Shown here: in pieces, positions 1-64,000 of the stretch | Position numbering within the stretch: the first letter of the stretch is position 1 | How the letters are laid out: the number at the start of each line of letters is the position of its first letter | NCBI RefSeq assembly: GCF_019710745.1 | Contig: NZ_JAHKJW010000012.1 | Span: 94,179 to 158,178, forward strand | Length of the DNA stretch: 64,000 nt | Source: Streptomyces beigongshangae | GTDB taxonomy: Bacteria > Actinomycetota > Actinomycetes > Streptomycetales > Streptomycetaceae | Reading direction: 5' to 3' | Notes under the pieces: generated by a model | What the model saw: the letters and a program-made list of their open reading frames with translations, nothing else | Database searches by the model: none | What the model was told of the DNA's origin: nothing | Made by a program: the position numbers and the translations under genes

Positions 1-222
1 CACAGTCCGAAGCGGGAGACCGAAAACGCGTAAATCATGACGATGACGCAGGAAAGGGCTCGTCGAGAACTTATGGCTGTCCTGGCGACGGGACAGTCGA
101 GAGCCGGATCGGAATTCCTCGGGAAGTGTCATTCCGGTTGAGTGATCGCGATCGGACCGCTAACGTTTCGAATCGATCGGACTGTGCCCATTTGTTCTGA
201 AACGCAATGAAAGGAATGACCG
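1..222. promoter_or_regulatory. Upstream region of the mbtH-NRPS operon
   Basis: I see no credible gene here. The stretch is less GC-rich than the genes that follow and directly precedes the first + strand gene, so it probably holds that operon's promoter. A 9-bp direct repeat, CGATCGGAC, occurs at 149-157 and 174-182, 25 bp apart, and could be a regulator site. An AAAGGA ribosome binding site lies about 10 bases before the GTG at 223. The window edge hides whatever lies further left. Confidence 0.35.
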
Positions 223-468
223 GTGAGCGGTGACAACCCCTTCGACGATGCCGACGGCAGATTCTTCGTGCTGATGAACGACGAGGAGCAGTACTCGCTC
301 TGGCCGACGTTTGCGCCGGTTCCGGACGGGTGGCGGGTCGTTTTCGGCGAGGACGGCAGGCAGCAGTGCCTCGACCACATCGAGGAGCACTGGACCGACC
401 TCCGCCCGCGAAGCCTTCGCGATGCCATGGCTGCGCAGGAGAGCCAGGGCGTTGATTCTGTCCGCTGA
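223..468 (+). CDS. MbtH-like NRPS accessory protein
   Basis: Small protein (81 aa) of the MbtH family. These proteins bind adenylation domains and are often needed for their folding or activity. The family pattern is clear: an N-terminal NPFDD stretch, then [10 protein letters not shown], a GW pair (residues near 36), and [14 protein letters not shown] with the third conserved Trp. The start is a GTG preceded by AAAGGAATG. It lies 113 bases ahead of the standalone A-T protein and is presumably the accessory partner for the adenylation domains of the whole cluster. Length and motifs match the family with nothing missing. Confidence 0.95.
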
Positions 469-581
469 GTACGCGCCCGATCCGCGGAATGGGAGCGGAA
501 GCCGTCCCCGGTGTTCGGATGCCTCCCAAACGCTGCCTGGCGGAATCACCGTGGGCAATGAGAGCGAAGGGAGAGGATGAC

Positions 582-3209
582 ATGTCCGAGGGTCTGCTGA
601 AATCCGATGCATTGCCCGACGGCGATCCGCGCGGTGCCGGCACCGGTGAGGGGACGGGGCCGGGTGACCGGCTCACCGAGGCTCACCTCGCTGAACAGCA
701 TGCCTACTGGGCACATCGGCTCGATGGTCTTCCGGTACTGCGACTGCCGACCGACCGGCCACGGCCGACTGCGCCGGGCACGGCGCGCGCCGTCGCCGGG
801 TTCCGGGTGCCTGCGGAGATCGTCGAGCAAGCGGACGCCCTGGCGAGCAGAGTCGGCGGAACACTGTTCACCGTCCTGCTCTCCGCGTCCCAGGTACTTT
901 TCTCCCGCTACGGCAGGCAGCAGGACATTCCGCTGGCCACCATGGCGACCGGCCGTCTGCCGGGCCGTCCGGACGGCCGTTTCGCCAATGCCGTCGTCCT
1001 GCGGTCGGCCGTCCGGGCGGACGCCGCGTTCATGCGGTTGGCCGAACAGAACGTGCAGCTCGTCGAGGAAGCGATGGCCAACGCGGACCTGCCTTTCGCA
1101 GACTCCGTGAACACGTCGACGCCCAGTGGCACCGATCGTGGCTCCCCGCCCGCACCGGTGCTGGTGGTTCTGCGGGATGCCGGCGCGGCCGAGACGCCCC
1201 AGCCGTTCGACCTCACGATCGACTGCCGGCCGACCGGTACGGGTGAGCTTGCCGGCGCCCTCGTCTACGACCCGGAACTGTTCGAAGCGGCCACCGTCCA
1301 GCGGATGGCCCGGCACCTGACGGTGCTGCTGGCCGCCGCCGTGCGGGATCCGGTGACGCCGGTGGGCGACCTTCCTTTGCTGGGCGAGGAGGAGCGGCAC
1401 GCACTGCTCGGCGAGTGGGCCGTCAACCAGGTGGACCTGCCGGTATGGCCCTGCGTGCACGAGCTGGTCGGTGAGCGGGCCCGGTCGCAGCCCGACGCGG
1501 TCGCCGTGGTCGCCGGCGCAGGCTCGACGACCTACGGACAGTTGGACACCGCAGCCAACCGACTGGCTCATCTGCTGGTGTCCGGCGGAACCCGGCGGGG
1601 CGGTGTCGTCGCCGTGTGCCTGCCGCGTGGCCCGGAACTGGTCACCGCACTGCTCGCCGTCCTGCGCGCCGGCTGCGCCTATCTGCCGCTGGACCCCGGG
1701 TACCCGGCAGAACGGCTGGGCTTCATGCTCGCCGACGCCGACGCGTCGGTGTGCGTGACGCAGAGAGGGCTGGTCGGGAAGTTGCGTGAGGCGACCGACG
1801 CCGGCTTCGTCGTGCTCGACGAGCTGGAACGGGAACTGGCCGCCCAGCCCGCCGTGCCGCCGGACCTCGCGGTCTCCGGGCGTGACGCGGCGTACGTGAT
1901 CTACACGTCCGGCTCGACCGGCAGGCCGAAGGGAACAGTGGTCGAGCATCGTTCGATCACCCGGCTGTTGTGCGAGGCCGACTACATCCCGCTGCGACCC
2001 GATGACGTGGTCGCCCAGGGTGCCGATGCGAGCTTCGACGCGGCGACCTTCGAGATCTGGGCGCCGCTGGCCGCGGGCGCCCGGATGGTGGTCGTCGACA
2101 AGGACACGATGCTCGACCCGGTGGCGCTGACAAAGGCGCTGACCCGGTACCGCATCAGCACCCTGGTGCTCACGACAGCGCTGTTCAACCAGGTCGCCGC
2201 CGCGCGGCCCGATGCGTTCGCAACGCTGCGCCACCTGCTCTTCGGTGGTGAGGCGGTCAATCCGGACCGAGTGGCACAGGTGCTGGCGGCTGGTCCGCCA
2301 GGGCGTCTGATCCACAGCTACGGGCCCACCGAGACAACCACCTTCGCCACCTGGCACCTGGTGGAGCGGGTCGACGGGCACCGTACGGTGCCCATCGGCC
2401 GGCCGGTCGTGAACACCACCGTCCATGTGCTCGACGAACGGCTGAACCCGGTGCCGACAGGTGTGGTCGGTGAACTGTTCATCGGCGGGCCAGGGGTTGC
2501 GCGAGGATACCTGGCCCGTCCCGGTCTCACGGCGGAACGCTTCCTGCCCGACGTCTTCGGCACCGGACGGGGGGACCGGCTGTACCGCACCGGTGATCTG
2601 GTGCGGTGGTCGCCGCAGGGCACGCTGGAGTACGTCGGCCGGGTGGATCGTCAGATCAAGGTCCGCGGTTTCCGGATCGAACCGAACGAGATCGAGCTCG
2701 TGCTCCAGCAGCATCCGGAGGTCGAAGCGGCAGTGGTGATCGCACGCGACGACGGTGAGCACAAACGCCTCGTCGGCTACGTCCGCCCCGGGCCGGGGCA
2801 CCGGCCCGAACCGGCCGCGCTGCGGGATTTCGTCGGGAACCGGCTCCCGGAGTTCATGGTCCCCGCGGCTGTCGTCCTGCTCGACGATTTTCCGCTCACC
2901 CCGAGCGGCAAGGTCGACCGGGCCGCGCTGCCGGCCCCGGAGCGTGTCGCGGACACCGAGGACCACGTCGCGCCTCGTACGGACGACGAGCGCGTACTCG
3001 CCGCCATCTGGGCCGATGTGCTCGACCTCGACCGCGTGGGGGTGACCGACAACTTCTACGAGCTCGGCGGCGACTCCATCCTGGGGATCAAGGTCGTCGC
3101 CAAGGCCCGGGCGGCGGGCGTGCCGATCTCGGCCAAGGCGTTGTTCCGCCTCCAGACCATCGCGGCGCTGAGCGACGAGGCGGCGGCGGACACCGCACCC
3201 GTCGACTGA
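582..3209 (+). CDS. Standalone NRPS protein: truncated C, A (aliphatic amino acid), T
   Basis: Residues about 30-275 match only the C-terminal half of a condensation domain (YW..L.G.P with LPTDRPRP, up to the linker). The HHxxxDG active site is absent, so this part cannot form peptide bonds. A complete adenylation domain follows (about 289-800; TSGSTG near residue 441, YGPTETT, RTGDL, SGK near the end), then a thiolation domain with GGDS (Ser near 832). By alignment to GrsA the pocket reads DAFVLGSTFK, close to Val/Ile-type codes. A lone loader with no C or TE partner suggests that it hands its amino acid over in trans; the obvious receiver is the C-A*-T module of the next NRPS, whose A domain is broken. 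ATG 582 follows GAGAGGATGAC and is preferred to an upstream GTG at 489. The thioesterase gene starts 32 bases downstream. Confidence 0.9.
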   Translation: MSEGLLKSDALPDGDPRGAGTGEGTGPGDRLTEAHLAEQHAYWAHRLDGLPVLRLPTDRPRPTAPGTARAVAGFRVPAEIVEQADALASRVGGTLFTVLLSASQVLFSRYGRQQDIPLATMATGRLPGRPDGRFANAVVLRSAVRADAAFMRLAEQNVQLVEEAMANADLPFADSVNTSTPSGTDRGSPPAPVLVVLRDAGAAETPQPFDLTIDCRPTGTGELAGALVYDPELFEAATVQRMARHLTVLLAAAVRDPVTPVGDLPLLGEEERHALLGEWAVNQVDLPVWPCVHELVGERARSQPDAVAVVAGAGSTTYGQLDTAANRLAHLLVSGGTRRGGVVAVCLPRGPELVTALLAVLRAGCAYLPLDPGYPAERLGFMLADADASVCVTQRGLVGKLREATDAGFVVLDELERELAAQPAVPPDLAVSGRDAAYVIYTSGSTGRPKGTVVEHRSITRLLCEADYIPLRPDDVVAQGADASFDAATFEIWAPLAAGARMVVVDKDTMLDPVALTKALTRYRISTLVLTTALFNQVAAARPDAFATLRHLLFGGEAVNPDRVAQVLAAGPPGRLIHSYGPTETTTFATWHLVERVDGHRTVPIGRPVVNTTVHVLDERLNPVPTGVVGELFIGGPGVARGYLARPGLTAERFLPDVFGTGRGDRLYRTGDLVRWSPQGTLEYVGRVDRQIKVRGFRIEPNEIELVLQQHPEVEAAVVIARDDGEHKRLVGYVRPGPGHRPEPAALRDFVGNRLPEFMVPAAVVLLDDFPLTPSGKVDRAALPAPERVADTEDHVAPRTDDERVLAAIWADVLDLDRVGVTDNFYELGGDSILGIKVVAKARAAGVPISAKALFRLQTIAALSDEAAADTAPVD

Positions 3210-3241
3210 ATCCTGCTGGCTCCACATGCGCGGAGGGCATT

Positions 3242-4018
3242 GTGCGCACACAAAGACCTGGCCTCAAGGGACGTCTGGTTCCCGAGAACCGATACCTGTG
3301 GCGTGCGCGGCAGCCCGGGGCACGGCACCGGATCGTCTGCTTCCCCCACGCGGGCGGCGGCGCCAACGCGTATGCGAACTGGGCGCGCAGGCTGTCGGCC
3401 GACATCGAACTGGCGGCCGTGCAGTTGCCGGGCCGGCAGAACCGGCTCGCCGAGGACCCGATCACGGACGTGGGCCGACTGGTGAAGGAGATCGTCGCGG
3501 ACCTGCGCCCCGCGTTCGACGGGCCGTTCTCCTTCTTCGGGCACTCCTGCGGGTCGCTGCTGGCCTACGAGGTGGCGAGAGCGCTGCAACTGCAGGGCGG
3601 TCCCCGGCCGAGCCGGCTGTTCGTGTCCGCGCAGTCCACGCCGGAGGTGATCTGGACGGGTCCGAAGCTGCACGACCTCCCTGAGCGTGAGTTCCACGCC
3701 GCCGTGCTCAGCCTCGGGGGATTCGACGAGGAGGTGAGCGCGGACCAGGAGGTCATGGACGAACTGGTACCGGTTGTCCTTGCCGACTTCCAGCTCTGGG
3801 AGAGGCACCACATCGCCCTCGTGCCCCCGCTGGACTGCCCGATCACCGCTCTGGTCGGGCAGTCCGACTGGCGGGCGCCGCTGGAAACCGTCGAGGGGTG
3901 GAGCGAGTACACCTCGGCACCGTTCACGACCGAGGTCTTCCCCGGCGGTCACTTCTACCTGACCGAGCAGGGCAACAACGTCCCCGGGTTCGTGAGCCGG
4001 ACCCTCCTGGGGACGTAG
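3242..4018 (+). CDS. Type II thioesterase
   Basis: Alpha/beta hydrolase (258 aa) of the external (type II) thioesterase family of NRPS/PKS clusters, which usually clears misprimed or stalled thiolation domains. Visible features are CFPHAGGGANAY near the N-terminus, the nucleophile elbow GHSCG with Ser102, a late Asp, and GGHFYL with the catalytic His near residue 237. The GTG start has GGAGGG just upstream. It follows the standalone A-T gene as part of one operon and converges on the DAHP synthase gene across a perfect palindrome. Besides proofreading, it could act as an aminoacyl shuttle between the standalone T domain and the module with the dead A domain; the sequence does not decide this. 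Confidence 0.92.
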   Translation: MRTQRPGLKGRLVPENRYLWRARQPGARHRIVCFPHAGGGANAYANWARRLSADIELAAVQLPGRQNRLAEDPITDVGRLVKEIVADLRPAFDGPFSFFGHSCGSLLAYEVARALQLQGGPRPSRLFVSAQSTPEVIWTGPKLHDLPEREFHAAVLSLGGFDEEVSADQEVMDELVPVVLADFQLWERHHIALVPPLDCPITALVGQSDWRAPLETVEGWSEYTSAPFTTEVFPGGHFYLTEQGNNVPGFVSRTLLGT

Positions 4019-4037
4019 CACCACCGGCCGGACCGGA

Positions 4038-4089
4038 ACCGGCAAAGACGCCGCACGGGCGGATCCGCCCGTGCGGCGTCTTTGCCGGT
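4038..4089. terminator. Perfect 52-bp palindrome, bidirectional terminator
   Basis: Two 26-base arms are exactly complementary with no loop bases, centred on GGATCC at 4061-4066. It lies 19 bases after the thioesterase stop and 17 bases after the DAHP synthase stop, between the two convergent operons. A transcript from either strand would form the same very stable hairpin, as expected of a shared intrinsic terminator. There is no clear U-tract, as is common in Streptomyces. Confidence 0.8.
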
Positions 4090-4106
4090 GGACCAGGGAA
4101 GTGCGT

Positions 4107-5366
4107 TCAGCCGAGCGTGACGGCGTCCCGCATCAGTTCCGTCCTCGGACGGAGCAACGGTGCGGCCAACCGGGCCAGTTCCAGGGCCTGGCTGCCGTTG
4201 AGCCGGGGGTCGCAGGCCGTCTCGTACCGCAGGTCGAGACGGAACTCACGTCCCGGCACCTGGGCGTCCATGCATTCGGTCACGTCACGGCTGGTCAGCT
4301 CCAGGTGCAGGCCGCCCGGGTGAGTGCCCAGTGCCTGGTGGACCGCGATGAACCCACGGACCTCCGTCCAGATCGCCTCGAACCGACGGGTCTTGATGCC
4401 GTCCGCGGTGGTGAAGGTATTGCCGTGCATCGGATCACACACCCAGATCGCCGGCGAGCCGAGGGTGAGCGCCTCGTCGACGAGAGGGGGCAGCAGGTCG
4501 TGCACCGCACTCGCGCCGAGGCGCGTGATGAACGCCAGCCGGCCCGGCTCCCGGTGCGGGTCGAGCAGCTCGACCAGTTCCGCGACGTCCGTGCGGGTCG
4601 CGGTCGGTCCGAGCTTGACCGCCACCGGATTGCACACGCTCGCCGCGAAGGCCACGTGCGGCCCGTCGGGCTGCCGGGTCCGCTCACCGATCCACAGCAG
4701 GTGACCGGACAGGCCGTACTCCCGCCCGGAGACCGGCACGGCCCGGGCGAGTGCCCTCTCGTACGGCAGCAGCAGGGCTTCGTGGCTGGTGAAGAAGTCG
4801 CCGCCGAGATCGGTGAACAGCGTGTGGTTCCTGCTGCGGAGCCGCCGGATGTCGGACAGGACACGGTTCGCAGCCCGGTACGCCGCGAGCAGACGTTGCG
4901 GGTTCGGGGTCCGGCCCCTGGCGTCGAAGCGCAGGTCGTTCACCGCGTCGCCCCGGTAGACGGGCAGTACCCGGTCGCCTCTGGTCTCGGTGTACGTCGA
5001 GCGCGGTTTCGCGTACTGCCCGGCGAGCCTGCCGACGGTGAGTGTCGGCAGCCCGGAGCCGGAGGACAGCACTGCGGCCATGTCCGCGAGGCAGCGCAAC
5101 TTGTCCCTCGTCGGTTCGATCAGCGGCCCCGCGAACAGCTCCGCGCAGTCGCCGCCCTGGAGCAGGAACCCCTCGCCCCGAGCCACCGCGGCAAGGCGCA
5201 GCCGGAGTTCGTCGCAGTCGTCCGGTGACACCAGCGCGGGCAGGCTGCCCAGCGTACGCACCACCTCCGTCAGTTCGCCCGGCTCGGGCCAGTGCGGCTG
5301 CTGGTGCGCCCCGGGCGCGTACGGCGGGTCGGGGGCACTGCGCGCGGTGCTTGCCGCGGCGGTCAC
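4107..5366 (-). CDS. Class II 3-deoxy-D-arabino-heptulosonate 7-phosphate (DAHP) synthase
   Basis: Catalyses the first step of the shikimate pathway, joining phosphoenolpyruvate and erythrose 4-phosphate. This is a plant-type (class II) enzyme of 419 aa, with QGGDCAELF, KPRSTYTETRG, YRGDAVNDL, NPVAVKLGPT, WVCDPMHGNT and VTECMD all visible. The C-terminal part reads HLELTSRDVTEC where HVELTG is more usual. It starts with a GTG that overlaps the stop of the chorismate mutase gene (GTGA). In actinobacteria class II DAHP synthases form a complex with and activate AroQ-delta chorismate mutases, and the coupled gene pair fits that. Its place among NRPS genes marks it as a dedicated copy raising precursor flux, not the housekeeping enzyme. 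Confidence 0.93.
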   Translation of the reverse strand: MTAAASTARSAPDPPYAPGAHQQPHWPEPGELTEVVRTLGSLPALVSPDDCDELRLRLAAVARGEGFLLQGGDCAELFAGPLIEPTRDKLRCLADMAAVLSSGSGLPTLTVGRLAGQYAKPRSTYTETRGDRVLPVYRGDAVNDLRFDARGRTPNPQRLLAAYRAANRVLSDIRRLRSRNHTLFTDLGGDFFTSHEALLLPYERALARAVPVSGREYGLSGHLLWIGERTRQPDGPHVAFAASVCNPVAVKLGPTATRTDVAELVELLDPHREPGRLAFITRLGASAVHDLLPPLVDEALTLGSPAIWVCDPMHGNTFTTADGIKTRRFEAIWTEVRGFIAVHQALGTHPGGLHLELTSRDVTECMDAQVPGREFRLDLRYETACDPRLNGSQALELARLAAPLLRPRTELMRDAVTLG

Positions 5367-5638
5367 GACCGGCAGACCCGCAGGACGGCGGTGGCGACCT
5401 CGTCGCCACCGTCCCCGAAGGAGGAGCGGTACACCCGTATGACGTCACTCTCCCGATCGGCGTCGGTCCGCGGCCCGTCGGCCTGCAGACGGGCCTGCTG
5501 GATGCGCTGGGACACCTCACGGCGCATCCGCAGCAGGCTGATGATGCCGAGGTCGAGGTTGTCGATGTCGGTACGCGCCTGCCCTGCGGACAGTCGGATG
5601 TGCAGTTCCGGGAACGCTTCGTTCCCTGAGTTCAACAC
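5363..5638 (-). CDS. Chorismate mutase, AroQ-delta type
   Basis: Small all-helical chorismate mutase (91 aa) that would convert chorismate to prephenate. The pattern ARTDIDNLDLGIISLL, RREVSQRIQQAR and the later DADRE...VI..Y closely follow the actinobacterial AroQ-delta enzymes, which have low activity alone and are activated by binding class II DAHP synthase. That partner is encoded by the overlapping downstream gene. The start is GTG at 5638. It lies 55 bases after the reductase gene in the same - strand operon. The product, prephenate, is the expected substrate of the decarboxylase-like protein encoded upstream in this operon. Confidence 0.9.
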   Translation of the reverse strand: MLNSGNEAFPELHIRLSAGQARTDIDNLDLGIISLLRMRREVSQRIQQARLQADGPRTDADRESDVIRVYRSSFGDGGDEVATAVLRVCRS

Positions 5639-5693
5639 GCCTTGCCCCCTTGTGTTGTGCTGTTGCCATGGGTCGGATGCGCACGGTCCCCGG

Positions 5694-6665
5694 TCAGGGA
5701 GTCAGCAGCAGTTTTCCGATGGTGCGGCGCTGCTGGAGGTCCGCCTGCGCGGTGCCGGCGTCGGCCAGCGGGTAGAGCTGTCCGACGTGGACGTCGAGAT
5801 CGTCCTGGAGGATCCAGGAGAACACCGCGGCACTCCGGGCCTGGAGTTCGTCGGAGGTCGCGATGAAGTCGGGGAGGTAGGGGCGGGTCAGCTTGATCGA
5901 GCCGTGTGTGCCGGTGCTCAGGTCGACGGGCGGTACCTTGCCGCTGGACTGTCCGTAGAGGACGAGGGTGCCCCGGGGACGCAGGGAGGCGATGCTGCCC
6001 TCGAAGGTCGTCCTGCCGACCGCGTCGTAGACGACGTCCACCCCCTCGCCGCCGGTGAGTCTGCCGACTTCGGTGACGAAATCGGTCTCCGTGTAACGGA
6101 TGACCTCGTGCGCCCCCGCCTGCCGGGCCGCCTTCTCCTTCGCCGCGGTGGACACGGTGCCGACGACGCGGACGCCGAGCGACCGCAGCACCTGGGTGAG
6201 CAGCAGCCCGACGCCGCCCGCTGCGGCGTGCACCAGGGCCGTCTCGCCTCGCTGTGCGGGATGGCTGTCATGAATGAGCGCGTGGACCGTGAGCCCTTGC
6301 AGCAGCACTGCTGCGGCCTGTTCCGCGCTCACTCCCACGGGCACCCGGACGACGCGGTCGGCGGGCAGCACCACCTGTTCGGCGTAGGCGCCGGGCACCG
6401 GCACGTCAGCCGTGGCCACCAGATCGCCCACTGCGAGGCCGCTGACGTCCGCCCCCGCGGCCGCCACGGTCCCCGCCAGCTCACGTCCGGGGACGTACGG
6501 CAGTTCGCGTGGGTAGAGGCCGCTTCGTTCATAGGTCTCGTGATAGTTGACGCCGATGGCGGCGACATCGACGAGCACGTCGCCGGGGCCGGCGACCGGG
6601 GGAGCCCACTCGGTGGGTGTCAGCACCTCGGGTCCGCCGTGCCGGTGTACCACGACCGCGCGCAT
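5694..6665 (-). CDS. Zinc-independent quinone oxidoreductase / enoyl reductase-like (MDR family)
   Basis: NADPH-dependent medium-chain reductase of the quinone oxidoreductase branch (323 aa). The N-terminal half has the GroES-like fold (GVNYHETYERSGLYP, YVPGRELAGTV). The nucleotide-binding motif HAAAGGVGLLLTQ sits near residues 143-155. Structural zinc cysteines are absent. ATG 6665 has a strong AAGGAGG. In this cassette it is the natural candidate to reduce a conjugated double bond of a decarboxylated prephenate product, a role played by other reductase families in the bacilysin and salinosporamide pathways. That role is inferred from context; the sequence gives only the family. Confidence 0.82.
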   Translation of the reverse strand: MRAVVVHRHGGPEVLTPTEWAPPVAGPGDVLVDVAAIGVNYHETYERSGLYPRELPYVPGRELAGTVAAAGADVSGLAVGDLVATADVPVPGAYAEQVVLPADRVVRVPVGVSAEQAAAVLLQGLTVHALIHDSHPAQRGETALVHAAAGGVGLLLTQVLRSLGVRVVGTVSTAAKEKAARQAGAHEVIRYTETDFVTEVGRLTGGEGVDVVYDAVGRTTFEGSIASLRPRGTLVLYGQSSGKVPPVDLSTGTHGSIKLTRPYLPDFIATSDELQARSAAVFSWILQDDLDVHVGQLYPLADAGTAQADLQQRRTIGKLLLTP

Positions 6666-6691
6666 TGCGGCCTCCTTCTCTGGTGTCAGGA

Positions 6692-7438
6692 CTAGATGGT
6701 GCCGACCTCGTCGATGATGCCCGGCAGCCGCTCGCCGGCCCGGATGCGCCGCAGGACGTCCTGCTCGGTGCGACCGGTGGCCGTGGCGGCGGCCAGCACC
6801 TCGTGCAGCCGTGCCGCCGGCACCACCACCGTGCCGTTGCCGTCCGAGAGGACCCAGTCGCCGGTGCGCACCAGCACGTGATCGATCAGGCATGTGCTGC
6901 CGACCGACTCGACGCGGTACGCACCCTGGGTGTCGGTGGGGACGAAGTTGCTCGCGACGACCGGACGGGTGCTCTGCCCGACGACGTCCCGATCGCGGAC
7001 GGCGCCGCCCAGCACCATCCCTTCGAATCCCAGCTGTTCGAGCAGATAGGTCGTGGACAGACCGCCCGCGAGCGCGGCGTCGGTGACCAGCGGCCCGGAA
7101 CCCGCGACGTAGACCATTCCCCGCCCGTCGATGACCTGGGGCACCAGGAAGTCACGGACCTCCTGCCAGGTGCTCGGCGAGGCCGCCACGATGCTCGCGC
7201 CCTTTCGCACCGCCACCCAGCTGACGGTGTACGCGGCGCCGAAGAACATCCGGTGATCGCCCGACACCCGGTGCAGTCGCGGGTCCAGCACACGGTTGGT
7301 GATTCCCAGCGCGTCCAGTACGTCCGCGACGGCAGGAGTGGAGACACCGTGCTCGTGCACCGCTCTCGCCAGCAGGGCGTGGGTTTCGTCGAGCGGTGCC
7401 CCGGTGCCGGCCCGCTGGACGCCGGTGTCCGCGGTCAC
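6692..7438 (-). CDS. RraA-family protein (aldolase/decarboxylase-like)
   Basis: A protein of 248 aa with the RraA / 4-hydroxy-4-methyl-2-oxoglutarate aldolase fold: VADVLDALG near the start, then LGGAVRDRDVV with the Arg-Asp pair used for metal and oxo-acid binding, and GDWVLSDGNGTVVVP. Members act as oxo-acid aldolases or oxaloacetate decarboxylases, and some bind RNase E. In this operon a small 2-oxo acid or prephenate-derived oxo acid is the likely ligand, but I cannot assign a reaction. The GTG start at 7438 overlaps the stop of the decarboxylase-like gene (GTGA), indicating translational coupling. I do not know this family as part of bacilysin-type pathways, which makes it notable. Confidence 0.75.
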   Translation of the reverse strand: MTADTGVQRAGTGAPLDETHALLARAVHEHGVSTPAVADVLDALGITNRVLDPRLHRVSGDHRMFFGAAYTVSWVAVRKGASIVAASPSTWQEVRDFLVPQVIDGRGMVYVAGSGPLVTDAALAGGLSTTYLLEQLGFEGMVLGGAVRDRDVVGQSTRPVVASNFVPTDTQGAYRVESVGSTCLIDHVLVRTGDWVLSDGNGTVVVPAARLHEVLAAATATGRTEQDVLRRIRAGERLPGIIDEVGTI

Positions 7439-7974
7439 AGCGTGGTCCCGTGGGGTACGTGGATACTGAAGCCCATCTGCACCGGACCGAAGTCCTCGAC
7501 GATCTCGAGACCGTTCGCCTCGGCGGCGACACCGGTGGTGATGCACGCGTCCGCCCCGCCGGCGGAGCACCCCAGCGCGGCCGCGGCGTTGCTCGTCACG
7601 AACCGGATGTCGTAGCCGCGGTTCTCTATGAGGTCGACCGGCGCGGGGTGGCTCAGCACCGTCCGCAAGGGACTGCCCTCGCGCGCGGCGAGCACCATTC
7701 GATGGGTCGGCATCATGAAGCATTCGTGCAGCGACATCGACTTGAGGTTCCGGAAGACGATCTCGTTGAGCTTCGGGTAGACGACGCAGCCGAGCAGTAC
7801 GCTGTCGGACGGGTCGGCCATGACGCCGTCGACCGCGTTTTCCAGAGTGTCGTACAGGACGACGCTTCCCTGCTTGTAGTCGTGCTGCTTCAGATAGTGG
7901 TGTGCGGCCGCTTCGCAGTTCGTGCCGGTCGGCCCCAATGTGTGGACGTTCAGATGGCGATCGTTGTTCGGCAT
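7435..7974 (-). CDS. Prephenate decarboxylase-like protein (BacA/AerD/SalX family)
   Basis: A protein of 179 aa resembling the prephenate dehydratase fold: LGPTGTNCEAA at residues 13-23, then LLGCVVYPKLNEI and a C-terminal SNAAAALG...DACITT stretch. The TRF motif of true prephenate dehydratases is missing. That combination and the short length are typical of BacA (bacilysin), AerD (aeruginosin) and SalX (salinosporamide), which decarboxylate prephenate without aromatising it and give dihydro-4-hydroxyphenylpyruvate-type products. The start is ATG 7974 with GAAGGGA upstream. It is preceded by a cupin gene and followed by RraA and reductase genes, with DAHP synthase and chorismate mutase in the same operon. 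Together they point to a non-aromatic phenylalanine or tyrosine analogue as a building block. Confidence 0.8.
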   Translation of the reverse strand: MPNNDRHLNVHTLGPTGTNCEAAAHHYLKQHDYKQGSVVLYDTLENAVDGVMADPSDSVLLGCVVYPKLNEIVFRNLKSMSLHECFMMPTHRMVLAAREGSPLRTVLSHPAPVDLIENRGYDIRFVTSNAAAALGCSAGGADACITTGVAAEANGLEIVEDFGPVQMGFSIHVPHGTTL

Positions 7975-7990
7975 GAACGTTCCCTTCGCT

Positions 7991-8320
7991 TCAACGTCGG
8001 TAGTCCTCGCGTACGGGATGGAAGATGTCGATTCCCCGGGCGGCGGTCCGCGCACGTGCGGAGTGGTCGACACCGCCGGGGATGACCACGGATTCGCCCG
8101 CCCCGAGCACGACGACCTCTTTGTCGACCGTCACCTCGAACGTGCCCTCCAGGCAATGGACGATCTGCTCGTGGGGGTGCTGGTGAACCGGCACGTCGCC
8201 GCCCTGGTCGAACTGCCACAGGGTGACCGTCATCGTGTCGCCGTGAATGAATTCGACACGTCCCTTCGGGAACATGTCGGTAATCACCGATGTGCCGGAA
8301 CGGTGCTTCTTCGCTGCCAT
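7991..8320 (-). CDS. Single-domain cupin, possible BacB/AerE-like isomerase
   Basis: Cupin of 109 aa with both metal-binding motifs: HQHPHEQ (His46, His48, Gln52) and VIPGGVDH (His86). In bacilysin and aeruginosin pathways a cupin (BacB, AerE) isomerises the exocyclic dihydro-hydroxyphenylpyruvate made by the decarboxylase, and position next to the decarboxylase-like gene suggests the same here. BacB is a two-cupin protein, whereas this one has a single domain. An AGGAG lies 5 bases ahead of ATG 8320; an ATG one codon upstream is also possible. It is the first gene of the - strand operon. Confidence 0.75.
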   Translation of the reverse strand: MAAKKHRSGTSVITDMFPKGRVEFIHGDTMTVTLWQFDQGGDVPVHQHPHEQIVHCLEGTFEVTVDKEVVVLGAGESVVIPGGVDHSARARTAARGIDIFHPVREDYRR

Positions 8321-8681
8321 CATCACTCCTGTGGTGGGCGCGGCGTGATACCGCCGGAACAATTCTGGGGGAGTTTTCCTCGAAGGGGTCAAAGAATTTC
8401 GAAGAGGGGGCGAAATTCTCATATGTGTCCCCTGGGTTTATGAGGAGAGCGTACCGCCGGGTGTCCCGGCAACGGGACACCCGGCAAGCTTTCCGCGGTC
8501 ATCCGCCGACTATTGGAAGGCTGTTGGCGTCCATTCCTTGACAGCCTGACCGATCGTTTTCATATGCTGGGAAAACCAGGTTAGGTGGTCAATTTGCGCG
8601 GGTTTCGAAGCGATTACTCCGCCAGGGCGCACAAGTGGGAATCCGCGCAGATCGCCGCACTGCATCGTTGAGGGAGGAACC
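8321..8681. promoter_or_regulatory. Divergent promoter region with two inverted repeats
   Basis: This gene-free stretch separates the - strand prephenate operon from the 2041-aa NRPS gene on the + strand and must hold both promoters. It is visibly less GC-rich than its flanks. Two inverted repeats stand out: AGAATTTCG/CGAAATTCT at 8393-8401 and 8411-8419, and a 13-bp pair GCCGGGTGTCCCG/CGGGACACCCGGC at 8456-8468 and 8473-8485 with a GCAA loop. Either could be an operator coordinating precursor supply with NRPS expression. Confidence 0.55.
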
Positions 8682-11600
8682 GTGGGGGGAGGGGCCGTGG
8701 GACGAGCGGGCACCGGTGCCGACGGTGGCGCACGATCTTTTCCGGAGCTGTTCGACCACTGGGTGACGGCGGTGCCCGATGCGGTGGCCGTGGAGTCCGG
8801 CACCGAGTCGTTGACCTACCGGGAGCTGCACGAACGGGCTGAACGGGTGGCGAGTGGGCTGCTCGCGTCCGGTGTGCGGGCCGAGTCCGTTGTCGCGGTC
8901 GCCTCGCGCAGGTCGGTGGACTGGGTGGTCGCGGTGCTCGGGGTGTTGCGTGCGGGTGCGGCGTACCTCCCGCTGGACACCTCGCACCCGGTCGGACGTC
9001 TCGTGTACATGATCAACGGATCCGGCTGCACCCTGGTACTGGTGGACAGGTCCGCCCTCACGGACCTGCCCGGGGTGACGGCGCGGGTTCTCGGTCTCGA
9101 CGAGCTCGACGGGGACGTCCCGGTGCCGGGGTTCCCGCGGCCCGCGCAGAGTGCCTACGTCATCTACACGTCGGGTTCCACCGGTCGGCCGAAAGGCGTG
9201 GTGGTCACCCACGGCGGACTCGCGGGGTTGGCCGCCACGCACTCCGGCCGGCTCGGCGTCACCCGGGGCAGCCGGATACTCCAGTTCGCCTCCCCGGGGT
9301 TCGACGCCTCGGTGTGGGAGCTGTGCATGGCCTTCTTCTCCGGCGGGACGCTGGTGCTGGCGGATGACGCGGCTCTCGCCCCGGGTGGCCCGCTCGCCGA
9401 GACTCTGACGAACCGTCAGATCACCCATGTGACGCTGCCGCCACCCGTGCTGGCCACGCTCCCGCCCGGAGCGATGCCCGCCGTCGAGTACCTGGTGGTC
9501 GCCGGGGACGCGACCACGCCGAATCTCGTCGAGGCATGGGCGGACGGCCGGAAGATGATCAACGCGTACGGCCCCACCGAGACCACGGTGTGTGCCACCA
9601 TGAGCGATCCGCTGGTCGCCGACGGCCGGACACCGACCATCGGACGGGCTGTCACGGGTGCGCGGGTGTACGTGCTGGACGCCGCGCTGCGTCCGGCCCC
9701 GCCCGGCGTCGTGGGCGAGCTGTACGTGTCCGGTCCCCTGCTGGCCCGCGGCTACTCGGGCAACCCGGGGGAGACCGGGGCCCGGTTCGTCCCGGACGTG
9801 TCGGGTCCGCCCGGCGGCCGGATGTACCGCACCGGGGACCTGGCGACATGGTCGGCGGAAGGCACCCTCGTCTTCCGCGGCCGGGCCGACACCCAGGTCA
9901 AGATCCACGGTGTACGCATCGAGACCCATGAGGTGGCGGCCGTTCTCGCCGGACATCCCGGTGTCGCGGACGCGGTGGTCGTGGTCCGTGAGACACGGTC
10001 GAGCAAGCAGCTCGTCGCCTACGTCGTGCCGCGGGAACGGGCGGAGCGGTCGGCCGGCGTGCCGAGGGACTCCTACGGAAGCCTGGCACTCGAACCGGTT
10101 CTCTCCGTCGGTGACCTGCGCGCGTTCGCCGCGCGGCTCCTGCCCGCGCCGATGGTTCCGGCGGCGTTCGTGCAACTGGACCGGATTCCCCTCACCCCCA
10201 ACGGAAAGCCCGATCTCCCGGCGCTGCCGGAGCCCCGGCAGCGGCAGACGGCGTACCGGGCGCCACGCGACGAGACGGAAGCGGCACTCGCGCAGCAGTT
10301 CGCCGAGGTGCTCGGGCTCGAGCAGGTGGGCGTCGACGACGATTTCTTCGCCGTCGGAGGCGACAGCATCCAGTCCATCCAGGTGGTCTCACGTGTGCGC
10401 GGGAGCGGTGTGCAGATCAGTGCCCGGGACGTTTTCGAGCGGCGGACGGTGGCCGCCCTGGCCGAACTCGTGGCAACGCGGTCAGTGGTGGGGCCGACCA
10501 CTGCGCTCGCCGAACTCGACGGCCGCGGCACCGGGACGATGCCGCTGCTGCCGGTCGCGCGGTGGATCCGGGGCTGGGGCCCGGGATTCGGCCGCTTCCT
10601 GCAGGCGATGGTGCTGTCCCTGCCCGAAAGGATCGACGAGGCGGCCCTGACCGCGACCCTGCAGACCGTGCTGGACCACCACGACATGCTGCGGGCACGT
10701 CTGGTCGGGGACGAGATCGAGGTGGCGCCCACCGGTACGGTTCCGCCCGCTGTGGACCGGGTCGACGGTGTCGACGCGTCCGGACCCGCCTGGCACCAGG
10801 CACTGGCGCGGGAGCTGGACAGGGCCGCCGCCGCCCTGGATCCGTCCTCGGGGGCCGTCGCCCGCTTCGTCTGGTTCGACGGCCGGCCGGGCAGGTTGCT
10901 CGTGGTTCTGCACCATCTTGTCGTCGACGGGGTGTCCTGGCGCATCCTGCAGTCCGATCTGGCCGACGCGTGGGCCGCCGTCCACGAAGGGCGGGAACCG
11001 CGGTTGCCCGAGGTGCGCACCTCGATGCGCAGATGGGCGCATGCGCTGGCCGACGAGGGACGTAACCCGCGGCGGCTGGCCGAACTGCCGATGTGGCGGT
11101 CGATCCTGGACGGGCCGGACCCGCTGCTCGGCGCGCGCCGGCTGGACCCGTCGGCCGATGTGGTCGGCGCCCTGGTCGAAGTGTCCGTGACCGTGCCGGT
11201 CCCGGTCACCGAGGCGCTGCTGACCACCGTGCCGTCGGTGTTCCGCGGCGAGGTGATGGACGGGCTGCTGGCCGCGCTGGCACTGGCGCTGGTCGCGCGG
11301 CGCCAGGCCCGGGGGGAGACCGAGTCGTCCGTGCTGGTCCGGCTGGAGGGGCACGGCCGGGAGGAGAGCGTGGTACCGGGAGCCGACCTGTCGCGGACGT
11401 TGGGGTGGTTCACCACCGTGTACCCGATCCGCCTCGATCTCGCCGGTGTCGACGTCGCCGGCGCGCTGACCGGCGGCCCGGCTGCGGGCCGGGCCGTCAT
11501 GCTGGCCAAACAGCGCCTGCGGACAGTGCCTGACAGAGGCATCGGGTTCGGACTGCTGCGGCACCTGAACGACGGCACCGCGGCGGTGCTCGAGGAGTGT

Positions 11601-14600
11601 TCGACGGCGCAGGTGGGCTTCAACTACCTCGGCCGTTTCGCCCTGGCGGACGCCGGGGCCTGGAGCCGGGTCGACGTGCCCCTGCTCCGTCAGCTGGACG
11701 CCGGCCAGGATCCGAAGATGCCCGCGCCGGCCGAACTGGACATCAACGCGAGCGTCATGGAGACGGACCAGGGGCCGCGGTTGCAGGCGGTGTTCACCGC
11801 GCCGCCGGGCGTCCTGGCCCGCCATGAGGTGCAGGAGCTCGCGGACCTGTGGCGTACCGCGCTGGACGGACTGGCCCGTCACGCGCTCACCCCCGGTGCC
11901 AGCGGGCTGGTGCCTTCTGACGTGGGCCTGGTGCCGGTCACGCAGGCCGATCTGGACGGGTGGGTGCAGCAGCACCCGAACCTGGTCGACGTCTGGCCGC
12001 TGACGCCTCTCCAGTCGGGCCTGCTGTTCCACAGCATGGAGGCCGGCTCGGGCTTCGACGCGTACCAGGTGCAGTACGTCCTCGGGCTGTCGGGACCGAT
12101 CGATCCGGCGCGCATGCGCGCGGCCGGGCAGCGACTGCTGGCGCGGCACGCGGGGCTGCGGTCGGTGTTCGCGCCCGACAGCCGAGGAGAGACGGTTCAG
12201 CTCATCCTCTCCGACGCCGATCTGCCGTGGCGCGTGGTCGACCACGGAGGCATGGAGGAGGGCACGCGCGTGGCCGCGTTCGAGCGGCTGCTCGCCGACG
12301 ACCTCCGGGAGCACTTCGACCCCGTGGTGCCGCCGATGCTGCGAATGACGCTCGTCCGCAGCGGGCCCGATGCGGCGGACCTGGTGCTGACCGCGCACCA
12401 CGCGGTCGTCGACGGCTGGTCGATCCCGCTGATCGTGCGGGAACTGCTGCTGCACCTCGGTTCCGACTCCGCGAAACTGCCGGAGGAACGCAGCCAACGG
12501 GACTTCCTAGAGTGGCGTGCCGGGCAGGACCCGAACGAATCCGCGGCCGCATGGGCGCGTGAGCTGGACGGGGTCGACGGGCCGACGCTGATCGGCGGCG
12601 GACACCGTGCCGACGGCGGTGAGGGAACGGGGCAGGTGGACGCCCCGCTCTCGGCGGCGGAGTCCGAAGCGGTCGCCGCGTGTGCCGCGCGGCTGGGGGT
12701 GACGGTGAACACCCTCGTCCAGACCGCGTGGGCGCTGCTGCTGTCGAGGATGACCGGTCGGCGGGACGTCGTCTTCGGAGCCGTCGTCTCCGGACGCCCG
12801 CCCGCGGTGCCGGGCGTGGACGCGATCGTGGGCATGCTGCTCAACACGGTGCCGGTCCGCCTGGACTGCGATCCCGCCCGTACGCTCGCCGAACTGGTCG
12901 TCGACCTGCAGCGCAGGCAGGCCACGCTGCTCGACCACCACCACCATGGACTCAGTGAGCTGCATCAGGCGTCCGGCATCACAGCGTTGTTCGACACGGT
13001 GGTCGGCTTCCAGTCGTTCCCACTCGACCGGACCGGCATCGCCGCCGCGGGCCGGGCGGCCGGACTGCGGGTGCTGGGGATCCGCTCCTTCACGGTGAGC
13101 CACTATCCGTTGGCCCTCATGGTGTTCGCCGAATCCGACAGTCCGCTGCGGCCCTGCGTGCAGTACCGGCGGGACGTGTTCGACCGGACGGCCGCAACCG
13201 ACATCGCGGCCAGGTTCTCCCGGATCCTGCGCCAGCTCGCGGAGGATCCGGCGATGCGCGCCGGTGCCGTGGACGTCCTCTCGGCGACCGAGCGGGGCAA
13301 CCCGGTCGCGGAGGAGTCCGTGCCCGTCCGGACGACGATCCCCGCGCTGCTCGCCGCGCGGGCGGCGCGTACCCCCGACGCTCTCGCGGCGTGGTGCGAC
13401 GAGGACTCGCTGACCTACCGGGAGCTCGACCGCAGGGCCACCGCGGTGGCGCTGGCATTGACCGGCCGCGGTGTCGCACCGCGGACCACGGTGTCGATTC
13501 GCATACCGCCCTCGCTGGATCTCGTGATCGCGCTGTTCGCGGTGATGCGCGCGGGCGGTTGCCTGGTGGCGGCGGAGGACGACGCGGACCTGGTGCTCAC
13601 CCACCTGCCCGTGCCGGCGGCCGGAGCCGGCGCGCCGGAGCCGGTGCACCCGGGCCGGATCGCTGCGCTGCTGCCGGTCTGGGGACATCCGGACCGCCGG
13701 ACCGTCGAGGTCAGCCACGCCGTGCTCGCCGCGCGCGTCGAACACGGTTCGCCGAACACCGGCCCGATCACCGGTGTCGCGGGTGACTTCGGTCTGTGGC
13801 TGACCGACGTGCTCGGCGCGGTGTGCGTCGGAGACGGATCGGAGATCGCCGCCGGTCCCGGCGCGCGGGACGACCTGACGAAGGGGGCGGCCGTGTACGC
13901 CACGAGCGAGGGCGGTCACACGCACGGTGCCTCGTTGTATCCCGATGAGCAGGTGACCGACGAGCTCCGGTTCGGTCCACCGCCCCCGGGCGTACGGCTC
14001 TACGTGCTGGACAACGCCCTCCGCCCCGCGCCACCGGGGGCCGTCGGCGAGCTGTACGTCTCCGGACCGACACTCGGGCTGGGTTATCACGGCCGGTCCG
14101 CGACGACCGCGGCCTGGTTCGTCCCGGATCCGTTCCGCCCGAACGGATCCCGTATGTTCCGCACCGGTGAGCCGGTGCGTCGCGGGCGGAACGGCGTTCT
14201 GGAGCACCTCGGCCGTACCGACGGACAGGTGACGGTGGACGGTGTGCGGATCAGCCTGCCGGCGGTCGAGGCGTCGCTGGCCGGGCACCCGGAGGTGGTG
14301 GAGGCCACCGTGGTGGCGGGGACCGGGCCCGGCGGCCCGAACCTGACGGCATATGTGGTGGGTACGGGTGTGGACACCGGTGAACTGACCGGATTCGCAG
14401 CCGGCCGGTTGCCCCGCTGCATGATTCCGGACGAGATCGTCCTCCTGACGTACATCCCCCGCCTGCCGAACGGCAGGGTCGACGTGTCCGCGCTGTCCTC
14501 GGCGCAACGGGCGGAGCGCGTCCACCGGGCGCCGCGCGACCGGCACGAGGCGGCGCTGTGCGCGTTGTTCGCGGAGGTGCTGGAGGTCGAGGACATCGGC

Positions 14601-14807
14601 CTCGACGACAATTTCTTCGAACTGGGCGGGACCTCTCTGACGGCGACGCGGCTCAGCAGTCGTATCCGCAAGGAACTGGGCGTCACCATCTCGATCCGGA
14701 CCATCTTCCAGTCCTCCGCCATCGTCGACCTGGCGCGTGCGGTCAGGGAAGCCGGCGAGTCCACCAGGCCAGGTCTGCGCCGGATGAACAGGAGTGGCCA
14801 GTCGTGA
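8682..14807 (+). CDS. NRPS, modules 1-2: A(Phe-like)-T-E, C-A*(dead)-T
   Basis: This 2041-aa synthetase has no N-terminal C domain, so it probably starts the chain. Module 1: A domain about 20-520 (TSGSTG near 162, YGPTETT, NGK), pocket code DAWTVAAVCK, the Phe code; T with GGDS near 560; an intact epimerase (HHLVVDG near 744, EGHGRE, FNYLG). Module 2: C domain with HHAVVDG near 1239, then an A-like region of about 400 aa (1540-1940) that lacks the TSGSTG loop and the YGPTE motif, reads RTGEP where RTGDL is expected, and has Arg1932 in place of the catalytic Lys. It cannot plausibly activate an amino acid. The T domain after it (GGTSL near 1984) looks functional, so it is probably charged in trans by the standalone A-T protein. 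The GTG start follows AGGGAGGAAC; the stop overlaps the next start (GTGA). Confidence 0.93.
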
Positions 14808-17800
14808 TCCCCTTGTCTTTCGCACAGCGGCGGTTGTGGTTCGTCGACAGGTTCGAAGGGCCGTCGGCGACCTACAACGTCCCGTTCCGGCTCACCTTGG
14901 AGGGCCGTCTCGACGCTCCGGCACTGCGTGCCGCCGTGCACGACGTCGTCGCCAGGCACGAGAGCCTGCGCACCCTGATGGTGACGGACGGCGAGGGCGT
15001 GCCGTGCCAGGAGGTGCTCTCCGTCGACCAGGCGGTCGTAGACATGACCGTGATCGACGTGGCCGAACCGGATCTGGAGGCGGCGGTCGTGTCGGCTGCC
15101 GGGCAGGAACTGGACATCGCGGTGGACCTGCCGCTGCGGGCCACGCTGCTTCGCGTCCGCCCGGAGCTGCACGTACTGGTGCTGGTGATCCACCACATCG
15201 CCAGTGACGGCGAGTCGATGGCGCCGCTGGCCCGTGACCTGGCCGCCGCCTACACCGCACGGGTCCGGGACGAGGCGCCGGACTGGCCGGAACTCCCCGT
15301 CCAGTACGTCGACTACACCCTGTGGCAACGGGAGATGCTGGGCGACGAGACGGACCCGGAGAGCCTGCTGTCGAAACAGGCCGAGTACTGGCGCCAGGAG
15401 CTGGCCGGTATTCCTCAGCCGACCAGGCTCCCGCTCGACCGGCCGAGGCCGCCGGCTCCCAGCCACCGCGGCGACGTGGCCGGCGGTTCGCTGAGCCGTT
15501 CCGAACTGGCGGCGATCGAGGCACTGGCGCGGGCGCACGGAGTGACCGTGCCGATGGTGATGCAGGCGGGCCTGCTGGCCCTGCTCCAGCACCTCGGAGC
15601 GGGCACCGACATCGCCATCGGCTCGACGATCGCAGGGCGTACCGACGACCAGCTCGCCGACCTGGTCGGGTTCTTCGTCAACACGTGGGTGCTGCGTGCC
15701 GACCTGTCCGGCGGCCCGTCGTTCGGTCAGCTGCTGGAGCTGGTCAAGGACAAGGCGCTCAGCGCGTACGACAACCAGGACGCCCCCTTCGAGCGCCTGG
15801 TCGAGCTGGTGAACCCGGAGCGGTCCACCGCGTACCACCCGCTGTTCCAGGTGATGTTCACCTGGGAGGACGACTTCACCATCGATATCGAGCTGCCGGA
15901 CCTGTCCGCGCGGCTGGAGGTGCTCGACACCCGTACGGCCAAGTTCGACCTGGAGTTCAACCTCTTCCCCGACCCGGAGACCGGGGGCCTGCGCTGCTAC
16001 CTGGAGTACGCCACCGACCTGTTCGACCGCGGGACCGCGGCGGGTGTCGTGGCGCGGTACCTGGACCTGGTACGGCACCTGGCCGAGGTACCGGACCTGC
16101 CGGTGTCCCGCGCGGACACCCTGACCGCTGCCGAGCGCGACCTGCTGCTCGCGCAGTTCGCGGGCACCACGTCCGCCGTCCCCGCGCTCTCCGTCCCCGG
16201 CCTCGTCGACGTGCGGGCCGACGCCGACCCCCACGCGGTGGCCGTGATCAGCGAGGGCGTCCCGCTCACCTACGGCGAGCTGCGCACACGCGCCAACCGG
16301 GTGGCGAACGCACTGACCGGCCGGGGTGTCGGTCCCGAGGACCTGGTGGGCATCGCACTGCCGCGGACGGCCGCCCTGGTGGTCGGCATGCTCGGCATCC
16401 TCAAGTCCGGTGCCGCCTATGTGCCCATCGACCCGCAGTACCCGGGCAGACGGCTGGGCGCGATACTCGCCGACGCGCGGCCGAAGCTGGTCCTCACCGA
16501 CAGCGCGAGCTCGTCGGCGCTGCCCGCCGCGGACGTGCCGCTGATGCTGCTCGACCAGGACGTCGACGCGGCGGACGACGGTCCGGTCGACAGGGCCGCC
16601 CCGGACAACGCCGCGTACGTCATGTTCACGTCGGGCTCGACCGGCACGCCCAAGGGCGTCGTGATCACGCACGCCGGGGTGGTCAACGGCGTCCGCGCAC
16701 TCGCGGACGTCATCGGTGTGCGCACGGGCTCGCGCGTACTCGCCGCGACGTCGGTCAACTTCGACGTGTCGGTGTTCGAGATCATCACCCCTCTCTCCGT
16801 CGGCGGCTGTGTCGAGATCGTGCGCGACGGACTCGTCATCGGGGAGCGCGGCGGCTGGTCCGGCGACGTCGTCAGCACCGTGCCGTCAGTCCTCGCGGAG
16901 GTCCTCGACCAGGTGGCCGGGGACATCGGCGCCCCGACCGTCGTCCTGGCCGGCGAGGCGCTGCCGACCTCGCTGGTGCGCCGGATCCACGCTGCGGCGC
17001 CCGAGGCGCGGGTGGTCAACGCGTACGGGCAGACCGAGAGCTTCTACGCCACGACCTTCACGGCGACCGGTGACGGCGGGGAGGACGGGGAGCGCCCTGC
17101 CGCCCCGATCGGAACGCCGCTGGACAACATGCGGTGCTACGTCCTCGGCCCGGGCCTGCGGCCGGTACCGCCCGGCGTGGTCGGTGAGCTCTACGTCGCG
17201 GGTCTCATCGGCCGCGGCTATCACGGCCGCGGCGGACTGACCGCCTCCCGGTTCGTGGCCGATCCGTTCGGCCCGCCCGGTGCGCGGATGTACCGCACCG
17301 GCGACCTCGTCCGGGTCGGCCAGGACGGGGTCCACGAGTACGTCGGCCGCGACGACACCCAGATCAAGATCCGCGGCGTGCGCATCGAGACGGGCGAGGT
17401 GGAGGCCGCGCTCACCACACATCCCGGCGTCGCGCAGGCCGTGGTCACCGCCCACGAGGGCGGGTCGGGCAAGCACCTCGTCGGATACGTCGTCCCGGTC
17501 GCCGCCGGAGACCAGGGGTTCGGCGACGTGGACAGCCTCGGTGACCTGAACGTGGATCTGACGGCCGCGCTCTCCGCCCGGGACCTGCGCCGGTTCGCCG
17601 CAGAACGGCTGCCCGAGTACATGGTCCCCTCGGTCTTCGTCCTGTTGAACCGTCTCCCCCTGGCCCCGAACGGCAAGCTCGACCGGGCGGCGTTACCGGA
17701 ACCCGAGTTCGGCGCGGGGGAGTACCGCGCGGCGCGCACGCCCGACGAGGAGATCCTCACCCGCCTCTACGCCGAGGTGCTCGGAATCGAGCGGGTCGGC

Positions 17801-20800
17801 GTCGACGACGACTTCTTCGCCCTCGGCGGGGACAGCATCCGCTCGATCCAGATCGTGTCCCGCGCCAAGGCGGCCGGTCTGGAGATCACGCCGAGGGACG
17901 TCTTCGAGTGCCGGACGGCGGCGGAACTCGCGGCCAGGGCGGCGGGAGTGGTGGCCGGAGGCAGGACGGTGCTGGCCGAGCTGGAGGGCGGCGGAACCGG
18001 TTGGCTGCCGCTTCCGCCGGTGGCGAGGCACGTGCTTCACCTCGGCGGCGACGTGAACCGTTTCGCCATGTCCATGGTTGTCGAGCTGCCGGCGGGTATC
18101 CACCGGGACGGATTGCTGGCCACGCTCACCGCCGTCACCGACCACCACGACGCACTGCGGTCGCGGCTGGTGCCGGACGGCCTCGTGGTCGCCGCTCCGG
18201 GCGAGGTGGACGTGGCTCCCCTGGTCAGCAGGGTCGAATGGGACGCTCCCTGGGACCAGGACTGGCACGACCGCGCGGTGGCCGAACTGGACGCCGCCAC
18301 CGGACGACTTGCCCCGGCGGACGGATGCGTGGCCCAGTTCGTCTGGTTCGCCCCGCCGCAGGGGACGGGACGGTTGCTCATCGTGCTGCACCACCTGGTC
18401 GTCGACGGGGTGTCCTGGCGCGTCCTGCTGCCGGATCTGGCCGTCGCCTGGAAGCAGGTGCGCGACGGCGACACGGTCACGCTGCCGCCCGTCGCCACCT
18501 CGATGCGCAGATGGGCACACGCGCTGGTGACGGAGGCCAACTCGCCGCGGCGGACCGCCGAACTGCCGAAGTGGCGCGCGATCCTCGGGTCGGGGGACGC
18601 CACCCTCGGCGCCCGCCCGCTGGACCCGGCGATCGACGTGATGTCGACGGTCGGCCACGTGTGGCGGCAGGTGCCCGCCCCGGTCACCGAGCACCTGCTG
18701 ACCACACTGCCCACCGCCTACCACGGCGACGTCCAGGACGGCCTGCTCACCGCCCTGGCGATGGCGATGGCGCAATGGCGTCGCGGCCGAGGCGACTCGG
18801 CGGACCTCTCGTTGCTGGTGAACGTCGAGGGCCACGGCCGCGAGGAGCAGATCGTCCCGGGCACCGACCTGTCCCGCACGGTCGGCTGGTTCACCGTGAT
18901 GCACCCGGCGCGGCTCGACCTCGGCCAGATCGACATCAGCGGAGCGTTCGCCGGTACCCGGCAGGCGGGAGAAGCGGTCCGGGCGGTGAAGGAGCAACTG
19001 CGTGCAGTGCCGGACCGGGGCATCGGATACGGACTGCTGCGGTACCTGAACCCGGACACCGAGCCGGTCCTGCGGCGCTACCCGTCGCCCCAGGTCGGAT
19101 TCAACTACCTGGGGCGCTACTCCGCCACCGATATGCCCCGGCACCTGCACGACCTCGGCTGGTTGCAGGCCGACGGCACCACGGACCTCGTTGCGGAGCC
19201 CGATCCCGCCATGCCCGCGCTCTCGGTGCTCGACGTGCACGCGCTGGTCACCGACACCGCGGAAGGCCCGGCGCTGCTGGCGCGCTTCGACTACGCGTCC
19301 CACATCCTGACCGGCGACGACGTCGACGAGCTGGCCGGGATGTGGGAGCAGGCCCTGCGCGGCCTCGCGCGGCACGCGACCGAGCCCGGCGCCGGTGGGC
19401 TGACGCCGTCGGACCTGTCACTGGTGTCCGCGAGCCAGCACGAGATCACCGCCTGGGAGCAGGGCTACCCGGGACTGCGCGATGTCTGGCCGCTGACACC
19501 GATGCAGTCCGGCCTGCTGTTCCACGCTCAGCTCGCGGACGACGGCTTCGACGCCTACCGGATGCGGCTGGTGTTCCACCTGGAGGGCCCCGTCGACCCG
19601 GCCCGGACGCGTCGTGCCGGGCAGGCGCTGCTCGACCGTTACCCCAACCTGCGGGTCGCGTTCGCCCGCGACGCGGCAGGAGACCGGGTGCAGGTCGTGC
19701 AGGACCGGGTCGACCTGCCGTGGCGCCATGTCGACCTCGGCGCACTCGCCGAAGCCGAACGCGGGGCGGTCCTCGACGCGCTGCTCGACGACGAGCACGC
19801 CACGCACTTCGACCTCGCGGCGGCCCCGCTGCTGCGGCTCACCCTGGTCACCATCGGACCGGACCGGTCCGAACTGGTGCTCACCGCCCACCACGTGCTG
19901 TTCGACGGCTGGTCCGTGCCGCTGCTGATGCAGGACCTGCTCCACCTCTACGCGTCCGACGGGGACGATTCGGGACTGCCCAGGGTGCGCGGCTACCGCG
20001 ACTTCCTGCACTGGCTCGGCACACAGGACCACGAGGCCGGGGCGGCGGCCTGGGCACGGGAACTGGCCGGCATCGAGGAACCGACCCTGCTCGTCACCCG
20101 GCGGCCCGACGAGCCCGCCACCTCCGGTATCGGTCAGGTGGACGTCCCGCTCGGCGCGGACAGGGCGCAGGCTCTGGAGCGCCTGGCGAGCGAGCTCGGA
20201 CTGACGATGAACACCGTGGTACAGGGCGCCTGGGCCCTGGTGCTCGGCTACCTGACCGGGCGCACCGAGGTGGTCTTCGGCGCCGCCGTGTCCGGCCGGA
20301 CACCCGAGGTGGCCGGCATGGACTCGATGATCGGACTGTTCATCAACACGCTGCCGGTGCGGGTCGACTGCCGGCCGGCGCAGACCCTTCGCGGCCTGCT
20401 GACCGAGCTGCAGCGCCGCCAGGGCGCGCTGCTGGCGCACCAGCACCACGGGCTGCTCGACCTCCACCGGGCGACCGGGCTGAACGTGCTGTTCGACACC
20501 CTGGTCGGCTACGAGTCGTACCCGATCGACTCGGTCGCGCTCGCGGAGGCCAACGACGCCGCGGGCTTCCGGGTCACCGGTGTCAGTCCGCTCAGCGGCG
20601 CCCACTACCCGCTCGTGGTGATGGCGTTCGGTGACCCGAGGCTGCGTGTCGGCCTGCAGTACCAGCACGAGGTGTTCGACCGCCGGACCGTGGAGACCTT
20701 CGCGGCCCTCGTGGCACGGGTGCTGGAGCAGCTCGTCGCCGACCCGGACACCCGGGTGGCCCAGGTCGACCTCTCCGGGCCGGCGGAGCACGGCAGGGCC

Positions 20801-23745
20801 CCCGGCACGGCCGGCGCCGCCGCGGGACAGTCGATCCCGCAGCGGTTCACCGCGCAGGCCACGGCCACCCCGGACGCCGCAGCCGTCGTCTTCGGTGACA
20901 CCGTGCTGAGCTACGCGGAACTGGACGCCCGGGCCGACCGGCTCGCAGCGGTGCTCGCCGCGCAGGGCGTGACTCGCGAGACGGTGGTCGGGGTCGCCCT
21001 GCCGCGGTCCGCCGACCTCGTCGTGACCCTGCTGGCCGTGCTCAAGGCGGGCGGCGCCTACCTGCCGGTGGACCCCGCCTACCCGGCCGACCGCGTGGAC
21101 CTGATGCTGCGCGACGCCCGGCCCGGACTCGCGGTGACGGTGGCGGAGTTCGCCGGGCTGCTCGGGCGGAACTGCCCCACTCTGCTGCTCGACGAACCCG
21201 CCGCGGCGCGGCGGATCGCGTCGGCTGCTCCGCTTCCCCCGCAGGAGCACCACGCGGACCAGCAGGCGTACGTGATGTACACGTCCGGGTCGAGCGGTGT
21301 CCCCAAGGGTGTCGCCGTGCCGCACCGGGCGGTCGTCGGCCTGGCCGAGGACCGGCACTACCACGGCGGCGCCCACGAACGGGTGCTGGCGCACTCGACG
21401 CAGGCGTTCGACGCCTCGACCTACGAACTGTGGGTCCCGCTGCTGGGCGGCGGGCGGGTCGTGATGGCGCCCCCCGGACGGCTGGACACCGCGACGCTGT
21501 CGGCGCTGGTGGCCGAGCACGAGGTCACCGCGCTGTGGCTGACCGCCGGACTGTTCAGCGTCGTCGCGGAGGAACACCCGGCCTGTCTGGCGGGCGTCCG
21601 CGAGGTCTGGACGGGTGGTGACGTGGTGCGGCCCGCCGCGGTCGAGCGGGTCATGCGGGCCTGCCCCGGACTGACCGTCGTGGACGGCTACGGCCCCACC
21701 GAGACGACGACGTTCGCCACCTGCCACCCGATGCCGTCGCTGGACGACGTGTGCGACCCGGTGCCCATCGGCAGGCCGATGGACGGTATGCGCGCCCATG
21801 TACTGGACGCCGCGCTGCGACCGGTGCTGCCGGGCGTGCCCGGTGAGCTGTACATCGGCGGCACCGGGACGGCCCGCGGGTACGCACACCGCCCCGGCCT
21901 GACCGCCGAACGGTTCGTGGCCTGCCCGTTCGGGTCCCCCGGAGAGCGGATGTACCGGACCGGCGACATCGTGACCCGGGGCCTCGACGGAGAACTGGTG
22001 TTCCGGGGCCGAGGGGACGCGCAGGTCAAGATCCGGGGATTCCGGATCGAGCCCGGCGAGGTCGAGGCGGCGATGCTCGCCCACGACGAGGTCGCCCAGG
22101 CCGTCGTGGTGTGGAGCGGGGACGCGGGCGGCGACCGTCGCCTGGTCGGCTACCTGGTTCCCGGCGAGAGCGTCGCCGACCCGGCCGGTGCCGTCGAACA
22201 GGTCGGCGAGTGGCAGCAGCTCTACGACGACCTCTACGCGGACGCGGACGTGGCCTGGGGCGAGGACTTCAACGGGTGGAACTCCAGCTACGACGGGGCG
22301 CCCATCCCGTTGCCGCAGATGAGGGAGTGGCGGACGGCCGCGGTGGATCAGATCCTGGCCTGGTCGCCGCGCCGGGTGCTGGAGATCGGTGTCGGCTCCG
22401 GTCTGCTGATGTCCCGGCTGCTGACGGAGGTCGACGAGTTCTGGGGCACCGACCTCTCGGCGCCGGTCATCGACCGGCTGACCGAGCAGGTCCGGAGCCT
22501 GGGCTTCGCCGACCGGGTGCGGCTGCGTACGGCAGCCGCCGACCGGCTCGGCGAGCTGCCGGTCCAGCACTTCGACACGATCGTGGTGAACTCGGTCGTC
22601 CAGTACTTCCCGGATGCCGGCTACCTCGATGCCGTCCTCGCCCACGCGGTGGACCTGCTCGCCCCCGGCGGGCGGATCGTCGTAGGAGACGTCCGGTCGG
22701 CGGCGTCCCTGTCGCTCTTCCACGCCGGGGTACGCCACGCCCAGCACCCCCAGGAGCCGCTCACCGCCCGTCGCGCGGCCGTCGCGCGCGCCATGCTGCT
22801 GGACGAGGAGCTGGTGCTGGACCCGGAGTGGTTCCACGCGTGGGCCGCCCGGCACGGTGCGGTCGCGGACATCCGGCTCAAGCGCGGCGCGGCGCACAAC
22901 GAGCTGACCAGGTACCGCTACGAGGTCACCCTGCACAAGGCCGCTGGCGACGTGATCGACCTCGGCACGGCGCCGATGCTGCGGTGGGGCCACCAGGTGG
23001 ACCGGATGGACGAGCTCGCCCGCCAGTACGACGAGGGCCTGCTGCGGGTCAGTGGCATCCCGAACGCACGGCTCACCGGTGACGCCGAGGCGTCGGGTCT
23101 GCCCGTGGGACCGGCGGTCGATCCCGAGCACCTCGTGCAGTGGGCGACCGGGCACGGCCTGGGGGTGGTACTGGCCCCGGCTGCGGCACCGGAGTGCTTC
23201 GACGCGGTCCTGGTCCCCCGGGAGACCGCCCGTGGGCGGGCCCTCGCCGGCGGGTTCGTCCCCGTCGGCCGGTCGCACCTGGCCAACAACCCGGCCAGGG
23301 CACGCCGGATCGGCGCGCTCGTGGCCGAGGTGCACGACCGCCTGCGGGCCCGGTTGCCCGAGTACATGGTGCCGACCACCCTGATCGCGGTCGGGGAGAT
23401 TCCGCTGACCGCCAACGGCAAGGTCGACCGCAGGGCCCTGCCCGTGCCGGATCAGCCGGGCGAGTCGTCCGGCCGCGGTCCGCGCAACGCGCGTGAACAG
23501 CTTCTGTGCGGACTGTTCGCGGACGTGCTCGGTCTCGACCGGGTGGGCATCGACGACGACTTCTTCGCCCTGGGCGGCCACTCACTGCTGGCCACTCGGT
23601 TGATCAGCCGGATCCGTACCGCGTTCGACGTGGAGATCCCGATCTCCACGGTCTTCGACGCCACCACGGTCGCCGAACTGGCCGGCCACCTGTCGGTGGA
23701 CTCCCGGGTCCGGCCCGCCCTGTGCCGGGTCACGGACCGGCCCGA
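14804..23745 (+). repeat. First copy of the duplicated dimodule (C-A-T-E-C-A-MT-T)
   Basis: Modules 3 and 4 share domain order and closely similar sequence with modules 5 and 6 (about 23746-32520). The corresponding C-domain starts (PLSFAQ.RLWF) lie about 8.9 kb apart and the T-domain motifs ([11 protein letters not shown]) about 8.8 kb apart. Boundaries are approximate. Confidence 0.6.
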
Positions 23746-26700
23746 GCGGGTGCCGCTGTCGTTCGCCCAGCAGCGGCTGTGGTTTATCGACCGCTTCGAG
23801 GGACCGTCGGCCACCTACAACGCGCCGTTCCCGCTGCGGCTGAGCGGTGAACTGGTGCCCGGGGCGCTGCGGTCGGCGGTGCGCGATGTGGTCGTGCGCC
23901 ACGAGAGCCTGCGCACGGTCTTCGTGGAGGACGCCGACGGTGTCCCCCACCAGCGTGTGCTGCCCGCGTCGGAGGTCGTTGTCGACGTACCCGTCGTCGA
24001 TGTCCTGCCCGAGGACGTCGACGACGCCATCGTGGCGGCCGCCGGTCATCGCTTCGACCTGGCCGCCCGGATACCGGTGGCGGCGCGCCTGCTGCGGTCC
24101 GCGCCGGACGAACACGTGCTCGTACTGGTGATCCACCACATCGCCACCGACGGTTCGTCCATGGCCCCGCTGACCCGTGACCTGGCCAGGGCCTACGAGG
24201 CCCGGCTCGGCGGTGCGGCACCGGACTGGGAAGATCTTCCGGTCCAGTACGTCGACTACACACTGTGGCAGCGTGAGCTGCTCGGCGACGAGTCCGACCC
24301 GGACAGTCTGATGGCGGCGCAGAGCTCCTACTGGCGCACCGAACTCGTCGGTGTCCCGCAGCCGTTGCCGTTGCCGACGGACCGCCCGCGCCCGCCCAGG
24401 GCGAGCCACCGTGGCGATGTCGTCGAGTTCGCCGTGGACGCGGACACGATGCGCAGGGTCGAGGCGTTGGCCCGGGCCAACGATGCCACTGTGGCGATGA
24501 CACTGCAGGGCGTGCTGGCGGTACTGCTGTCCAGGCTCGGCGGCGGTGACGACCTCACGATCGGCTCGCCGATCGCCAACCGCACCGACGAACAGCTCAC
24601 CGATCTGGTCGGCTTCTTCGTCAACACCTGGGTGCTGCGCGCCGACCTGTCCGGCAATCCCACCTTCGGCGACCTTCTGCGCCAGGTGCGGGACCGGGCG
24701 CTCGCCGCCTACGGGAACCAGGACATCCCCTTCGAGCGACTCGTGGAACTGCTCAAGCCGGAGCGGTCCACCGTCTACCAGCCGCTGTTCCAGGTGATGT
24801 TCGCCTGGCAGAACTTCACACGTGAGGACTTCACCTTCCCCGGGCTCACCGTCGGCCTCGAACACGTACGGACCGGCACGGCCAAGTTCGACCTGTTCGT
24901 CAGCATGGCCGACCTGCCGGGCCGGGGCGTCCTCGGCGCGCTGGAGTACGCGACCGACCTGTTCGACCGGAGCACCGCCCAGCGCATCGCCGACTGCTTC
25001 GTCAGGCTCCTCTCCGGCCTCGTCGCCTCCCCCGGGCAGCCGGTCGGTGCGATCGACCTGATGGGTTCCGCAGACCTGGACCGTGTACTGGCCCGCTTCA
25101 ACGACACGTCCGTACCGGTCCCGGACCTGACCGTCGCGGAACTGGTGGCACGCCGGGCGGAGCTGTTCCCCGACGCGGTCGCCGTCGAGTGCGACGAGGT
25201 CGTACTGACCTACCGGGAGCTGGACGGCCTGGCGAACCGGCTCGCACCGGAGCTGGCTGGCCACGGTGTCGGTCCGGAGACCGTGGTCGGTGTCGCACTG
25301 CCGCGGTCGGCGGACCTCGTCGTCGTGCTGTTGTCGGTGTGGAAGGCGGGGGGCGCCTACCTTCCGATCGACCCCCGGTACCCGAGCGCGCGGCTGGAGC
25401 TGATCCTCGGTGAGGCCAGGCCGGCACTGGTGATCACCGACACCGCGACCGAGCACGTTCTCCCGGCGTTCGACTGCCCTCGCATCCACCTGGACCGGCC
25501 GCGTCCGGACAGCGTGGGCGTGATCGAGGCGGCGCGGCCGGCCAACACCGCGTACGTCATGTACACCTCCGGCTCCACCGGTACGCCCAAGGGGGCCGCC
25601 ATCACCCAGCGGGGCGTGGTCAACGGGCTGACCCAGCTCATCGACGCCGTCGGCATCGACTCGGCCACCCGGATGCTCGCGGCCACCTCGGTGAACTTCG
25701 ACGTCTCGGTGTTCGAGGTCTTCGCCACCCTGATCGCGGGCGGCACCGTCGAACTCGCCCGTGACGTACTGGTGATCGGCGAGCGCGGCGGATGGACGGG
25801 CGGAGTGGTGAGCTGCGTGCCCTCGGTGTTCGCCGAGTTGCTGGACCAGGTACCGGAGAAGATCGGCGTGAACGCAGTCGTCTTCGCGGGCGAGCCGCTG
25901 TCCGACGCCCTCGTGAACAGGGTGCGCGAGGCGATACCGGGCGTACGCGTGGTGAACACGTACGGGCAGACCGAAAGCTTCTACGCCACCGCGTTCCCGG
26001 TGCTGGGCGACGGGGTGCGCATCGGATCCCCGCTCGGCAACATGCGCGCGTACGTCCTCGGCAACGGCCTGCGACCGGTACCGGTCGGGGTTGTCGGCGA
26101 GCTCTACGTGGCCGGGGACATCGCCCGTGGCTACCACTGCCGGACGGCACTGACCGCAGGCCGGTTCGTGGCCGATCCGTTCGGGCCGCCGGGGAGCCGG
26201 ATGTACCGCACCGGCGACCTCGCGCGCTGGGACGAGCACGGTGTCCTGGAGTACGTCGGCCGCGGTGACGCCCAGATGAAAATACGGGGCATCCGCATCG
26301 AACCGGGCGAGGTGGAGGCGGCACTGGCGGCCCACCCGGGCGTCGCCCAGGCCGCGGTCACCGTGCACGGTGCCGACCAGGGCCGGCCCAGGCTGATCGG
26401 TTACGTCATCCCGGAAGGAGCGCACCAGGAAGATCTGGACGCCGATGTCGACCTGGTGTCGGGTGTCTCCCGTGACGAGGTGCGCCGGTTCGTCGCCGCC
26501 CGGCTGCCGGAGTTCATGGTTCCCGCGGTGATCATGACCGTGGACCGGTTTCCGCTGCACGTCAACGGAAAACTCGACCGCGGCGCACTGCCCGAACCCG
26601 AGTTCGTCGCTGCCGAGTACCGTGGTCCGCGCTCGTCGGACGAGGAGATCCTCGTCGGGGTGTACACCGAGGTCCTCGGTCTCGGCCAGGTCGGCACCGA

Positions 26701-29700
26701 TGACGACTTCTTCGCCGTCGGCGGGGACAGCATCCGATCGATCCAGGTGGTCGCACGGGCGGGTGCCCTCGGGGTGGAGATCACCCCGAGGGACGTCTTC
26801 GAGTGCCGTACCGTCGCCGAACTCGCGGTGGTGGCCGCCCGCCGTCGCGGCTCGGGACAGCGGCCGGTGCTCGCCGAACTGGAGGGCGGGGCCAGCGGCC
26901 CGCTCCCGCTGCCACCGGTGGCCCGGTATCTCCAGGAGCTCGGTGGCATCGGCAACAGGTTCGCGATGTCGGTCATCCTGGACCTGCCCGACGGCGTGGT
27001 GGCGGACGAACTGGTCACCGCGCTGCGCGCCGTACTGGACCGGCACGACGTACTGCGGTCCCGGCTGGTCGACGACGGCATGGTGATCGGCGAGCCGGGG
27101 TCGGTCGACCCGGTGCCGCTGCTGCGCCGGGTGCCGTGCGACTCCGCATGGGACACCGACGTCTGGCGGCTGCAGGCAGGGGAGGAACTCGACGCCGCCA
27201 CCGGGCAACTCGACCCGGCTGCCGGCGCGATGGCCCGGTTCGTGTGGTTCGACCGGACGGACGGCAAGGCCCGGCTGCTGATCGTCCTGCATCACCTCGT
27301 GGTCGACGGTGTGTCCTGGCGCATCCTCGTACCGGACCTCGCCACCGCCTGGCAGACCGCACACGCGGGCCGTACCCCGGTGCTGGCCAGGGTCGGCACC
27401 TCGGTGCGGCGCTGGACGCACGCGCTGGTCGACGCGGCGGCCGAGCGGACCGGGGAGATGCCGCTGTGGCAGGAGATCCTGGACGGCCCGGACCCGTTGC
27501 TCGGCTCTCGTGCGCTGGATCCGGCGGTCGACACCATGGCCACGGTGGACAGCGTGGTGGTCGAGGTTTCGACGCAGGTCACCGAGGCGGTGCTGAACCG
27601 TGCGCCCGCCGCCTTCCACGGCGGGGTCAACGACGGACTGCTTGCCACGCTGGCGCTGGCGCTGACCAGGTGGCGGGCCGGCCGCGGAGTCGTGGAACCG
27701 TCGGCGCTCATCCGCCTGGAGGGACACGGACGGGAGGAACAGATCGTGCCCGGTGCCGACCTGTCCCGCACGGTCGGCTGGTTCACCAGCATGTTCCCGG
27801 TCCGGCTGGACCTCGCCGGTATCGATGTCACCGATGCCTTCGCGGGCGGGCCCGCGGCCGGTGCGCTGCTGAAGTCGGTCAAGGAACAACTGGTCTCCCT
27901 GCCGGACAAGGGAATCGGCTACGGCATGCTCCGCCATCTGAACCCGGAGACCGAGCGGGAGCTGAGCCGGCTGCCGATGGGACAGGTCGGGTTCAACTAT
28001 CTCGGAAGGATCGCCGCCGACGCAGCGGTGTCGGACGCCGGTTGGTCGGTGGCGGGCGACGCACTGGGCCTGCTCGCCGATCTTGACGCCGACCAGCCGG
28101 CCATGGCCACGGTGGACATCAGCGCGTATGTGGTGGAGACCGCGGCCGGCCCGACGCTCGCCGCCCGGTTCGCGTTCCCCACCGGCCTGCTCTCCCGGGA
28201 CGAGACGGCGGAACTGGCGGATCTGTGGACCGAGGCGCTGACCGGGCTCGCGCGTCATGTCGCCGACCCCGCGGCAGGCGGCCTCACTCCCTCGGACCTG
28301 CCGCTGGTCTCGCTCGACCAGCACACGATCGACCTGCTCGCGCGGCGCTACCCGGACCTGCGCGACGTATGGCCACTGACCCCCATGCAGTCGGGGCTGC
28401 TGTTCCACAGCATGCTCGCGCAGTCGACGTTCGACGCCTACCACATGCAGTTGGTGTTCCACCTCAGTGGATCCGTCGACGCCGAGCGGCTGCGCCGGGC
28501 AGGACAGGCACTGCTGGACCGGTATCCGAACCTGCGCGTAGCCTTCGTGCCCCATGCGGACAGCGGCTGGCTGCAACTGGTGGGCGAGGACGTCGAACTG
28601 CCCTGGACCGAAGTCGACCTGCGCTCGCTCAGCGCCGATGAGCGTCAGGAAGCGTTCGAGAGGTTCCTGGCCGAGGACCACGCCACACGCTTCGACCCCG
28701 CCCGGCCCCCTCTGCTGCGCATGTCACTGGTACGGATGGAATCCGAGCGTTCGGAACTGGTCTTCACGGCGAACCACGTGCTGTACGACGGGTGGTCGTT
28801 GCCGCTGCTGATGCGTGACCTGCTGCGACTCTACGAGTCCTCGGGCGATCCCGGTGCGTTGGAGCGGGTCCGGTCCTTCCGGGACTTCCTCGCCTGGTAT
28901 GCCGGACAGGATCGCGCGGCGGCGGTTCGCCGGTGGGCCGAGGAGATGGAAGGGGTCACGGAGCCGACTCTCCTGGCCGCGGGTGACGACCACGCACAGT
29001 CCGGGCTGGGGCAGGTCGAGGTGCCGCTCGGGAGGGAACGGGCGCGGAAGCTGGCCCGGCGCGCCGCCGAGCTCGGCATCACGATGAACACCCTGGTGCA
29101 GGGCGCATGGGGGGTGCTCCTGTCGGTGCTGACCGGCCGTGACGACGTCGTCTTCGGCGCCACCGTGTCCGGGCGGCCGCCCGTGGTGGCGGGCGTCGAC
29201 TCGATGGTCGGCCTCTTCATCAACACCATCCCGGTCCGGATGCGCACCACCGAAGCGGACACTCTCGCCGACGTGCTGACCACGTTGCAGCGACGGCAGA
29301 CGGCCTTGATGGACCACCACCATCACGGACTGGCCGACATCCAGCGTGCCACCGGTGTCGGCACGCTGTTCGACACCCTGGTGCTGTTCGAGTCCTATCC
29401 GATCGACCGCACCGGCATCAGTGAGGCGACCGATGCCGCGGGCATCACCGTCACCGGTATCCGCCCGCTCAGCGGTACCCACTACCCGTTGGTCGTCGTG
29501 GCGTCCGCCGATCCCGTGCTGCGGGTCGGGTTGCAGTACCAGGACGCCGCGTTCGGCGACGACGTGGTCGCGGACATCGCGGCCCGGCTCGGCCGCGTGC
29601 TCGCTCAGCTGGCGGACGCGCCGGAGGAACCCGTGCGGTCGCTGGCCCTGCTGACACCGGACGAACTGGAACTGCTGCTGCGGGGGTACAACGCCACCGG

Positions 29701-32700
29701 GCGACCGGTACCCGAACTCACGCTGCCCGGGATGTTCGTCCGGCAGGCGGAGGCGACGCCGGACGCCGTCGCGGTCATCGCCGGTGGGTCCACACTGACC
29801 TACCGTGAACTCGACGCCCGCGCCAACCGGCTGGCGCACCATCTGATCCGTCATGGTGCCGGTCCCGAACGCCGCGTCGTCGTGATGTTGCCGCGCTCGG
29901 CAGACCTGCCGGTGGCCCTGCTCGCCGTACTCAAGTCCGGTGCCGCCTATGTCCCGGTGGACCCGGCGCACCCGGCCGCGCGCGTCGACCATGTCGTCGG
30001 CGACTGCGACCCCGCGCTGGTGATCGACGCCGACACCGTCGAGCTGGATCTCACCGGGCTTCCCACCACCGCGCCGGAGGTCGACCTGGCACCGGGCAAC
30101 GCGGCGTACGTCATCTACACCTCCGGCTCCACGGGGAGGCCGAAAGGCGTGGTAGTCCCCCACAGGGCGCTGATGAACTTCCTCGGGGCGATGGCACACG
30201 AGTTCCCGCTGGGGCCGGGGGACCGGCTGCTCGCGGTCACCACCGCGGCCTTCGACATCGCCGCACTGGAGATGTACCTGCCGCTGCTCGCCGGATCAGC
30301 CGTCGTGGTGGCGCCGGCCGAATCGGTGACCGAACCAGGAGCGTTGCTGGAGATCATCGGGCAGCACGGGGTCACGACCATGCAGGCGACCCCGTCACTG
30401 TGGCAGACGCTCGTTGCACACGACCCGGAGCCGCTGCACGGCCTGCGCGTGCTCGTCGGCGGCGAGGCGCTGCCGCCCGCGCTCGCCGACGGGCTGCGCA
30501 CCGTCGCCGCCGAAGTCACCAACCTGTACGGTCCGACGGAGACCACCATCTGGTCGACCAGCGCGGCGGTCGTCGACACGGCACCCTCGATCGGCACGCC
30601 CATCGCCAACACCCAGGTCTACGTGCTCGACCGGTACCTGCGACTTGTGCCGCCGGGTGTGGTCGGCGAACTGTACATAGCAGGTCTCGGTCTGGCCCGC
30701 GGCTATCTCGGCCGGCCGGGTCTGACCGCCGAGCGGTTCGTCGCCTCCCCCTTCGCCGAGGGCGACCGCGTCTATCGCACCGGGGACCTGGTCCGCCGGC
30801 GGGCGAACGGTGAACTGGAATACGTCAGCCGCGCCGACTTCCAGGTGAAGGTCCGCGGTTTCCGGATCGAACCGGGCGAGATCGAGGCCGTACTCACCGC
30901 GCACAGGGGCGTTGCACAGGCCGCTGTGGTCGCCCGGGAGGACCAGCCGGGCGACCGTCGCCTCGTCGGTTACATCGTCCCGGACGAAGCGGCCGGTGCG
31001 GCCGCCGACGCGGCCGAGCAGGTGGAGGAGTGGCGGCAGGTCTACGACCGGGCCTACACGGTCGAGGAGTCGACGCGGGCCGAGTGGGGTGAGGACTTCG
31101 CCCTCTGGACGTCCGCCTACACCGGGCAACCGATCCCGCTCACCGACATGTCGGCCTGGCGGGACGCCGCGGTCGAGCAGGTGCTGCGGTCGTCCCCGCG
31201 CCGGGTCCTGGAGATCGGTGTCGGTTCGGCGCTGCTGCTGTCGCGCATCGCGCCGCACGTCGAGGAGTTCTGGGGCACGGACATCTCGGGCGAGGTGATC
31301 GACCGCCTGCGTGCGCAGTGCGCCGACGCCGGGCTCGCCGACCGCGTGCGGCTGCTCGCCCTGGCCGCCGACGAGACCGACGGCCTGCCCACGGGTCGCT
31401 TCGACGTGGTGGTGCTGAACTCGGTGGTGCAGTACTTCCCGGACATCGGGTATCTGCGGACCGTGCTCGACAGGGTCACCGCACTGCTGAACCCGGGCGG
31501 CCGGATCGTGGTCGGTGACGTGCGCAACGCGGACTCCCTGCATGCGTTGCACACCGAGGTGGCACGGGGCCGCATGCCGGGTGCCGCCGAGTCGGCTGTG
31601 CGTGCCGCGGCCGACCGGGCCGTGCTCACCGAACGGGAACTCGTCGTCGCGCCGGACTGGTTCGACGACTGGGCCCGTGCACACGGCATGGGGGCCGACA
31701 TCCGGCTCAAGCCCGGCCACCACCACAACGAGCTGACCCGGCACCGCTACGAAGTCGTGCTGCACACCGGGCGGACCCAGGACGTGGCCGACGCGCCCAG
31801 CCGGGGTTGGCGCGGGTTCGCCGACGCCGAGCGGTTCCGCCGGGACCGGACCGACGGCCCGGTGCGGATCACCGGGCTGCCGAACGCCCGCTTCGGCGGT
31901 GAGGTCGATCCGGTCGACGCGGACACGTGGGCGACCGCGCACGGCTGGGGCGCCCTGACGGTTCCCACCACGACACCGGAACACTTCGACCTGATCCTCC
32001 TCCCCGGCGGACCGGTGGGGGAGGAGCCGGTGTCCGGCACCGTCGTCGGCGGCGCCCCGGGCAGGACCCTGCACAACGACCCGGTGCGAGCCCGGCGGAT
32101 CCTGCACCTCGTCGCCGAGCTGCGCGACCACGTGCGCAAGCACCTGCCCGAGTACATGGTGCCCGCCGCCGTGCTGGCCGTGGGCGAGCTGCCCCTGACG
32201 CCCAACGGGAAACTCGACCGCCGGATGCTCCCCGCCCCCGACTACGCCGCTGCCGGCAGCGGGCGCGCACCGTCCACGCCGTGGCAGGAGACCGTTGCCG
32301 GGCTGTTCGCCGAGGTACTCGGCCTGCCGGCCGTGGGGGCGGACGACGACTTCTTCGCCCTCGGCGGCCATTCACTGCTCGCGACCCGGCTGGTCGGCCG
32401 GATCCGTGCCGCCCTCGGCGTCGAGCTCCCGATCCACGCGGTCTTCCAGTCACCGACCGTCGCCGGGCTGGCCGAGCAGCTCACCTCCGGTACGCACGGC
32501 GACGGCCGCAGCGATCCCTTCGACGTCGTGCTGCCCATGCGCACCACCGGCGACCGGGAACCGCTGTGGTTCGTGCACCCCGGCATCGGTCTGTCGTGGG
32601 CCTACCTCGGCTACCTCAACCACCTGCCCGACGACCGGCCGGTCTACGCGATCCAGGCAAGGGGATTCACCGGCGACCCGATCCCCGCCTCGATCGGGGA

Positions 32701-33259
32701 GATGGTCGACGACTACGTGGACCAGGTCCTGCGTGTGCAGCCGGACGGGCCGTTCACCCTGATCGGACTCTCGCTCGGAGGCACTCTCGGACACGCGATG
32801 GCTGCCGAACTGCAGGCCAGGGGACACCGGGTGGACGTCCTCGCCCTGCTCGACTGCGTTCCCGCCTCGTGGTTCGCCGACAACGAGATCCTGGGCCTGG
32901 ACGAGGCGCGGCACTTCTTCGGCCGCCATCTGCCGGCGCTGGCGGGACAGTCCGGCGGCGGCGGACGATCCCTCGTGGACAGTACGTCGGCGATCATGGT
33001 CGAGCACATGCGGATGCTGAAGGACTTCCAGTCCCCCGTGTTCCGAGGCGACGTGCTGTTCTGCAACGCCACCGAGGACAAGGACGAGTCCTACGCCGGA
33101 CTGTGGTCGGCGCACGTCACCGGAACGGTGAGTGAACACGACATCCACTGCAAGCACATCGACATGCACCTGCCGGGCCCGGTTGCCGAGATCTGCCGGG
33201 CCATCACCGCGGTGCTGGCGACCACCCAGTCCGCTCCGACCCCGGAGGAGAACTCATGA
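14804..33259 (+). CDS. NRPS, modules 3-6: C-A-T-E, C-A-MT-T, C-A-T-E, C-A-MT-T-TE
   Basis: Giant 6151-aa synthetase. Landmarks by residue: C1 HHIASDG 130; A1 605, code DVFTVAAYAK; T1 1007; E1 HHLVVDG 1196; C2 HHVLFDG 1696; A2 2156, code DAYWWGGTFK (Val-like), interrupted after motif A8 by a methyltransferase (VLEIGVGSG 2525); T2 2923; C3 HHIATDG 3111; A3 3584, code DVFCVATYAK; T3 3972; E3 4163; C4 NHVLYDG 4657; A4 5102, code DILQLGLIWK (Gly), with methyltransferase VLEIGVGSA 5468; T4 5853; TE GLSLG with Ser5990 and a late KHIDMHLP His. The TE should release a cyclic product. GTG 14804 overlaps the preceding stop, with AGGAG at 14790. Codon 964 (17693-17695) is TTA, so translation should depend on the bldA tRNA. 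C4 has Asn for the first His of its active site; the second His, the catalytic one, is kept. Confidence 0.94.
23746..32520 (+). repeat. Second copy of the duplicated dimodule
   Basis: Modules 5 and 6 repeat the C-A-T-E-C-A-MT-T layout of 14804-23745. The first A domains of both copies share the rare [10 protein letters not shown] stretch. The second A domains differ strongly in their core (Val-like against Gly code) while the flanking C, methyltransferase and T parts stay alike, which suggests exchange of the A core after duplication. Boundaries are approximate. Confidence 0.6.
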
Positions 33260-34455
33260 CCTTGCTCGCGGACCAGTGGGCCGGGAACACCAGACATTTC
33301 TGGATGCGTGGAGAACGGCCGAGCGAACCGGTGTGGCGGGACGAGGCCACCGACATCTGGCACGTGTACGGCTACCCCGAAGCGCTGGAGGTCCTCAGCG
33401 GCACAGAGGTCTACTCGTCGGAGACGGCCCGCCGATTCGCGCCGGAGGGCGGCGAGCAGTTCGCCGAGGGCAACCTCTTCCAGCTCGACCCGCCGGTCCA
33501 CCGCGAACTGCGCAAACTGACGGCACACGCTTTCACCCCCCGGGTGGTCGCCGACCTGGAACCCCGCGTCGCCGAGATCACCCACGAGCTGATCGACCGG
33601 CTCCAGGGCCGGGACCGGTTCGACCTGGTGGCCGAACTGGCGTACCCGCTGCCGATCATCGTGATCTCCGAGCTGCTCGGCGTACCCGCCGACGACTACC
33701 CGCTGTTCAAGCAGTGGGTCGACGACATGATGGCCGCGAACGGACGGTTCGACCTGTCCGACGACCCGGAGAAGCAGGCTCAGGACGCCCGCGCCCAGCT
33801 CGAGGCATCCGAACGGATCACGGAGTACCTCCTCGAGCACGCACGCGAGCGCCGCAAGCGCGGGCGTGACGACCTGCTGACCCGGTTCGTGGAGGCCGAG
33901 GTCGACGGACAACGGCTGACCGACCACCAGATCGCCAAAATCGGCAACCTGCTGCTGGTCGCAGGGCACACGACCACGGCGATGCTGCTGGCCAACGCGG
34001 TGCTGTGCCTGGACGCCTTCCCCGACCAGCAGGCCAGGGCCAGGGCCGACCGCTCGCTGGTGCCCACCGCCTTCGAGGAGGTGCACCGGTTCATGACGCC
34101 GGTCTCGGCCGTCTACCGGGCGACCAACACGGACACCGAGCTGGCCGGCAAGCGGATCCCGGCCGAGCGGATGGTGATGGTCTGGTGCGCCGCGGCCAAC
34201 CGGGACGACCGCCAGTTCACCGAACCGCACGCCTTCGATGTCACCCGCGACCCCAATCCGCACATCGGTTTCGGCCGCGGCATCCACTTCTGTCTCGGTG
34301 CTCCTCTGGCCCGGCTGGAGGGCCGCGTCGCACTGGACATCATCTTCGACCGCTATCCCCGGATCGGCCTCGATCCGCACAGGCCGCCGACGTTCATTCC
34401 CTCGCACGACCTGATCGGCGTCCAGGACCTGCACGTCACCGTCGATCCTGCCTGA
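33256..34455 (+). CDS. Cytochrome P450, tailoring hydroxylase
   Basis: Soluble bacterial P450 of 399 aa. Visible are the I-helix [10 protein letters not shown], the ExxR motif within EEVHRF, and the heme loop [10 protein letters not shown] with the Cys ligand. ATG 33256 overlaps the NRPS stop (ATGA), so it is co-translated with the synthetase. The N-terminus, [12 protein letters not shown], resembles that of the second P450, indicating paralogues. P450s of this kind in NRPS clusters hydroxylate amino acids tethered to T domains or the finished peptide. Candidate sites are the beta-carbon of the trans-loaded residue or the rings of the two unusual D-residues; the sequence does not choose. Confidence 0.92.
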
Positions 34456-34567
34456 GCCGCCGAGGGACACCGTGACCGCACCCGCCGAACGCCGGGACGG
34501 CCGGCCCGGCGGGAGGGCACCGGACGACCGCAGTACCCACGCCAACCCCTGAGCGAAAGTGAGTCCG

Positions 34568-35761
34568 ATGAACGCCATCACTGACCTGTGGAACGTCCAC
34601 CCGCGCCATGAGTGGCTGCGTGGTGAGCGACCGGGCCGGCCGGTCGAGTTCGACGACGAGACGGGCATGTGGCACGTCTACGGGTACCCCGAGGCGGTCA
34701 CGGTACTGGGTGACCCGGCGACCTACTCGTCCGACGTCGCCCGCAGGTTCGTACCCGGGGCCGAACAGTGGGACTTCGACGGCAACCTGACCCAGCTCGA
34801 CCCGCCGGAGCACAAGAACCTTCGCACCCTCGTCAGCCGGGCGTTCACTCCCAAGACGGTGGCCGACCTGGAATCCACCATCGCGGAGGTGACCGAGGGG
34901 CTGGTCGACGAACTGGACACCGACGAGTTCGATCTGGTCGATGCCATCGCCTATCCGCTGCCCATGATCGTCATCGCCGACCTCCTCGGTACCCCCCGGG
35001 AGGACCGGGACCTGATCAAACAGTGGGCGGACGACAGCCTCGCCGAACGCGGCCAGATCAAGACCAAGGACGAGGACGGGGAACAGACCCGCTCGATAGC
35101 CAGCCAGCGTGACGACCAGCGGAAAATGAACGACTACCTGCTCGAACACGTCACCGACCGGCGCAGGAACCCCAAGGACGATCTACTGAGCAACCTGGTC
35201 CAGGCCGAGGTCGACGGCGAGCGGCTCACGGACAACCAAGTGGTCAACTTCGCCAGTCTGCTGTTCTTCGCCGGACACATCACCACCACCATGCTGCTGG
35301 GCAACACGCTGCTGTGCCTGGACGCGTACCCGGAGCAGCTGGCGCGGGTCCGTGAGGACCGGACCCTGGTACCGCCGGCGATCGAGGAATCCCTGCGTTA
35401 TCTGAGCCCGCTCGCCTCCGCCTACCGTGCGACCAACGCCGACGTGGAACTCGGTGGCACACACATCCCCAAGGACCAGATGATCGAAGTGTGGCTCGCC
35501 GCCGCGAACCGGGATCCACGCCGGTTCACCGACCCCGACACCTTCGACCTGTCCCGCACCTCCAACCAGCACCTCGGATTCAGCCACGGCATCCACTTCT
35601 GCCTGGGCGGCCCGCTCGCCCGTCTGGAAGGACGGGTCGCGCTGAACATCCTGCTCGACCGGTTCACCGAGCTACGTGTCGACCACGACCGCGCACCGGA
35701 GTTCCTCACCTCACCCGACTTCACCGGGGTGTGGACCCTGCCGCTGCGCGTGCGCCGTTAG
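34568..35761 (+). CDS. Cytochrome P450, second tailoring hydroxylase
   Basis: P450 of 397 aa, paralogue of the gene 112 bases upstream. It has AGHITTTMLLG in the I-helix, EESLRYL (ExxR), and the heme loop FSHGIHFCLGG with Cys; the usual FGxG is here FSHG. ATG 34568 is chosen because the protein then aligns with the start of its paralogue (NAITDLW against TLLADQW); a GTG at 34559 is also in frame. Its stop is 9 bases before the flavoprotein start, so the three oxidative genes form one transcript with the NRPS. Two paralogous P450s next to two duplicated modules may mean one enzyme per unusual residue. Confidence 0.9.
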   Translation: MNAITDLWNVHPRHEWLRGERPGRPVEFDDETGMWHVYGYPEAVTVLGDPATYSSDVARRFVPGAEQWDFDGNLTQLDPPEHKNLRTLVSRAFTPKTVADLESTIAEVTEGLVDELDTDEFDLVDAIAYPLPMIVIADLLGTPREDRDLIKQWADDSLAERGQIKTKDEDGEQTRSIASQRDDQRKMNDYLLEHVTDRRRNPKDDLLSNLVQAEVDGERLTDNQVVNFASLLFFAGHITTTMLLGNTLLCLDAYPEQLARVREDRTLVPPAIEESLRYLSPLASAYRATNADVELGGTHIPKDQMIEVWLAAANRDPRRFTDPDTFDLSRTSNQHLGFSHGIHFCLGGPLARLEGRVALNILLDRFTELRVDHDRAPEFLTSPDFTGVWTLPLRVRR

Positions 35762-35770
35762 CCGTCCCCG

Positions 35771-36967
35771 ATGAACAACACGTACGACGTCATCGTGGTG
35801 GGCGCCCGCGTCGCCGGATCTCCGACCGCCATGCTCCTGGCGCGTATCGGGTACCGGGTCCTGCTGCTGGAACGCGCGCGCTTCCCCCGGGACACGCTGT
35901 CCACCCTGCTCATCCATCAGCCCGGGGGCGCGTTGCTCAAGCGGTGGGGCGTGCTGCCCGAGGTGGTCGCCACCGGGTGTCCGCCGATCGACCGGGTCAG
36001 CTACACCGTGGCCGATGTCCGGCTGGAAGGGTGCTCCTGGGCCGTCGACGGGGTGCGGACCGCCTTCGCACCCCGTCGGTACCTCCTCGACCCGGTCCTG
36101 GTACAGGCCGCGGTCGACTCGGGCGCCGAGTTCCGGGACGAGTCCACCGTGCTCGATCTGGTCTTCGACGGTGACCGGGTGACCGGGGTACGGGTACGGA
36201 CGGGCGGAACCGAGTACACCGTGCGCGCGCCCCTGGTCGTAGGTGCGGACGGGATGCGGTCCACCGTGGCCGCCAGGGTCGGGGCGCCCTTCGAGACCGA
36301 GGAGCCCAAACTGACCTGTGCCTTTTACACGTACTGGTCGGACCTGCCGCAGCGGTTCCGGCTCCATGAGGCGCCCGGGAGCTGGGTGGGGACCATTCCG
36401 ACCAACGGCGGTGCGACGCTGGTCGGTGCGTACTTCCCGCAGCACCGGTTCGGGCAGCTGCGCGGCCACGGACTCGAAGCGCTTCTCTCCGCGGTCGAGC
36501 ACACCGCGCCGGAACTGCGTGAAGAGATGGTCGGCGGCCGTATGCTCGAACGTCTGCACGGAACGGGCGACCAGCGCAACTTCTTCCGCAGGGCCGCCGG
36601 TCCCGGGTGGGTGCTTGTGGGGGACGCCGGGCACCACAAGGACTCCATCACCGCACGAGGCATCACGGACGCCTTTCGGCAGGTGCAGTTGCTCGTCGAC
36701 TGCATCGGTGACGGGGTGCACGAACCGCAGCGGCTCAGCGATGCGCTCAGCAGGTTCGCCGCACTGCGCCATGACATGCTGGTGACCGACTACCGCAACA
36801 CGCTTGCGACCGCCGCGCTGGCGGCCGGCAAGCACCAGATCGAGTTGCTCCGGGCGATCGGGAGCAGCGCCGAACTCACCGATCGCTACTTCTCGGCGAT
36901 GTCGGGCGCCTGTCCGGCGGACGAGTTCGTCACGCCCGAGCTGCTCGATCTCATGGCGTCCAGCTGA
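35771..36967 (+). CDS. FAD-dependent oxidoreductase (class A monooxygenase / halogenase-like fold)
   Basis: Flavoprotein of 398 aa with an N-terminal dinucleotide-binding motif (VVGARVAGSPTA) and the later GDAGHHKDSITARGITDAF block typical of group A flavin monooxygenases and geranylgeranyl-reductase-like proteins. The WxWxIP signature of tryptophan-type halogenases is absent, so halogenation is unlikely. It lies 9 bases after the second P450 and ends the NRPS operon. It could hydroxylate or N-oxidise a residue, or oxidise or reduce a ring such as one derived from prephenate. It is not of the ornithine N-hydroxylase type by the motifs I can see. Confidence 0.85.
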   Translation: MNNTYDVIVVGARVAGSPTAMLLARIGYRVLLLERARFPRDTLSTLLIHQPGGALLKRWGVLPEVVATGCPPIDRVSYTVADVRLEGCSWAVDGVRTAFAPRRYLLDPVLVQAAVDSGAEFRDESTVLDLVFDGDRVTGVRVRTGGTEYTVRAPLVVGADGMRSTVAARVGAPFETEEPKLTCAFYTYWSDLPQRFRLHEAPGSWVGTIPTNGGATLVGAYFPQHRFGQLRGHGLEALLSAVEHTAPELREEMVGGRMLERLHGTGDQRNFFRRAAGPGWVLVGDAGHHKDSITARGITDAFRQVQLLVDCIGDGVHEPQRLSDALSRFAALRHDMLVTDYRNTLATAALAAGKHQIELLRAIGSSAELTDRYFSAMSGACPADEFVTPELLDLMASS

Positions 36968-37058
36968 ACGGAGCACGGTGGCGTCCGGCGAGTGGCGGCG
37001 GAGGACGACGTCCACTGCCGGACGTCCGTGCGTCCGGTGTGCGTACGCCTCGTGGGAA

Positions 37059-37571
37059 CTACCGCACCCAGCCGTTGAACTGCTGCCTGCCGCGAGGGGC
37101 TCGTCTGCTGTTGGCCAGTGCTGCGGCGGAGGCCCGAACCATCCACGCGTTGACCGAGATGCCCTGCCGGGACGCCGCTTCCTCGATCTGTTCCTTCATC
37201 GCCTGGGGAGGACGGAAGTTGATCCGGGCCGTGGCGCCATTTCCGGCGCCATTGAATGCTCCGGCCGACCACTCGGTGGCCGCGTCGCCGGCCGCGTCCA
37301 TGGCGTTCTCTGCGGGGGCGTTGCCGTCCGGCGGGGGCGTCACCACGAAACTGGGTTCCATCCCCCGCAGGAGGAGGTCCACCGAGCCGGGTGCCAGGCT
37401 CCGGGTGATCTCGTCGGCCGCGGCCGACAGGACCTTGAGCAGTGTGAGTCGGACGGCCGACTCCAGTGGAGCGATGAGTCGCTCGGCAACTGCGCGGGTC
37501 TCGGCATCTCCTGCTGCGAACGCTGCGACCAGCTCTTCGCGCAGGGGCTCGACATACTCCCGTAGTTCCAT
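37059..37571 (-). CDS. Ribbon-helix-helix (HicB/Arc-like) DNA-binding protein
   Basis: A protein of 170 aa. The C-terminal part (about 113-150), ARINFRPPQAMKEQ followed by SRQGISVNAWMVRA, is the ribbon-helix-helix fold seen in HicB/CopG/Arc proteins: a beta strand that reads DNA, then two helices. The N-terminal helix-rich half (PLREELVAAFAAGD...) may be for dimerisation or ligand sensing. No toxin gene adjoins it, so an antitoxin role is not supported. The ATG at 37571 directly touches a TGGnnCCATnATGGC site, suggesting autoregulation. The same motif lies before the MMPL transporter gene. It converges on the NRPS operon and probably marks the cluster edge. Confidence 0.75.
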   Translation of the reverse strand: MELREYVEPLREELVAAFAAGDAETRAVAERLIAPLESAVRLTLLKVLSAAADEITRSLAPGSVDLLLRGMEPSFVVTPPPDGNAPAENAMDAAGDAATEWSAGAFNGAGNGATARINFRPPQAMKEQIEEAASRQGISVNAWMVRASAAALANSRRAPRGRQQFNGWVR

Positions 37572-37585
37572 GGAACCATCATGGC
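37571..37585. promoter_or_regulatory. Operator-like motif TGGAACCATCATGGC at the RHH gene start
   Basis: Copy 1 of a 15-bp motif, TGGnnCCATnATGGC, whose core CCATnATGG is palindromic. It abuts the start codon of the ribbon-helix-helix gene, where a bound repressor would block initiation. Confidence 0.5.
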
Positions 37586-38207
37586 ATGCTGATTGCGCCG
37601 CGCGGCACCTGCCTGGCCAACAATCATGCGCAACCCCTTTGTTCAGGTGAAACGTGCCACTCCCCGGTCGGGGGAGGGCATCCTTCCGCAGGCTGCCGGG
37701 TCACCGGATGCCAACTGCGTCGGACTGATCCGTCGCCATTGTGGCTTGCAATAGCGCCATTTGACGCTACCGAATGCCATGCGCCGTGAGAGCCGGCAGC
37801 TGTCGTCGCGGCGAAGAGCAAGGCGGTCGTCCCGGAGTCGGGGCGGGGTGTCTTCGGACAAGGCCGCCGGACTGTTCCACCGGGTCCGTGCCCGGCCGTC
37901 GAGTGCCGGTCCGGCTGCATGGGTGCGGGCCCCGGAGAGCGGGGGATGTCCTCTTCCGGGGCCCGCGGCAACAGCACCGGTGAACCGGTGCGAAGGGCAC
38001 CGGTGCCTGAACTCGGCGGGGCCGTCCTCACTCTGCGTCCCCGTGGCGATCCGGATCCCATGCCATGGGTCGGCATGCGTGGCGCCAAAGTGTTGGCGCC
38101 ATTATGGCACTTCCCTGGCTCTGATGTAAACGCCCGGTCCGCCGGAGGCTTGACCGCATGACGCCGGTCCTGGCGGGCGCAGCGCGCCGGACCGGGACCG
38201 GTGGGAC
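37572..38207. other. Gene-free gap between the RHH and DUF4097 genes
   Basis: I find no credible coding sequence in these 636 bases; the open frames are low-complexity Arg/Ser/Pro products of high GC. It contains operator-like copies at 37571 and 38094, the latter next to GGCGCC repeats at 38081-38100, and a weaker match at 37752-37766. Confidence 0.5.
38094..38108. promoter_or_regulatory. Operator-like motif TGGCGCCATTATGGC
   Basis: Copy 2 of the TGGnnCCATnATGGC motif, about 100 bases past the DUF4097 stop and 520 bases upstream of the RHH start. A GGCGCC pair (38081-38086, 38095-38100) overlaps it. It could serve a promoter for the RHH gene. Confidence 0.4.
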
Positions 38208-39050
38208 TCATTCCGTAGTGGCCCGTTCCACCACGACGTCGCCGATCACGGTTCGGGCCTGGATGTGCACGACCTCGTCGGCCGGCACTCCCGTCTCCAG
38301 GAGTGAGAGGGACGTGTAGACGGTGCCTGTGGCGGAGTCGAGGGACAGGCGGGTGCCGCTGGTCCGGGCCACCCCGATCCGGATGCTGCCGAACGTGGTG
38401 GCAGCGACGACGGACCCCCGCACCACCTCCCCGATGTCGATGTCCCCCTGGATCGTCCGTGCGTCCACATCGGCGTGCGCCCGGCTGATCCTGATGGCCC
38501 CCTTCTCGGCGTGCAGACGGACGGCTCCGTGCGCCCTTCCCACGGTTGCGTCGCCCTCGCCCTTCGCCCTGATCGTGGCTCCGCCCTCGATCTGCCCCAG
38601 GCGGACGTCGCTGCGATCCGCCGTGACCTCGATGCTGCCCGTCGCGTAGGCGACCGTGATGTCGCCGAGGGAGGCGGCCAGCCGCGGACTGTCGGCACGG
38701 TCGAGCCTGATGTGGCCCAGTCCCGTGCTCAGATCGCACTTGCCCAGTTCCCCCACCCCGAGGAAGTCCGCCGCCGTACCCTGGCCGTGCAGGCTCGATC
38801 CCGTCGGCACGGCCATCACCACGAGAACCGCACCCCCGCTCCCTCCGGGTTCCGGGACGTTCACGAGCAACCGGCCGTCGGCGTACTCGATGCGCAGCTG
38901 CTCCGCGGCCTGCAGGTCGTCTTGGTCGTCGCTGTCGCGCGGGTACGCCTCCACCGTCGTCTCGGACCGGTCGCTCGCGACGATCCGGACCTGGCCGAAC
39001 TCGAGGTCGAGTACTACTCGGACGGGTGCGGGCGTGTCGAACGTCGGCAT
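38208..39050 (-). CDS. DUF4097-family beta-strand-repeat protein
   Basis: A protein of 280 aa made of short repeated beta strands (LSTGLGHIRLDRA, GSIEVTADRSDVRLG, GAIRISRAHADVDA, GSIRIGVARTSGT), the pattern of DUF4097 proteins, which are predicted to form a right-handed beta helix. No signal peptide or membrane segment is visible, so it is probably cytoplasmic. Its function is unknown. In Streptomyces such genes often sit beside a HicB/RHH-like gene, as here, which suggests a functional pair. The start, ATG 39050, opens MPTFDTPAPVRVVLD; longer in-frame extensions upstream look non-coding. Confidence 0.82.
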   Translation of the reverse strand: MPTFDTPAPVRVVLDLEFGQVRIVASDRSETTVEAYPRDSDDQDDLQAAEQLRIEYADGRLLVNVPEPGGSGGAVLVVMAVPTGSSLHGQGTAADFLGVGELGKCDLSTGLGHIRLDRADSPRLAASLGDITVAYATGSIEVTADRSDVRLGQIEGGATIRAKGEGDATVGRAHGAVRLHAEKGAIRISRAHADVDARTIQGDIDIGEVVRGSVVAATTFGSIRIGVARTSGTRLSLDSATGTVYTSLSLLETGVPADEVVHIQARTVIGDVVVERATTE

Positions 39051-39940
39051 GGCGAGCCGCCTTCGGGATATCTGCGGCCGTCGGCCTGGTGCAGACGGCA
39101 ACCGGAACGACGCAGGACCACGCTTCGCCGCGGAGTCCCCCCGGAACCCGGGGCGCGGGCCCGAACGGCCGGGGGCACGGCCGGATCCCGGCCCGCCCCC
39201 GGCGAGCCGGACGCTCCGTACCCCACCACTCGTCTGCCGCGTCCGGTACCCGTCCACCTCTTGCCGCCCACCGTCGGGTCCCCCTCTCGACAGACCTGGA
39301 GAGAGCCGGTGGGGGTCGCCTCGAGCTGCGGGGCGCAATTCTCTACTGACGCCATGCGGTGCCACATTAGCGCCGCAATGGGCTGCTTGGGTCGAACGGG
39401 TTCGGAACCCCGGTTGGCAGCGCGCGGAATCGGTCACGGACGCGGGGGCGGCGCTCGGGAGCGGTGTCCTGATCGCGAGTTCCCACGACCGATGCCTTTC
39501 GGTCAACGTGAGGCTGTGACCTGCCCGTTGCCCCCTCCGCCTGTCGGGACGTATCCACAGGTCGCAGTCGGGATGCGGAGGGGTGGCCGCGCGTCCGGCG
39601 TCTCGGCGCTGTGCAATGTGAGCCAGGGAGACGCAAGTTGATAGCAGGAGTGGTGCCAGATGGTGCCATCATGGCGTTATGGTTGCTCTGTAATTGCTCT
39701 GTATTTCGGTCGACCTACTCGCACACCTCGTCGCGTCACCCCCTACCGGGGCGTGCGTACCGAGCAGGGGGGCAGCGTGAGCCGGGCGGTGACCGCTGCC
39801 CGCCGTTCCTTCCTGCCCATCGATCCGCGCGACCGCTCACGCGACCTGGTCCGCCCCGACCGAGCCGATGCCGTCCGTTGCGTCCCGAGCCCTTTCGGCA
39901 CATCTCGTCCTTGGTGCGTACTCACAGGAGTTGGATCACA
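39051..39940. promoter_or_regulatory. Long divergent intergenic region, DUF4097 gene to MMPL gene
   Basis: No credible gene is seen in about 890 bases. It should hold promoters for both flanking genes. It contains a degenerate operator-like copy at 39351-39364 (TGGCACCGCATGGC on the - strand) and the good copy at 39661-39675. Confidence 0.45.
39661..39675. promoter_or_regulatory. Operator-like motif TGGTGCCATCATGGC upstream of the MMPL gene
   Basis: Copy 3 of TGGnnCCATnATGGC, about 265 bases before the proposed transporter start. TGGTGCCA also occurs exactly 10 bases earlier (39651), one helical turn away, so two regulator dimers could bind the same face. Confidence 0.5.
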
Positions 39941-42181
39941 TTGGCCACCTTGCTCTGCAGAATCGGCTGCTTCGCCTTCAGGCGACGAGGTCTCACTGTT
40001 CTGCTGTGGTTCCTCGTCCTGATCGGGGCGGCAGGCGCCGCCTCGTCCGCACCACCCCCGCCCGCCGACACCTTCTCCATGCCGGGTACGGAGTCCCAGA
40101 AAGCTTTCGACCTGCTGGAGGAGAAGTTCCCGGCGGCAAGCGCGGACGGTGCCTCGGCGCGAGTGGTGGTCCGCGCGCCGGAGGACGAAAAGGTCTCCGG
40201 TCCCGGGACGAAGAAGAAGGTGGCCGCTCTCGTCGCCGACCTGTCGAAGGCTCCGCAGGTCGTCAGGACCTCGGACCCCTTCGTCGCGGACGCCGTCAGC
40301 GAGGACGGCACAACCGCCTACACGGTCGTCACGTACGACGTCGCTGCCGCGGAAATGTCCGACGAGGCGCATGACGCCCTTCTCGCGGCGGCCGACGAAG
40401 CCCGCGCGGACGGACTCGAGGTCGAGATGGGCGGTGATGCGGTCCCCGTGGAGCAGACGATGGAGGGCACCGCTGAAATCATCGGCATCGGCGTCTCCGC
40501 CGTGATCCTGCTGGTGACCTTCGGCTCGCTGGTGGCGGCGGGCATGCCGCTGCTCACCGCCGTCGTGGGGGTCGGCATCGGCGTCTCCGTGATCGGCGCC
40601 CTCGGCAGCACGCTCGGTCTGTCCTCGACCACCACCACCCTGGCCATGATGATCGGCCTGGCCGTGGGGATCGACTACGCCCTGTTCATCGTCTCCCGCT
40701 ACCGCACCGAGGTGGCCGAGGGCCGGGAGCGCGAGCAGGCCGCCGGGCGGGCGGTGGGCACCGCGGGCTCCGCCGTGGTCTTCGCCGGCCTCACCGTCAT
40801 CGTCGCCCTCGTCGGCCTCACCGTCGTCAACGTCCCGGTCCTGACCAAAATGGGTCTGGCCGCGGCGGGTACCGTCGCGGTCGCCGTCCTGATCGCTGTC
40901 ACCCTCGTGCCGGCGCTGCTCGGCTTCGCCCCGTACAGGGTGCTGAACCGGCGGGACCGCAAGCAGGCCAAGGGCAAGTCACTGTCGAAGCGGCAGCGCC
41001 GCAAGGCCGCGAAACGAGCTGCCCGACAGCGGCCGAACCTGGGTGCCCGGTGGGCGGGCTTCGTCCTGCGCCGCCCCGTCGCCGTACTGCTGTTCGGGAT
41101 TCTCGGTCTCGGTGTCGTGGCCGCTCCCGCGACGCGGCTGGAACTCGGCCTGCCCGGCGAGGGCACCATGGCTCCCGAGACCACCCAGCGCAAGGCGTAC
41201 GACATCCTGTCGGACTCCTTCGGTCCCGGCTTCAACGGCCCCTTGACGGTCACCGTCGAGGCCGACGACGCCAAGTCCGTGGGAGAGGACGTGGCCGCCA
41301 GGCTGTCCGACGAGCCCGGCGTCGCCCGGGTGAGCCCGCCGACCCCCAACAAAGCGGGTGACACCGCGATCATCAACGTCATTCCGGACACGGGGCCGAC
41401 GGACGGCAAGACGGAGCAACTGGTCAAGAACCTGCGCGACGACCTCGCCGGTGCCGGGCGCACCCACGGCGCCGAGGTCCTGGTGAGCGGGCAGACAGCC
41501 ATGTTCATCGACTTCTCCAAGACCCTCAACAACGCGTTGCTGCCCTATCTCGGCCTCGTGGTCGGTCTCGCCTTCCTGCTCCTGATCCTCGTCTTCAGGT
41601 CGTTCCTCGTGCCGTTGAAGGCGGCTCTCGGATTCCTGCTCTCGGTCTCCGCGGCGCTCGGTGCCATCGTGGCGATCTTCCAGTGGGGCTGGTTCGCCGA
41701 CATCGTGGGGGTCGACCAACCGGGCCCGATCATGAGCACCATGCCGATCATCCTGATCGGCGTCGTCTTCGGCCTCGCGATGGACTACGAGGTCTTCCTG
41801 GTGTCCCGGATGCGCGAAGCCTACGTCCACGGGGAGTCGACCCACCGGGCGGTGGTCACCGGTTTCCGGTACGGAGGCCGTGTGGTCGCCGCGGCGGCGC
41901 TCATCATGACGAGCGTCTTCTCCGGATTCATCATGGAGGACAACGACTTCGTACGGATGGTCGGCCTCGGGCTCGCTCTGGCGGTCCTCTTCGACGCTTT
42001 CGTCGTCCGTATGGCCATCATTCCGGGGCTCTTCGCCCTGCTCGGCGACCGCGCGTGGTGGTTGCCGAAGTGGCTCGACCGGATGCTGCCCGACATGGAT
42101 GTCGAAGGCGAGCGGCTGTCGCGTCAGCTCGCAGCCCCGCGGAACCGGCGCACGGTCCGGGAGGACGAGTACAGCCGCTGA
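39941..42181 (+). CDS. MMPL-family (RND superfamily) membrane transporter
   Basis: Integral membrane protein of about 746 aa with the two-fold MMPL layout: an N-terminal membrane helix (GLTVLLWFLVLIGAAG), a large outside domain, a bundle of helices with GLAVGIDYALFIVSRYR, a basic inside loop (KQAKGKSLSKRQRRKAAKR), a second outside domain, and a second bundle with FGLAMDYEVFLVSRMREA. The two GxxxDY motifs carry the proton-relay Asp residues. Members export lipids, glycolipids and peptides in actinobacteria. It could be the exporter of the nearby peptide, but no sequence evidence links them. TTG 39941 follows AGGAG by 10 bases; GTG 39914 is an alternative start. Confidence 0.88.
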   Translation: MATLLCRIGCFAFRRRGLTVLLWFLVLIGAAGAASSAPPPPADTFSMPGTESQKAFDLLEEKFPAASADGASARVVVRAPEDEKVSGPGTKKKVAALVADLSKAPQVVRTSDPFVADAVSEDGTTAYTVVTYDVAAAEMSDEAHDALLAAADEARADGLEVEMGGDAVPVEQTMEGTAEIIGIGVSAVILLVTFGSLVAAGMPLLTAVVGVGIGVSVIGALGSTLGLSSTTTTLAMMIGLAVGIDYALFIVSRYRTEVAEGREREQAAGRAVGTAGSAVVFAGLTVIVALVGLTVVNVPVLTKMGLAAAGTVAVAVLIAVTLVPALLGFAPYRVLNRRDRKQAKGKSLSKRQRRKAAKRAARQRPNLGARWAGFVLRRPVAVLLFGILGLGVVAAPATRLELGLPGEGTMAPETTQRKAYDILSDSFGPGFNGPLTVTVEADDAKSVGEDVAARLSDEPGVARVSPPTPNKAGDTAIINVIPDTGPTDGKTEQLVKNLRDDLAGAGRTHGAEVLVSGQTAMFIDFSKTLNNALLPYLGLVVGLAFLLLILVFRSFLVPLKAALGFLLSVSAALGAIVAIFQWGWFADIVGVDQPGPIMSTMPIILIGVVFGLAMDYEVFLVSRMREAYVHGESTHRAVVTGFRYGGRVVAAAALIMTSVFSGFIMEDNDFVRMVGLGLALAVLFDAFVVRMAIIPGLFALLGDRAWWLPKWLDRMLPDMDVEGERLSRQLAAPRNRRTVREDEYSR

Positions 42182-42190
42182 CGCCCGGCA

Positions 42191-42223
42191 GGGGCCGGAC
42201 CGCCGTGTCGCGGAACCGGCCCC
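42191..42223. terminator. Possible terminator after the MMPL gene
   Basis: GGGGCCGG (42191-42198) and CCGGCCCC (42216-42223) form an 8-bp stem with a 17-base loop, between the convergent MMPL and IS701-like genes. Weak by size alone. Confidence 0.35.
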
Positions 42224-42252
42224 CGCGAGCGGGGGGAAGCCGCGCCGCGTCG

Positions 42253-43446
42253 CTACAGCATCCGCTGCGCCGTGTTGCGGGACGGCTCGGCGGTGAACCC
42301 GTACAGGCGCCGGTAGGTGTACGCGGCAGAGACGAGGGCCATGTGGTGGTACCAGCCGGGGAACGAACGTCCCTCGAAGTCCAGCAGCCCGAAATCCCGT
42401 TCCATGGAACCGATCACGGTCATCGTCCCGGCGTGCGACGCGGCGATCGAGCCCGCCTCCGCGAGGGTGTGGTGGGCCAGGCTGGTGAGCCACAGCGGGC
42501 CCGGGGCGCGGGCGGAGTCCACCTCGGTGAAGAGTCGGTAGGGAGGTCCGGGGGAACTGCTCTGAGAACCCCCCGGCAGGTGGACGAGGGACGTCTGGAG
42601 GTGCGCGGTGCGCTGCTGCTTCCCGGGCAGGTGGACGAGAGCGGTCTCCGGGCTCTGTGCGGAGACCCAGGCCCTCGCGCTCACCGGTGCCGGGGCGCCC
42701 CCGCCGGCGGGCAGCACCGCCAGGTGCGGCGGCACCGCGACGACGAAGTCACGTCGGCGCTTGAGGAGTCCGTGCAGCAGGTGCCGCACGCCGGGCTCGT
42801 CGCTCATGTCGACGAGGACGACGGAGGACATGGAGTTCGTCCGGGCCGACAGCCGATCGACGAGCCGGAGCGTGTGCGCCCACAGCGGCCGGTACTCCTC
42901 GGAGTCAGGTATACGCGCTTCCCTGCGCCGCTCGGGGTCCTGCGTCCAGGCCGTCGACAGGTACAGGCACCAGTCGACGGGGACCTGGGCGCCGCCCGCG
43001 CTCAGAAAGGAGCCCAGCCCCAGCTGACAGTTGAGCGTTCGGCCCGAAGGCAGGTCGAAGTAGCGGTGGACACCCACCGACCGGTTGCCCCGCTTGGGCA
43101 GGACGACCCGGCCGATGGACCACACGGGCTCGGGGTGACGGCCCGCCACCCAGTGGGTCAGTTCCTCCATGACCTCGTCGAAACTCCACGGGCTGAGACT
43201 GACGAACTGGCGCAGCGACTGCACGACGGACGGATCGCGGGAGACGGCGGTGGCGAGTCGACGCACCGACTTCTTGCCCGGAGTGACGAGCAGTCCCTTC
43301 AGATAGGTGTGCGCCCACCTACGCTGATCGGTCCGGCGTAAGCTCTTGAAGATCGTGTTACTGAAATGGTCCAGAGATAATTCCGAACCGATGGCGTAGG
43401 CCGCCCCTCGTGAAGGCGGCAAATTATGCGCTTGAGTCGCATTCAT
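42253..43446 (-). CDS. IS701-transposase-like protein lacking the first catalytic Asp
   Basis: A protein of 397 aa that follows the IS701 DDE transposase layout: FVSLSPWSFDEVM, LPKRGNRSVGVHRYF, LNCQLGLGSFLSAGG, VPVDWCLYL, a LVDMSD segment, and GLLDFEGRSFPGWYHHMAL with the Glu. Active IS701 enzymes have DDTGFPKKG at the first catalytic Asp; here residues 111-120 read IGRVVLPKRG, so that Asp is gone. I see no flanking terminal inverted repeats. This looks like a domesticated, DNA-binding relic. Leu23 and Leu36 are both TTA codons (43378-43380 and 43339-43341), which makes expression bldA-dependent, a mark of developmental or antibiotic regulation genes. It could be a cluster-linked regulator. 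Confidence 0.75.
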   Translation of the reverse strand: MNATQAHNLPPSRGAAYAIGSELSLDHFSNTIFKSLRRTDQRRWAHTYLKGLLVTPGKKSVRRLATAVSRDPSVVQSLRQFVSLSPWSFDEVMEELTHWVAGRHPEPVWSIGRVVLPKRGNRSVGVHRYFDLPSGRTLNCQLGLGSFLSAGGAQVPVDWCLYLSTAWTQDPERRREARIPDSEEYRPLWAHTLRLVDRLSARTNSMSSVVLVDMSDEPGVRHLLHGLLKRRRDFVVAVPPHLAVLPAGGGAPAPVSARAWVSAQSPETALVHLPGKQQRTAHLQTSLVHLPGGSQSSSPGPPYRLFTEVDSARAPGPLWLTSLAHHTLAEAGSIAASHAGTMTVIGSMERDFGLLDFEGRSFPGWYHHMALVSAAYTYRRLYGFTAEPSRNTAQRML

Positions 43447-44110
43447 GCCACAATAACTCCCCCGACGTTACTGAGCGCTGTGCGGGGAGAGTCTAGGTCG
43501 CCCTCCGGCGTGGCGCCACTGGGTAGGCTGGCTGACTTGTTCTGGCGCCTCGGATGGCATGTGGTCCCGCGGTGCGATGACGGCTGGATTTCGCTCATAC
43601 CTTCCAGTGGCGTACGGCTCGCCTCCTCGTTGCCGCGGTTGTCGGGCACCGTGGTCGTACGGCTGCGACTTGCGGATTTTTGGGATATGCGGCGTCCTGC
43701 CCGAGGTTGTGGTGGAGAGGGGCAGGGCGGCATTCCCGGCGGATCGTGATCCTTTGCGGTGGCCGCCCGGGTGCCGCAGCGCCCGGCGGATGTCATCAAT
43801 CACGCCAATCAGTGGACCAGACCATTGCCCTGAAGGTCGTTCGGACTCTGCAAAGTAGTAGTCGATGGCGCCAAGATCCTTGCACTTGCATCGATGCCGG
43901 GGATCTACTCGGGAGGGCGGCGGTCGACCGTTCCGACCTCTGAGGAAACCGGTGGAATGTCCGGTCCTATTCGGTTCGGCCGTGACTATCTGCAGAAGAT
44001 GACCGCTGCTTTCGGTATGGCTGCGCAAGACACGGGGTGAATGCTTTCCGTTTTCGCTGGGGAGACACCGCGGACCGCTCGGCTGATACGCGCGTATAAA
44101 CGGAGGCGTA
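43447..44110. promoter_or_regulatory. Divergent intergenic region, IS701-like gene to lmbU-like gene
   Basis: I see no convincing gene in these 664 bases, whose base composition is lower in GC than nearby coding DNA. The frames that stay open give low-complexity proteins without known motifs. It must contain the promoters of the two divergent genes. Confidence 0.45.
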
Positions 44111-44794
44111 ATGGCGAATCGGGTAGAGGATTACGAAGAGTCCAAGGCGCTCGCGTTCGACAGGAATGCCGAAGCAGTATCGGGAACCCGAAGAGCCAAC
44201 GGGACAGGGTCCCGGCGTGGTCAGGTGCTCACCACAAAGGTGGGGCTGCACATACCTGCGGGGCTCGCCTTCGAGGAGTGGGAACGCGCCGGGCGTCAGC
44301 TCTCCGGGCTGCTCAACTCGTCGTCCTGGTGGCTCGGGGACTGGCTCGTGTACGGAAAGGACCATTACGCCGACCGCTACGAGCGCGGCATCCGAGCGGC
44401 CGGACTGCAGTACCAGACGCTGCGCAACTACGCCTGGGTCTCCCGGCGGTTCGAGCTGCACCGGCGTCGGTCCGCGCTCAGCTTCCAGCACCACGCGGAA
44501 CTGGCGTCGATGCCCGTCGACGATCAGGAGACCTGGCTCGACCGCGCCGAGCGGATGAAGTGGAGCACGAAGCAACTGCGCAACGCCATTCGGGCCCGGC
44601 GTCAGCTCACCCCGCAGGAGACGCGCACGGGGGCGGCGACGCGTCAGCTTGCCGTGCCCGACAACCGGCTGCAGTGGTGGCACAAGGCCGCGGCCCAGGC
44701 CGGCACCGAGCTGGGGGAGTGGGTGACGGCCACGCTCGATGCCGCCGCCGCGCGGGTGTTGCAGGAGGCCGAGCGGCAACCGCCCTCCGAATGA
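44111..44794 (+). CDS. LmbU-family transcriptional regulator
   Basis: A protein of 227 aa matching the LmbU/NovE/HmtD group of DNA-binding regulators found in lincomycin, novobiocin and himastatin clusters. The typical central block is present: LHIPAGLAFEEWERAGRQL, SWWLGDWLVYG, YQTLRNYAWVSRRFE, LSFQHHAELASM and WLDRAERMKWSTKQLR. LmbU activates and represses promoters in its own cluster. It has an excellent ribosome site (GGAGGCGTA before ATG 44111) and no TTA codon. It is 7 kb from the NRPS operon and is the only recognisable pathway-type regulator in the window, so it is the best candidate for controlling the peptide cluster. Confidence 0.88.
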   Translation: MANRVEDYEESKALAFDRNAEAVSGTRRANGTGSRRGQVLTTKVGLHIPAGLAFEEWERAGRQLSGLLNSSSWWLGDWLVYGKDHYADRYERGIRAAGLQYQTLRNYAWVSRRFELHRRRSALSFQHHAELASMPVDDQETWLDRAERMKWSTKQLRNAIRARRQLTPQETRTGAATRQLAVPDNRLQWWHKAAAQAGTELGEWVTATLDAAAARVLQEAERQPPSE

Positions 44795-44870
44795 CCGGTT
44801 CACGCGCGCCGGTGATGTACGGCCGCGTCGGGGGCAGGCGGAGGTGCCCGTCCGGGGCGGTGGAAGTCAC

Positions 44871-44901
44871 GGGGTCCGCACAAGCCAGGGGTGCGGACCC
44901 C
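44871..44901. terminator. Terminator hairpin between convergent genes
   Basis: An 11-bp perfect stem, GGGGTCCGCAC (44871-44881) with GTGCGGACCCC (44891-44901), has a 9-base loop. It lies between the ends of the lmbU-like and PaiB-like genes and could serve both. Confidence 0.7.
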
Positions 44902-44919
44902 GCGACATGCCGAAGACCG

Positions 44920-45564
44920 TCACGGCAGACGGCTCATGAGATCCGCTGTCTGTGCGTGCCGGGTGCAGCCACGCGCGGCGAAGGACCGCACCACCCGCTC
45001 GCGGACCTCGGAACGCTGCTCCTGGCTGAGCTTGAACATCCCCTCGGCCTTGGTCACCCGGACGCGGAAAGCCCCCACGCCGGGGACTATCTTGCGGAAA
45101 TAATCGACGGATTCACTCATGTCCCAGCCCTCGCCGAATTCCTTTTCGAAGGCCCGCACCGTCGCCTGCACGACGCCCAGCGTATCCTCTGTTGAATTTA
45201 TCCTCTCCACCACTCCGTGAACGTGCACCGAGGTGAAATTCCAGGTCGGGGCGGCCGGCGTGACGCCATAGACGGCAGGTGAGACGTAGGCGTGCGGTCC
45301 GGTGAACGTCAGCAGGATGACCGTTCCGGTGTCCAACGCGGCCCAGTGCGGGTTGGCACGGTTCATGTGGCCCAGCAGGGGCATGCCCGCCAGGTCGGGG
45401 GCGGGGAGTTCTTCCCAGCGGGGGTCGGTGATGACGGGAAGGTGGGTGGCGAACGGTCCGTCGGCGGAAGATCCGTTGCTGGCCATCAGCGCCAGCGGGT
45501 TCTCGCGCATAAGATCGACCATCCACGAGACGTCTGATTCTCGATAGTGTCCGGGGACGAACAT
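44920..45564 (-). CDS. FMN-binding PaiB-family protein
   Basis: A protein of 214 aa of the PaiB / FMN-binding negative regulator family, a split-barrel flavin fold. The family start MFVPGHYRESD is clear, followed by ENPLALMASNG, LPVITDP, LLGHMNRANPHW, VILLTFTGPHAYVSP and WNFTSVHVHG. PaiB in Bacillus affects sporulation and protease genes; many homologues may simply be flavin or heme oxygenases. I start it at 45564 because the family begins there. An in-frame ATG at 45690 with a better ribosome site (GGAGG) would add a 42-residue N-terminal extension of no known motif. It converges on the LmbU gene. Confidence 0.85.
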   Translation of the reverse strand: MFVPGHYRESDVSWMVDLMRENPLALMASNGSSADGPFATHLPVITDPRWEELPAPDLAGMPLLGHMNRANPHWAALDTGTVILLTFTGPHAYVSPAVYGVTPAAPTWNFTSVHVHGVVERINSTEDTLGVVQATVRAFEKEFGEGWDMSESVDYFRKIVPGVGAFRVRVTKAEGMFKLSQEQRSEVRERVVRSFAARGCTRHAQTADLMSRLP

Positions 45565-45690
45565 ATAGCACTCGCCTTTCGTCGTGTGGCAACGCCAGTG
45601 AATTTGCAGCCCTGAGGCGCGGAAATGATGTGGCGAATGATTGACGAATCCACCGTACTGTCCTGTTGGCGGGACAGTGAGATTCTCCAT

Positions 45691-46468
45691 CGTGGCCCTC
45701 CGTCGTCTCCGGCGCAATGAACGGAGGGCTCGACTCGAAATCTCTTGCACAGCGGAAAGGGGAGGGCCGGGGCGCAGCGGTTCGTGGTGAGTTCCTACGC
45801 ACAGCGGGTACCGCAAAACAAAAACAGTCCCCTTCGATCCGGGGAAGGAGCTCGTGGAGAACGGGCAGGAAACAGGCGCGTATGAAGAAAGGATCCATGG
45901 ATCGCCGAGCAGCCACCGTCCGCCGGCGGTCGTCGCTGTCGTGGTGCGCGTCCGGGACGGCCTCTTCGGTCTGCGCCGTGCGTTGCCGGTCCTGCGTGCT
46001 GCCGGGCGACTGCCGATCCGCCGTGCGGGGCAAGGACGCCTCCGGCTTCGACCCCGACAGCGCCGCACCGCTGCACCACCATCAGCGCGGCGCCAGGTGA
46101 GCCGACCGCGTGGAAAGGGGGCGTTGCGGGCCGCTCGGAGAGGCCCGCGACGCCCCCGGCTTCTGTCTGAGGCGTCCACGCGCTCAGGGTGTGTTCGGGA
46201 CGACGGGCCGGAGGGGGCGGCGACCGCCTTCCTGGCGGGGGCGGGCCCGGGCACGGTTCTCCTCGGGGTGCCGGTGGGGTGCACCGGGGCGGTGCGTCGA
46301 CCTGCGGGGGGTGGGGTTCACGGTAGGAGCCGACCCGCGGCCCGCCCAATACGGAACATCCGCACATCCGCGCATCCAGGGACCGGCGCGGAGGCGCGGG
46401 CGGGGCGGGGGCGCGGACGAGAGCGAGGACCGCGGAGTCCGGGGCCCGGAGTCCTTGCGCCGGAGTGC
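45691..46468. other. Gene-poor stretch with a hairpin
   Basis: I see no family-matching gene in about 780 bases. A small + strand frame (45882-46100, 72 aa) encodes a Cys-rich, Arg-rich peptide and stops 17 bases before a strong hairpin, but its ribosome site is weak and I do not call it a gene. Confidence 0.4.
46117..46157. terminator. Long GC-rich hairpin
   Basis: Two 16-base arms (46117-46132 and 46142-46157) are complementary but for one mismatch, around a 9-base loop. It could end transcripts from the - strand GNAT gene (312 bases away) or a short + strand transcript. Confidence 0.5.
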
Positions 46469-47011
46469 TTACTCCGGTGTTCGCCGGGCGGGCTGCCGAC
46501 GCGGCTCCACCCGCAGGTACATGCACACCCGGGGCCAGCGGTCCAGGCCGTGCTCGGCCTCCGCGGCCCGGATCCTCCGCAGTCCCGGGGTGAGTTCGGA
46601 CTCGGCCAGGACCCGGAAGCCGAGCCGCTTGTAGTAGGGCGCGTTCCAGGGGACTTCGGCGAAGGTCGTCAGGGAGAGACCGGTCAGTCCCTGCCCGCGT
46701 GCGCGCTCGGCGGCGTACGTGATCAGGGTGCGGCCCACGCCCCGGTGCGCGGCGTCCGGGTGGACGGAGACCTGCTCGATGTGGAAGGCGCCGTCCACGG
46801 GTTCACCGATCAGGTACGCGACAAGCGGGCCGGCCGCGTCCTCGGCGACCCAGGCGTACCCCGCTCTCCGGTAGCGCTGCAGGAGATCGAGCGCGGGGGG
46901 CTCGTCGTCGGCGATCTCCGGCATCCCGAAGATGCGGAAGGGCTCGCCCGCGGCACGTTCGATGTCCTGGAGCAGGGGGAGGTCGGCGGAAGTGGCCGCT
47001 CTGACGGTCAT
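46469..47011 (-). CDS. GNAT-family N-acetyltransferase
   Basis: A 180-aa acetyltransferase of the GCN5 superfamily that uses acetyl-CoA; the substrate is unknown. Motif A is visible in VSVHPDAAHRGVGRTLI (acetyl-CoA pyrophosphate loop, R-G-V-G-R), followed by GLTGLSLTTFAEVPWNAPYYKRLGF split over beta strands 5-6, the normal end of the fold. The N-terminus, TVRAATSADLPLLQDIERAAG, is the usual beta 1-alpha 1 segment. The full-length domain looks intact. It stands between a gene-poor stretch and a zinc-ribbon gene in the same orientation. Confidence 0.9.
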   Translation of the reverse strand: MTVRAATSADLPLLQDIERAAGEPFRIFGMPEIADDEPPALDLLQRYRRAGYAWVAEDAAGPLVAYLIGEPVDGAFHIEQVSVHPDAAHRGVGRTLITYAAERARGQGLTGLSLTTFAEVPWNAPYYKRLGFRVLAESELTPGLRRIRAAEAEHGLDRWPRVCMYLRVEPRRQPARRTPE

Positions 47012-47059
47012 GGAGTCAATTATGCTCCCGGCAGGGCGAGTTGGTCCGGATCGCGGTGT

Positions 47060-47983
47060 TCAGGCGCCGGTCGCGACGAGTTCGTCGGCGAGGCTGTTCG
47101 CCGGCTGCGGGGTGCCGGTCAGGTCCAGCACGAACAGGGGGACGCCCAGCGAGTCGGCGCAGGTGCGGGCGTCCTTCTCGTAGCCGGCCAGCGAGAAGTA
47201 GACACAGCCCGCGGACTCCGTCATCGCCGTCAGCCAGAGGCACTCCACGTCCCGTGGGGAGGCGGGGCGCACGGTCGGGTCGACCTGGGCGACGATCCCG
47301 CGGGCGGCGAGACCGATCCCGGAGGGCGGCCGCTGGTCGGCCCGCCGGATGTCCTGGTAGCCGAGCCAGCGCAGGTACAGCGCGGCGGCGGTCACCGCGT
47401 CCCGGGCCGTCCGGATGGTCACCGGCTGGAAGGCGGCACGGGACGCGGCACGGGACGCCGGTTCGGTACGGGGGAGGGCGAGGGCGGCGGGCAGGCGCCG
47501 GGGCTTCGGGGGCGAACGGTGGCCCGGGTCCCGATCCGTACTCCGTTCCGGATCCTGATCCGTACTCCGCTCCTGGTCCTGGTCCTGATCCTGATCCTGA
47601 TCCGCGTTCGCGCCCCCGGAGGCCGCGTCCGAGGCGTCCCCGGTCTTCGTCCCCGTCTGCGGAACGCGTTCGCCGGCTCCGGCCCCGGTGCCGGTGGCGG
47701 TACCGGCATCCGCGTCCCCGTCCGCATCGGCCAGCGGCACCCGCAGCACCGTCCCGCACGGGCACCCCAGTTCCGGCCGGGGCCACTGGTCCGCCCGTCC
47801 GCAGGTACCGCAGGGGATCGGCACCCAGTCCTCGTCCCAGGTGTGGTGGGTGACGGACTCGGGGCGCGCCCGCGGATCCAGCACGGGCACGACCGGCGCA
47901 CCGCACGCGCACGGGTACGTCGGCACCGCGTAGACGTGCTCCCGCCGGCAGGCCGGACACCTCACCGGCACGCTCTCGGCCAT
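47060..47983 (-). CDS. Zinc-ribbon protein with a nuclease-like C-terminal domain
   Basis: A protein of 307 aa with three parts. The N-terminus has several CxxC knuckles (CPAC, CACGAP, CGTC, CPCG), probably binding zinc. The middle (about 85-160) is low complexity, including a DQDQDQDQ run and an imperfect ERSTDQDP repeat written in the DNA as a short tandem array around 47530-47605. The C-terminus (about 190-307) looks like a restriction-endonuclease/Mrr-like fold (YLRWLGYQDIRRADQ, IVAQVDP, GCVYFSLAGYEKDA, PLFVLDLTG). The catalytic Q/E-x-K step of that family reads QVD here, so cleavage is doubtful. The start is ATG 47983 with GGAGAGGG. I do not know its function. Confidence 0.6.
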   Translation of the reverse strand: MAESVPVRCPACRREHVYAVPTYPCACGAPVVPVLDPRARPESVTHHTWDEDWVPIPCGTCGRADQWPRPELGCPCGTVLRVPLADADGDADAGTATGTGAGAGERVPQTGTKTGDASDAASGGANADQDQDQDQDQERSTDQDPERSTDRDPGHRSPPKPRRLPAALALPRTEPASRAASRAAFQPVTIRTARDAVTAAALYLRWLGYQDIRRADQRPPSGIGLAARGIVAQVDPTVRPASPRDVECLWLTAMTESAGCVYFSLAGYEKDARTCADSLGVPLFVLDLTGTPQPANSLADELVATGA

Positions 47984-48153
47984 GACCCTCTCCAGAACAC
48001 GACACCGTGACGCCGGCACCACACGGGGACGGCTCCTCCATCGTCCTCCGGAACTCCCCCCTCCGGCAGCGAATCGATCGGAGACCCCGGGATTGCCCCG
48101 CCCGCACACCGGTCGCCCGCTCTTGACGCCCCCCGCACCCCGACCTGCATTAT

Positions 48154-48189
48154 TTCCAGATAGTAGAATTTACTTTCCGTATTATGGAA
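48154..48189. promoter_or_regulatory. Paired operator-like 15-mers at the gcl promoter
   Basis: TTCCGTATTATGGAA (48175-48189) and the weaker TTCCAGATAGTAGAA (48154-48168) are spaced 21 bp start to start. The same motif and the same spacing occur upstream of the hyi remnant at 50298-50333. The AT-rich, near-palindromic form fits an IclR-type (AllR-like) repressor of allantoin/glyoxylate genes, although the repressor gene is not in the window. Confidence 0.6.
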
Positions 48190-48283
48190 TCAGTGCGAAA
48201 TCGAAGCGGAATCAAGGCGAAGCCCGGTGCTTTCGCGGGGCGCGACGGGAGCCCGGATCCGACAGTCGAGGCCGGAGTACTCA

Positions 48284-49290
48284 GTGGCTCGTATGACCGC
48301 TGCCCGCGCGGCAGTCGAGATCCTCAAGCGTGAGGGCGTCACCCACGCGTCCGGTGTGCCGGGCGCGGCGATCAACCCCTTCTACGCGGAGCTCAGGGCC
48401 GCGGGCGGCATCGGCCACACCCTGGCCCGCCACGTCGAGGGCGCCTCCCACATGGCGGAGGGCTGCACCCGCACCGCGCCCGGCAACATCGGTGTCTGCA
48501 TCGGGACCTCCGGCCCCGCGGGCACCGACATGATCACCGGTCTGCATTCCGCGACCGGCGACTCCGTCCCGATCCTGTGCGTCACGGGACAGGCCCCGAC
48601 CTCCGTGCTCCACAAGGGGGACTTCCAGGCCGTCGACATCGCGTCGATTACGTCACCGCCATCGGCCTCGCGCAGATCGCCGGCGCGCAGCCGCCGCACG
48701 TCCACCACCCGCGCCACTGGATCAACTGCGGACAGGCGGGTCCCCTCGGCTGGACCGTCCCGGCCGCGCCCGGCGTCGCCAGGGCCGATCCCGGGGCGCA
48801 GGTGGTCGGGCTCTCCGGCGACCACGACTTCCAGTTCATGATCGAGGAACTGGCCGTCGGGGCCCAGCACCGGATCCCGTACGTCCACGTGCTCCTCAAC
48901 AACGCCTATCTGGGCCTGATCCGCCAGGCACAGCGGGCGTTCGACATCGACTTCCAGGTCAACCTGGAGTTCGAGAACATCAACTCGCCCGAACTGGGCG
49001 TGTACGGGGTCGACCACGTCAAGGTCGTCGAAGGACTCGGCTGCAAGGCGATCCGGGTCACCGACCCGGGTGAACTGGGCGCCGCCTTCGAGCGGGCGAA
49101 GAAGCTCGCGGCCCGGTTCCAGGTCCCGGTGGTGGTCGAGGTGGTCCTGGAGCGCGTCACCGACATCTCGATGTCCACGACCAACGACATCGGCGAGGTC
49201 GTGGAGTTCGAGGAGATCGCCACCGAACCGGGCCACGCGCCCACGTCGATCAGGGCCCTGGAGGCGCCGGTCAAGGCCCTGGAGATCTGA
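48284..49290 (+). pseudogene. gcl: Glyoxylate carboligase, internally deleted and frameshifted
   Basis: Intact glyoxylate carboligase is about 590 aa, uses thiamine diphosphate and joins two glyoxylates into tartronate semialdehyde. Here the first 120 residues are normal ([20 protein letters not shown] up to [10 protein letters not shown]), then at about 48641-48650 the sequence jumps out of frame to the C-terminal region ([15 protein letters not shown] to the end, about 214 aa). About 260 codons are missing, including most of the middle domain. The C-terminal part retains GDHDF and [10 protein letters not shown] of the thiamine-binding domain but is out of frame with the start. The start taken is GTG 48284. 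A sequencing error cannot explain a loss of this size. Confidence 0.9.
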
Positions 49291-49581
49291 CCGCGGACCG
49301 GCGGCGCCGGCCACGCGGACAGAGCCGAGGCCGGACCGGACCCGGCTCCCCCGTGCTCCCCCGTGTGGGGCCCGCCGCCCCCGTGCCGGCGGGCCCCTCG
49401 TGGTAGAGAATGTGCCCTGCACCACGGGGAGTTGAAGCCCTCGGACCATGTTCAGAGGTTGATTTGAGGGTTCCGTAGCCGTCCTACGCACGCGGGCGTA
49501 CAACCGTGAACGTACATCCGCCCAAGGGCTCAACGGTCGGGACCGGCGGCCGGGTCCGGCAGTCGGACCCGGGGGAGGGCG
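49291..49581. other. Gap between the gcl and hyi-glxR remnants
   Basis: I see no gene in these 291 bases. The region lies between two convergent pseudogenes and shows no feature I can name. Confidence 0.4.
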
Positions 49582-50243
49582 TCAGACCCGGGTGCCGGAG
49601 AGGCGTTCGACCGCGCGCAGCGGGGCGGAGTGGTCCAGGCCGCCGTCCCCCCCCGGGCGCGCAGGGAGGCGACGAGCTGGGCGACCACGCCGCCCGCGGG
49701 CGGCGTCCGTGACAATGCCCATGTCCTTGTGGTGCAGGTCGATCCGGAAGCCCGGCCCGAAGTCGCGGTCAGGGAAGTCGTCCCTCTTGCGCGTCAGCAC
49801 GGTCGAGCCGGTGAGCCCGCCGTTCAGGACGTCGAGGGCCGCCTCCAGGTCGACGCCGTCGACGCGGTTGCCGTACAGGGCGTTGAGGGCTCCGCAGCCC
49901 AGCGATCCCGCGAAGTCCGCCGCCACGTCGATGTTCGCGCGGAACCGCTCGGACTCCTCCCCGGGGATCGACAGCGCGCCCCGGTCCGGGCCCGGCAGCC
50001 GTCCGGCGTAGAGGTTCAGGCCCGTGAGCCGTACGCCCGCGTCCTCGATCGCCGTCCTCGGAGCGTCCGGCTCGGCCGGCCGGTGGTGGGGGAGCCGGGC
50101 CAGGGCCACCAGAGCTCGACCGCGGTGAAGCCCGCCGCGGCGGCGGCCGCGGGGCGCTCCAGCAGGGGGAGTTCCGTGAAGAGGATCGACAGGTTGACGT
50201 CGAAGCGGTGCGCTGCGGCTGCCTCCGCCGAGAGACCTGGCAT
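49582..50243 (-). pseudogene. Fused remnant of hydroxypyruvate isomerase and tartronate semialdehyde reductase
   Basis: The 5' part (50243 down to about 49863) is hydroxypyruvate isomerase: HRFDVNLSILFTELPLLERP, then GLNLYAGRLPGPDRGALSIP, with a frameshift near 50090-50105. At about 49851-49863, in a GVD-coding stretch, it passes into the C-terminus of 2-hydroxy-3-oxopropionate reductase: LEAALDVLNGGLTGSTVL, RIDLHHKDMGIVTDAA, ERLSGTRV. The rest of both genes is missing. A further pair of compensating frameshifts lies near 49650-49715, one at a run of seven C (49647-49653). Neither enzyme can be made. The small frameshifts might be sequence errors, but the deletion joining the two genes is not. 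Confidence 0.88.
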
Positions 50244-50297
50244 GAGGGTGGACGCTCCCTCCGTGACGAGTGGCTCCGTGGCCGGTTCGATGATTGA

Positions 50298-50333
50298 TTC
50301 CGTATAATGGAAGTTTTTCTCCATCTTATGGAA
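50298..50333. promoter_or_regulatory. Paired operator-like 15-mers at the hyi promoter
   Basis: TTCCGTATAATGGAA (50298-50312) and CTCCATCTTATGGAA (50319-50333) are 21 bp apart start to start, as at the gcl promoter. They lie 55-90 bases upstream of the hyi start on the - strand. Confidence 0.6.
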
Positions 50334-50512
50334 GGGCTGTCCGCGCGGGCGGACCTTGTCAAGAGGGGTCGGCGCGGAAGGCACCCGAGCGGGGGAGGGG
50401 CCCGTCGGTGGCCGGAAGGCGGCTCCCCGGTGGGCTAGGGTCGCCTTGCGGCCGGCCGGGCCGGGTCGCGGCCGTCGGGAGACACGGGTCGGAGCGATGC
50501 CATGGGGGCGCG

Positions 50513-50764
50513 GTGCGGTTGAGGGTGGAGTTCACGACGGAGCCGTTCGACCTCGACGAGGTGCCGCCGCACGCGCTGGCCGCCCGCGAGGTCCTGGAGT
50601 CTGCCGAGCTGGACGCGGTGGAGGTCGGCCCGTTCGGCAACACCGCTGAGGGCGGGGCGGATCCGGTGCTCACGGCGGTCGACGCGCTGCTGCGCAATGC
50701 CCTGGACGCCGGCGCCACCCGGGTCTCCCTGCAGATCAACGTGATCGGGCAGGGGGAGCGGTGA
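50513..50764 (+). CDS. Small conserved-looking protein ahead of the urate genes
   Basis: An 83-aa protein (VEFTTEPFDLDEVPPHALAARE, then DAVEVGPFGNTAEGG, ALLRNALDAGATRVSLQINVI) of alternating alpha/beta pattern. I do not recognise a family with certainty; the layout recalls small ligand-sensing or thiamine-binding-like folds. The stop overlaps the GTG of the helix-turn-helix gene (GTGA), so the two are translationally coupled and may form a sensor-regulator pair. The start could be GTG 50513, TTG 50519 or GTG 50525; no strong ribosome site decides. Confidence 0.55.
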   Translation: MRLRVEFTTEPFDLDEVPPHALAAREVLESAELDAVEVGPFGNTAEGGADPVLTAVDALLRNALDAGATRVSLQINVIGQGER

Positions 50765-51129
50765 CCGAATCGGCGGAGGACCCCTTCATCTCGGCCGTCA
50801 AGCCGCTCGTCGACGCCATGGGTGCTGAGATGCTGTCGCCCGGCCAGGCCGGACCCGACGACGTCGTGCTCTCCTGGGAGGGCGCGGACGTCATGGCCGT
50901 CCGGCTGCCCCGGCTCGCCGACTCGCTGGACCGCATCCTGGCCGCCCTGGAACGCGAACACGGCAAGTCCCTGGCCGAGTTGGACCGCAAGGCCAAGCAG
51001 GAAGTCGTACGGATGCTCGAAGTGCGCGGAGCCTTCTCCGTGCGGCACGGCGTGGAGACCGTCGCGGTCGCCCTCGGGGTCAGCCGGTTCACCATCTACA
51101 ACTACCTGAACCGCGAGAAGGGCATCTGA
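50761..51129 (+). CDS. Helix-turn-helix regulator of the urate locus
   Basis: A 122-aa protein with a C-terminal helix-turn-helix (AVALGVSRFTIYNYLNREKG, about 99-118), similar to the Fis/PucR-type C-terminal DNA-binding helices. The N-terminal 90 residues are an acidic helical domain (SAVKPLVDAMGAE, MAVRLPRLADSLDRILAALERE). It stands 164 bases upstream of the ureidoimidazoline decarboxylase gene. An orthologous arrangement is usual in Streptomyces, so it is probably the local regulator of urate breakdown. It overlaps the preceding small gene by four bases. Confidence 0.75.
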   Translation: MTESAEDPFISAVKPLVDAMGAEMLSPGQAGPDDVVLSWEGADVMAVRLPRLADSLDRILAALEREHGKSLAELDRKAKQEVVRMLEVRGAFSVRHGVETVAVALGVSRFTIYNYLNREKGI

Positions 51130-51208
51130 GCGGCTGACAAGCGGCCGCAACTACGATTCCGTCCCCTTCCCTTCCCTTCCGTTCGCCGGGTCTGCCGCCC
51201 GGATTTTT

Positions 51209-51221
51209 CAACAAAGTGTTG
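51209..51221. promoter_or_regulatory. Palindrome CAACAAAGTGTTG in the urate operon promoter
   Basis: The arms CAACA and TGTTG flank AAG, inside TTTCAACAAAGTGTTGAC, about 75-85 bases upstream of the decarboxylase GTG. The TTGAC could also act as a -35 element. This is a likely operator for the urate operon regulator. Confidence 0.45.
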
Positions 51222-51293
51222 ACGCGGTGTTTCCGGGGGCGTTAGCTGACCGCAGCCGTCCAGCCGTCCAGCACAAGGCATCGGAGGCACCCC

Positions 51294-51812
51294 GTGACGT
51301 CGAGCACGACAACCGGCGGCCTCGCCCGGTTCAACGCTGTGGAGGAGCGCGCGGCCCACGCGGCCCTCCGCGAGCTGTGCACCTCGACGGCATGGGTGGG
51401 CGGACTGCTCGCCCGGCGCCCTTACGCCACCGCGGACGAACTCCTCGCGTGGAGCGACGCCGTCACGGCCGGCCTGACCGACGCCGACCTGGCGGAGGCG
51501 CTGGCCGGGCATCCGCCGATCGGACGGCCCGCGCCGGGCGACCCGGTCTCGTCCCGCGAACAGCGCGGCATGACGGACGTCCCTGCCGAACTCAGGGCGG
51601 AGACACTGCAGTTGAACCTGGAGTACCAGGAGAGGTTCGGCCATGTCTTCCTGATCTGCGCGACCGGCCTCACCGGCGAGCGGATGCGCGACGCGGTCAA
51701 GGAGCGGATCGGCAACACGCCGGAGCGGGAGCGGGAGATCGCGCGCACCGAACTGGGCAGGATCAACCGCATCCGGCTCGCCCGACTCGTCGAAGAGGAC
51801 GCCCCCGTATGA
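51294..51812 (+). CDS. 2-oxo-4-hydroxy-4-carboxy-5-ureidoimidazoline (OHCU) decarboxylase
   Basis: A 172-aa enzyme for the last step from urate to S-allantoin: decarboxylation of OHCU. Family motifs are present: FNAVEERAAHAALRELCTS near the N-terminus, HPPIG (the catalytic His), SREQRGM, and YQERFGHVFLICATG. The GTG start is preceded by GGAGG. Its stop overlaps the start of the hydroxyisourate hydrolase (ATGA), giving an operon decarboxylase, hydrolase, urate oxidase that covers the three steps from urate to allantoin. All key residues that I can check are kept. Confidence 0.95.
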   Translation: MTSSTTTGGLARFNAVEERAAHAALRELCTSTAWVGGLLARRPYATADELLAWSDAVTAGLTDADLAEALAGHPPIGRPAPGDPVSSREQRGMTDVPAELRAETLQLNLEYQERFGHVFLICATGLTGERMRDAVKERIGNTPEREREIARTELGRINRIRLARLVEEDAPV

Positions 51813-52258
51813 GCACCGACACCACCGCTTCCGTGTCCACGCACGTCCTGGACACCAGTGCGGGCCGTCCCGCCGCGGACGTCGCCGTCCGCCTCGCGGC
51901 CCGCGGTGGCGGGTCCGCCCGGGAGGGGCAGGGGGACGACTGGCAGGTGCTGGGCGGCTCCGCGACCGACGCGGAGGGGCGGTGCAAGGACCTGCCGGCC
52001 CTGCCGGAGGGCACCACGCACGTACGGCTCGACTTCGCCGTCGAGGCCTACTTCGGGGCGTACCACGAGGCGTACTTCGAGCAGGAGCGGGCCGCTGCGC
52101 GGCAGGACGGCCCCGCGCCCCGGGACAGCGGTGCCGCGCGGGCGTTCTTCCCCGAGGTGACGGTCACCTTCGCCGTCGGTCCCGGCGAGCATTACCACGT
52201 ACCGCTGCTGCTCAACCCGTTCGGCTACTCCGTATACCGAGGGAGCTGGCAGGCATGA
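51809..52258 (+). CDS. 5-Hydroxyisourate hydrolase (transthyretin-like)
   Basis: A 149-aa hydrolase opening 5-hydroxyisourate to OHCU. It has the transthyretin-related pattern: STHVLDTSAGRPA with the catalytic His near the N-terminus, FFPEVTVTF and HYHVPLLLNPFGYSVYRGS at the C-terminus, the last being the family YRGS signature. The middle carries an extra acidic stretch (YFEQERAAARQDGPAP) longer than in most homologues. It overlaps both neighbours by four bases (ATGA), tightly coupling it to the decarboxylase and urate oxidase. Confidence 0.95.
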   Translation: MSTDTTASVSTHVLDTSAGRPAADVAVRLAARGGGSAREGQGDDWQVLGGSATDAEGRCKDLPALPEGTTHVRLDFAVEAYFGAYHEAYFEQERAAARQDGPAPRDSGAARAFFPEVTVTFAVGPGEHYHVPLLLNPFGYSVYRGSWQA

Positions 52259-53280
52259 CCACTCCTTCCCGTCCCGCCCGCCCGGCGGTGCTGGCCCAGA
52301 ACCAGTACGGCAAGGCCGAGAGCCGCGTCGTCAGGATCACCCGCGACGGCGCCACCCACCACATCAAGGACCTGAACGTCTCCGTCGCCCTGAGCGGTGA
52401 CATGGAGGAGGCCCACTACTCGGGTTCCAACGCGAACGTCCTGCCGACGGACACCGCCAGGAACACGGTGTACGCCTTCGCCAAGGAGCACGGCATCGAG
52501 TCCGCCGAGCAGTTCGGCATCCACCTGGCCCGGCACTTCGTGACCTCGCAGGAGCCGATCAGGGCCGCGCGCGTCCGCATCGAGGAGTACGCCTGGGAGC
52601 GCATCGGAGCCTCCGGGACCGATACGGCATCCGTGGATACGGGAGATACGGGAGATACGGGATCCGCCGGCGCGGGATCCGCCGATGTCCGATCCGCCGG
52701 CGCGGAACCCACCCGCGCCGAGCGGCCGGAACACTCCTTCGTCCGCAAGGGCCGGGAGACCCGCCTGGCGCAGATCACGTACGACGGCTCCTCGTGGGAG
52801 GTCGTGTCCGGCCTTGAGGACCTGGTGGTGCTGAACTCGACGGACTCCGAGTTCCGGGGTTACGTCAAGGACGAGTACACGACGCTCGACGAGGCGTACG
52901 ACCGCGTCCTCGCCACCGAGGTCTCCGCACGCTGGCGGTTCGGCTGGACCGGCGGCGCACAGCGGATGCCCGACTGGGACACGTCGTACGAGCAGGTGCG
53001 CGGGCACCTGCTCCAGGCATTCGCGCGGACGTACTCGCTGTCGTTGCAGCAGACCCTGTACCGGATGGGGGCACGCGTCATCGAGCGCCGCGAGGAGATC
53101 GACGAGGTACGCCTCTCGCTGCCGAACAAGCACCACTTCCTCGTCGACCTGGCGCCCTTCGGCCTGGAGAACGACAACGAGGTGTACTTCGCCGCCGACC
53201 GGCCGTACGGCCTGATCGAGGCCACGGTCCTGCGGGACGGCCGCGAGGCGCGCATCCCGGTGGACCTCACCGGCCCCTGA
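52255..53280 (+). CDS. Urate oxidase (cofactor-independent), with an internal low-complexity insert
   Basis: A 341-aa uricase that oxidises urate to 5-hydroxyisourate with oxygen and no cofactor. Recognisable parts are the N-terminal strand ending NQYGKAESRVVRI, the site LPTDTARNTVYAFAKE with the catalytic Thr, and LPNKHHFLVDLAPFGLEN near the C-terminus. Family members are usually near 300 aa; the extra length is a Gly/Ala/Ser/Asp-rich run at residues about 125-160 (SVDTGDTGDTGSAG onwards), encoded by short DNA repeats at about 52629-52705 and lying between the two tunnelling-fold halves. It is probably a tolerated surface loop. It is the last gene of the three-step urate operon. Confidence 0.95.
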   Translation: MTTPSRPARPAVLAQNQYGKAESRVVRITRDGATHHIKDLNVSVALSGDMEEAHYSGSNANVLPTDTARNTVYAFAKEHGIESAEQFGIHLARHFVTSQEPIRAARVRIEEYAWERIGASGTDTASVDTGDTGDTGSAGAGSADVRSAGAEPTRAERPEHSFVRKGRETRLAQITYDGSSWEVVSGLEDLVVLNSTDSEFRGYVKDEYTTLDEAYDRVLATEVSARWRFGWTGGAQRMPDWDTSYEQVRGHLLQAFARTYSLSLQQTLYRMGARVIERREEIDEVRLSLPNKHHFLVDLAPFGLENDNEVYFAADRPYGLIEATVLRDGREARIPVDLTGP

Positions 53281-53388
53281 ACCGGCGTCCGAACCGGCCT
53301 CTGACGATCTCCGGCGCACTGCCTCCGCACGGCTCCGCCGCAGGGCTTCCGCCGCACGGCTCCCCCTCCGACAGCAGAAGGACGAACC

Positions 53389-54786
53389 ATGGCCGCAGAC
53401 CGACGCCTCGTCGCAGACCGACGCATCGTCATAGAGAACTGCTCGGTGGCGACCGTGGACGCGGACGACACCGAGTACAGCCCGGGCCACCTCGTCCTGG
53501 CGGGCGACCGCATAGAGTCGCTCGGCCCGGGCCGGGCCCCCGAGGGCCTGGCGGACGTCGTACGCCGGATCGACGCGACCGGCCACCTCGTCACCCCGGG
53601 CCTGGTCAACACCCACCACCACTTCTACCAGTGGCTCACCCGCGGCCTCGCCACGGACCACAACCTCTTCGACTGGCTCACCGCCCTGTACCCGACCTGG
53701 GCGCGCATCGACGAGCGGATGACCTACGCGGCGGCCCAGGGCTCCCTCGGCGTGCTGGCCCGCGGCGGGGTCACCACCGCCGTGGACCACCACTACGTCT
53801 TCCCGAAGGGTTCCGGCGACCTGTCGGGCCCGATCATCCGCGCCGCACGGGAGACGGGCGTCCGCTTCACCCTGGCCCGCGGCTCCATGGACCGCGGCGA
53901 GAAGGACGGCGGACTGCCGCCGGACTTCGCCGTCGAGACCCTCGAAGACGCCCTCGCCGCCACCGGGGCGACCGTCGACGAACACCACGACGCCTCCTTC
54001 GGCGCCATGACCCAGGTGGCCGTGGCCCCCTGCTCACCGTTCTCCGTGTCGACCGAACTCATGAAGCGGGCAGCCGAGTTGGCCCGGCACAAGGGCGTAC
54101 GGCTGCACACCCACGGCTCGGAGACGGTCGAGGAGGAGCAGTTCTGCGAGGAACTGTTCGGCATGGGCCCGACCGACTACTTCGCGTCGACCGGCTGGCT
54201 CGGCGAGGACGTGTGGATGGCGCACTGCGTCCACATGGACGACTCCGACATCGCCGCCTTCGCCCGTACGGGCACGGGGGTGGCCCACTGCCCCTCCTCC
54301 AACGCGCGGCTGGCGGCCGGGATCGCACGCGTCCCGGACCTGCTCGCGGCCGGCGTCCCGGTCGGCCTGGGTGTTGACGGCGCGGCGTCGAACGAGTCCG
54401 GCGAACTGCACACCGAACTGCGCAACGCGCTGCTCGTCAACCGCCTCGGCGCCCACCGCGAGGCCGCGCTGACCGCCCGCCAGGCGCTGCGGCTCGGCAC
54501 GTACGGCGGAGCCCGGGTCCTCGGCCGGGCGGCGGAGATCGGCTCCCTGGAACCGGGCAAGCTCGCCGACCTGGTGCTGTGGAAGCTGGACACCCTGGCC
54601 CACGCGTCGATCGCCGATCCGGTGGCCGCCCTCGTCCTCGGCGCCGCCGCGCCGGTCACCGCCTCCTTCGTGAACGGTGTGCAGATCGTCGAGGACGGCC
54701 GTCTGCTGCACGTCGACGAGGACGCCGTCGCCCGCTCCACGCGGGACGAGGCCCGGCGCCTCGCGCGGATCGCCGCGCGGGCCTGA
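53389..54786 (+). CDS. 8-Oxoguanine deaminase (amidohydrolase family)
   Basis: A 465-aa metal-dependent amidohydrolase that would deaminate 8-oxoguanine to urate, feeding the operon just upstream. Metal and substrate motifs are present: NTHHHFYQWLTRG (metal His pair), HTHGSETVEEEQFCEE, MAHCVHMDD, and GVDGAASNESG with the late metal Asp. The start MAADRRLVADRRIVIENC follows AAGGACGAACC. A 108-base gap separates it from the urate oxidase stop, so it may share or add a promoter. Guanine or related amidohydrolase activity is the main alternative. Confidence 0.9.
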   Translation: MAADRRLVADRRIVIENCSVATVDADDTEYSPGHLVLAGDRIESLGPGRAPEGLADVVRRIDATGHLVTPGLVNTHHHFYQWLTRGLATDHNLFDWLTALYPTWARIDERMTYAAAQGSLGVLARGGVTTAVDHHYVFPKGSGDLSGPIIRAARETGVRFTLARGSMDRGEKDGGLPPDFAVETLEDALAATGATVDEHHDASFGAMTQVAVAPCSPFSVSTELMKRAAELARHKGVRLHTHGSETVEEEQFCEELFGMGPTDYFASTGWLGEDVWMAHCVHMDDSDIAAFARTGTGVAHCPSSNARLAAGIARVPDLLAAGVPVGLGVDGAASNESGELHTELRNALLVNRLGAHREAALTARQALRLGTYGGARVLGRAAEIGSLEPGKLADLVLWKLDTLAHASIADPVAALVLGAAAPVTASFVNGVQIVEDGRLLHVDEDAVARSTRDEARRLARIAARA

Positions 54787-54814
54787 CCCCGCCCCACCGG
54801 GAACTCCGGCCTGC

Positions 54815-54878
54815 CGGTCGTTCGGTGCTCCGGTCGTTCGGTGCTCCGGCCGTTCGGTGCTCCGGCCGCTCGGGCGTC
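54815..54878. repeat. 16-bp tandem repeat, four copies
   Basis: The unit CGGTCGTTCGGTGCTC is repeated at 54815, 54831, 54847 (one change) and 54863 (several changes), between the convergent deaminase and chitosanase genes. It is a small intergenic minisatellite with no evident function. Confidence 0.85.
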
Positions 54879-54893
54879 CGGACGGCGGTGTCC

Positions 54894-55712
54894 TCAGCCG
54901 ATGTGGTAACTGTCCCCGTAGACCTGCCAGTCCAGCGGCGGGTCCAGGTTCAGGTTGCGGTTCCTGAGGAAGACCCGCTGGGCGGTGTCCACGCGCGTGG
55001 TGTCCTCGTGGGCGGCCTCCTGCTTCATCGCCCAGACGCGGGCGTCCAGGAAGGCGTGCAGGTACGTCACCTCGTCGCCGCCCTGGGCCGGGGGCCTGGC
55101 CCGGTCCAGCGCCAGCCCGCGGATGCTGCCGAAACTCGTGCGGTCGCCGCCGTCGCCGTGCATGACGACGGCGTCGTAGTACGCGAACTGGCCGAGCGTG
55201 CCGAGGCCGTCCGCCTTGCCCCGCCGCACGGCGGGGTCGAAGTAGACGCGGTCGCGCTCGTCGTTCTGGGCCTGTTCGAAGGCATTGTCCCGGGCGGCTC
55301 GGCGCCAGGCGTCCGGGTAGCCGGGGTCGAGACCCTCGTGCGAGTCGGTGCCGTCGACGCGGCGCAGGGCGGGCAGGTAGCCGGCCAGCGCGTTGCCGGG
55401 CCGGCGCCGGGTGTACAGCTCGACCAGGTCGAGCATGTCGCCCGTGCCCGAGCAGAACCCGATGATGCCGGCGGTGTACCCGCGGCCGTCGCGGATGTCC
55501 TCGATGTACCCGTACTGGGCCTTCCAGTCCAGCGAGGAGTTCTCCGCACTGGAGACGAGCTTCATGGCGATCTCCTTCTTCGCCGGGTCGTCGAGCCCGG
55601 TGGCCGCGGCGTTCGCGGGGCCGGCGGCCGCAACGGCGGGTCCTGCCACCAGGGATGCTCCGATCAGCGCGAGGAGGGTGCGGCGCGAGGAGCGTACGTG
55701 GGGGGTGTGCAC
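54894..55712 (-). CDS. csn: Secreted chitosanase, glycoside hydrolase family 46
   Basis: A 272-aa exported enzyme that cuts chitosan. A twin-arginine-like signal (SSRRTLLALIGASLVAGPAVAAAG, residues about 8-31) precedes the mature domain. The GH46 catalytic region is clear: KKEIAMKLVSSAENSSLDW with the general-acid Glu, and YIEDIRDGRGYTAG with the Asp; GFCSGTGDML and the C-terminal DTTRVDTAQRVFLRNRNLNL follow. Length and order match Streptomyces enzymes. A CsnR-type operator 50 bases upstream of the start suggests repression by the ROK protein CsnR, relieved by chitosan oligomers. Confidence 0.95.
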   Translation of the reverse strand: MHTPHVRSSRRTLLALIGASLVAGPAVAAAGPANAAATGLDDPAKKEIAMKLVSSAENSSLDWKAQYGYIEDIRDGRGYTAGIIGFCSGTGDMLDLVELYTRRRPGNALAGYLPALRRVDGTDSHEGLDPGYPDAWRRAARDNAFEQAQNDERDRVYFDPAVRRGKADGLGTLGQFAYYDAVVMHGDGGDRTSFGSIRGLALDRARPPAQGGDEVTYLHAFLDARVWAMKQEAAHEDTTRVDTAQRVFLRNRNLNLDPPLDWQVYGDSYHIG

Positions 55713-55761
55713 GGGACCTCCAGTGGGGTGGATGTCGTTCTTCCGTACCGTCGTCCGTACT

Positions 55762-55780
55762 GTTAGGAAAGTTTCCTACC
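55762..55780. promoter_or_regulatory. CsnR-type operator
   Basis: GTTAGGAAAGTTTCCTACC is a near-perfect palindrome (arms TAGGAAA / TTTCCTA) that matches the operator known upstream of Streptomyces chitosanase genes. It lies 50 bases before the chitosanase start. The rest of the 55713-56030 intergenic region shows no gene. Confidence 0.75.
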
Positions 55781-56030
55781 AGAGATCGCGGGTCGCGTAC
55801 ACCCGTTCCTCGCACACACCCGTCCCTCGCGTGTGCCGTTCGCGGCGTGTGACGGATGGGGCGTGAGGTACTTTTCGGCAATAGAAGACAATGGCGGAAT
55901 TAGCACTCCTATGCGGGAACTATCGCCCATGCGTGGTGCGTTGCAGAGGTACAAGGTCATATGGGGATGACCTCTCCGCGACCGGTGGGGACCGGCCGCG
56001 GGGCACGGGGGACGAGAAACGGAGCACATC

Positions 56031-57737
56031 GTGCACCGACACCATCGCGAGACCTACTACGTCGTCGACGAGGGCCGGATCCTGGAGTTCGAGAAGGGGC
56101 GGTCGGTCGCGCGCGTACCGACCGCGGCCGAGCAGCAACTGGCCTTCCGCTTCTCCAGGTTGAGCAAGGACAAGGGCGTACAGCTCGACGAGGGCCTGCG
56201 CGCCCGGCTCGCCGAGGCCATGACCGCCGTAGGACAGGGCGGGGACGACCCGGACTCGGGCCCGCCCGGTACCCCGGTGCCGGCGGGCTTCACCTATCTC
56301 GGGCAGTTCGTCGACCATGACCTGACTCTCGACAGGACACGGGTCGGCCTGGGCGAACCGGTCCCGGTCGAGGAGCTGTTGCAGGGGCGCAGCCCCGCCC
56401 TCGACCTCGACTCGCTGTACGGCATGGGCCCGGACCACGCCGGCAGCGCGCGCTTCTACGAGCCCGACGGCCACCTCAAGACGGGTACGTCGCTGGGATC
56501 GGACTTCCCGTCGGATGTCCCGCCCGTCAAGATCGACCAGGAGGGGTTCGACCTCCCCCGGGCGGGGGAGACCGCGGGCGGCACCCGCGCCGACCGGCGG
56601 GCCCCGCTGATCCCGGACCCGCGCAACGACGAGAACCTCGCCGTCGGCCAGCTGCACCTGGCCTTCATCCGCTTCCACAACCGCGTCGTCGACCGGCTGG
56701 CCGAGCGCGGGGTGCCCGAGTCCCGCCTCTTCCGCGCCGCCCGCGACACCGTGGTCAAGCACTACCAGTGGATGCTGCGCACGGACTTCCTGCCGCGGAT
56801 CGTCGACCCGGAGATCGTCGAGAGCGTTTTCACCCGCGGCCGCCGGCACTTCGAGGTGCCGGGGCGGTCCCGGCCGGGCGACCTGCCGACGATGCCCATC
56901 GAGTTCTCCGTCGCCGCCTACCGGTTCGGGCACAGCATGGTGCGGACCACCTACCAGTGGAACAGGGTCTTCCGTACCGGGGGACGGGGCGGGCCCGCCA
57001 CGCTCGGTCTGCTGTTCCGGTTCAGCGGCACGGCGGGCAACCTCACTCCGGGGAACCCGGACGACCCGAACGACCTGAGCGACCTCGACGACCCGAACGC
57101 GGGGGCCAACCTGCGGCTGCCCAGCAACTGGATCGCCGACTTCCGCAGGCTCTTCGACTTCGGCGAGGCGGGCCGGGACGATCTCGTCGTGCCCGAGGCC
57201 GAGTTCAACCGCGCCAAGCGCATCGACACCCTGCTCGTCGACCCGCTGGCCGCGCTGCCCACCGGCACGTTCGACGGCCGCGGTCGTCCCGCCCCGCCGC
57301 CGGTCCAGCGCAATCTCGCGTTCCGCAACCTCACCCGGGCAGCCATGGTCGAGCTGGCCACCGGGCCGCAACTGGCCGCGCAGATGCGTGTCGCGCCGCT
57401 GACCGAGGACCAGATCCTGCGGGGCGCCGGCGGCGCCGTGCTCGACGGGCTGACCGCCGAGGAGCGCAGGCTCCTGGTGGCGCACACCCCGCTGTGGTTC
57501 TACGTCCTGCGCGAGGCCGAGGTGAACGAGCGCCACCCCGGCCGGCTCACCGGTGTGGGCGGCAGGCTCGTAGCCGAGGTCTTCCACCGCGCGATGGAGG
57601 GCAGCCGCACGTCGATCGTGAAGCACCCGGGGTGGCGCCCGAGCCTTCCCTCCCATCGCAGGGGCGCGTTCACGATGACGGACCTGCTGCTCTTCGCCTT
57701 CGAGAACGACGCCGATCTGCTGAACCCGCTGGGGTGA
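56031..57737 (+). CDS. Heme peroxidase of the animal (cyclooxygenase-peroxidase) superfamily
   Basis: A 568-aa bacterial member of the animal-type heme peroxidase superfamily. The distal-side motif FTYLGQFVDHDLTLD holds the heme His; RAPLIPDPRNDENLAVGQLH with FIRFHNRVVDRL follows; EFSVAAYRFGHSMVR holds the proximal His. No signal peptide is seen, so it is probably cytoplasmic. Bacterial members oxidise halides, phenols or fatty acids; the substrate here is unknown. The start is GTG 56031, with GGAG 10 bases before it. A GC-rich hairpin follows the stop. It stands alone, with neighbours in the opposite orientation. Confidence 0.9.
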   Translation: MHRHHRETYYVVDEGRILEFEKGRSVARVPTAAEQQLAFRFSRLSKDKGVQLDEGLRARLAEAMTAVGQGGDDPDSGPPGTPVPAGFTYLGQFVDHDLTLDRTRVGLGEPVPVEELLQGRSPALDLDSLYGMGPDHAGSARFYEPDGHLKTGTSLGSDFPSDVPPVKIDQEGFDLPRAGETAGGTRADRRAPLIPDPRNDENLAVGQLHLAFIRFHNRVVDRLAERGVPESRLFRAARDTVVKHYQWMLRTDFLPRIVDPEIVESVFTRGRRHFEVPGRSRPGDLPTMPIEFSVAAYRFGHSMVRTTYQWNRVFRTGGRGGPATLGLLFRFSGTAGNLTPGNPDDPNDLSDLDDPNAGANLRLPSNWIADFRRLFDFGEAGRDDLVVPEAEFNRAKRIDTLLVDPLAALPTGTFDGRGRPAPPPVQRNLAFRNLTRAAMVELATGPQLAAQMRVAPLTEDQILRGAGGAVLDGLTAEERRLLVAHTPLWFYVLREAEVNERHPGRLTGVGGRLVAEVFHRAMEGSRTSIVKHPGWRPSLPSHRRGAFTMTDLLLFAFENDADLLNPLG

Positions 57738-57741
57738 GTCC

Positions 57742-57779
57742 CGCCCGGCCCGCCCCGCCCCACCCGGGCGGGCCGGGCG
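57742..57779. terminator. Terminator hairpin after the peroxidase gene
   Basis: A 13-bp perfect stem (57742-57754 with 57767-57779) with a 12-base loop begins five bases after the peroxidase stop. The next gene converges on it. Confidence 0.75.
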
Positions 57780-57826
57780 CGGGCCGGGCGCGGCTCCCTC
57801 CTCGTGCGATGCGGCGCCGCGGGCCC

Positions 57827-58492
57827 TCACACCCGCCGGGGCGAAGCCAGCAGGTACCGCGCCCCCGAGCGCGGCTCCGTGTGCTCGCCGACCTGCCAGC
57901 CCGCCTCCTCCAGCGTCGCCGCGCACTCCCTCAGCGCCTCCGCGTCCGGCTCGCGCACGGCGACGGCCTCCGGCTGGGGCGTCGCACGCACCCGGTACCC
58001 CGCGGCACCGGCGCCGGCTCCCGCCGGACGGCGCCCCGCCGCCTCCAGCGCCAGAGCCGCCGCCTGCACCAGATGCGTACGCTCCCACGCGCAGGGCCGG
58101 TCCACGGCGCCGCCCGTGTTGGTCATCCGCCGCAGCTCCAGCAGCCCCTGCCAGGCGCTGCGCACCTCCCGCGTGCGCGAGGCCCCGTCGGCGGCGGCCT
58201 CCTCGCCGCCGACCCGCGCGGCGAACACCCCGGAGGTGTCACGGACGGCGGCGGGGGGACCGGGGAACGCGGAGGCGGCTCCCGCGGCATCCTCCGGCCC
58301 GTCCGGCGTCCCCTCGCGCACCCGGTGGCCCGCCGGAGTGAGGAAGTGGTCGTGCGGCGGACGCGGATGCCGGAAGGCCAGACCGTGCCGTACCAGCGCC
58401 GCGAGCTGGCTCTGCGCGCCCCTGAGGCGCCCCGTCACGGGTTCGGCGGCGTCGATGACGCGCCGCTGTGCGGCGGTCGGCGGTCGGGTCAC
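57827..58492 (-). CDS. Uncharacterised protein
   Basis: A 221-aa protein I do not recognise. It is Ala/Arg-rich with few hydrophobic stretches, so soluble; TAAQRRVIDAAEPVTGRLRGAQ near the N-terminus and REPDAEALRECAATLEEAGWQVGEHTE near the C-terminus look like folded helices with a final beta-alpha unit, while the middle (about 60-120) is probably disordered. The start is taken as GTG 58492 because the sequence upstream becomes low complexity. It stands alone between the peroxidase and aminotransferase genes. Confidence 0.6.
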   Translation of the reverse strand: MTRPPTAAQRRVIDAAEPVTGRLRGAQSQLAALVRHGLAFRHPRPPHDHFLTPAGHRVREGTPDGPEDAAGAASAFPGPPAAVRDTSGVFAARVGGEEAAADGASRTREVRSAWQGLLELRRMTNTGGAVDRPCAWERTHLVQAAALALEAAGRRPAGAGAGAAGYRVRATPQPEAVAVREPDAEALRECAATLEEAGWQVGEHTEPRSGARYLLASPRRV

Positions 58493-58637
58493 GGGGCGCT
58501 CCTTCCTCCGGGTTCGGGTTCCTCCGGGGCTCCTCCCGGGCCACGGCGGACCCGGCCCCGCTGCCCGCAGGCGGCGACGGCGACCGGCGGACCCGTTCAC
58601 CGAAGACTACGGCCCGGGTCCGACATCCCCTCGCCGC

Positions 58638-59846
58638 CTACTGCCGGTAGCCGCTCAGGAACCGCCCGATCCGGCTGATCGCCGCGTCGAGGTCGTCGGC
58701 GTACGGGAGGGTGAGGATGCGGAAGTGGTCGGGGCGGGGCCAGTTGAACCCGGTGCCCTGGACCACCTGGATCTTCTCGCGCAGCAGCAGGTCGAGCACG
58801 AACTTCTCGTCGTCGTGGATCTTGTGCACCGAGGGGTCGAGGCGCGCGAACGCGTACAGCGCGCCCTTGGGCTTCACGCACGAGACACCGGGGATCTCGT
58901 TCAGCTTCTTCCACGCGACGTCACGCTGTTCGTGCAGCCGGCCACCGGGCGCGGTGAGTTCGTGGATGGACTGCCGGCCGCCGAGCGCGGCCTGGATGGC
59001 GTACTGGGCGGGCACGTTGGCGCACAGCCGCATGGAGGCCAGCATGGTGAGGCCCTCCAGGTAGTTCTTCGCGTGCTGGCGCGGGCCGGTCACGACCAGC
59101 CAGCCGGAGCGGAACCCCGCCACGCGGTACGTCTTCGACAGACCGCAGAAGGTGAGGACCACCAGGTCGGGGGCGAGCGCGGCGGCCGAGTGGTGCACGG
59201 CGCCGTCGTACAGGATCTGGTCGTAGATCTCGTCGGCGAACACCATCAGGCCGTGCCGGCGGGCCAGGTCGAGGATGCCCTCGACGATCTCCTTGGGGTA
59301 GACCGCGCCGGTGGGGTTGTTCGGGTTGATGATGACGACGGCCTTCGTGCGGTCCGTGATCTTCGACGCCATGTCGTCCAGGTCCGGGTACCACTCGGCC
59401 TGTTCGTCGCACAGGTAGTGCACGGCCTTGCCGCCCGCGAGCGTCGTCACCGCCGTCCAGAGCGGGAAGTCCGGGGCGGGGACGAGGACTTCGTCGCCGT
59501 CCTCGACGAGCGCCTGGACGGCCATCGAGACCAGCTCGGAGACGCCGTTGCCCAGGAAGACGTCGTCCACGCCGACTTCGAGGCCGCGCTCCTGGTAGCG
59601 CTGCGCCACGGCCCGGCGGGCCGAGAGGACGCCGCGGGAGTCCGTGTAGCCGTGTGCCTGCGGGAGCATCCGGATCATGTCCTGGAGGATCTCCGCCGGT
59701 GCCTCGAAGCCGAAGAGCGCGGGGTTGCCGGTGTTGAGGCGCAGGACGCTGTGGCCCGCCTCCTCCAGCGCGTTCGCCTGCTCGATGACCGGGCCCCGGA
59801 TCTCGTAACAGACCTCGCTGAGCTTGCTCGACTGCCGGAACTCCAT
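58638..59846 (-). CDS. Pyridoxal phosphate-dependent aminotransferase (class I/II)
   Basis: A 402-aa fold-type I aminotransferase, similar to AlaA/AspC-type alanine or aspartate transaminases. Cofactor motifs are visible: GNGVSELVSMAVQAL, INPNNPTGAVYPKEIVEGI (binding the pyridine ring), VFADEIYDQILYDG with the Asp, and FCGLSKTYRVAGFRSGW with the Schiff-base Lys. Alanine-pyruvate transamination is the most likely reaction. It is divergent from an HxlR-type regulator across a short region with two inverted repeats, so that regulator probably controls it. Confidence 0.9.
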   Translation of the reverse strand: MEFRQSSKLSEVCYEIRGPVIEQANALEEAGHSVLRLNTGNPALFGFEAPAEILQDMIRMLPQAHGYTDSRGVLSARRAVAQRYQERGLEVGVDDVFLGNGVSELVSMAVQALVEDGDEVLVPAPDFPLWTAVTTLAGGKAVHYLCDEQAEWYPDLDDMASKITDRTKAVVIINPNNPTGAVYPKEIVEGILDLARRHGLMVFADEIYDQILYDGAVHHSAAALAPDLVVLTFCGLSKTYRVAGFRSGWLVVTGPRQHAKNYLEGLTMLASMRLCANVPAQYAIQAALGGRQSIHELTAPGGRLHEQRDVAWKKLNEIPGVSCVKPKGALYAFARLDPSVHKIHDDEKFVLDLLLREKIQVVQGTGFNWPRPDHFRILTLPYADDLDAAISRIGRFLSGYRQ

Positions 59847-59875
59847 GCGGTGCGCACCTCCAGGTTGTGACGTTG

Positions 59876-59914
59876 CTTGGTTTTACCAAGTAGTCGCTTG
59901 GAAAGTCCAACAAG
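59876..59914. promoter_or_regulatory. Divergent promoter with two inverted repeats
   Basis: CTTGG/CCAAG (59876-59880 and 59886-59890) and TTGGA/TCCAA (59898 onward, 3-base loop) lie between the aminotransferase and HxlR genes. The shared TTGGn arms fit two binding sites of a winged-helix dimer. Confidence 0.55.
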
Positions 59915-59932
59915 TTGTCTAGACTGCGTCGC

Positions 59933-60565
59933 ATGTCACCTCGCCGAAGCTACGACCAGTACTGTTCCGCTGCCCGGGCGCTCGACGCCGTCGGTGACCG
60001 CTGGACCCTCCTGATCGTCCGCGAGCTGCTCGCCGGTCCGCGCCGCTACACCGACCTGCACGCCGACCTGCCCGGTGTGAGCACGGACGTGCTGGCCTCC
60101 CGCCTCAAGGACATGGAACGGGACGGCCTGGTGACACGCCGCCGGCTGCCCCCGCCGGGCGCGGCCCACGTGTACGAACTCACGGACCGCGGCCGTGCGC
60201 TGCTGCCCGTGCTCCAGGCGCTGGGCGAGTGGGGCGCGCCCCTGCTGGCGGAGCGCCGCCCCACCGACGCGGTGCGCGCCCACTGGTTCGCGCTGCCGCT
60301 GCTGCGGTCGCTGGCGGGGCTGGGCGACGGGGTCGTCCAGGTGCACCTGGACGAGGGCACGTTCCACGTACGCCTCGGCACGGGGACCGGCCCGGTGTAC
60401 GGGGAGGGCCCCGCCCCCGAGGCCCCCGACGCCCGCCTGACCCTCGGCCCCGGGGCCTGCGCGGCACTGGCCCGGGGTGACCTGAACCTCCTGACGGCGG
60501 TACGCGAGGGCCACGTCGAGGCAACGGGCGAGGGCCCCCTGGCCAAGGCCCTGCGCCACTCCTGA
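59933..60565 (+). CDS. HxlR-family winged-helix regulator with C-terminal SCP2-like domain
   Basis: A 210-aa protein. The N-terminal 100 residues are an HxlR domain: SYDQYCSAARALDAVGDRWTLLIVRELLAGPRRY, then LPGVSTDVLASRLKDMERDGLVTR, with the Cys of the QYC motif that some members use for redox or aldehyde sensing. The C-terminal part (GDGVVQVHLDEGTFHVRLG...LTLGPGACAALARGDLNLL) resembles sterol-carrier SCP2-like domains often fused to HxlR in actinobacteria, which may bind a hydrophobic ligand. The start is ATG 59933. It is divergent from the aminotransferase gene and followed by an 11-bp terminator hairpin. Confidence 0.88.
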   Translation: MSPRRSYDQYCSAARALDAVGDRWTLLIVRELLAGPRRYTDLHADLPGVSTDVLASRLKDMERDGLVTRRRLPPPGAAHVYELTDRGRALLPVLQALGEWGAPLLAERRPTDAVRAHWFALPLLRSLAGLGDGVVQVHLDEGTFHVRLGTGTGPVYGEGPAPEAPDARLTLGPGACAALARGDLNLLTAVREGHVEATGEGPLAKALRHS

Positions 60566-60577
60566 GCCCTCTGACGT

Positions 60578-60602
60578 CCCCGCGTCCCGAAGGGGCGCGG
60601 GG
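60578..60602. terminator. Terminator hairpin after the HxlR gene
   Basis: An 11-bp stem (60578-60588 with 60592-60602, one G-T pair) closes on a GAA triloop, 12 bases after the HxlR stop. Confidence 0.75.
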
Positions 60603-60681
60603 AACTGCGCGCTCAGCCACAACCGTCCGGCACCCGGCATCACACGGACGTGCCCCGAGAAGGACGAGGCCCGGACGGCCT

Positions 60682-62190
60682 TCACGGGAACTCCCCGGCC
60701 AGGGGGTTCGGCAGGTGTGCCCAGAGGTCGCCGGGCCGCTCGGGCGACAGCCGCATCAGCGTCAGCGCCTTCGCCGGCAGGGGCTCGTGCAGCAACGCCG
60801 TCAGGTCCGCGGTGCGCGGCAGGTCCGGTGCCGCCGCGGACAGCGCCTCGCGCAGCGCGGTCGCCGAACCCGCCGTCGCCGCCAGCGCGCCCGCGACGAG
60901 CGAGCCGAAGAGCTTGCCGCGCAGGACCGACTCGTCGTCGGTGACGATACGGCCCGCCAGGTCCGGGACGGGGATGCCGTGCCGGGCGAGGCGGGCCGGG
61001 CTGATCCGGATGTCCGCCAGATCGCGGTAGACGAGCCGTACCGGATCCCCGGCGGGGGAGAGCACCACGAGCAGGTTCTGTCCGTGGGCCTCCAGGGCGA
61101 CGCCCAGCTCCAGCAGGCGCAGCCCCACGGTGAGCGCGAGTCTGCTGAACTCCGCGAGCCGGGCGGGGGACAAGGGCTGGACGCCCGCCGCGAGAGCGGC
61201 GACCGGGACGACCCGCTCACCCGTCCCCGCGTACAGGTCGGGGGACTCCCGTGAGACGGCGGCCAGGTCCGGAGTGCCGGCGGTGACCGCGCCGAGCGTC
61301 CGCGTGATGTGCAGCAGCCCGCCCAGGCGGGCGGCCATCGACTCCATGAACGCCGACACCGTGGCGGCCGACGTGATCGAGTACACCGAGATGTCCCGCA
61401 CGGACGAGGTCAGCCGGGCGCTGAGCGCGGTCTTGAGGTGCGTCCCGCCCGGCACGGCCAGGGTGCGCAGGGACATCAGGGGATGAGCGGCCGCACCGGC
61501 TGCGACGGGGTACTCGCCCTTCAGCACGTGCCGTGCCTGCCACGGATGCACGGGGATCAGCAGCCGCCCCGCCTCCCGGTACGGCCACGCGCCCGTCGAC
61601 CGGCAGTCCTCCTCCCGTACGGCGACCGTGCCCAGCTCGACCACCGGCCGGTGCTCCGGGGCGTACGCCAGCTGCTCGGCCACCGAGAAGCCGGGCCGCG
61701 CACGGCAGTTGGGATGGAAGGGGTGCCCGTCGACGACCCGCTGTTCCCACTCCCAGAGGGTGCGGGGACCGGCCGACGGGACCTGGCCGGCCCGGGACAG
61801 GGCCAGCGAGGCGACGCTGTGCGCGAGTTCCGCGGCGAAGGACCGGGCGTGCGGAAGACCGAGCGCCGCCATCAGCGCCGCGGGGTGGTCGTACGCCACC
61901 CCGTCCAGCTCGACCTCCGGGACGGCTGTGCCCGTCGCGTACGGGTCGGGGCGGGGCCCGTGCAGCCGGCGGCCGTCGGCCAGCGCGAGCGTCAGGCCGT
62001 CGCGCCCGGCCGGGCGGTGCGTCACCCACGGCAGCGGCTCATGGGCGAGCCCGCGCCACAACCGGGACAGCACGGCCGCGCGTGCGTCCGGGAGCGCGGC
62101 CCCGTACGGGGCCAGCAGGGCGGGGCGCACGGCGCGCAGCCCGGCGGCCAGGGCGGCCTCGGTCTCGGCCGGGGGGTGGGGAGGGTGCAC
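60682..62190 (-). CDS. IucA/IucC-family siderophore synthetase (copy 1)
   Basis: A 502-aa NRPS-independent siderophore synthetase. These enzymes adenylate a carboxylate such as citrate or a succinyl group and couple it to an amine or alcohol. The ATP-grip-like hallmarks are present: HPFHPNCRARPGFSV, IPVHPWQARHVL, SLRTLAVPGGTHLKTALSARLTSSVRD and EAHGQNLLVVL with YRDLADIRI. It diverges from a second family member across 73 bases, so both are probably transcribed from one iron-controlled region, though I cannot see a clear DmdR/IdeR box. No decarboxylase, monooxygenase or acyltransferase partner lies within the window. Confidence 0.92.
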   Translation of the reverse strand: MHPPHPPAETEAALAAGLRAVRPALLAPYGAALPDARAAVLSRLWRGLAHEPLPWVTHRPAGRDGLTLALADGRRLHGPRPDPYATGTAVPEVELDGVAYDHPAALMAALGLPHARSFAAELAHSVASLALSRAGQVPSAGPRTLWEWEQRVVDGHPFHPNCRARPGFSVAEQLAYAPEHRPVVELGTVAVREEDCRSTGAWPYREAGRLLIPVHPWQARHVLKGEYPVAAGAAAHPLMSLRTLAVPGGTHLKTALSARLTSSVRDISVYSITSAATVSAFMESMAARLGGLLHITRTLGAVTAGTPDLAAVSRESPDLYAGTGERVVPVAALAAGVQPLSPARLAEFSRLALTVGLRLLELGVALEAHGQNLLVVLSPAGDPVRLVYRDLADIRISPARLARHGIPVPDLAGRIVTDDESVLRGKLFGSLVAGALAATAGSATALREALSAAAPDLPRTADLTALLHEPLPAKALTLMRLSPERPGDLWAHLPNPLAGEFP

Positions 62191-62263
62191 AGAGGACTCC
62201 TAGGGTGAGGGGGCGCCGTCGCGGCCGGACACGACGCCGGACATCCGGACATACTGAGCGCGA

Positions 62264-63910
62264 GTGCACCGTGGACGACGAACGGATCGCGTGGATCTCA
62301 TGCACCCCCTGCATTCCCTGCACCCCCCGCAGCCCGTACGGCCCGGTGACCGCGTCGCCGAAGCAGCCGACGCCTACGCCTCCGCTCCGCTGCTCAATTG
62401 TCTGCTGCGGGAGATCGGCGAACCCGGAGCGGGTCCGCCGGACCCGGACGGATCGGACGGATCAGACGGATCGGGTGGGCCGGGCGGGCGCCGGGTGTAC
62501 CGGTTGCCGGCCGGGGGGCGGCTGCTGCGGGTGCGCGACGGACGCAGGCCCCGTGACCCGGAGCTGTTCGCCGACGGCACCTGGCAGCCCCTCGGCCACG
62601 CCGGGCTGGTGGAACTCGCCGCGGAGGAACTGCGCCTGCACACCGGCCTGTCCAACTCCGAGCTGCCCGCCGAGATGACCCACAGCCGCGACGTGGTGGC
62701 GGCCGTCCTGGCGGCCCGCGCGGGCACGGCCCCGCCGGCCGATCCGTACCGGCGCTCCGAGCAGTCCCTGATCACGGGACACCCCCACCACCCCGCTCCC
62801 AAGGCTCGCGGCGGCGGCCCGGCCGCCGGCTGGCTCCCGTACGCCCCGGAGTCGTACGCCGAGTTCCCGCTCGTGCTGCTCGGTCTGCGCGAGGACGTCT
62901 GCGCGCAGACCGGCGCCACCGGAGCCCTGGACGCCCTCGGCGCGGCCCCCGACGGCTACCGCCTCCTCCCCGCCCACCCCTGGCAGCTCGCCCTCCTCGG
63001 CGCCCGCCCGTACCTCCGCGCGGCGTTCGCCGACGGCCGCCTCGTCCACCTCGGCCCCTCCCCGTGGTCCGCGTGGCCCACGGCGGCGATCCGCACCCTG
63101 TACGTCCCCGGCGCCGACCTCTTCCTGAAGTTCAGCCTCGACGTCCGCATCACCAACGACATCCGCCGTCTGTGGCGTCACGACCTCCTCGCCCTGCGCC
63201 GTACGGACGCCGCGGTGACGTCGGCCTTCCGCACCCTGGACGGCGGCGCGGCCTGGCTCGGCGACCGCGGCTACCGCACGGCGGACTTCGCCTTCGAGGA
63301 ACTGGCCGTCCTCGTGCGCGACGGCACGGGCGGGCACGTGGCACCCGGTACGACCCCCCTGCTGGCGGCCGCCCTGACGGAGGACGCGGCGGGCTTCGAC
63401 GGCAACCCCCTGGACACCCTCGCCGATCCGGCCGCCTGGTGGACGGCGTACCTGCGCCACGTCGTGCCGCCCGTGCTGGAGGTGTTCGCCCGGCACGGGG
63501 TCGTCCTGGAGGCGCATCTGCAGAACACGGTGGTGGCCGTGGACGGGGCGGGGACGCCCGTGCGGGCCCTGTTCCGCGACGCGGAGGGCGTGAAGCTGCT
63601 GCCGGACGTGACCCGCGCGGCCGGCTGGGAACGGCTGGTGTACTGCCTGGTCGTGAACAACCTCCTGGAGATCGCGGAGGCGCTGCGGGAACGGTACCCG
63701 CGACTGGACCCGTGGGAGCCCGCGCGGCGCGAGCTGGCGCGCTACGCCCCGGAACTGCCCGAGGTGGCGGACCTCCTCGGCGCGCCGACCCTGCCCGGCA
63801 AGACCAACCTGCTGCTGCGCTGGACGGGTGCGGACGGCGCGGCCGCCCGCTACCGGCCCGTCCCGAACCCCCTGCGCCTGCCGGACGGCCCGCGCGGGCC
63901 GGGCGCCTGA
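62264..63910 (+). CDS. IucA/IucC-family siderophore synthetase (copy 2)
   Basis: About 548 aa, the same fold as the divergent neighbour: SLITGHPHHPAPKARGG, LLPAHPWQLALLG, AAIRTLYVPGADLFLKFSLDVRITNDIRR, EAHLQNTVVAVDG and the FRDAEGVKLLPD segment. Residues about 48-75 of the translated protein are a Gly/Asp/Ser-rich loop (GSDGSDGSGGPGG) encoded by short DNA repeats. The start is uncertain: GTG 62264, GTG 62291 and ATG 62300 are all in frame, and no ribosome site is decisive. Two distinct synthetases suggest a siderophore needing two condensation steps. Other enzymes of the pathway may lie to the right of the window. Confidence 0.9.
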   Translation: MHRGRRTDRVDLMHPLHSLHPPQPVRPGDRVAEAADAYASAPLLNCLLREIGEPGAGPPDPDGSDGSDGSGGPGGRRVYRLPAGGRLLRVRDGRRPRDPELFADGTWQPLGHAGLVELAAEELRLHTGLSNSELPAEMTHSRDVVAAVLAARAGTAPPADPYRRSEQSLITGHPHHPAPKARGGGPAAGWLPYAPESYAEFPLVLLGLREDVCAQTGATGALDALGAAPDGYRLLPAHPWQLALLGARPYLRAAFADGRLVHLGPSPWSAWPTAAIRTLYVPGADLFLKFSLDVRITNDIRRLWRHDLLALRRTDAAVTSAFRTLDGGAAWLGDRGYRTADFAFEELAVLVRDGTGGHVAPGTTPLLAAALTEDAAGFDGNPLDTLADPAAWWTAYLRHVVPPVLEVFARHGVVLEAHLQNTVVAVDGAGTPVRALFRDAEGVKLLPDVTRAAGWERLVYCLVVNNLLEIAEALRERYPRLDPWEPARRELARYAPELPEVADLLGAPTLPGKTNLLLRWTGADGAAARYRPVPNPLRLPDGPRGPGA

Positions 63911-64000
63911 CAGCGGGCACGGCTGTCCGGGAGCCGCCCGGGACGCGGGCCGGTCACGGCCGCTGCCGGGTGCGGCTCCGGCCCGGTGGCAGGGGTACGG

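What the first reader, a model, noticed from the sequence alone, without database searches (positions are those of the whole stretch)
13300..14520. A dead adenylation domain inside module 2, probably served in trans by the standalone A-T protein
The region between the C domain and the second T domain of the 2041-aa NRPS is an A domain of about 400 aa that lacks the TSGSTG phosphate loop and the YGPTE motif, and has Arg1932 where the catalytic Lys should be. C and T around it look intact, so the module should still extend the chain if its T domain is charged by another protein. The only spare loader is the truncated-C/A/T protein at 582-3209, which has an aliphatic-type pocket (DAFVLGSTFK) and no chain-elongating partner of its own. 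Ramoplanin and enduracidin modules that lack an A domain and are loaded in trans are precedents. Keeping a degraded A scaffold instead of losing it outright is unusual and may provide docking.
Basis: partly seen in the sequence, partly recalled or inferred. Interest (0 to 1): 0.82.

Follow-up and report, generated by a model that had tools for sequence, protein, structure and literature searches.

The report
Dead adenylation domain with trans loader
In a bacterial peptide-antibiotic assembly line one station has lost the part that picks its amino acid, and a separate helper protein, itself a broken station that kept that part, most likely supplies it, so two damaged machines add up to one working station.

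Summary
The 2041-aa NRPS (8682-14807) is A-T-E-C-A*-T; its second A domain (about 13335-14531) lacks A4 and A5, keeps only a wrecked P-loop, and carries A7 D->E, A8 K->T and A10 K->R (Arg1932). C and T around it keep their motifs. Trans-loading is well supported by comparison, not by experiment. In 6 of 6 the module-2 A is dead with C and T intact, and a separate protein has live A and T but a dead C: in 3 the second His of HHxxxDG is Q or R, in 3, the window included, that half of C is missing. The loader C sequences group beside L-type C, not the type that follows E domains. A thioesterase with GHSCG and a PlyE-like FAD enzyme are present in 6 of 6. Lunaemycin A has N-hydroxy-Ile here, so the window probably loads an N-hydroxylated aliphatic residue. 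Dead A domains served in trans are known (kutzneride, albicidin). Reciprocal decay of both partners seems new, and argues against the published 'module 3' role of Lun20.

The parts
13335..14531 (+). A*: dead, shortened adenylation domain of module 2
   Evidence: Pfam pieces only; motifs and coordinates; aligned with five orthologs
13668..13706 (+). wrecked P-loop (A3) remnant [13 protein letters not shown]
   Evidence: alignment with full-length dead orthologs, coordinates
14469..14483 (+). A10 motif NGRVD, Arg1932 in place of the catalytic Lys
11991..13295 (+). condensation domain of module 2, HHAVVDG intact, in the clade of C domains that follow E domains
   Evidence: Pfam, motif, tree
14553..14744 (+). 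T domain of module 2, GGTSL with the phosphopantetheine Ser
   Evidence: Pfam, motif
8736..11936 (+). module 1 A-T-E, Phe code DAWTVAAVC plus A10 Lys
   Evidence: Pfam, code
489..3209 (+). loader protein: half C remnant (672-1409), live A (1473-2912), T (2994-3176)
   Evidence: Pfam, motifs intact, orthologs
3242..4018 (+). thioesterase-fold protein, GHSCG motif, next to the loader
   Evidence: Pfam; GHSCG in all six clusters
35771..36967 (+). PlyE-like FAD enzyme, proposed alpha-N-hydroxylase
   Evidence: Pfam; 67-69% to Lun21; PlyE and Lun21 roles are proposals in PMC3943440 and PMC9866976
232..387 (+). MbtH-like protein just upstream of the loader, one of six in the genome
   Evidence: PF03621 match G000:C24:94410-94565
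14558..33259 (+). second NRPS, ORF to its furthest start (it overlaps the first; the real start is probably near 14800): C-A(Piz type)-T-E, C-A(Val type)-MT-T, C-A(Piz type)-T-E, C-A(Gly type)-MT-T-TE
   Evidence: Pfam, codes
45049..45564 (-). piperazate-synthase-type FMN_bind_2 protein, the only match in the genome
   Evidence: PF04299

Best explanation
Module 2 is split between two proteins. The assembly line keeps the C and T of module 2 with an inactive, partly deleted A. The separate loader (489-3209) keeps a live A and T but only half of an inactive C. Inferred order: the loader's A, probably with the MbtH-like protein, activates an aliphatic amino acid (Ile or Val type, or a modified relative) onto its own T; the PlyE-like FAD enzyme hydroxylates its alpha-nitrogen there; the residue reaches the Ser of T2, either moved by the conserved GHSCG thioesterase-fold protein or by direct trans-loading from the loader's A; the module-2 C joins it to D-Phe from module 1. 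Shown: domain states, their conservation, C-domain groups, gene content. Inferred: substrate, hydroxylation on the carrier, route of transfer, any scaffold role of the remnants.
For: Six clusters, same split: module-2 A dead 6 of 6, its C (HHxxxDG) and T Ser intact 6 of 6; loader A motifs and T Ser intact 6 of 6; loader C dead 3 of 6 (HQIAADR, HRIAADG, HRIAADT) and N-lobe missing 3 of 6. The C tree (34 rows) puts module-2 C with C domains that follow E domains, and loader C sequences in one clade (100/100) beside L-type C (91/88). The A tree (39 rows) puts the six dead A in one clade (100/99), nearest to piperazate-type A. GHSCG thioesterase 6 of 6; PlyE-like enzyme 6 of 6. Lunaemycin A, whose cluster has the same split, is cyclo(D-Phe, N-OH-Ile, D-Piz, L-Piz, D-Piz, L-Piz) (PMC9866976). 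A* segment A6-A8 has dN/dS 0.28-0.34, as low as live domains.
Against: No biochemistry. NBC_00212 keeps the A10 Lys (AGKLD) although its P-loop and A8 are broken. The loader pocket differs between the window clade (DAFVLGSTF, DAYVLGCSF, DAFVLGCAF) and Lun20 (DAFFLGVTY), so Ile is not established here. Loader T is more constrained (dN/dS 0.26-0.29) than T2 (0.33-0.47), which leans towards a use of loader T beyond mere priming. The A* middle evolves fast (0.61-0.77). With more dead A domains added, the clade of six is no longer resolved; the C tree carries a long-branch warning and the truncated rows fill 47% of its columns. PlyE-like genes do not generally go with dead A: seen near 3 of 20 further loci. 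AlphaFold models of A*-T and C-A*-T are weak (mean pLDDT 58.8 and 55.5); Foldseek matches NRPS A structures locally (E down to 1e-28) but TM-scores in the 50 rows shown are at most 0.28, so the fold of the remnant is unconfirmed.
Confidence: 0.75

Rival explanations
1. The published lunaemycin reading: module 2 is inactive and skipped, and the Lun20/loader protein is its own elongation module (module 3).
For: PMC9866976 assigns Lun20 as module 3 (C-A-T) and calls module 2 of Lun23 inactive. Residue counts of the product fit this reading too.
Against: The C of Lun20 reads HQIAADR, of NBC_00212 HRIAADG, of G042 HRIAADT, against HHxxxDG; in the window, G122 and G213 the half of C with that motif is absent. 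Loader C sequences group beside L-type C, whereas the donor is D-Phe after an E domain. Module-2 C and T stay intact in 6 of 6.
Confidence: 0.06
2. The module-2 C uses the loader's T directly as acceptor and T2 is bypassed: the loader acts as a trans A-T unit that then hands the dipeptide to the next NRPS.
For: Loader T is intact 6 of 6 and more constrained (dN/dS 0.26-0.29) than T2 (0.33-0.47).
Against: T2 keeps its Ser in 6 of 6, and its dN/dS overlaps that of live domains; a bypassed T should decay further.
Confidence: 0.14
3. Another A of the same line, such as the Phe A of module 1, loads T2, as SidD A1 and CmnA-A1 do for their A-less modules.
For: Such loading is known (PMC10192304 passages; PMC12400406, abstract start in the listing).
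Against: Lunaemycin A has N-OH-Ile after D-Phe, not a second Phe (PMC9866976), and the loader would have no evident use.
Confidence: 0.03
4. A* is a drifting relic with no role, kept only because the frame must stay open between C and T. This is compatible with trans-loading and concerns the scaffold only.
For: Middle part near neutral, with length changes between orthologs; other dead A domains in G053 and G163.
Against: A6-A8 is as constrained as live domains, dN/dS 0.28-0.34 in three pairs.
Confidence: 0.3

Closest known systems
Lunaemycin cluster (BGC 28a, Streptomyces lunaelactis pSLUN1), Lun20/Lun21/Lun23/Lun24
   Same: Same A-T-E-C-A*-T protein with the same Phe code, dead module-2 A, separate Ile-type A-T with dead C, PlyE-like enzyme, GHSCG thioesterase, piperazate modules.
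   Different: There both dead domains are full length; in the window clade A4-A5 of A and the N-half of C are gone. The paper reads Lun20 as module 3; 'in trans' occurs 0 times in its main text. Downstream modules differ (MT domains in modules 4 and 6 here).
Kutzneride KtzN/KtzH
   Same: Stand-alone A transfers its amino acid to a module whose own A* is non-functional; A* said to be critical for this (PMC10587159 section 6, citing Strieker 2009, which is not held and was not read; KtzH as the acceptor is recalled).
   Different: Substrate Glu; no decayed C on the loader mentioned in what I read; relation by sequence not tested.
Albicidin Alb04 and the ramoplanin/enduracidin stand-alone modules
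   Same: A stand-alone A-T serves a module with an inactive or missing A (PMC8949500 passages).
   Different: Alb04 has an extra nucleotide-hydrolase-like insert. Ramoplanin and enduracidin loaders have an N-terminal extension of about 300 aa said to match nothing known but shown, for ramoplanin, to be needed; here the N-terminal part is half a C domain by Pfam.
Polyoxypeptin/aurantimycin PlyC-D-E-I and ArtC-D
   Same: Free A and T, a PlyE-type enzyme and TEs are proposed to make N-hydroxy residues (PMC3943440, PMC5031334 passages).
   Different: There the hydroxy acid is proposed to be released and re-activated by modular A domains, and ArtF-A2 and ArtH-A are active in vitro; here the modular A is dead.
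SidD/Nps6 module 2 and glidonin module 13
   Same: Truncated, inactive A kept between C and T (PMC10192304 passages; PMC10587159 section 6).
   Different: SidD is loaded by its own A1; glidonin module 13 is the terminal module and its function was left open in the section read.

Membership tests
Inactive A complemented in trans by a stand-alone A or A-T (KtzN, Alb04 type) | modular A lacks catalytic motifs while C and T around it are intact | tested here: met
   6 of 6 clusters
Inactive A complemented in trans by a stand-alone A or A-T (KtzN, Alb04 type) | live stand-alone A in the same cluster with no working module of its own | tested here: met
   loader C dead or half missing 6 of 6, by motif only
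Inactive A complemented in trans by a stand-alone A or A-T (KtzN, Alb04 type) | aminoacyl transfer to the modular T in vitro or loss of product without the loader | not testable with these tools
   needs experiment
Lunaemycin-type N-hydroxy-Ile/piperazate cyclic hexapeptide clusters | A-T-E-C-A*-T starter with Phe code, PlyE-like enzyme, piperazate A codes | tested here: met
Lunaemycin-type N-hydroxy-Ile/piperazate cyclic hexapeptide clusters | ornithine N-hydroxylase and piperazate synthase genes | tested here: met
   PF04299 in window 45049-45564; a PF13434 match just upstream, C24:92043-93086, one of nine in the genome; activity not shown
Lunaemycin-type N-hydroxy-Ile/piperazate cyclic hexapeptide clusters | Ile-specific loader pocket | tested here: inconclusive
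   DAFVLGSTF against DAFFLGVTY in Lun20
Lunaemycin-type N-hydroxy-Ile/piperazate cyclic hexapeptide clusters | product structure | not testable with these tools
   no metabolite data
SyrC/CmaE-type aminoacyl shuttle | Cys nucleophile in the alpha/beta-hydrolase shuttle (criterion recalled) | tested here: not met
   GHSCG keeps Ser at the nucleophile position in all six; a Ser shuttle remains possible
Polyoxypeptin-type release and re-activation | modular A able to re-activate the free N-hydroxy residue | tested here: not met
   A* lacks the motifs

The most novel reading that the evidence does not exclude
The two broken halves fit each other: the half C left on the loader and the A6-A8 and C-terminal part left of A* form a trans interface that rebuilds one C-A-T module, and they were cut down together on one branch (window, G122, G213) because the interface needs only these pieces. 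In that clade the loader pocket changed too, along with a prephenate-type gene set (DAHP synthase, prephenate-dehydratase-like, RraA-like, quinone-reductase-like) of which no ortholog was found in the stretches held of the other three clusters, so the residue loaded may be a new N-hydroxylated carbocyclic amino acid rather than Ile.
Probability: 0.22. Interest if true: 0.75.

Novelty: new variant of a known kind. Interest (0 to 1): 0.52.

Why it matters
It gives a natural series, from full-length dead domains to deleted ones, in which a module has been divided between two proteins by reciprocal decay. That makes the open question of why dead A scaffolds are kept directly testable by swapping remnants between the six clusters. 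It also bears on how such clusters are read: the lunaemycin paper counts the loader as a module and calls the real module inactive, whereas the loader should be assigned to the dead-A position. If the remnants form an interface, they are candidates for engineered trans-loading of unusual residues.

Tried and rejected
Rejected: skipping of the position with the loader as own module. Rejected: a rule that every PlyE-like gene marks a dead A. Of the loci listed I took the 20 best after the window's own, G122 and G213 (19 genomes): a dead NRPS A domain was seen in 2 within the first stretches (G053, G163) and in G042 after adding 40 kb upstream, 3 of 20. The other 17 showed none in the stretch held, and one of these (first locus of G351) had no A-domain hit at all. 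Several AMP-binding hits with odd motifs (in G053, G065, G121, G141, G232, G273, G282, G318, G391) I took for other ligases or partial hits by the look of their motifs, without a test. Stretches were cut by contig ends and G042 alone was extended in a way that could show more, so 3 is a lower bound. Of 34 plasmid records with a PlyE-like match I examined two, S. lunaelactis and NBC_00212; of the 15 plasmid records listed, three (H1, H2, H8).

Led nowhere: the genome-contig scan with A* gave 4 loci 25-31% identical, no ortholog. The class-wide search matched 1 of 394 genomes at E 1e-47, the window's own. G042, whose dead A is full length, had been met but did not pass the threshold; it turned up as a relative through the FAD enzyme. 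The two AlphaFold jobs gave weak models and the Foldseek search poor superpositions. Paper search with prephenate-related terms gave none. Searches for N-hydroxyisoleucine or N-hydroxyvaline with carrier protein gave one paper, already known; for inactive condensation or adenylation domains and split modules none. So I found no print of the reciprocal decay; the library lacks most subscription journals. Four papers mention lunaemycin; I read the outline, abstract, section 2.1, the first third of the figures and tables, and passages of the original, and nothing of the other three for it.

Dropped rows: in the A trees I left out domains under 380 aa except the three A* and, in the larger tree, G053's dead A, plus three repeat or partial copies of Lun20, Lun22 and NBC domains held in two loci. 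In the C tree only domains with HHxxxDG were picked by pattern, so the window's last C, which reads NHVLYDG, and any like it are missing.

Full report
Observation. The NRPS at 8682-14807 has Pfam order A-T-E-C-A*-T (Pfam calls E and C by one model, the split being mine from tree and motifs). The second A domain is matched by AMP-binding only in pieces, best at profile positions 2-77, and by AMP-binding_C. Motifs A4 and A5 are absent; A7 is FRTGE, A8 [14 protein letters not shown]10 NGRVD with Arg1932. The P-loop region survives as [13 protein letters not shown], aligned with TSGYPGGPRG of two full-length dead orthologs. C keeps HHAVVDG and T keeps GGTSL. Of 28 control A domains from six other NRPS regions of the same genome, 27 match the P-loop pattern and the other reads [10 protein letters not shown]. 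The A10 Lys pattern failed in 2 of these 28 and the A5 pattern in 1; a second look did not resolve the A10 cases.

Relatives of the truncated form. With A* as query at E 1e-47, 3 of 392 genomes of the genus match, the window's own included, and 1 of 394 of the class, the window's own. The other two, G122 and G213, carry the same set: loader 74-76% identical, thioesterase 85-86%, FAD enzyme 81-86%, NRPS 75-76%; the downstream NRPS is 51-53% and the best P450 hits are below 32%. A* of the window is 63-69% identical to theirs.

Relatives with full-length dead domains. The plasmid collection gave the lunaemycin cluster of Streptomyces lunaelactis (NZ_CP026305.1) and Streptomyces sp. NBC_00212 (regions); the FAD enzyme as query gave G042 (regions). 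In these three the module-2 A is full length but has lost the P-loop consensus and A8; A10 is R in lunaemycin, K in NBC_00212 and G in G042. Their separate C-A-T proteins have live A and T, but the C motif reads HQIAADR, HRIAADG and HRIAADT. So in 6 of 6 clusters one partner has C and T with dead A, and the other A and T with a dead or half-deleted C. A caution on motifs: the window's own last C reads NHVLYDG, so the first His can vary; the second, which is the one lost in the loaders, is kept there.

Order of events. A tree of 39 A domains joins the six dead ones with support 100/99, nearest to piperazate-type A domains (rooting is by midpoint); in a 55-row tree with dead A domains of three further clusters that grouping is unresolved. 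The lunaemycin module-2 code DVASLAAYAK is 8 of 10 like DVFSVAAYAK of piperazate A domains (and PMC9866976). I infer that the dead domain came from a piperazate-type module. A tree of 34 C and E domains puts module-2 C domains in the clade of C domains that follow E domains (10 rows, 100/99), and all six loader C sequences in one clade (100/100) beside L-type C domains (91/88) (the tool warns of long branches, and the truncated rows fill 47% of columns). A loader C of that kind, with its motif broken, is a poor candidate to take D-Phe. That is why I doubt the published assignment of Lun20 as module 3 and of module 2 as inactive (PMC9866976, section 2.1).

Selection. Nei-Gojobori dN/dS between window, G122 and G213: live A1, E and C 0.30-0.37; A* whole 0.42-0.57; A* N part 0.41-0.66; A* middle 0.61-0.77; A* A6-A8 0.28-0.34; A* C-terminal subdomain 0.40-0.68; T1 0.20-0.34; T2 0.33-0.47. 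Loader: half C 0.49-0.53, A 0.24-0.30, T 0.26-0.29; FAD enzyme 0.20-0.28, thioesterase 0.21-0.27. Both remnants are relaxed but not free, and one part of A* is as constrained as a live domain. Three related sequences give rough values.

Chemistry. Pocket codes: A1 DAWTVAAVC (Phe, the code printed for Lun23), A3 DVFSVAAYA and A5 DVFSVATYA (piperazate type), A4 DAYWWGGTF (Val type, by recall), A6 DILQLGLIW (Gly, by recall), loader DAFVLGSTF. Methyltransferase domains sit in the fourth and sixth modules and a TE ends the line. The predicted order is D-Phe, X, D-Piz, N-Me-Val, D-Piz, N-Me-Gly. By recall this resembles pargamicin A, with N-hydroxy-Ile at X; the library gave no text on its structure. 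A PlyE-like FAD enzyme is in all six clusters, and lunaemycin A has N-hydroxy-Ile at X. PlyE and the thioesterase PlyI are each needed for polyoxypeptin (PMC3943440 passages). I infer hydroxylation on the loader T and transfer to T2. How the transfer happens is open: the thioesterase keeps Ser (GHSCG) in six of six, which does not fit the Cys shuttles SyrC and CmaE (recalled) but allows a Ser shuttle; direct loading, as reported for KtzN, is equally possible.

Generality. Around 20 further PlyE-like loci, dead A domains were seen in 3 (G042, G053, G163), so the enzyme does not by itself mark a dead A. In the 55-row tree G053's dead A groups with a live A of its own NRPS (100/98) and G163's with Val-type A (98/93), which points to separate origins, though their end branches are long. 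The Pseudonocardia plasmid pFRP1-1 has a dead A and, apart, a protein with half a C and a live A but no T found, cut at nearly the same C position as the window's loader (Pfam 192-456 against 186-456): a possible second case of reciprocal decay.

Known or new. Dead or missing A domains served in trans are known: kutzneride KtzN (through PMC10587159), albicidin, ramoplanin and enduracidin (PMC8949500 passages), fungal SidD (PMC10192304 passages); free A-T proteins act in trans in WS9326A (PMC7539972, outline and first of four parts). New, as far as searches show, is the reciprocal decay of acceptor and loader, followed through stages in six clusters, and the correction it implies for lunaemycin.

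Noticed in passing
window 4110-8073, minus strand: DAHP synthase, quinone-reductase-like, RraA-like and prephenate-dehydratase-like genes are 74-87% conserved in G122 and G213, with no ortholog found in the lunaemycin, NBC_00212 and G042 stretches held; the loader pocket changed in the same three clusters. The prephenate-dehydratase match is below the Pfam cut-off.
   Followed up: partly
L027 6097-11577 (-) and 33610-35871 (+), Pseudonocardia pFRP1-1: A module with a dead A domain (no P-loop, no A10 match) and, apart, a protein with half a C domain and a live piperazate-type A, no T found: possibly a second case of reciprocal decay.
   Followed up: partly
L038 (G053), about 14460-15770, minus strand: A separately truncated dead A domain (A3 reads HAPGPRQPLLP, A10 WGTLD) with a separate A-T protein, a PlyE-like enzyme and a TE in the same contig.
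   Followed up: partly
L062 3423-6617 (-) (G163): Free-standing C-A-T whose A is dead (A3 YAPTGETTA, A10 ADGGVD), near a free A domain and a PlyE-like gene.
   Followed up: no
G351:C1:617708-618889: PlyE-like gene 66% identical to the window's with no A-domain hit within about 20 kb on either side.
   Followed up: no
window 3539-3553 and orthologs: Thioesterase motif GHSCG, with Cys after the nucleophile Ser, is kept in six of six clusters.
   Followed up: partly
window 42256-43446 (-): DDE_5 transposase gene between the MMPL exporter and the piperazate-synthase-type gene.
   Followed up: no
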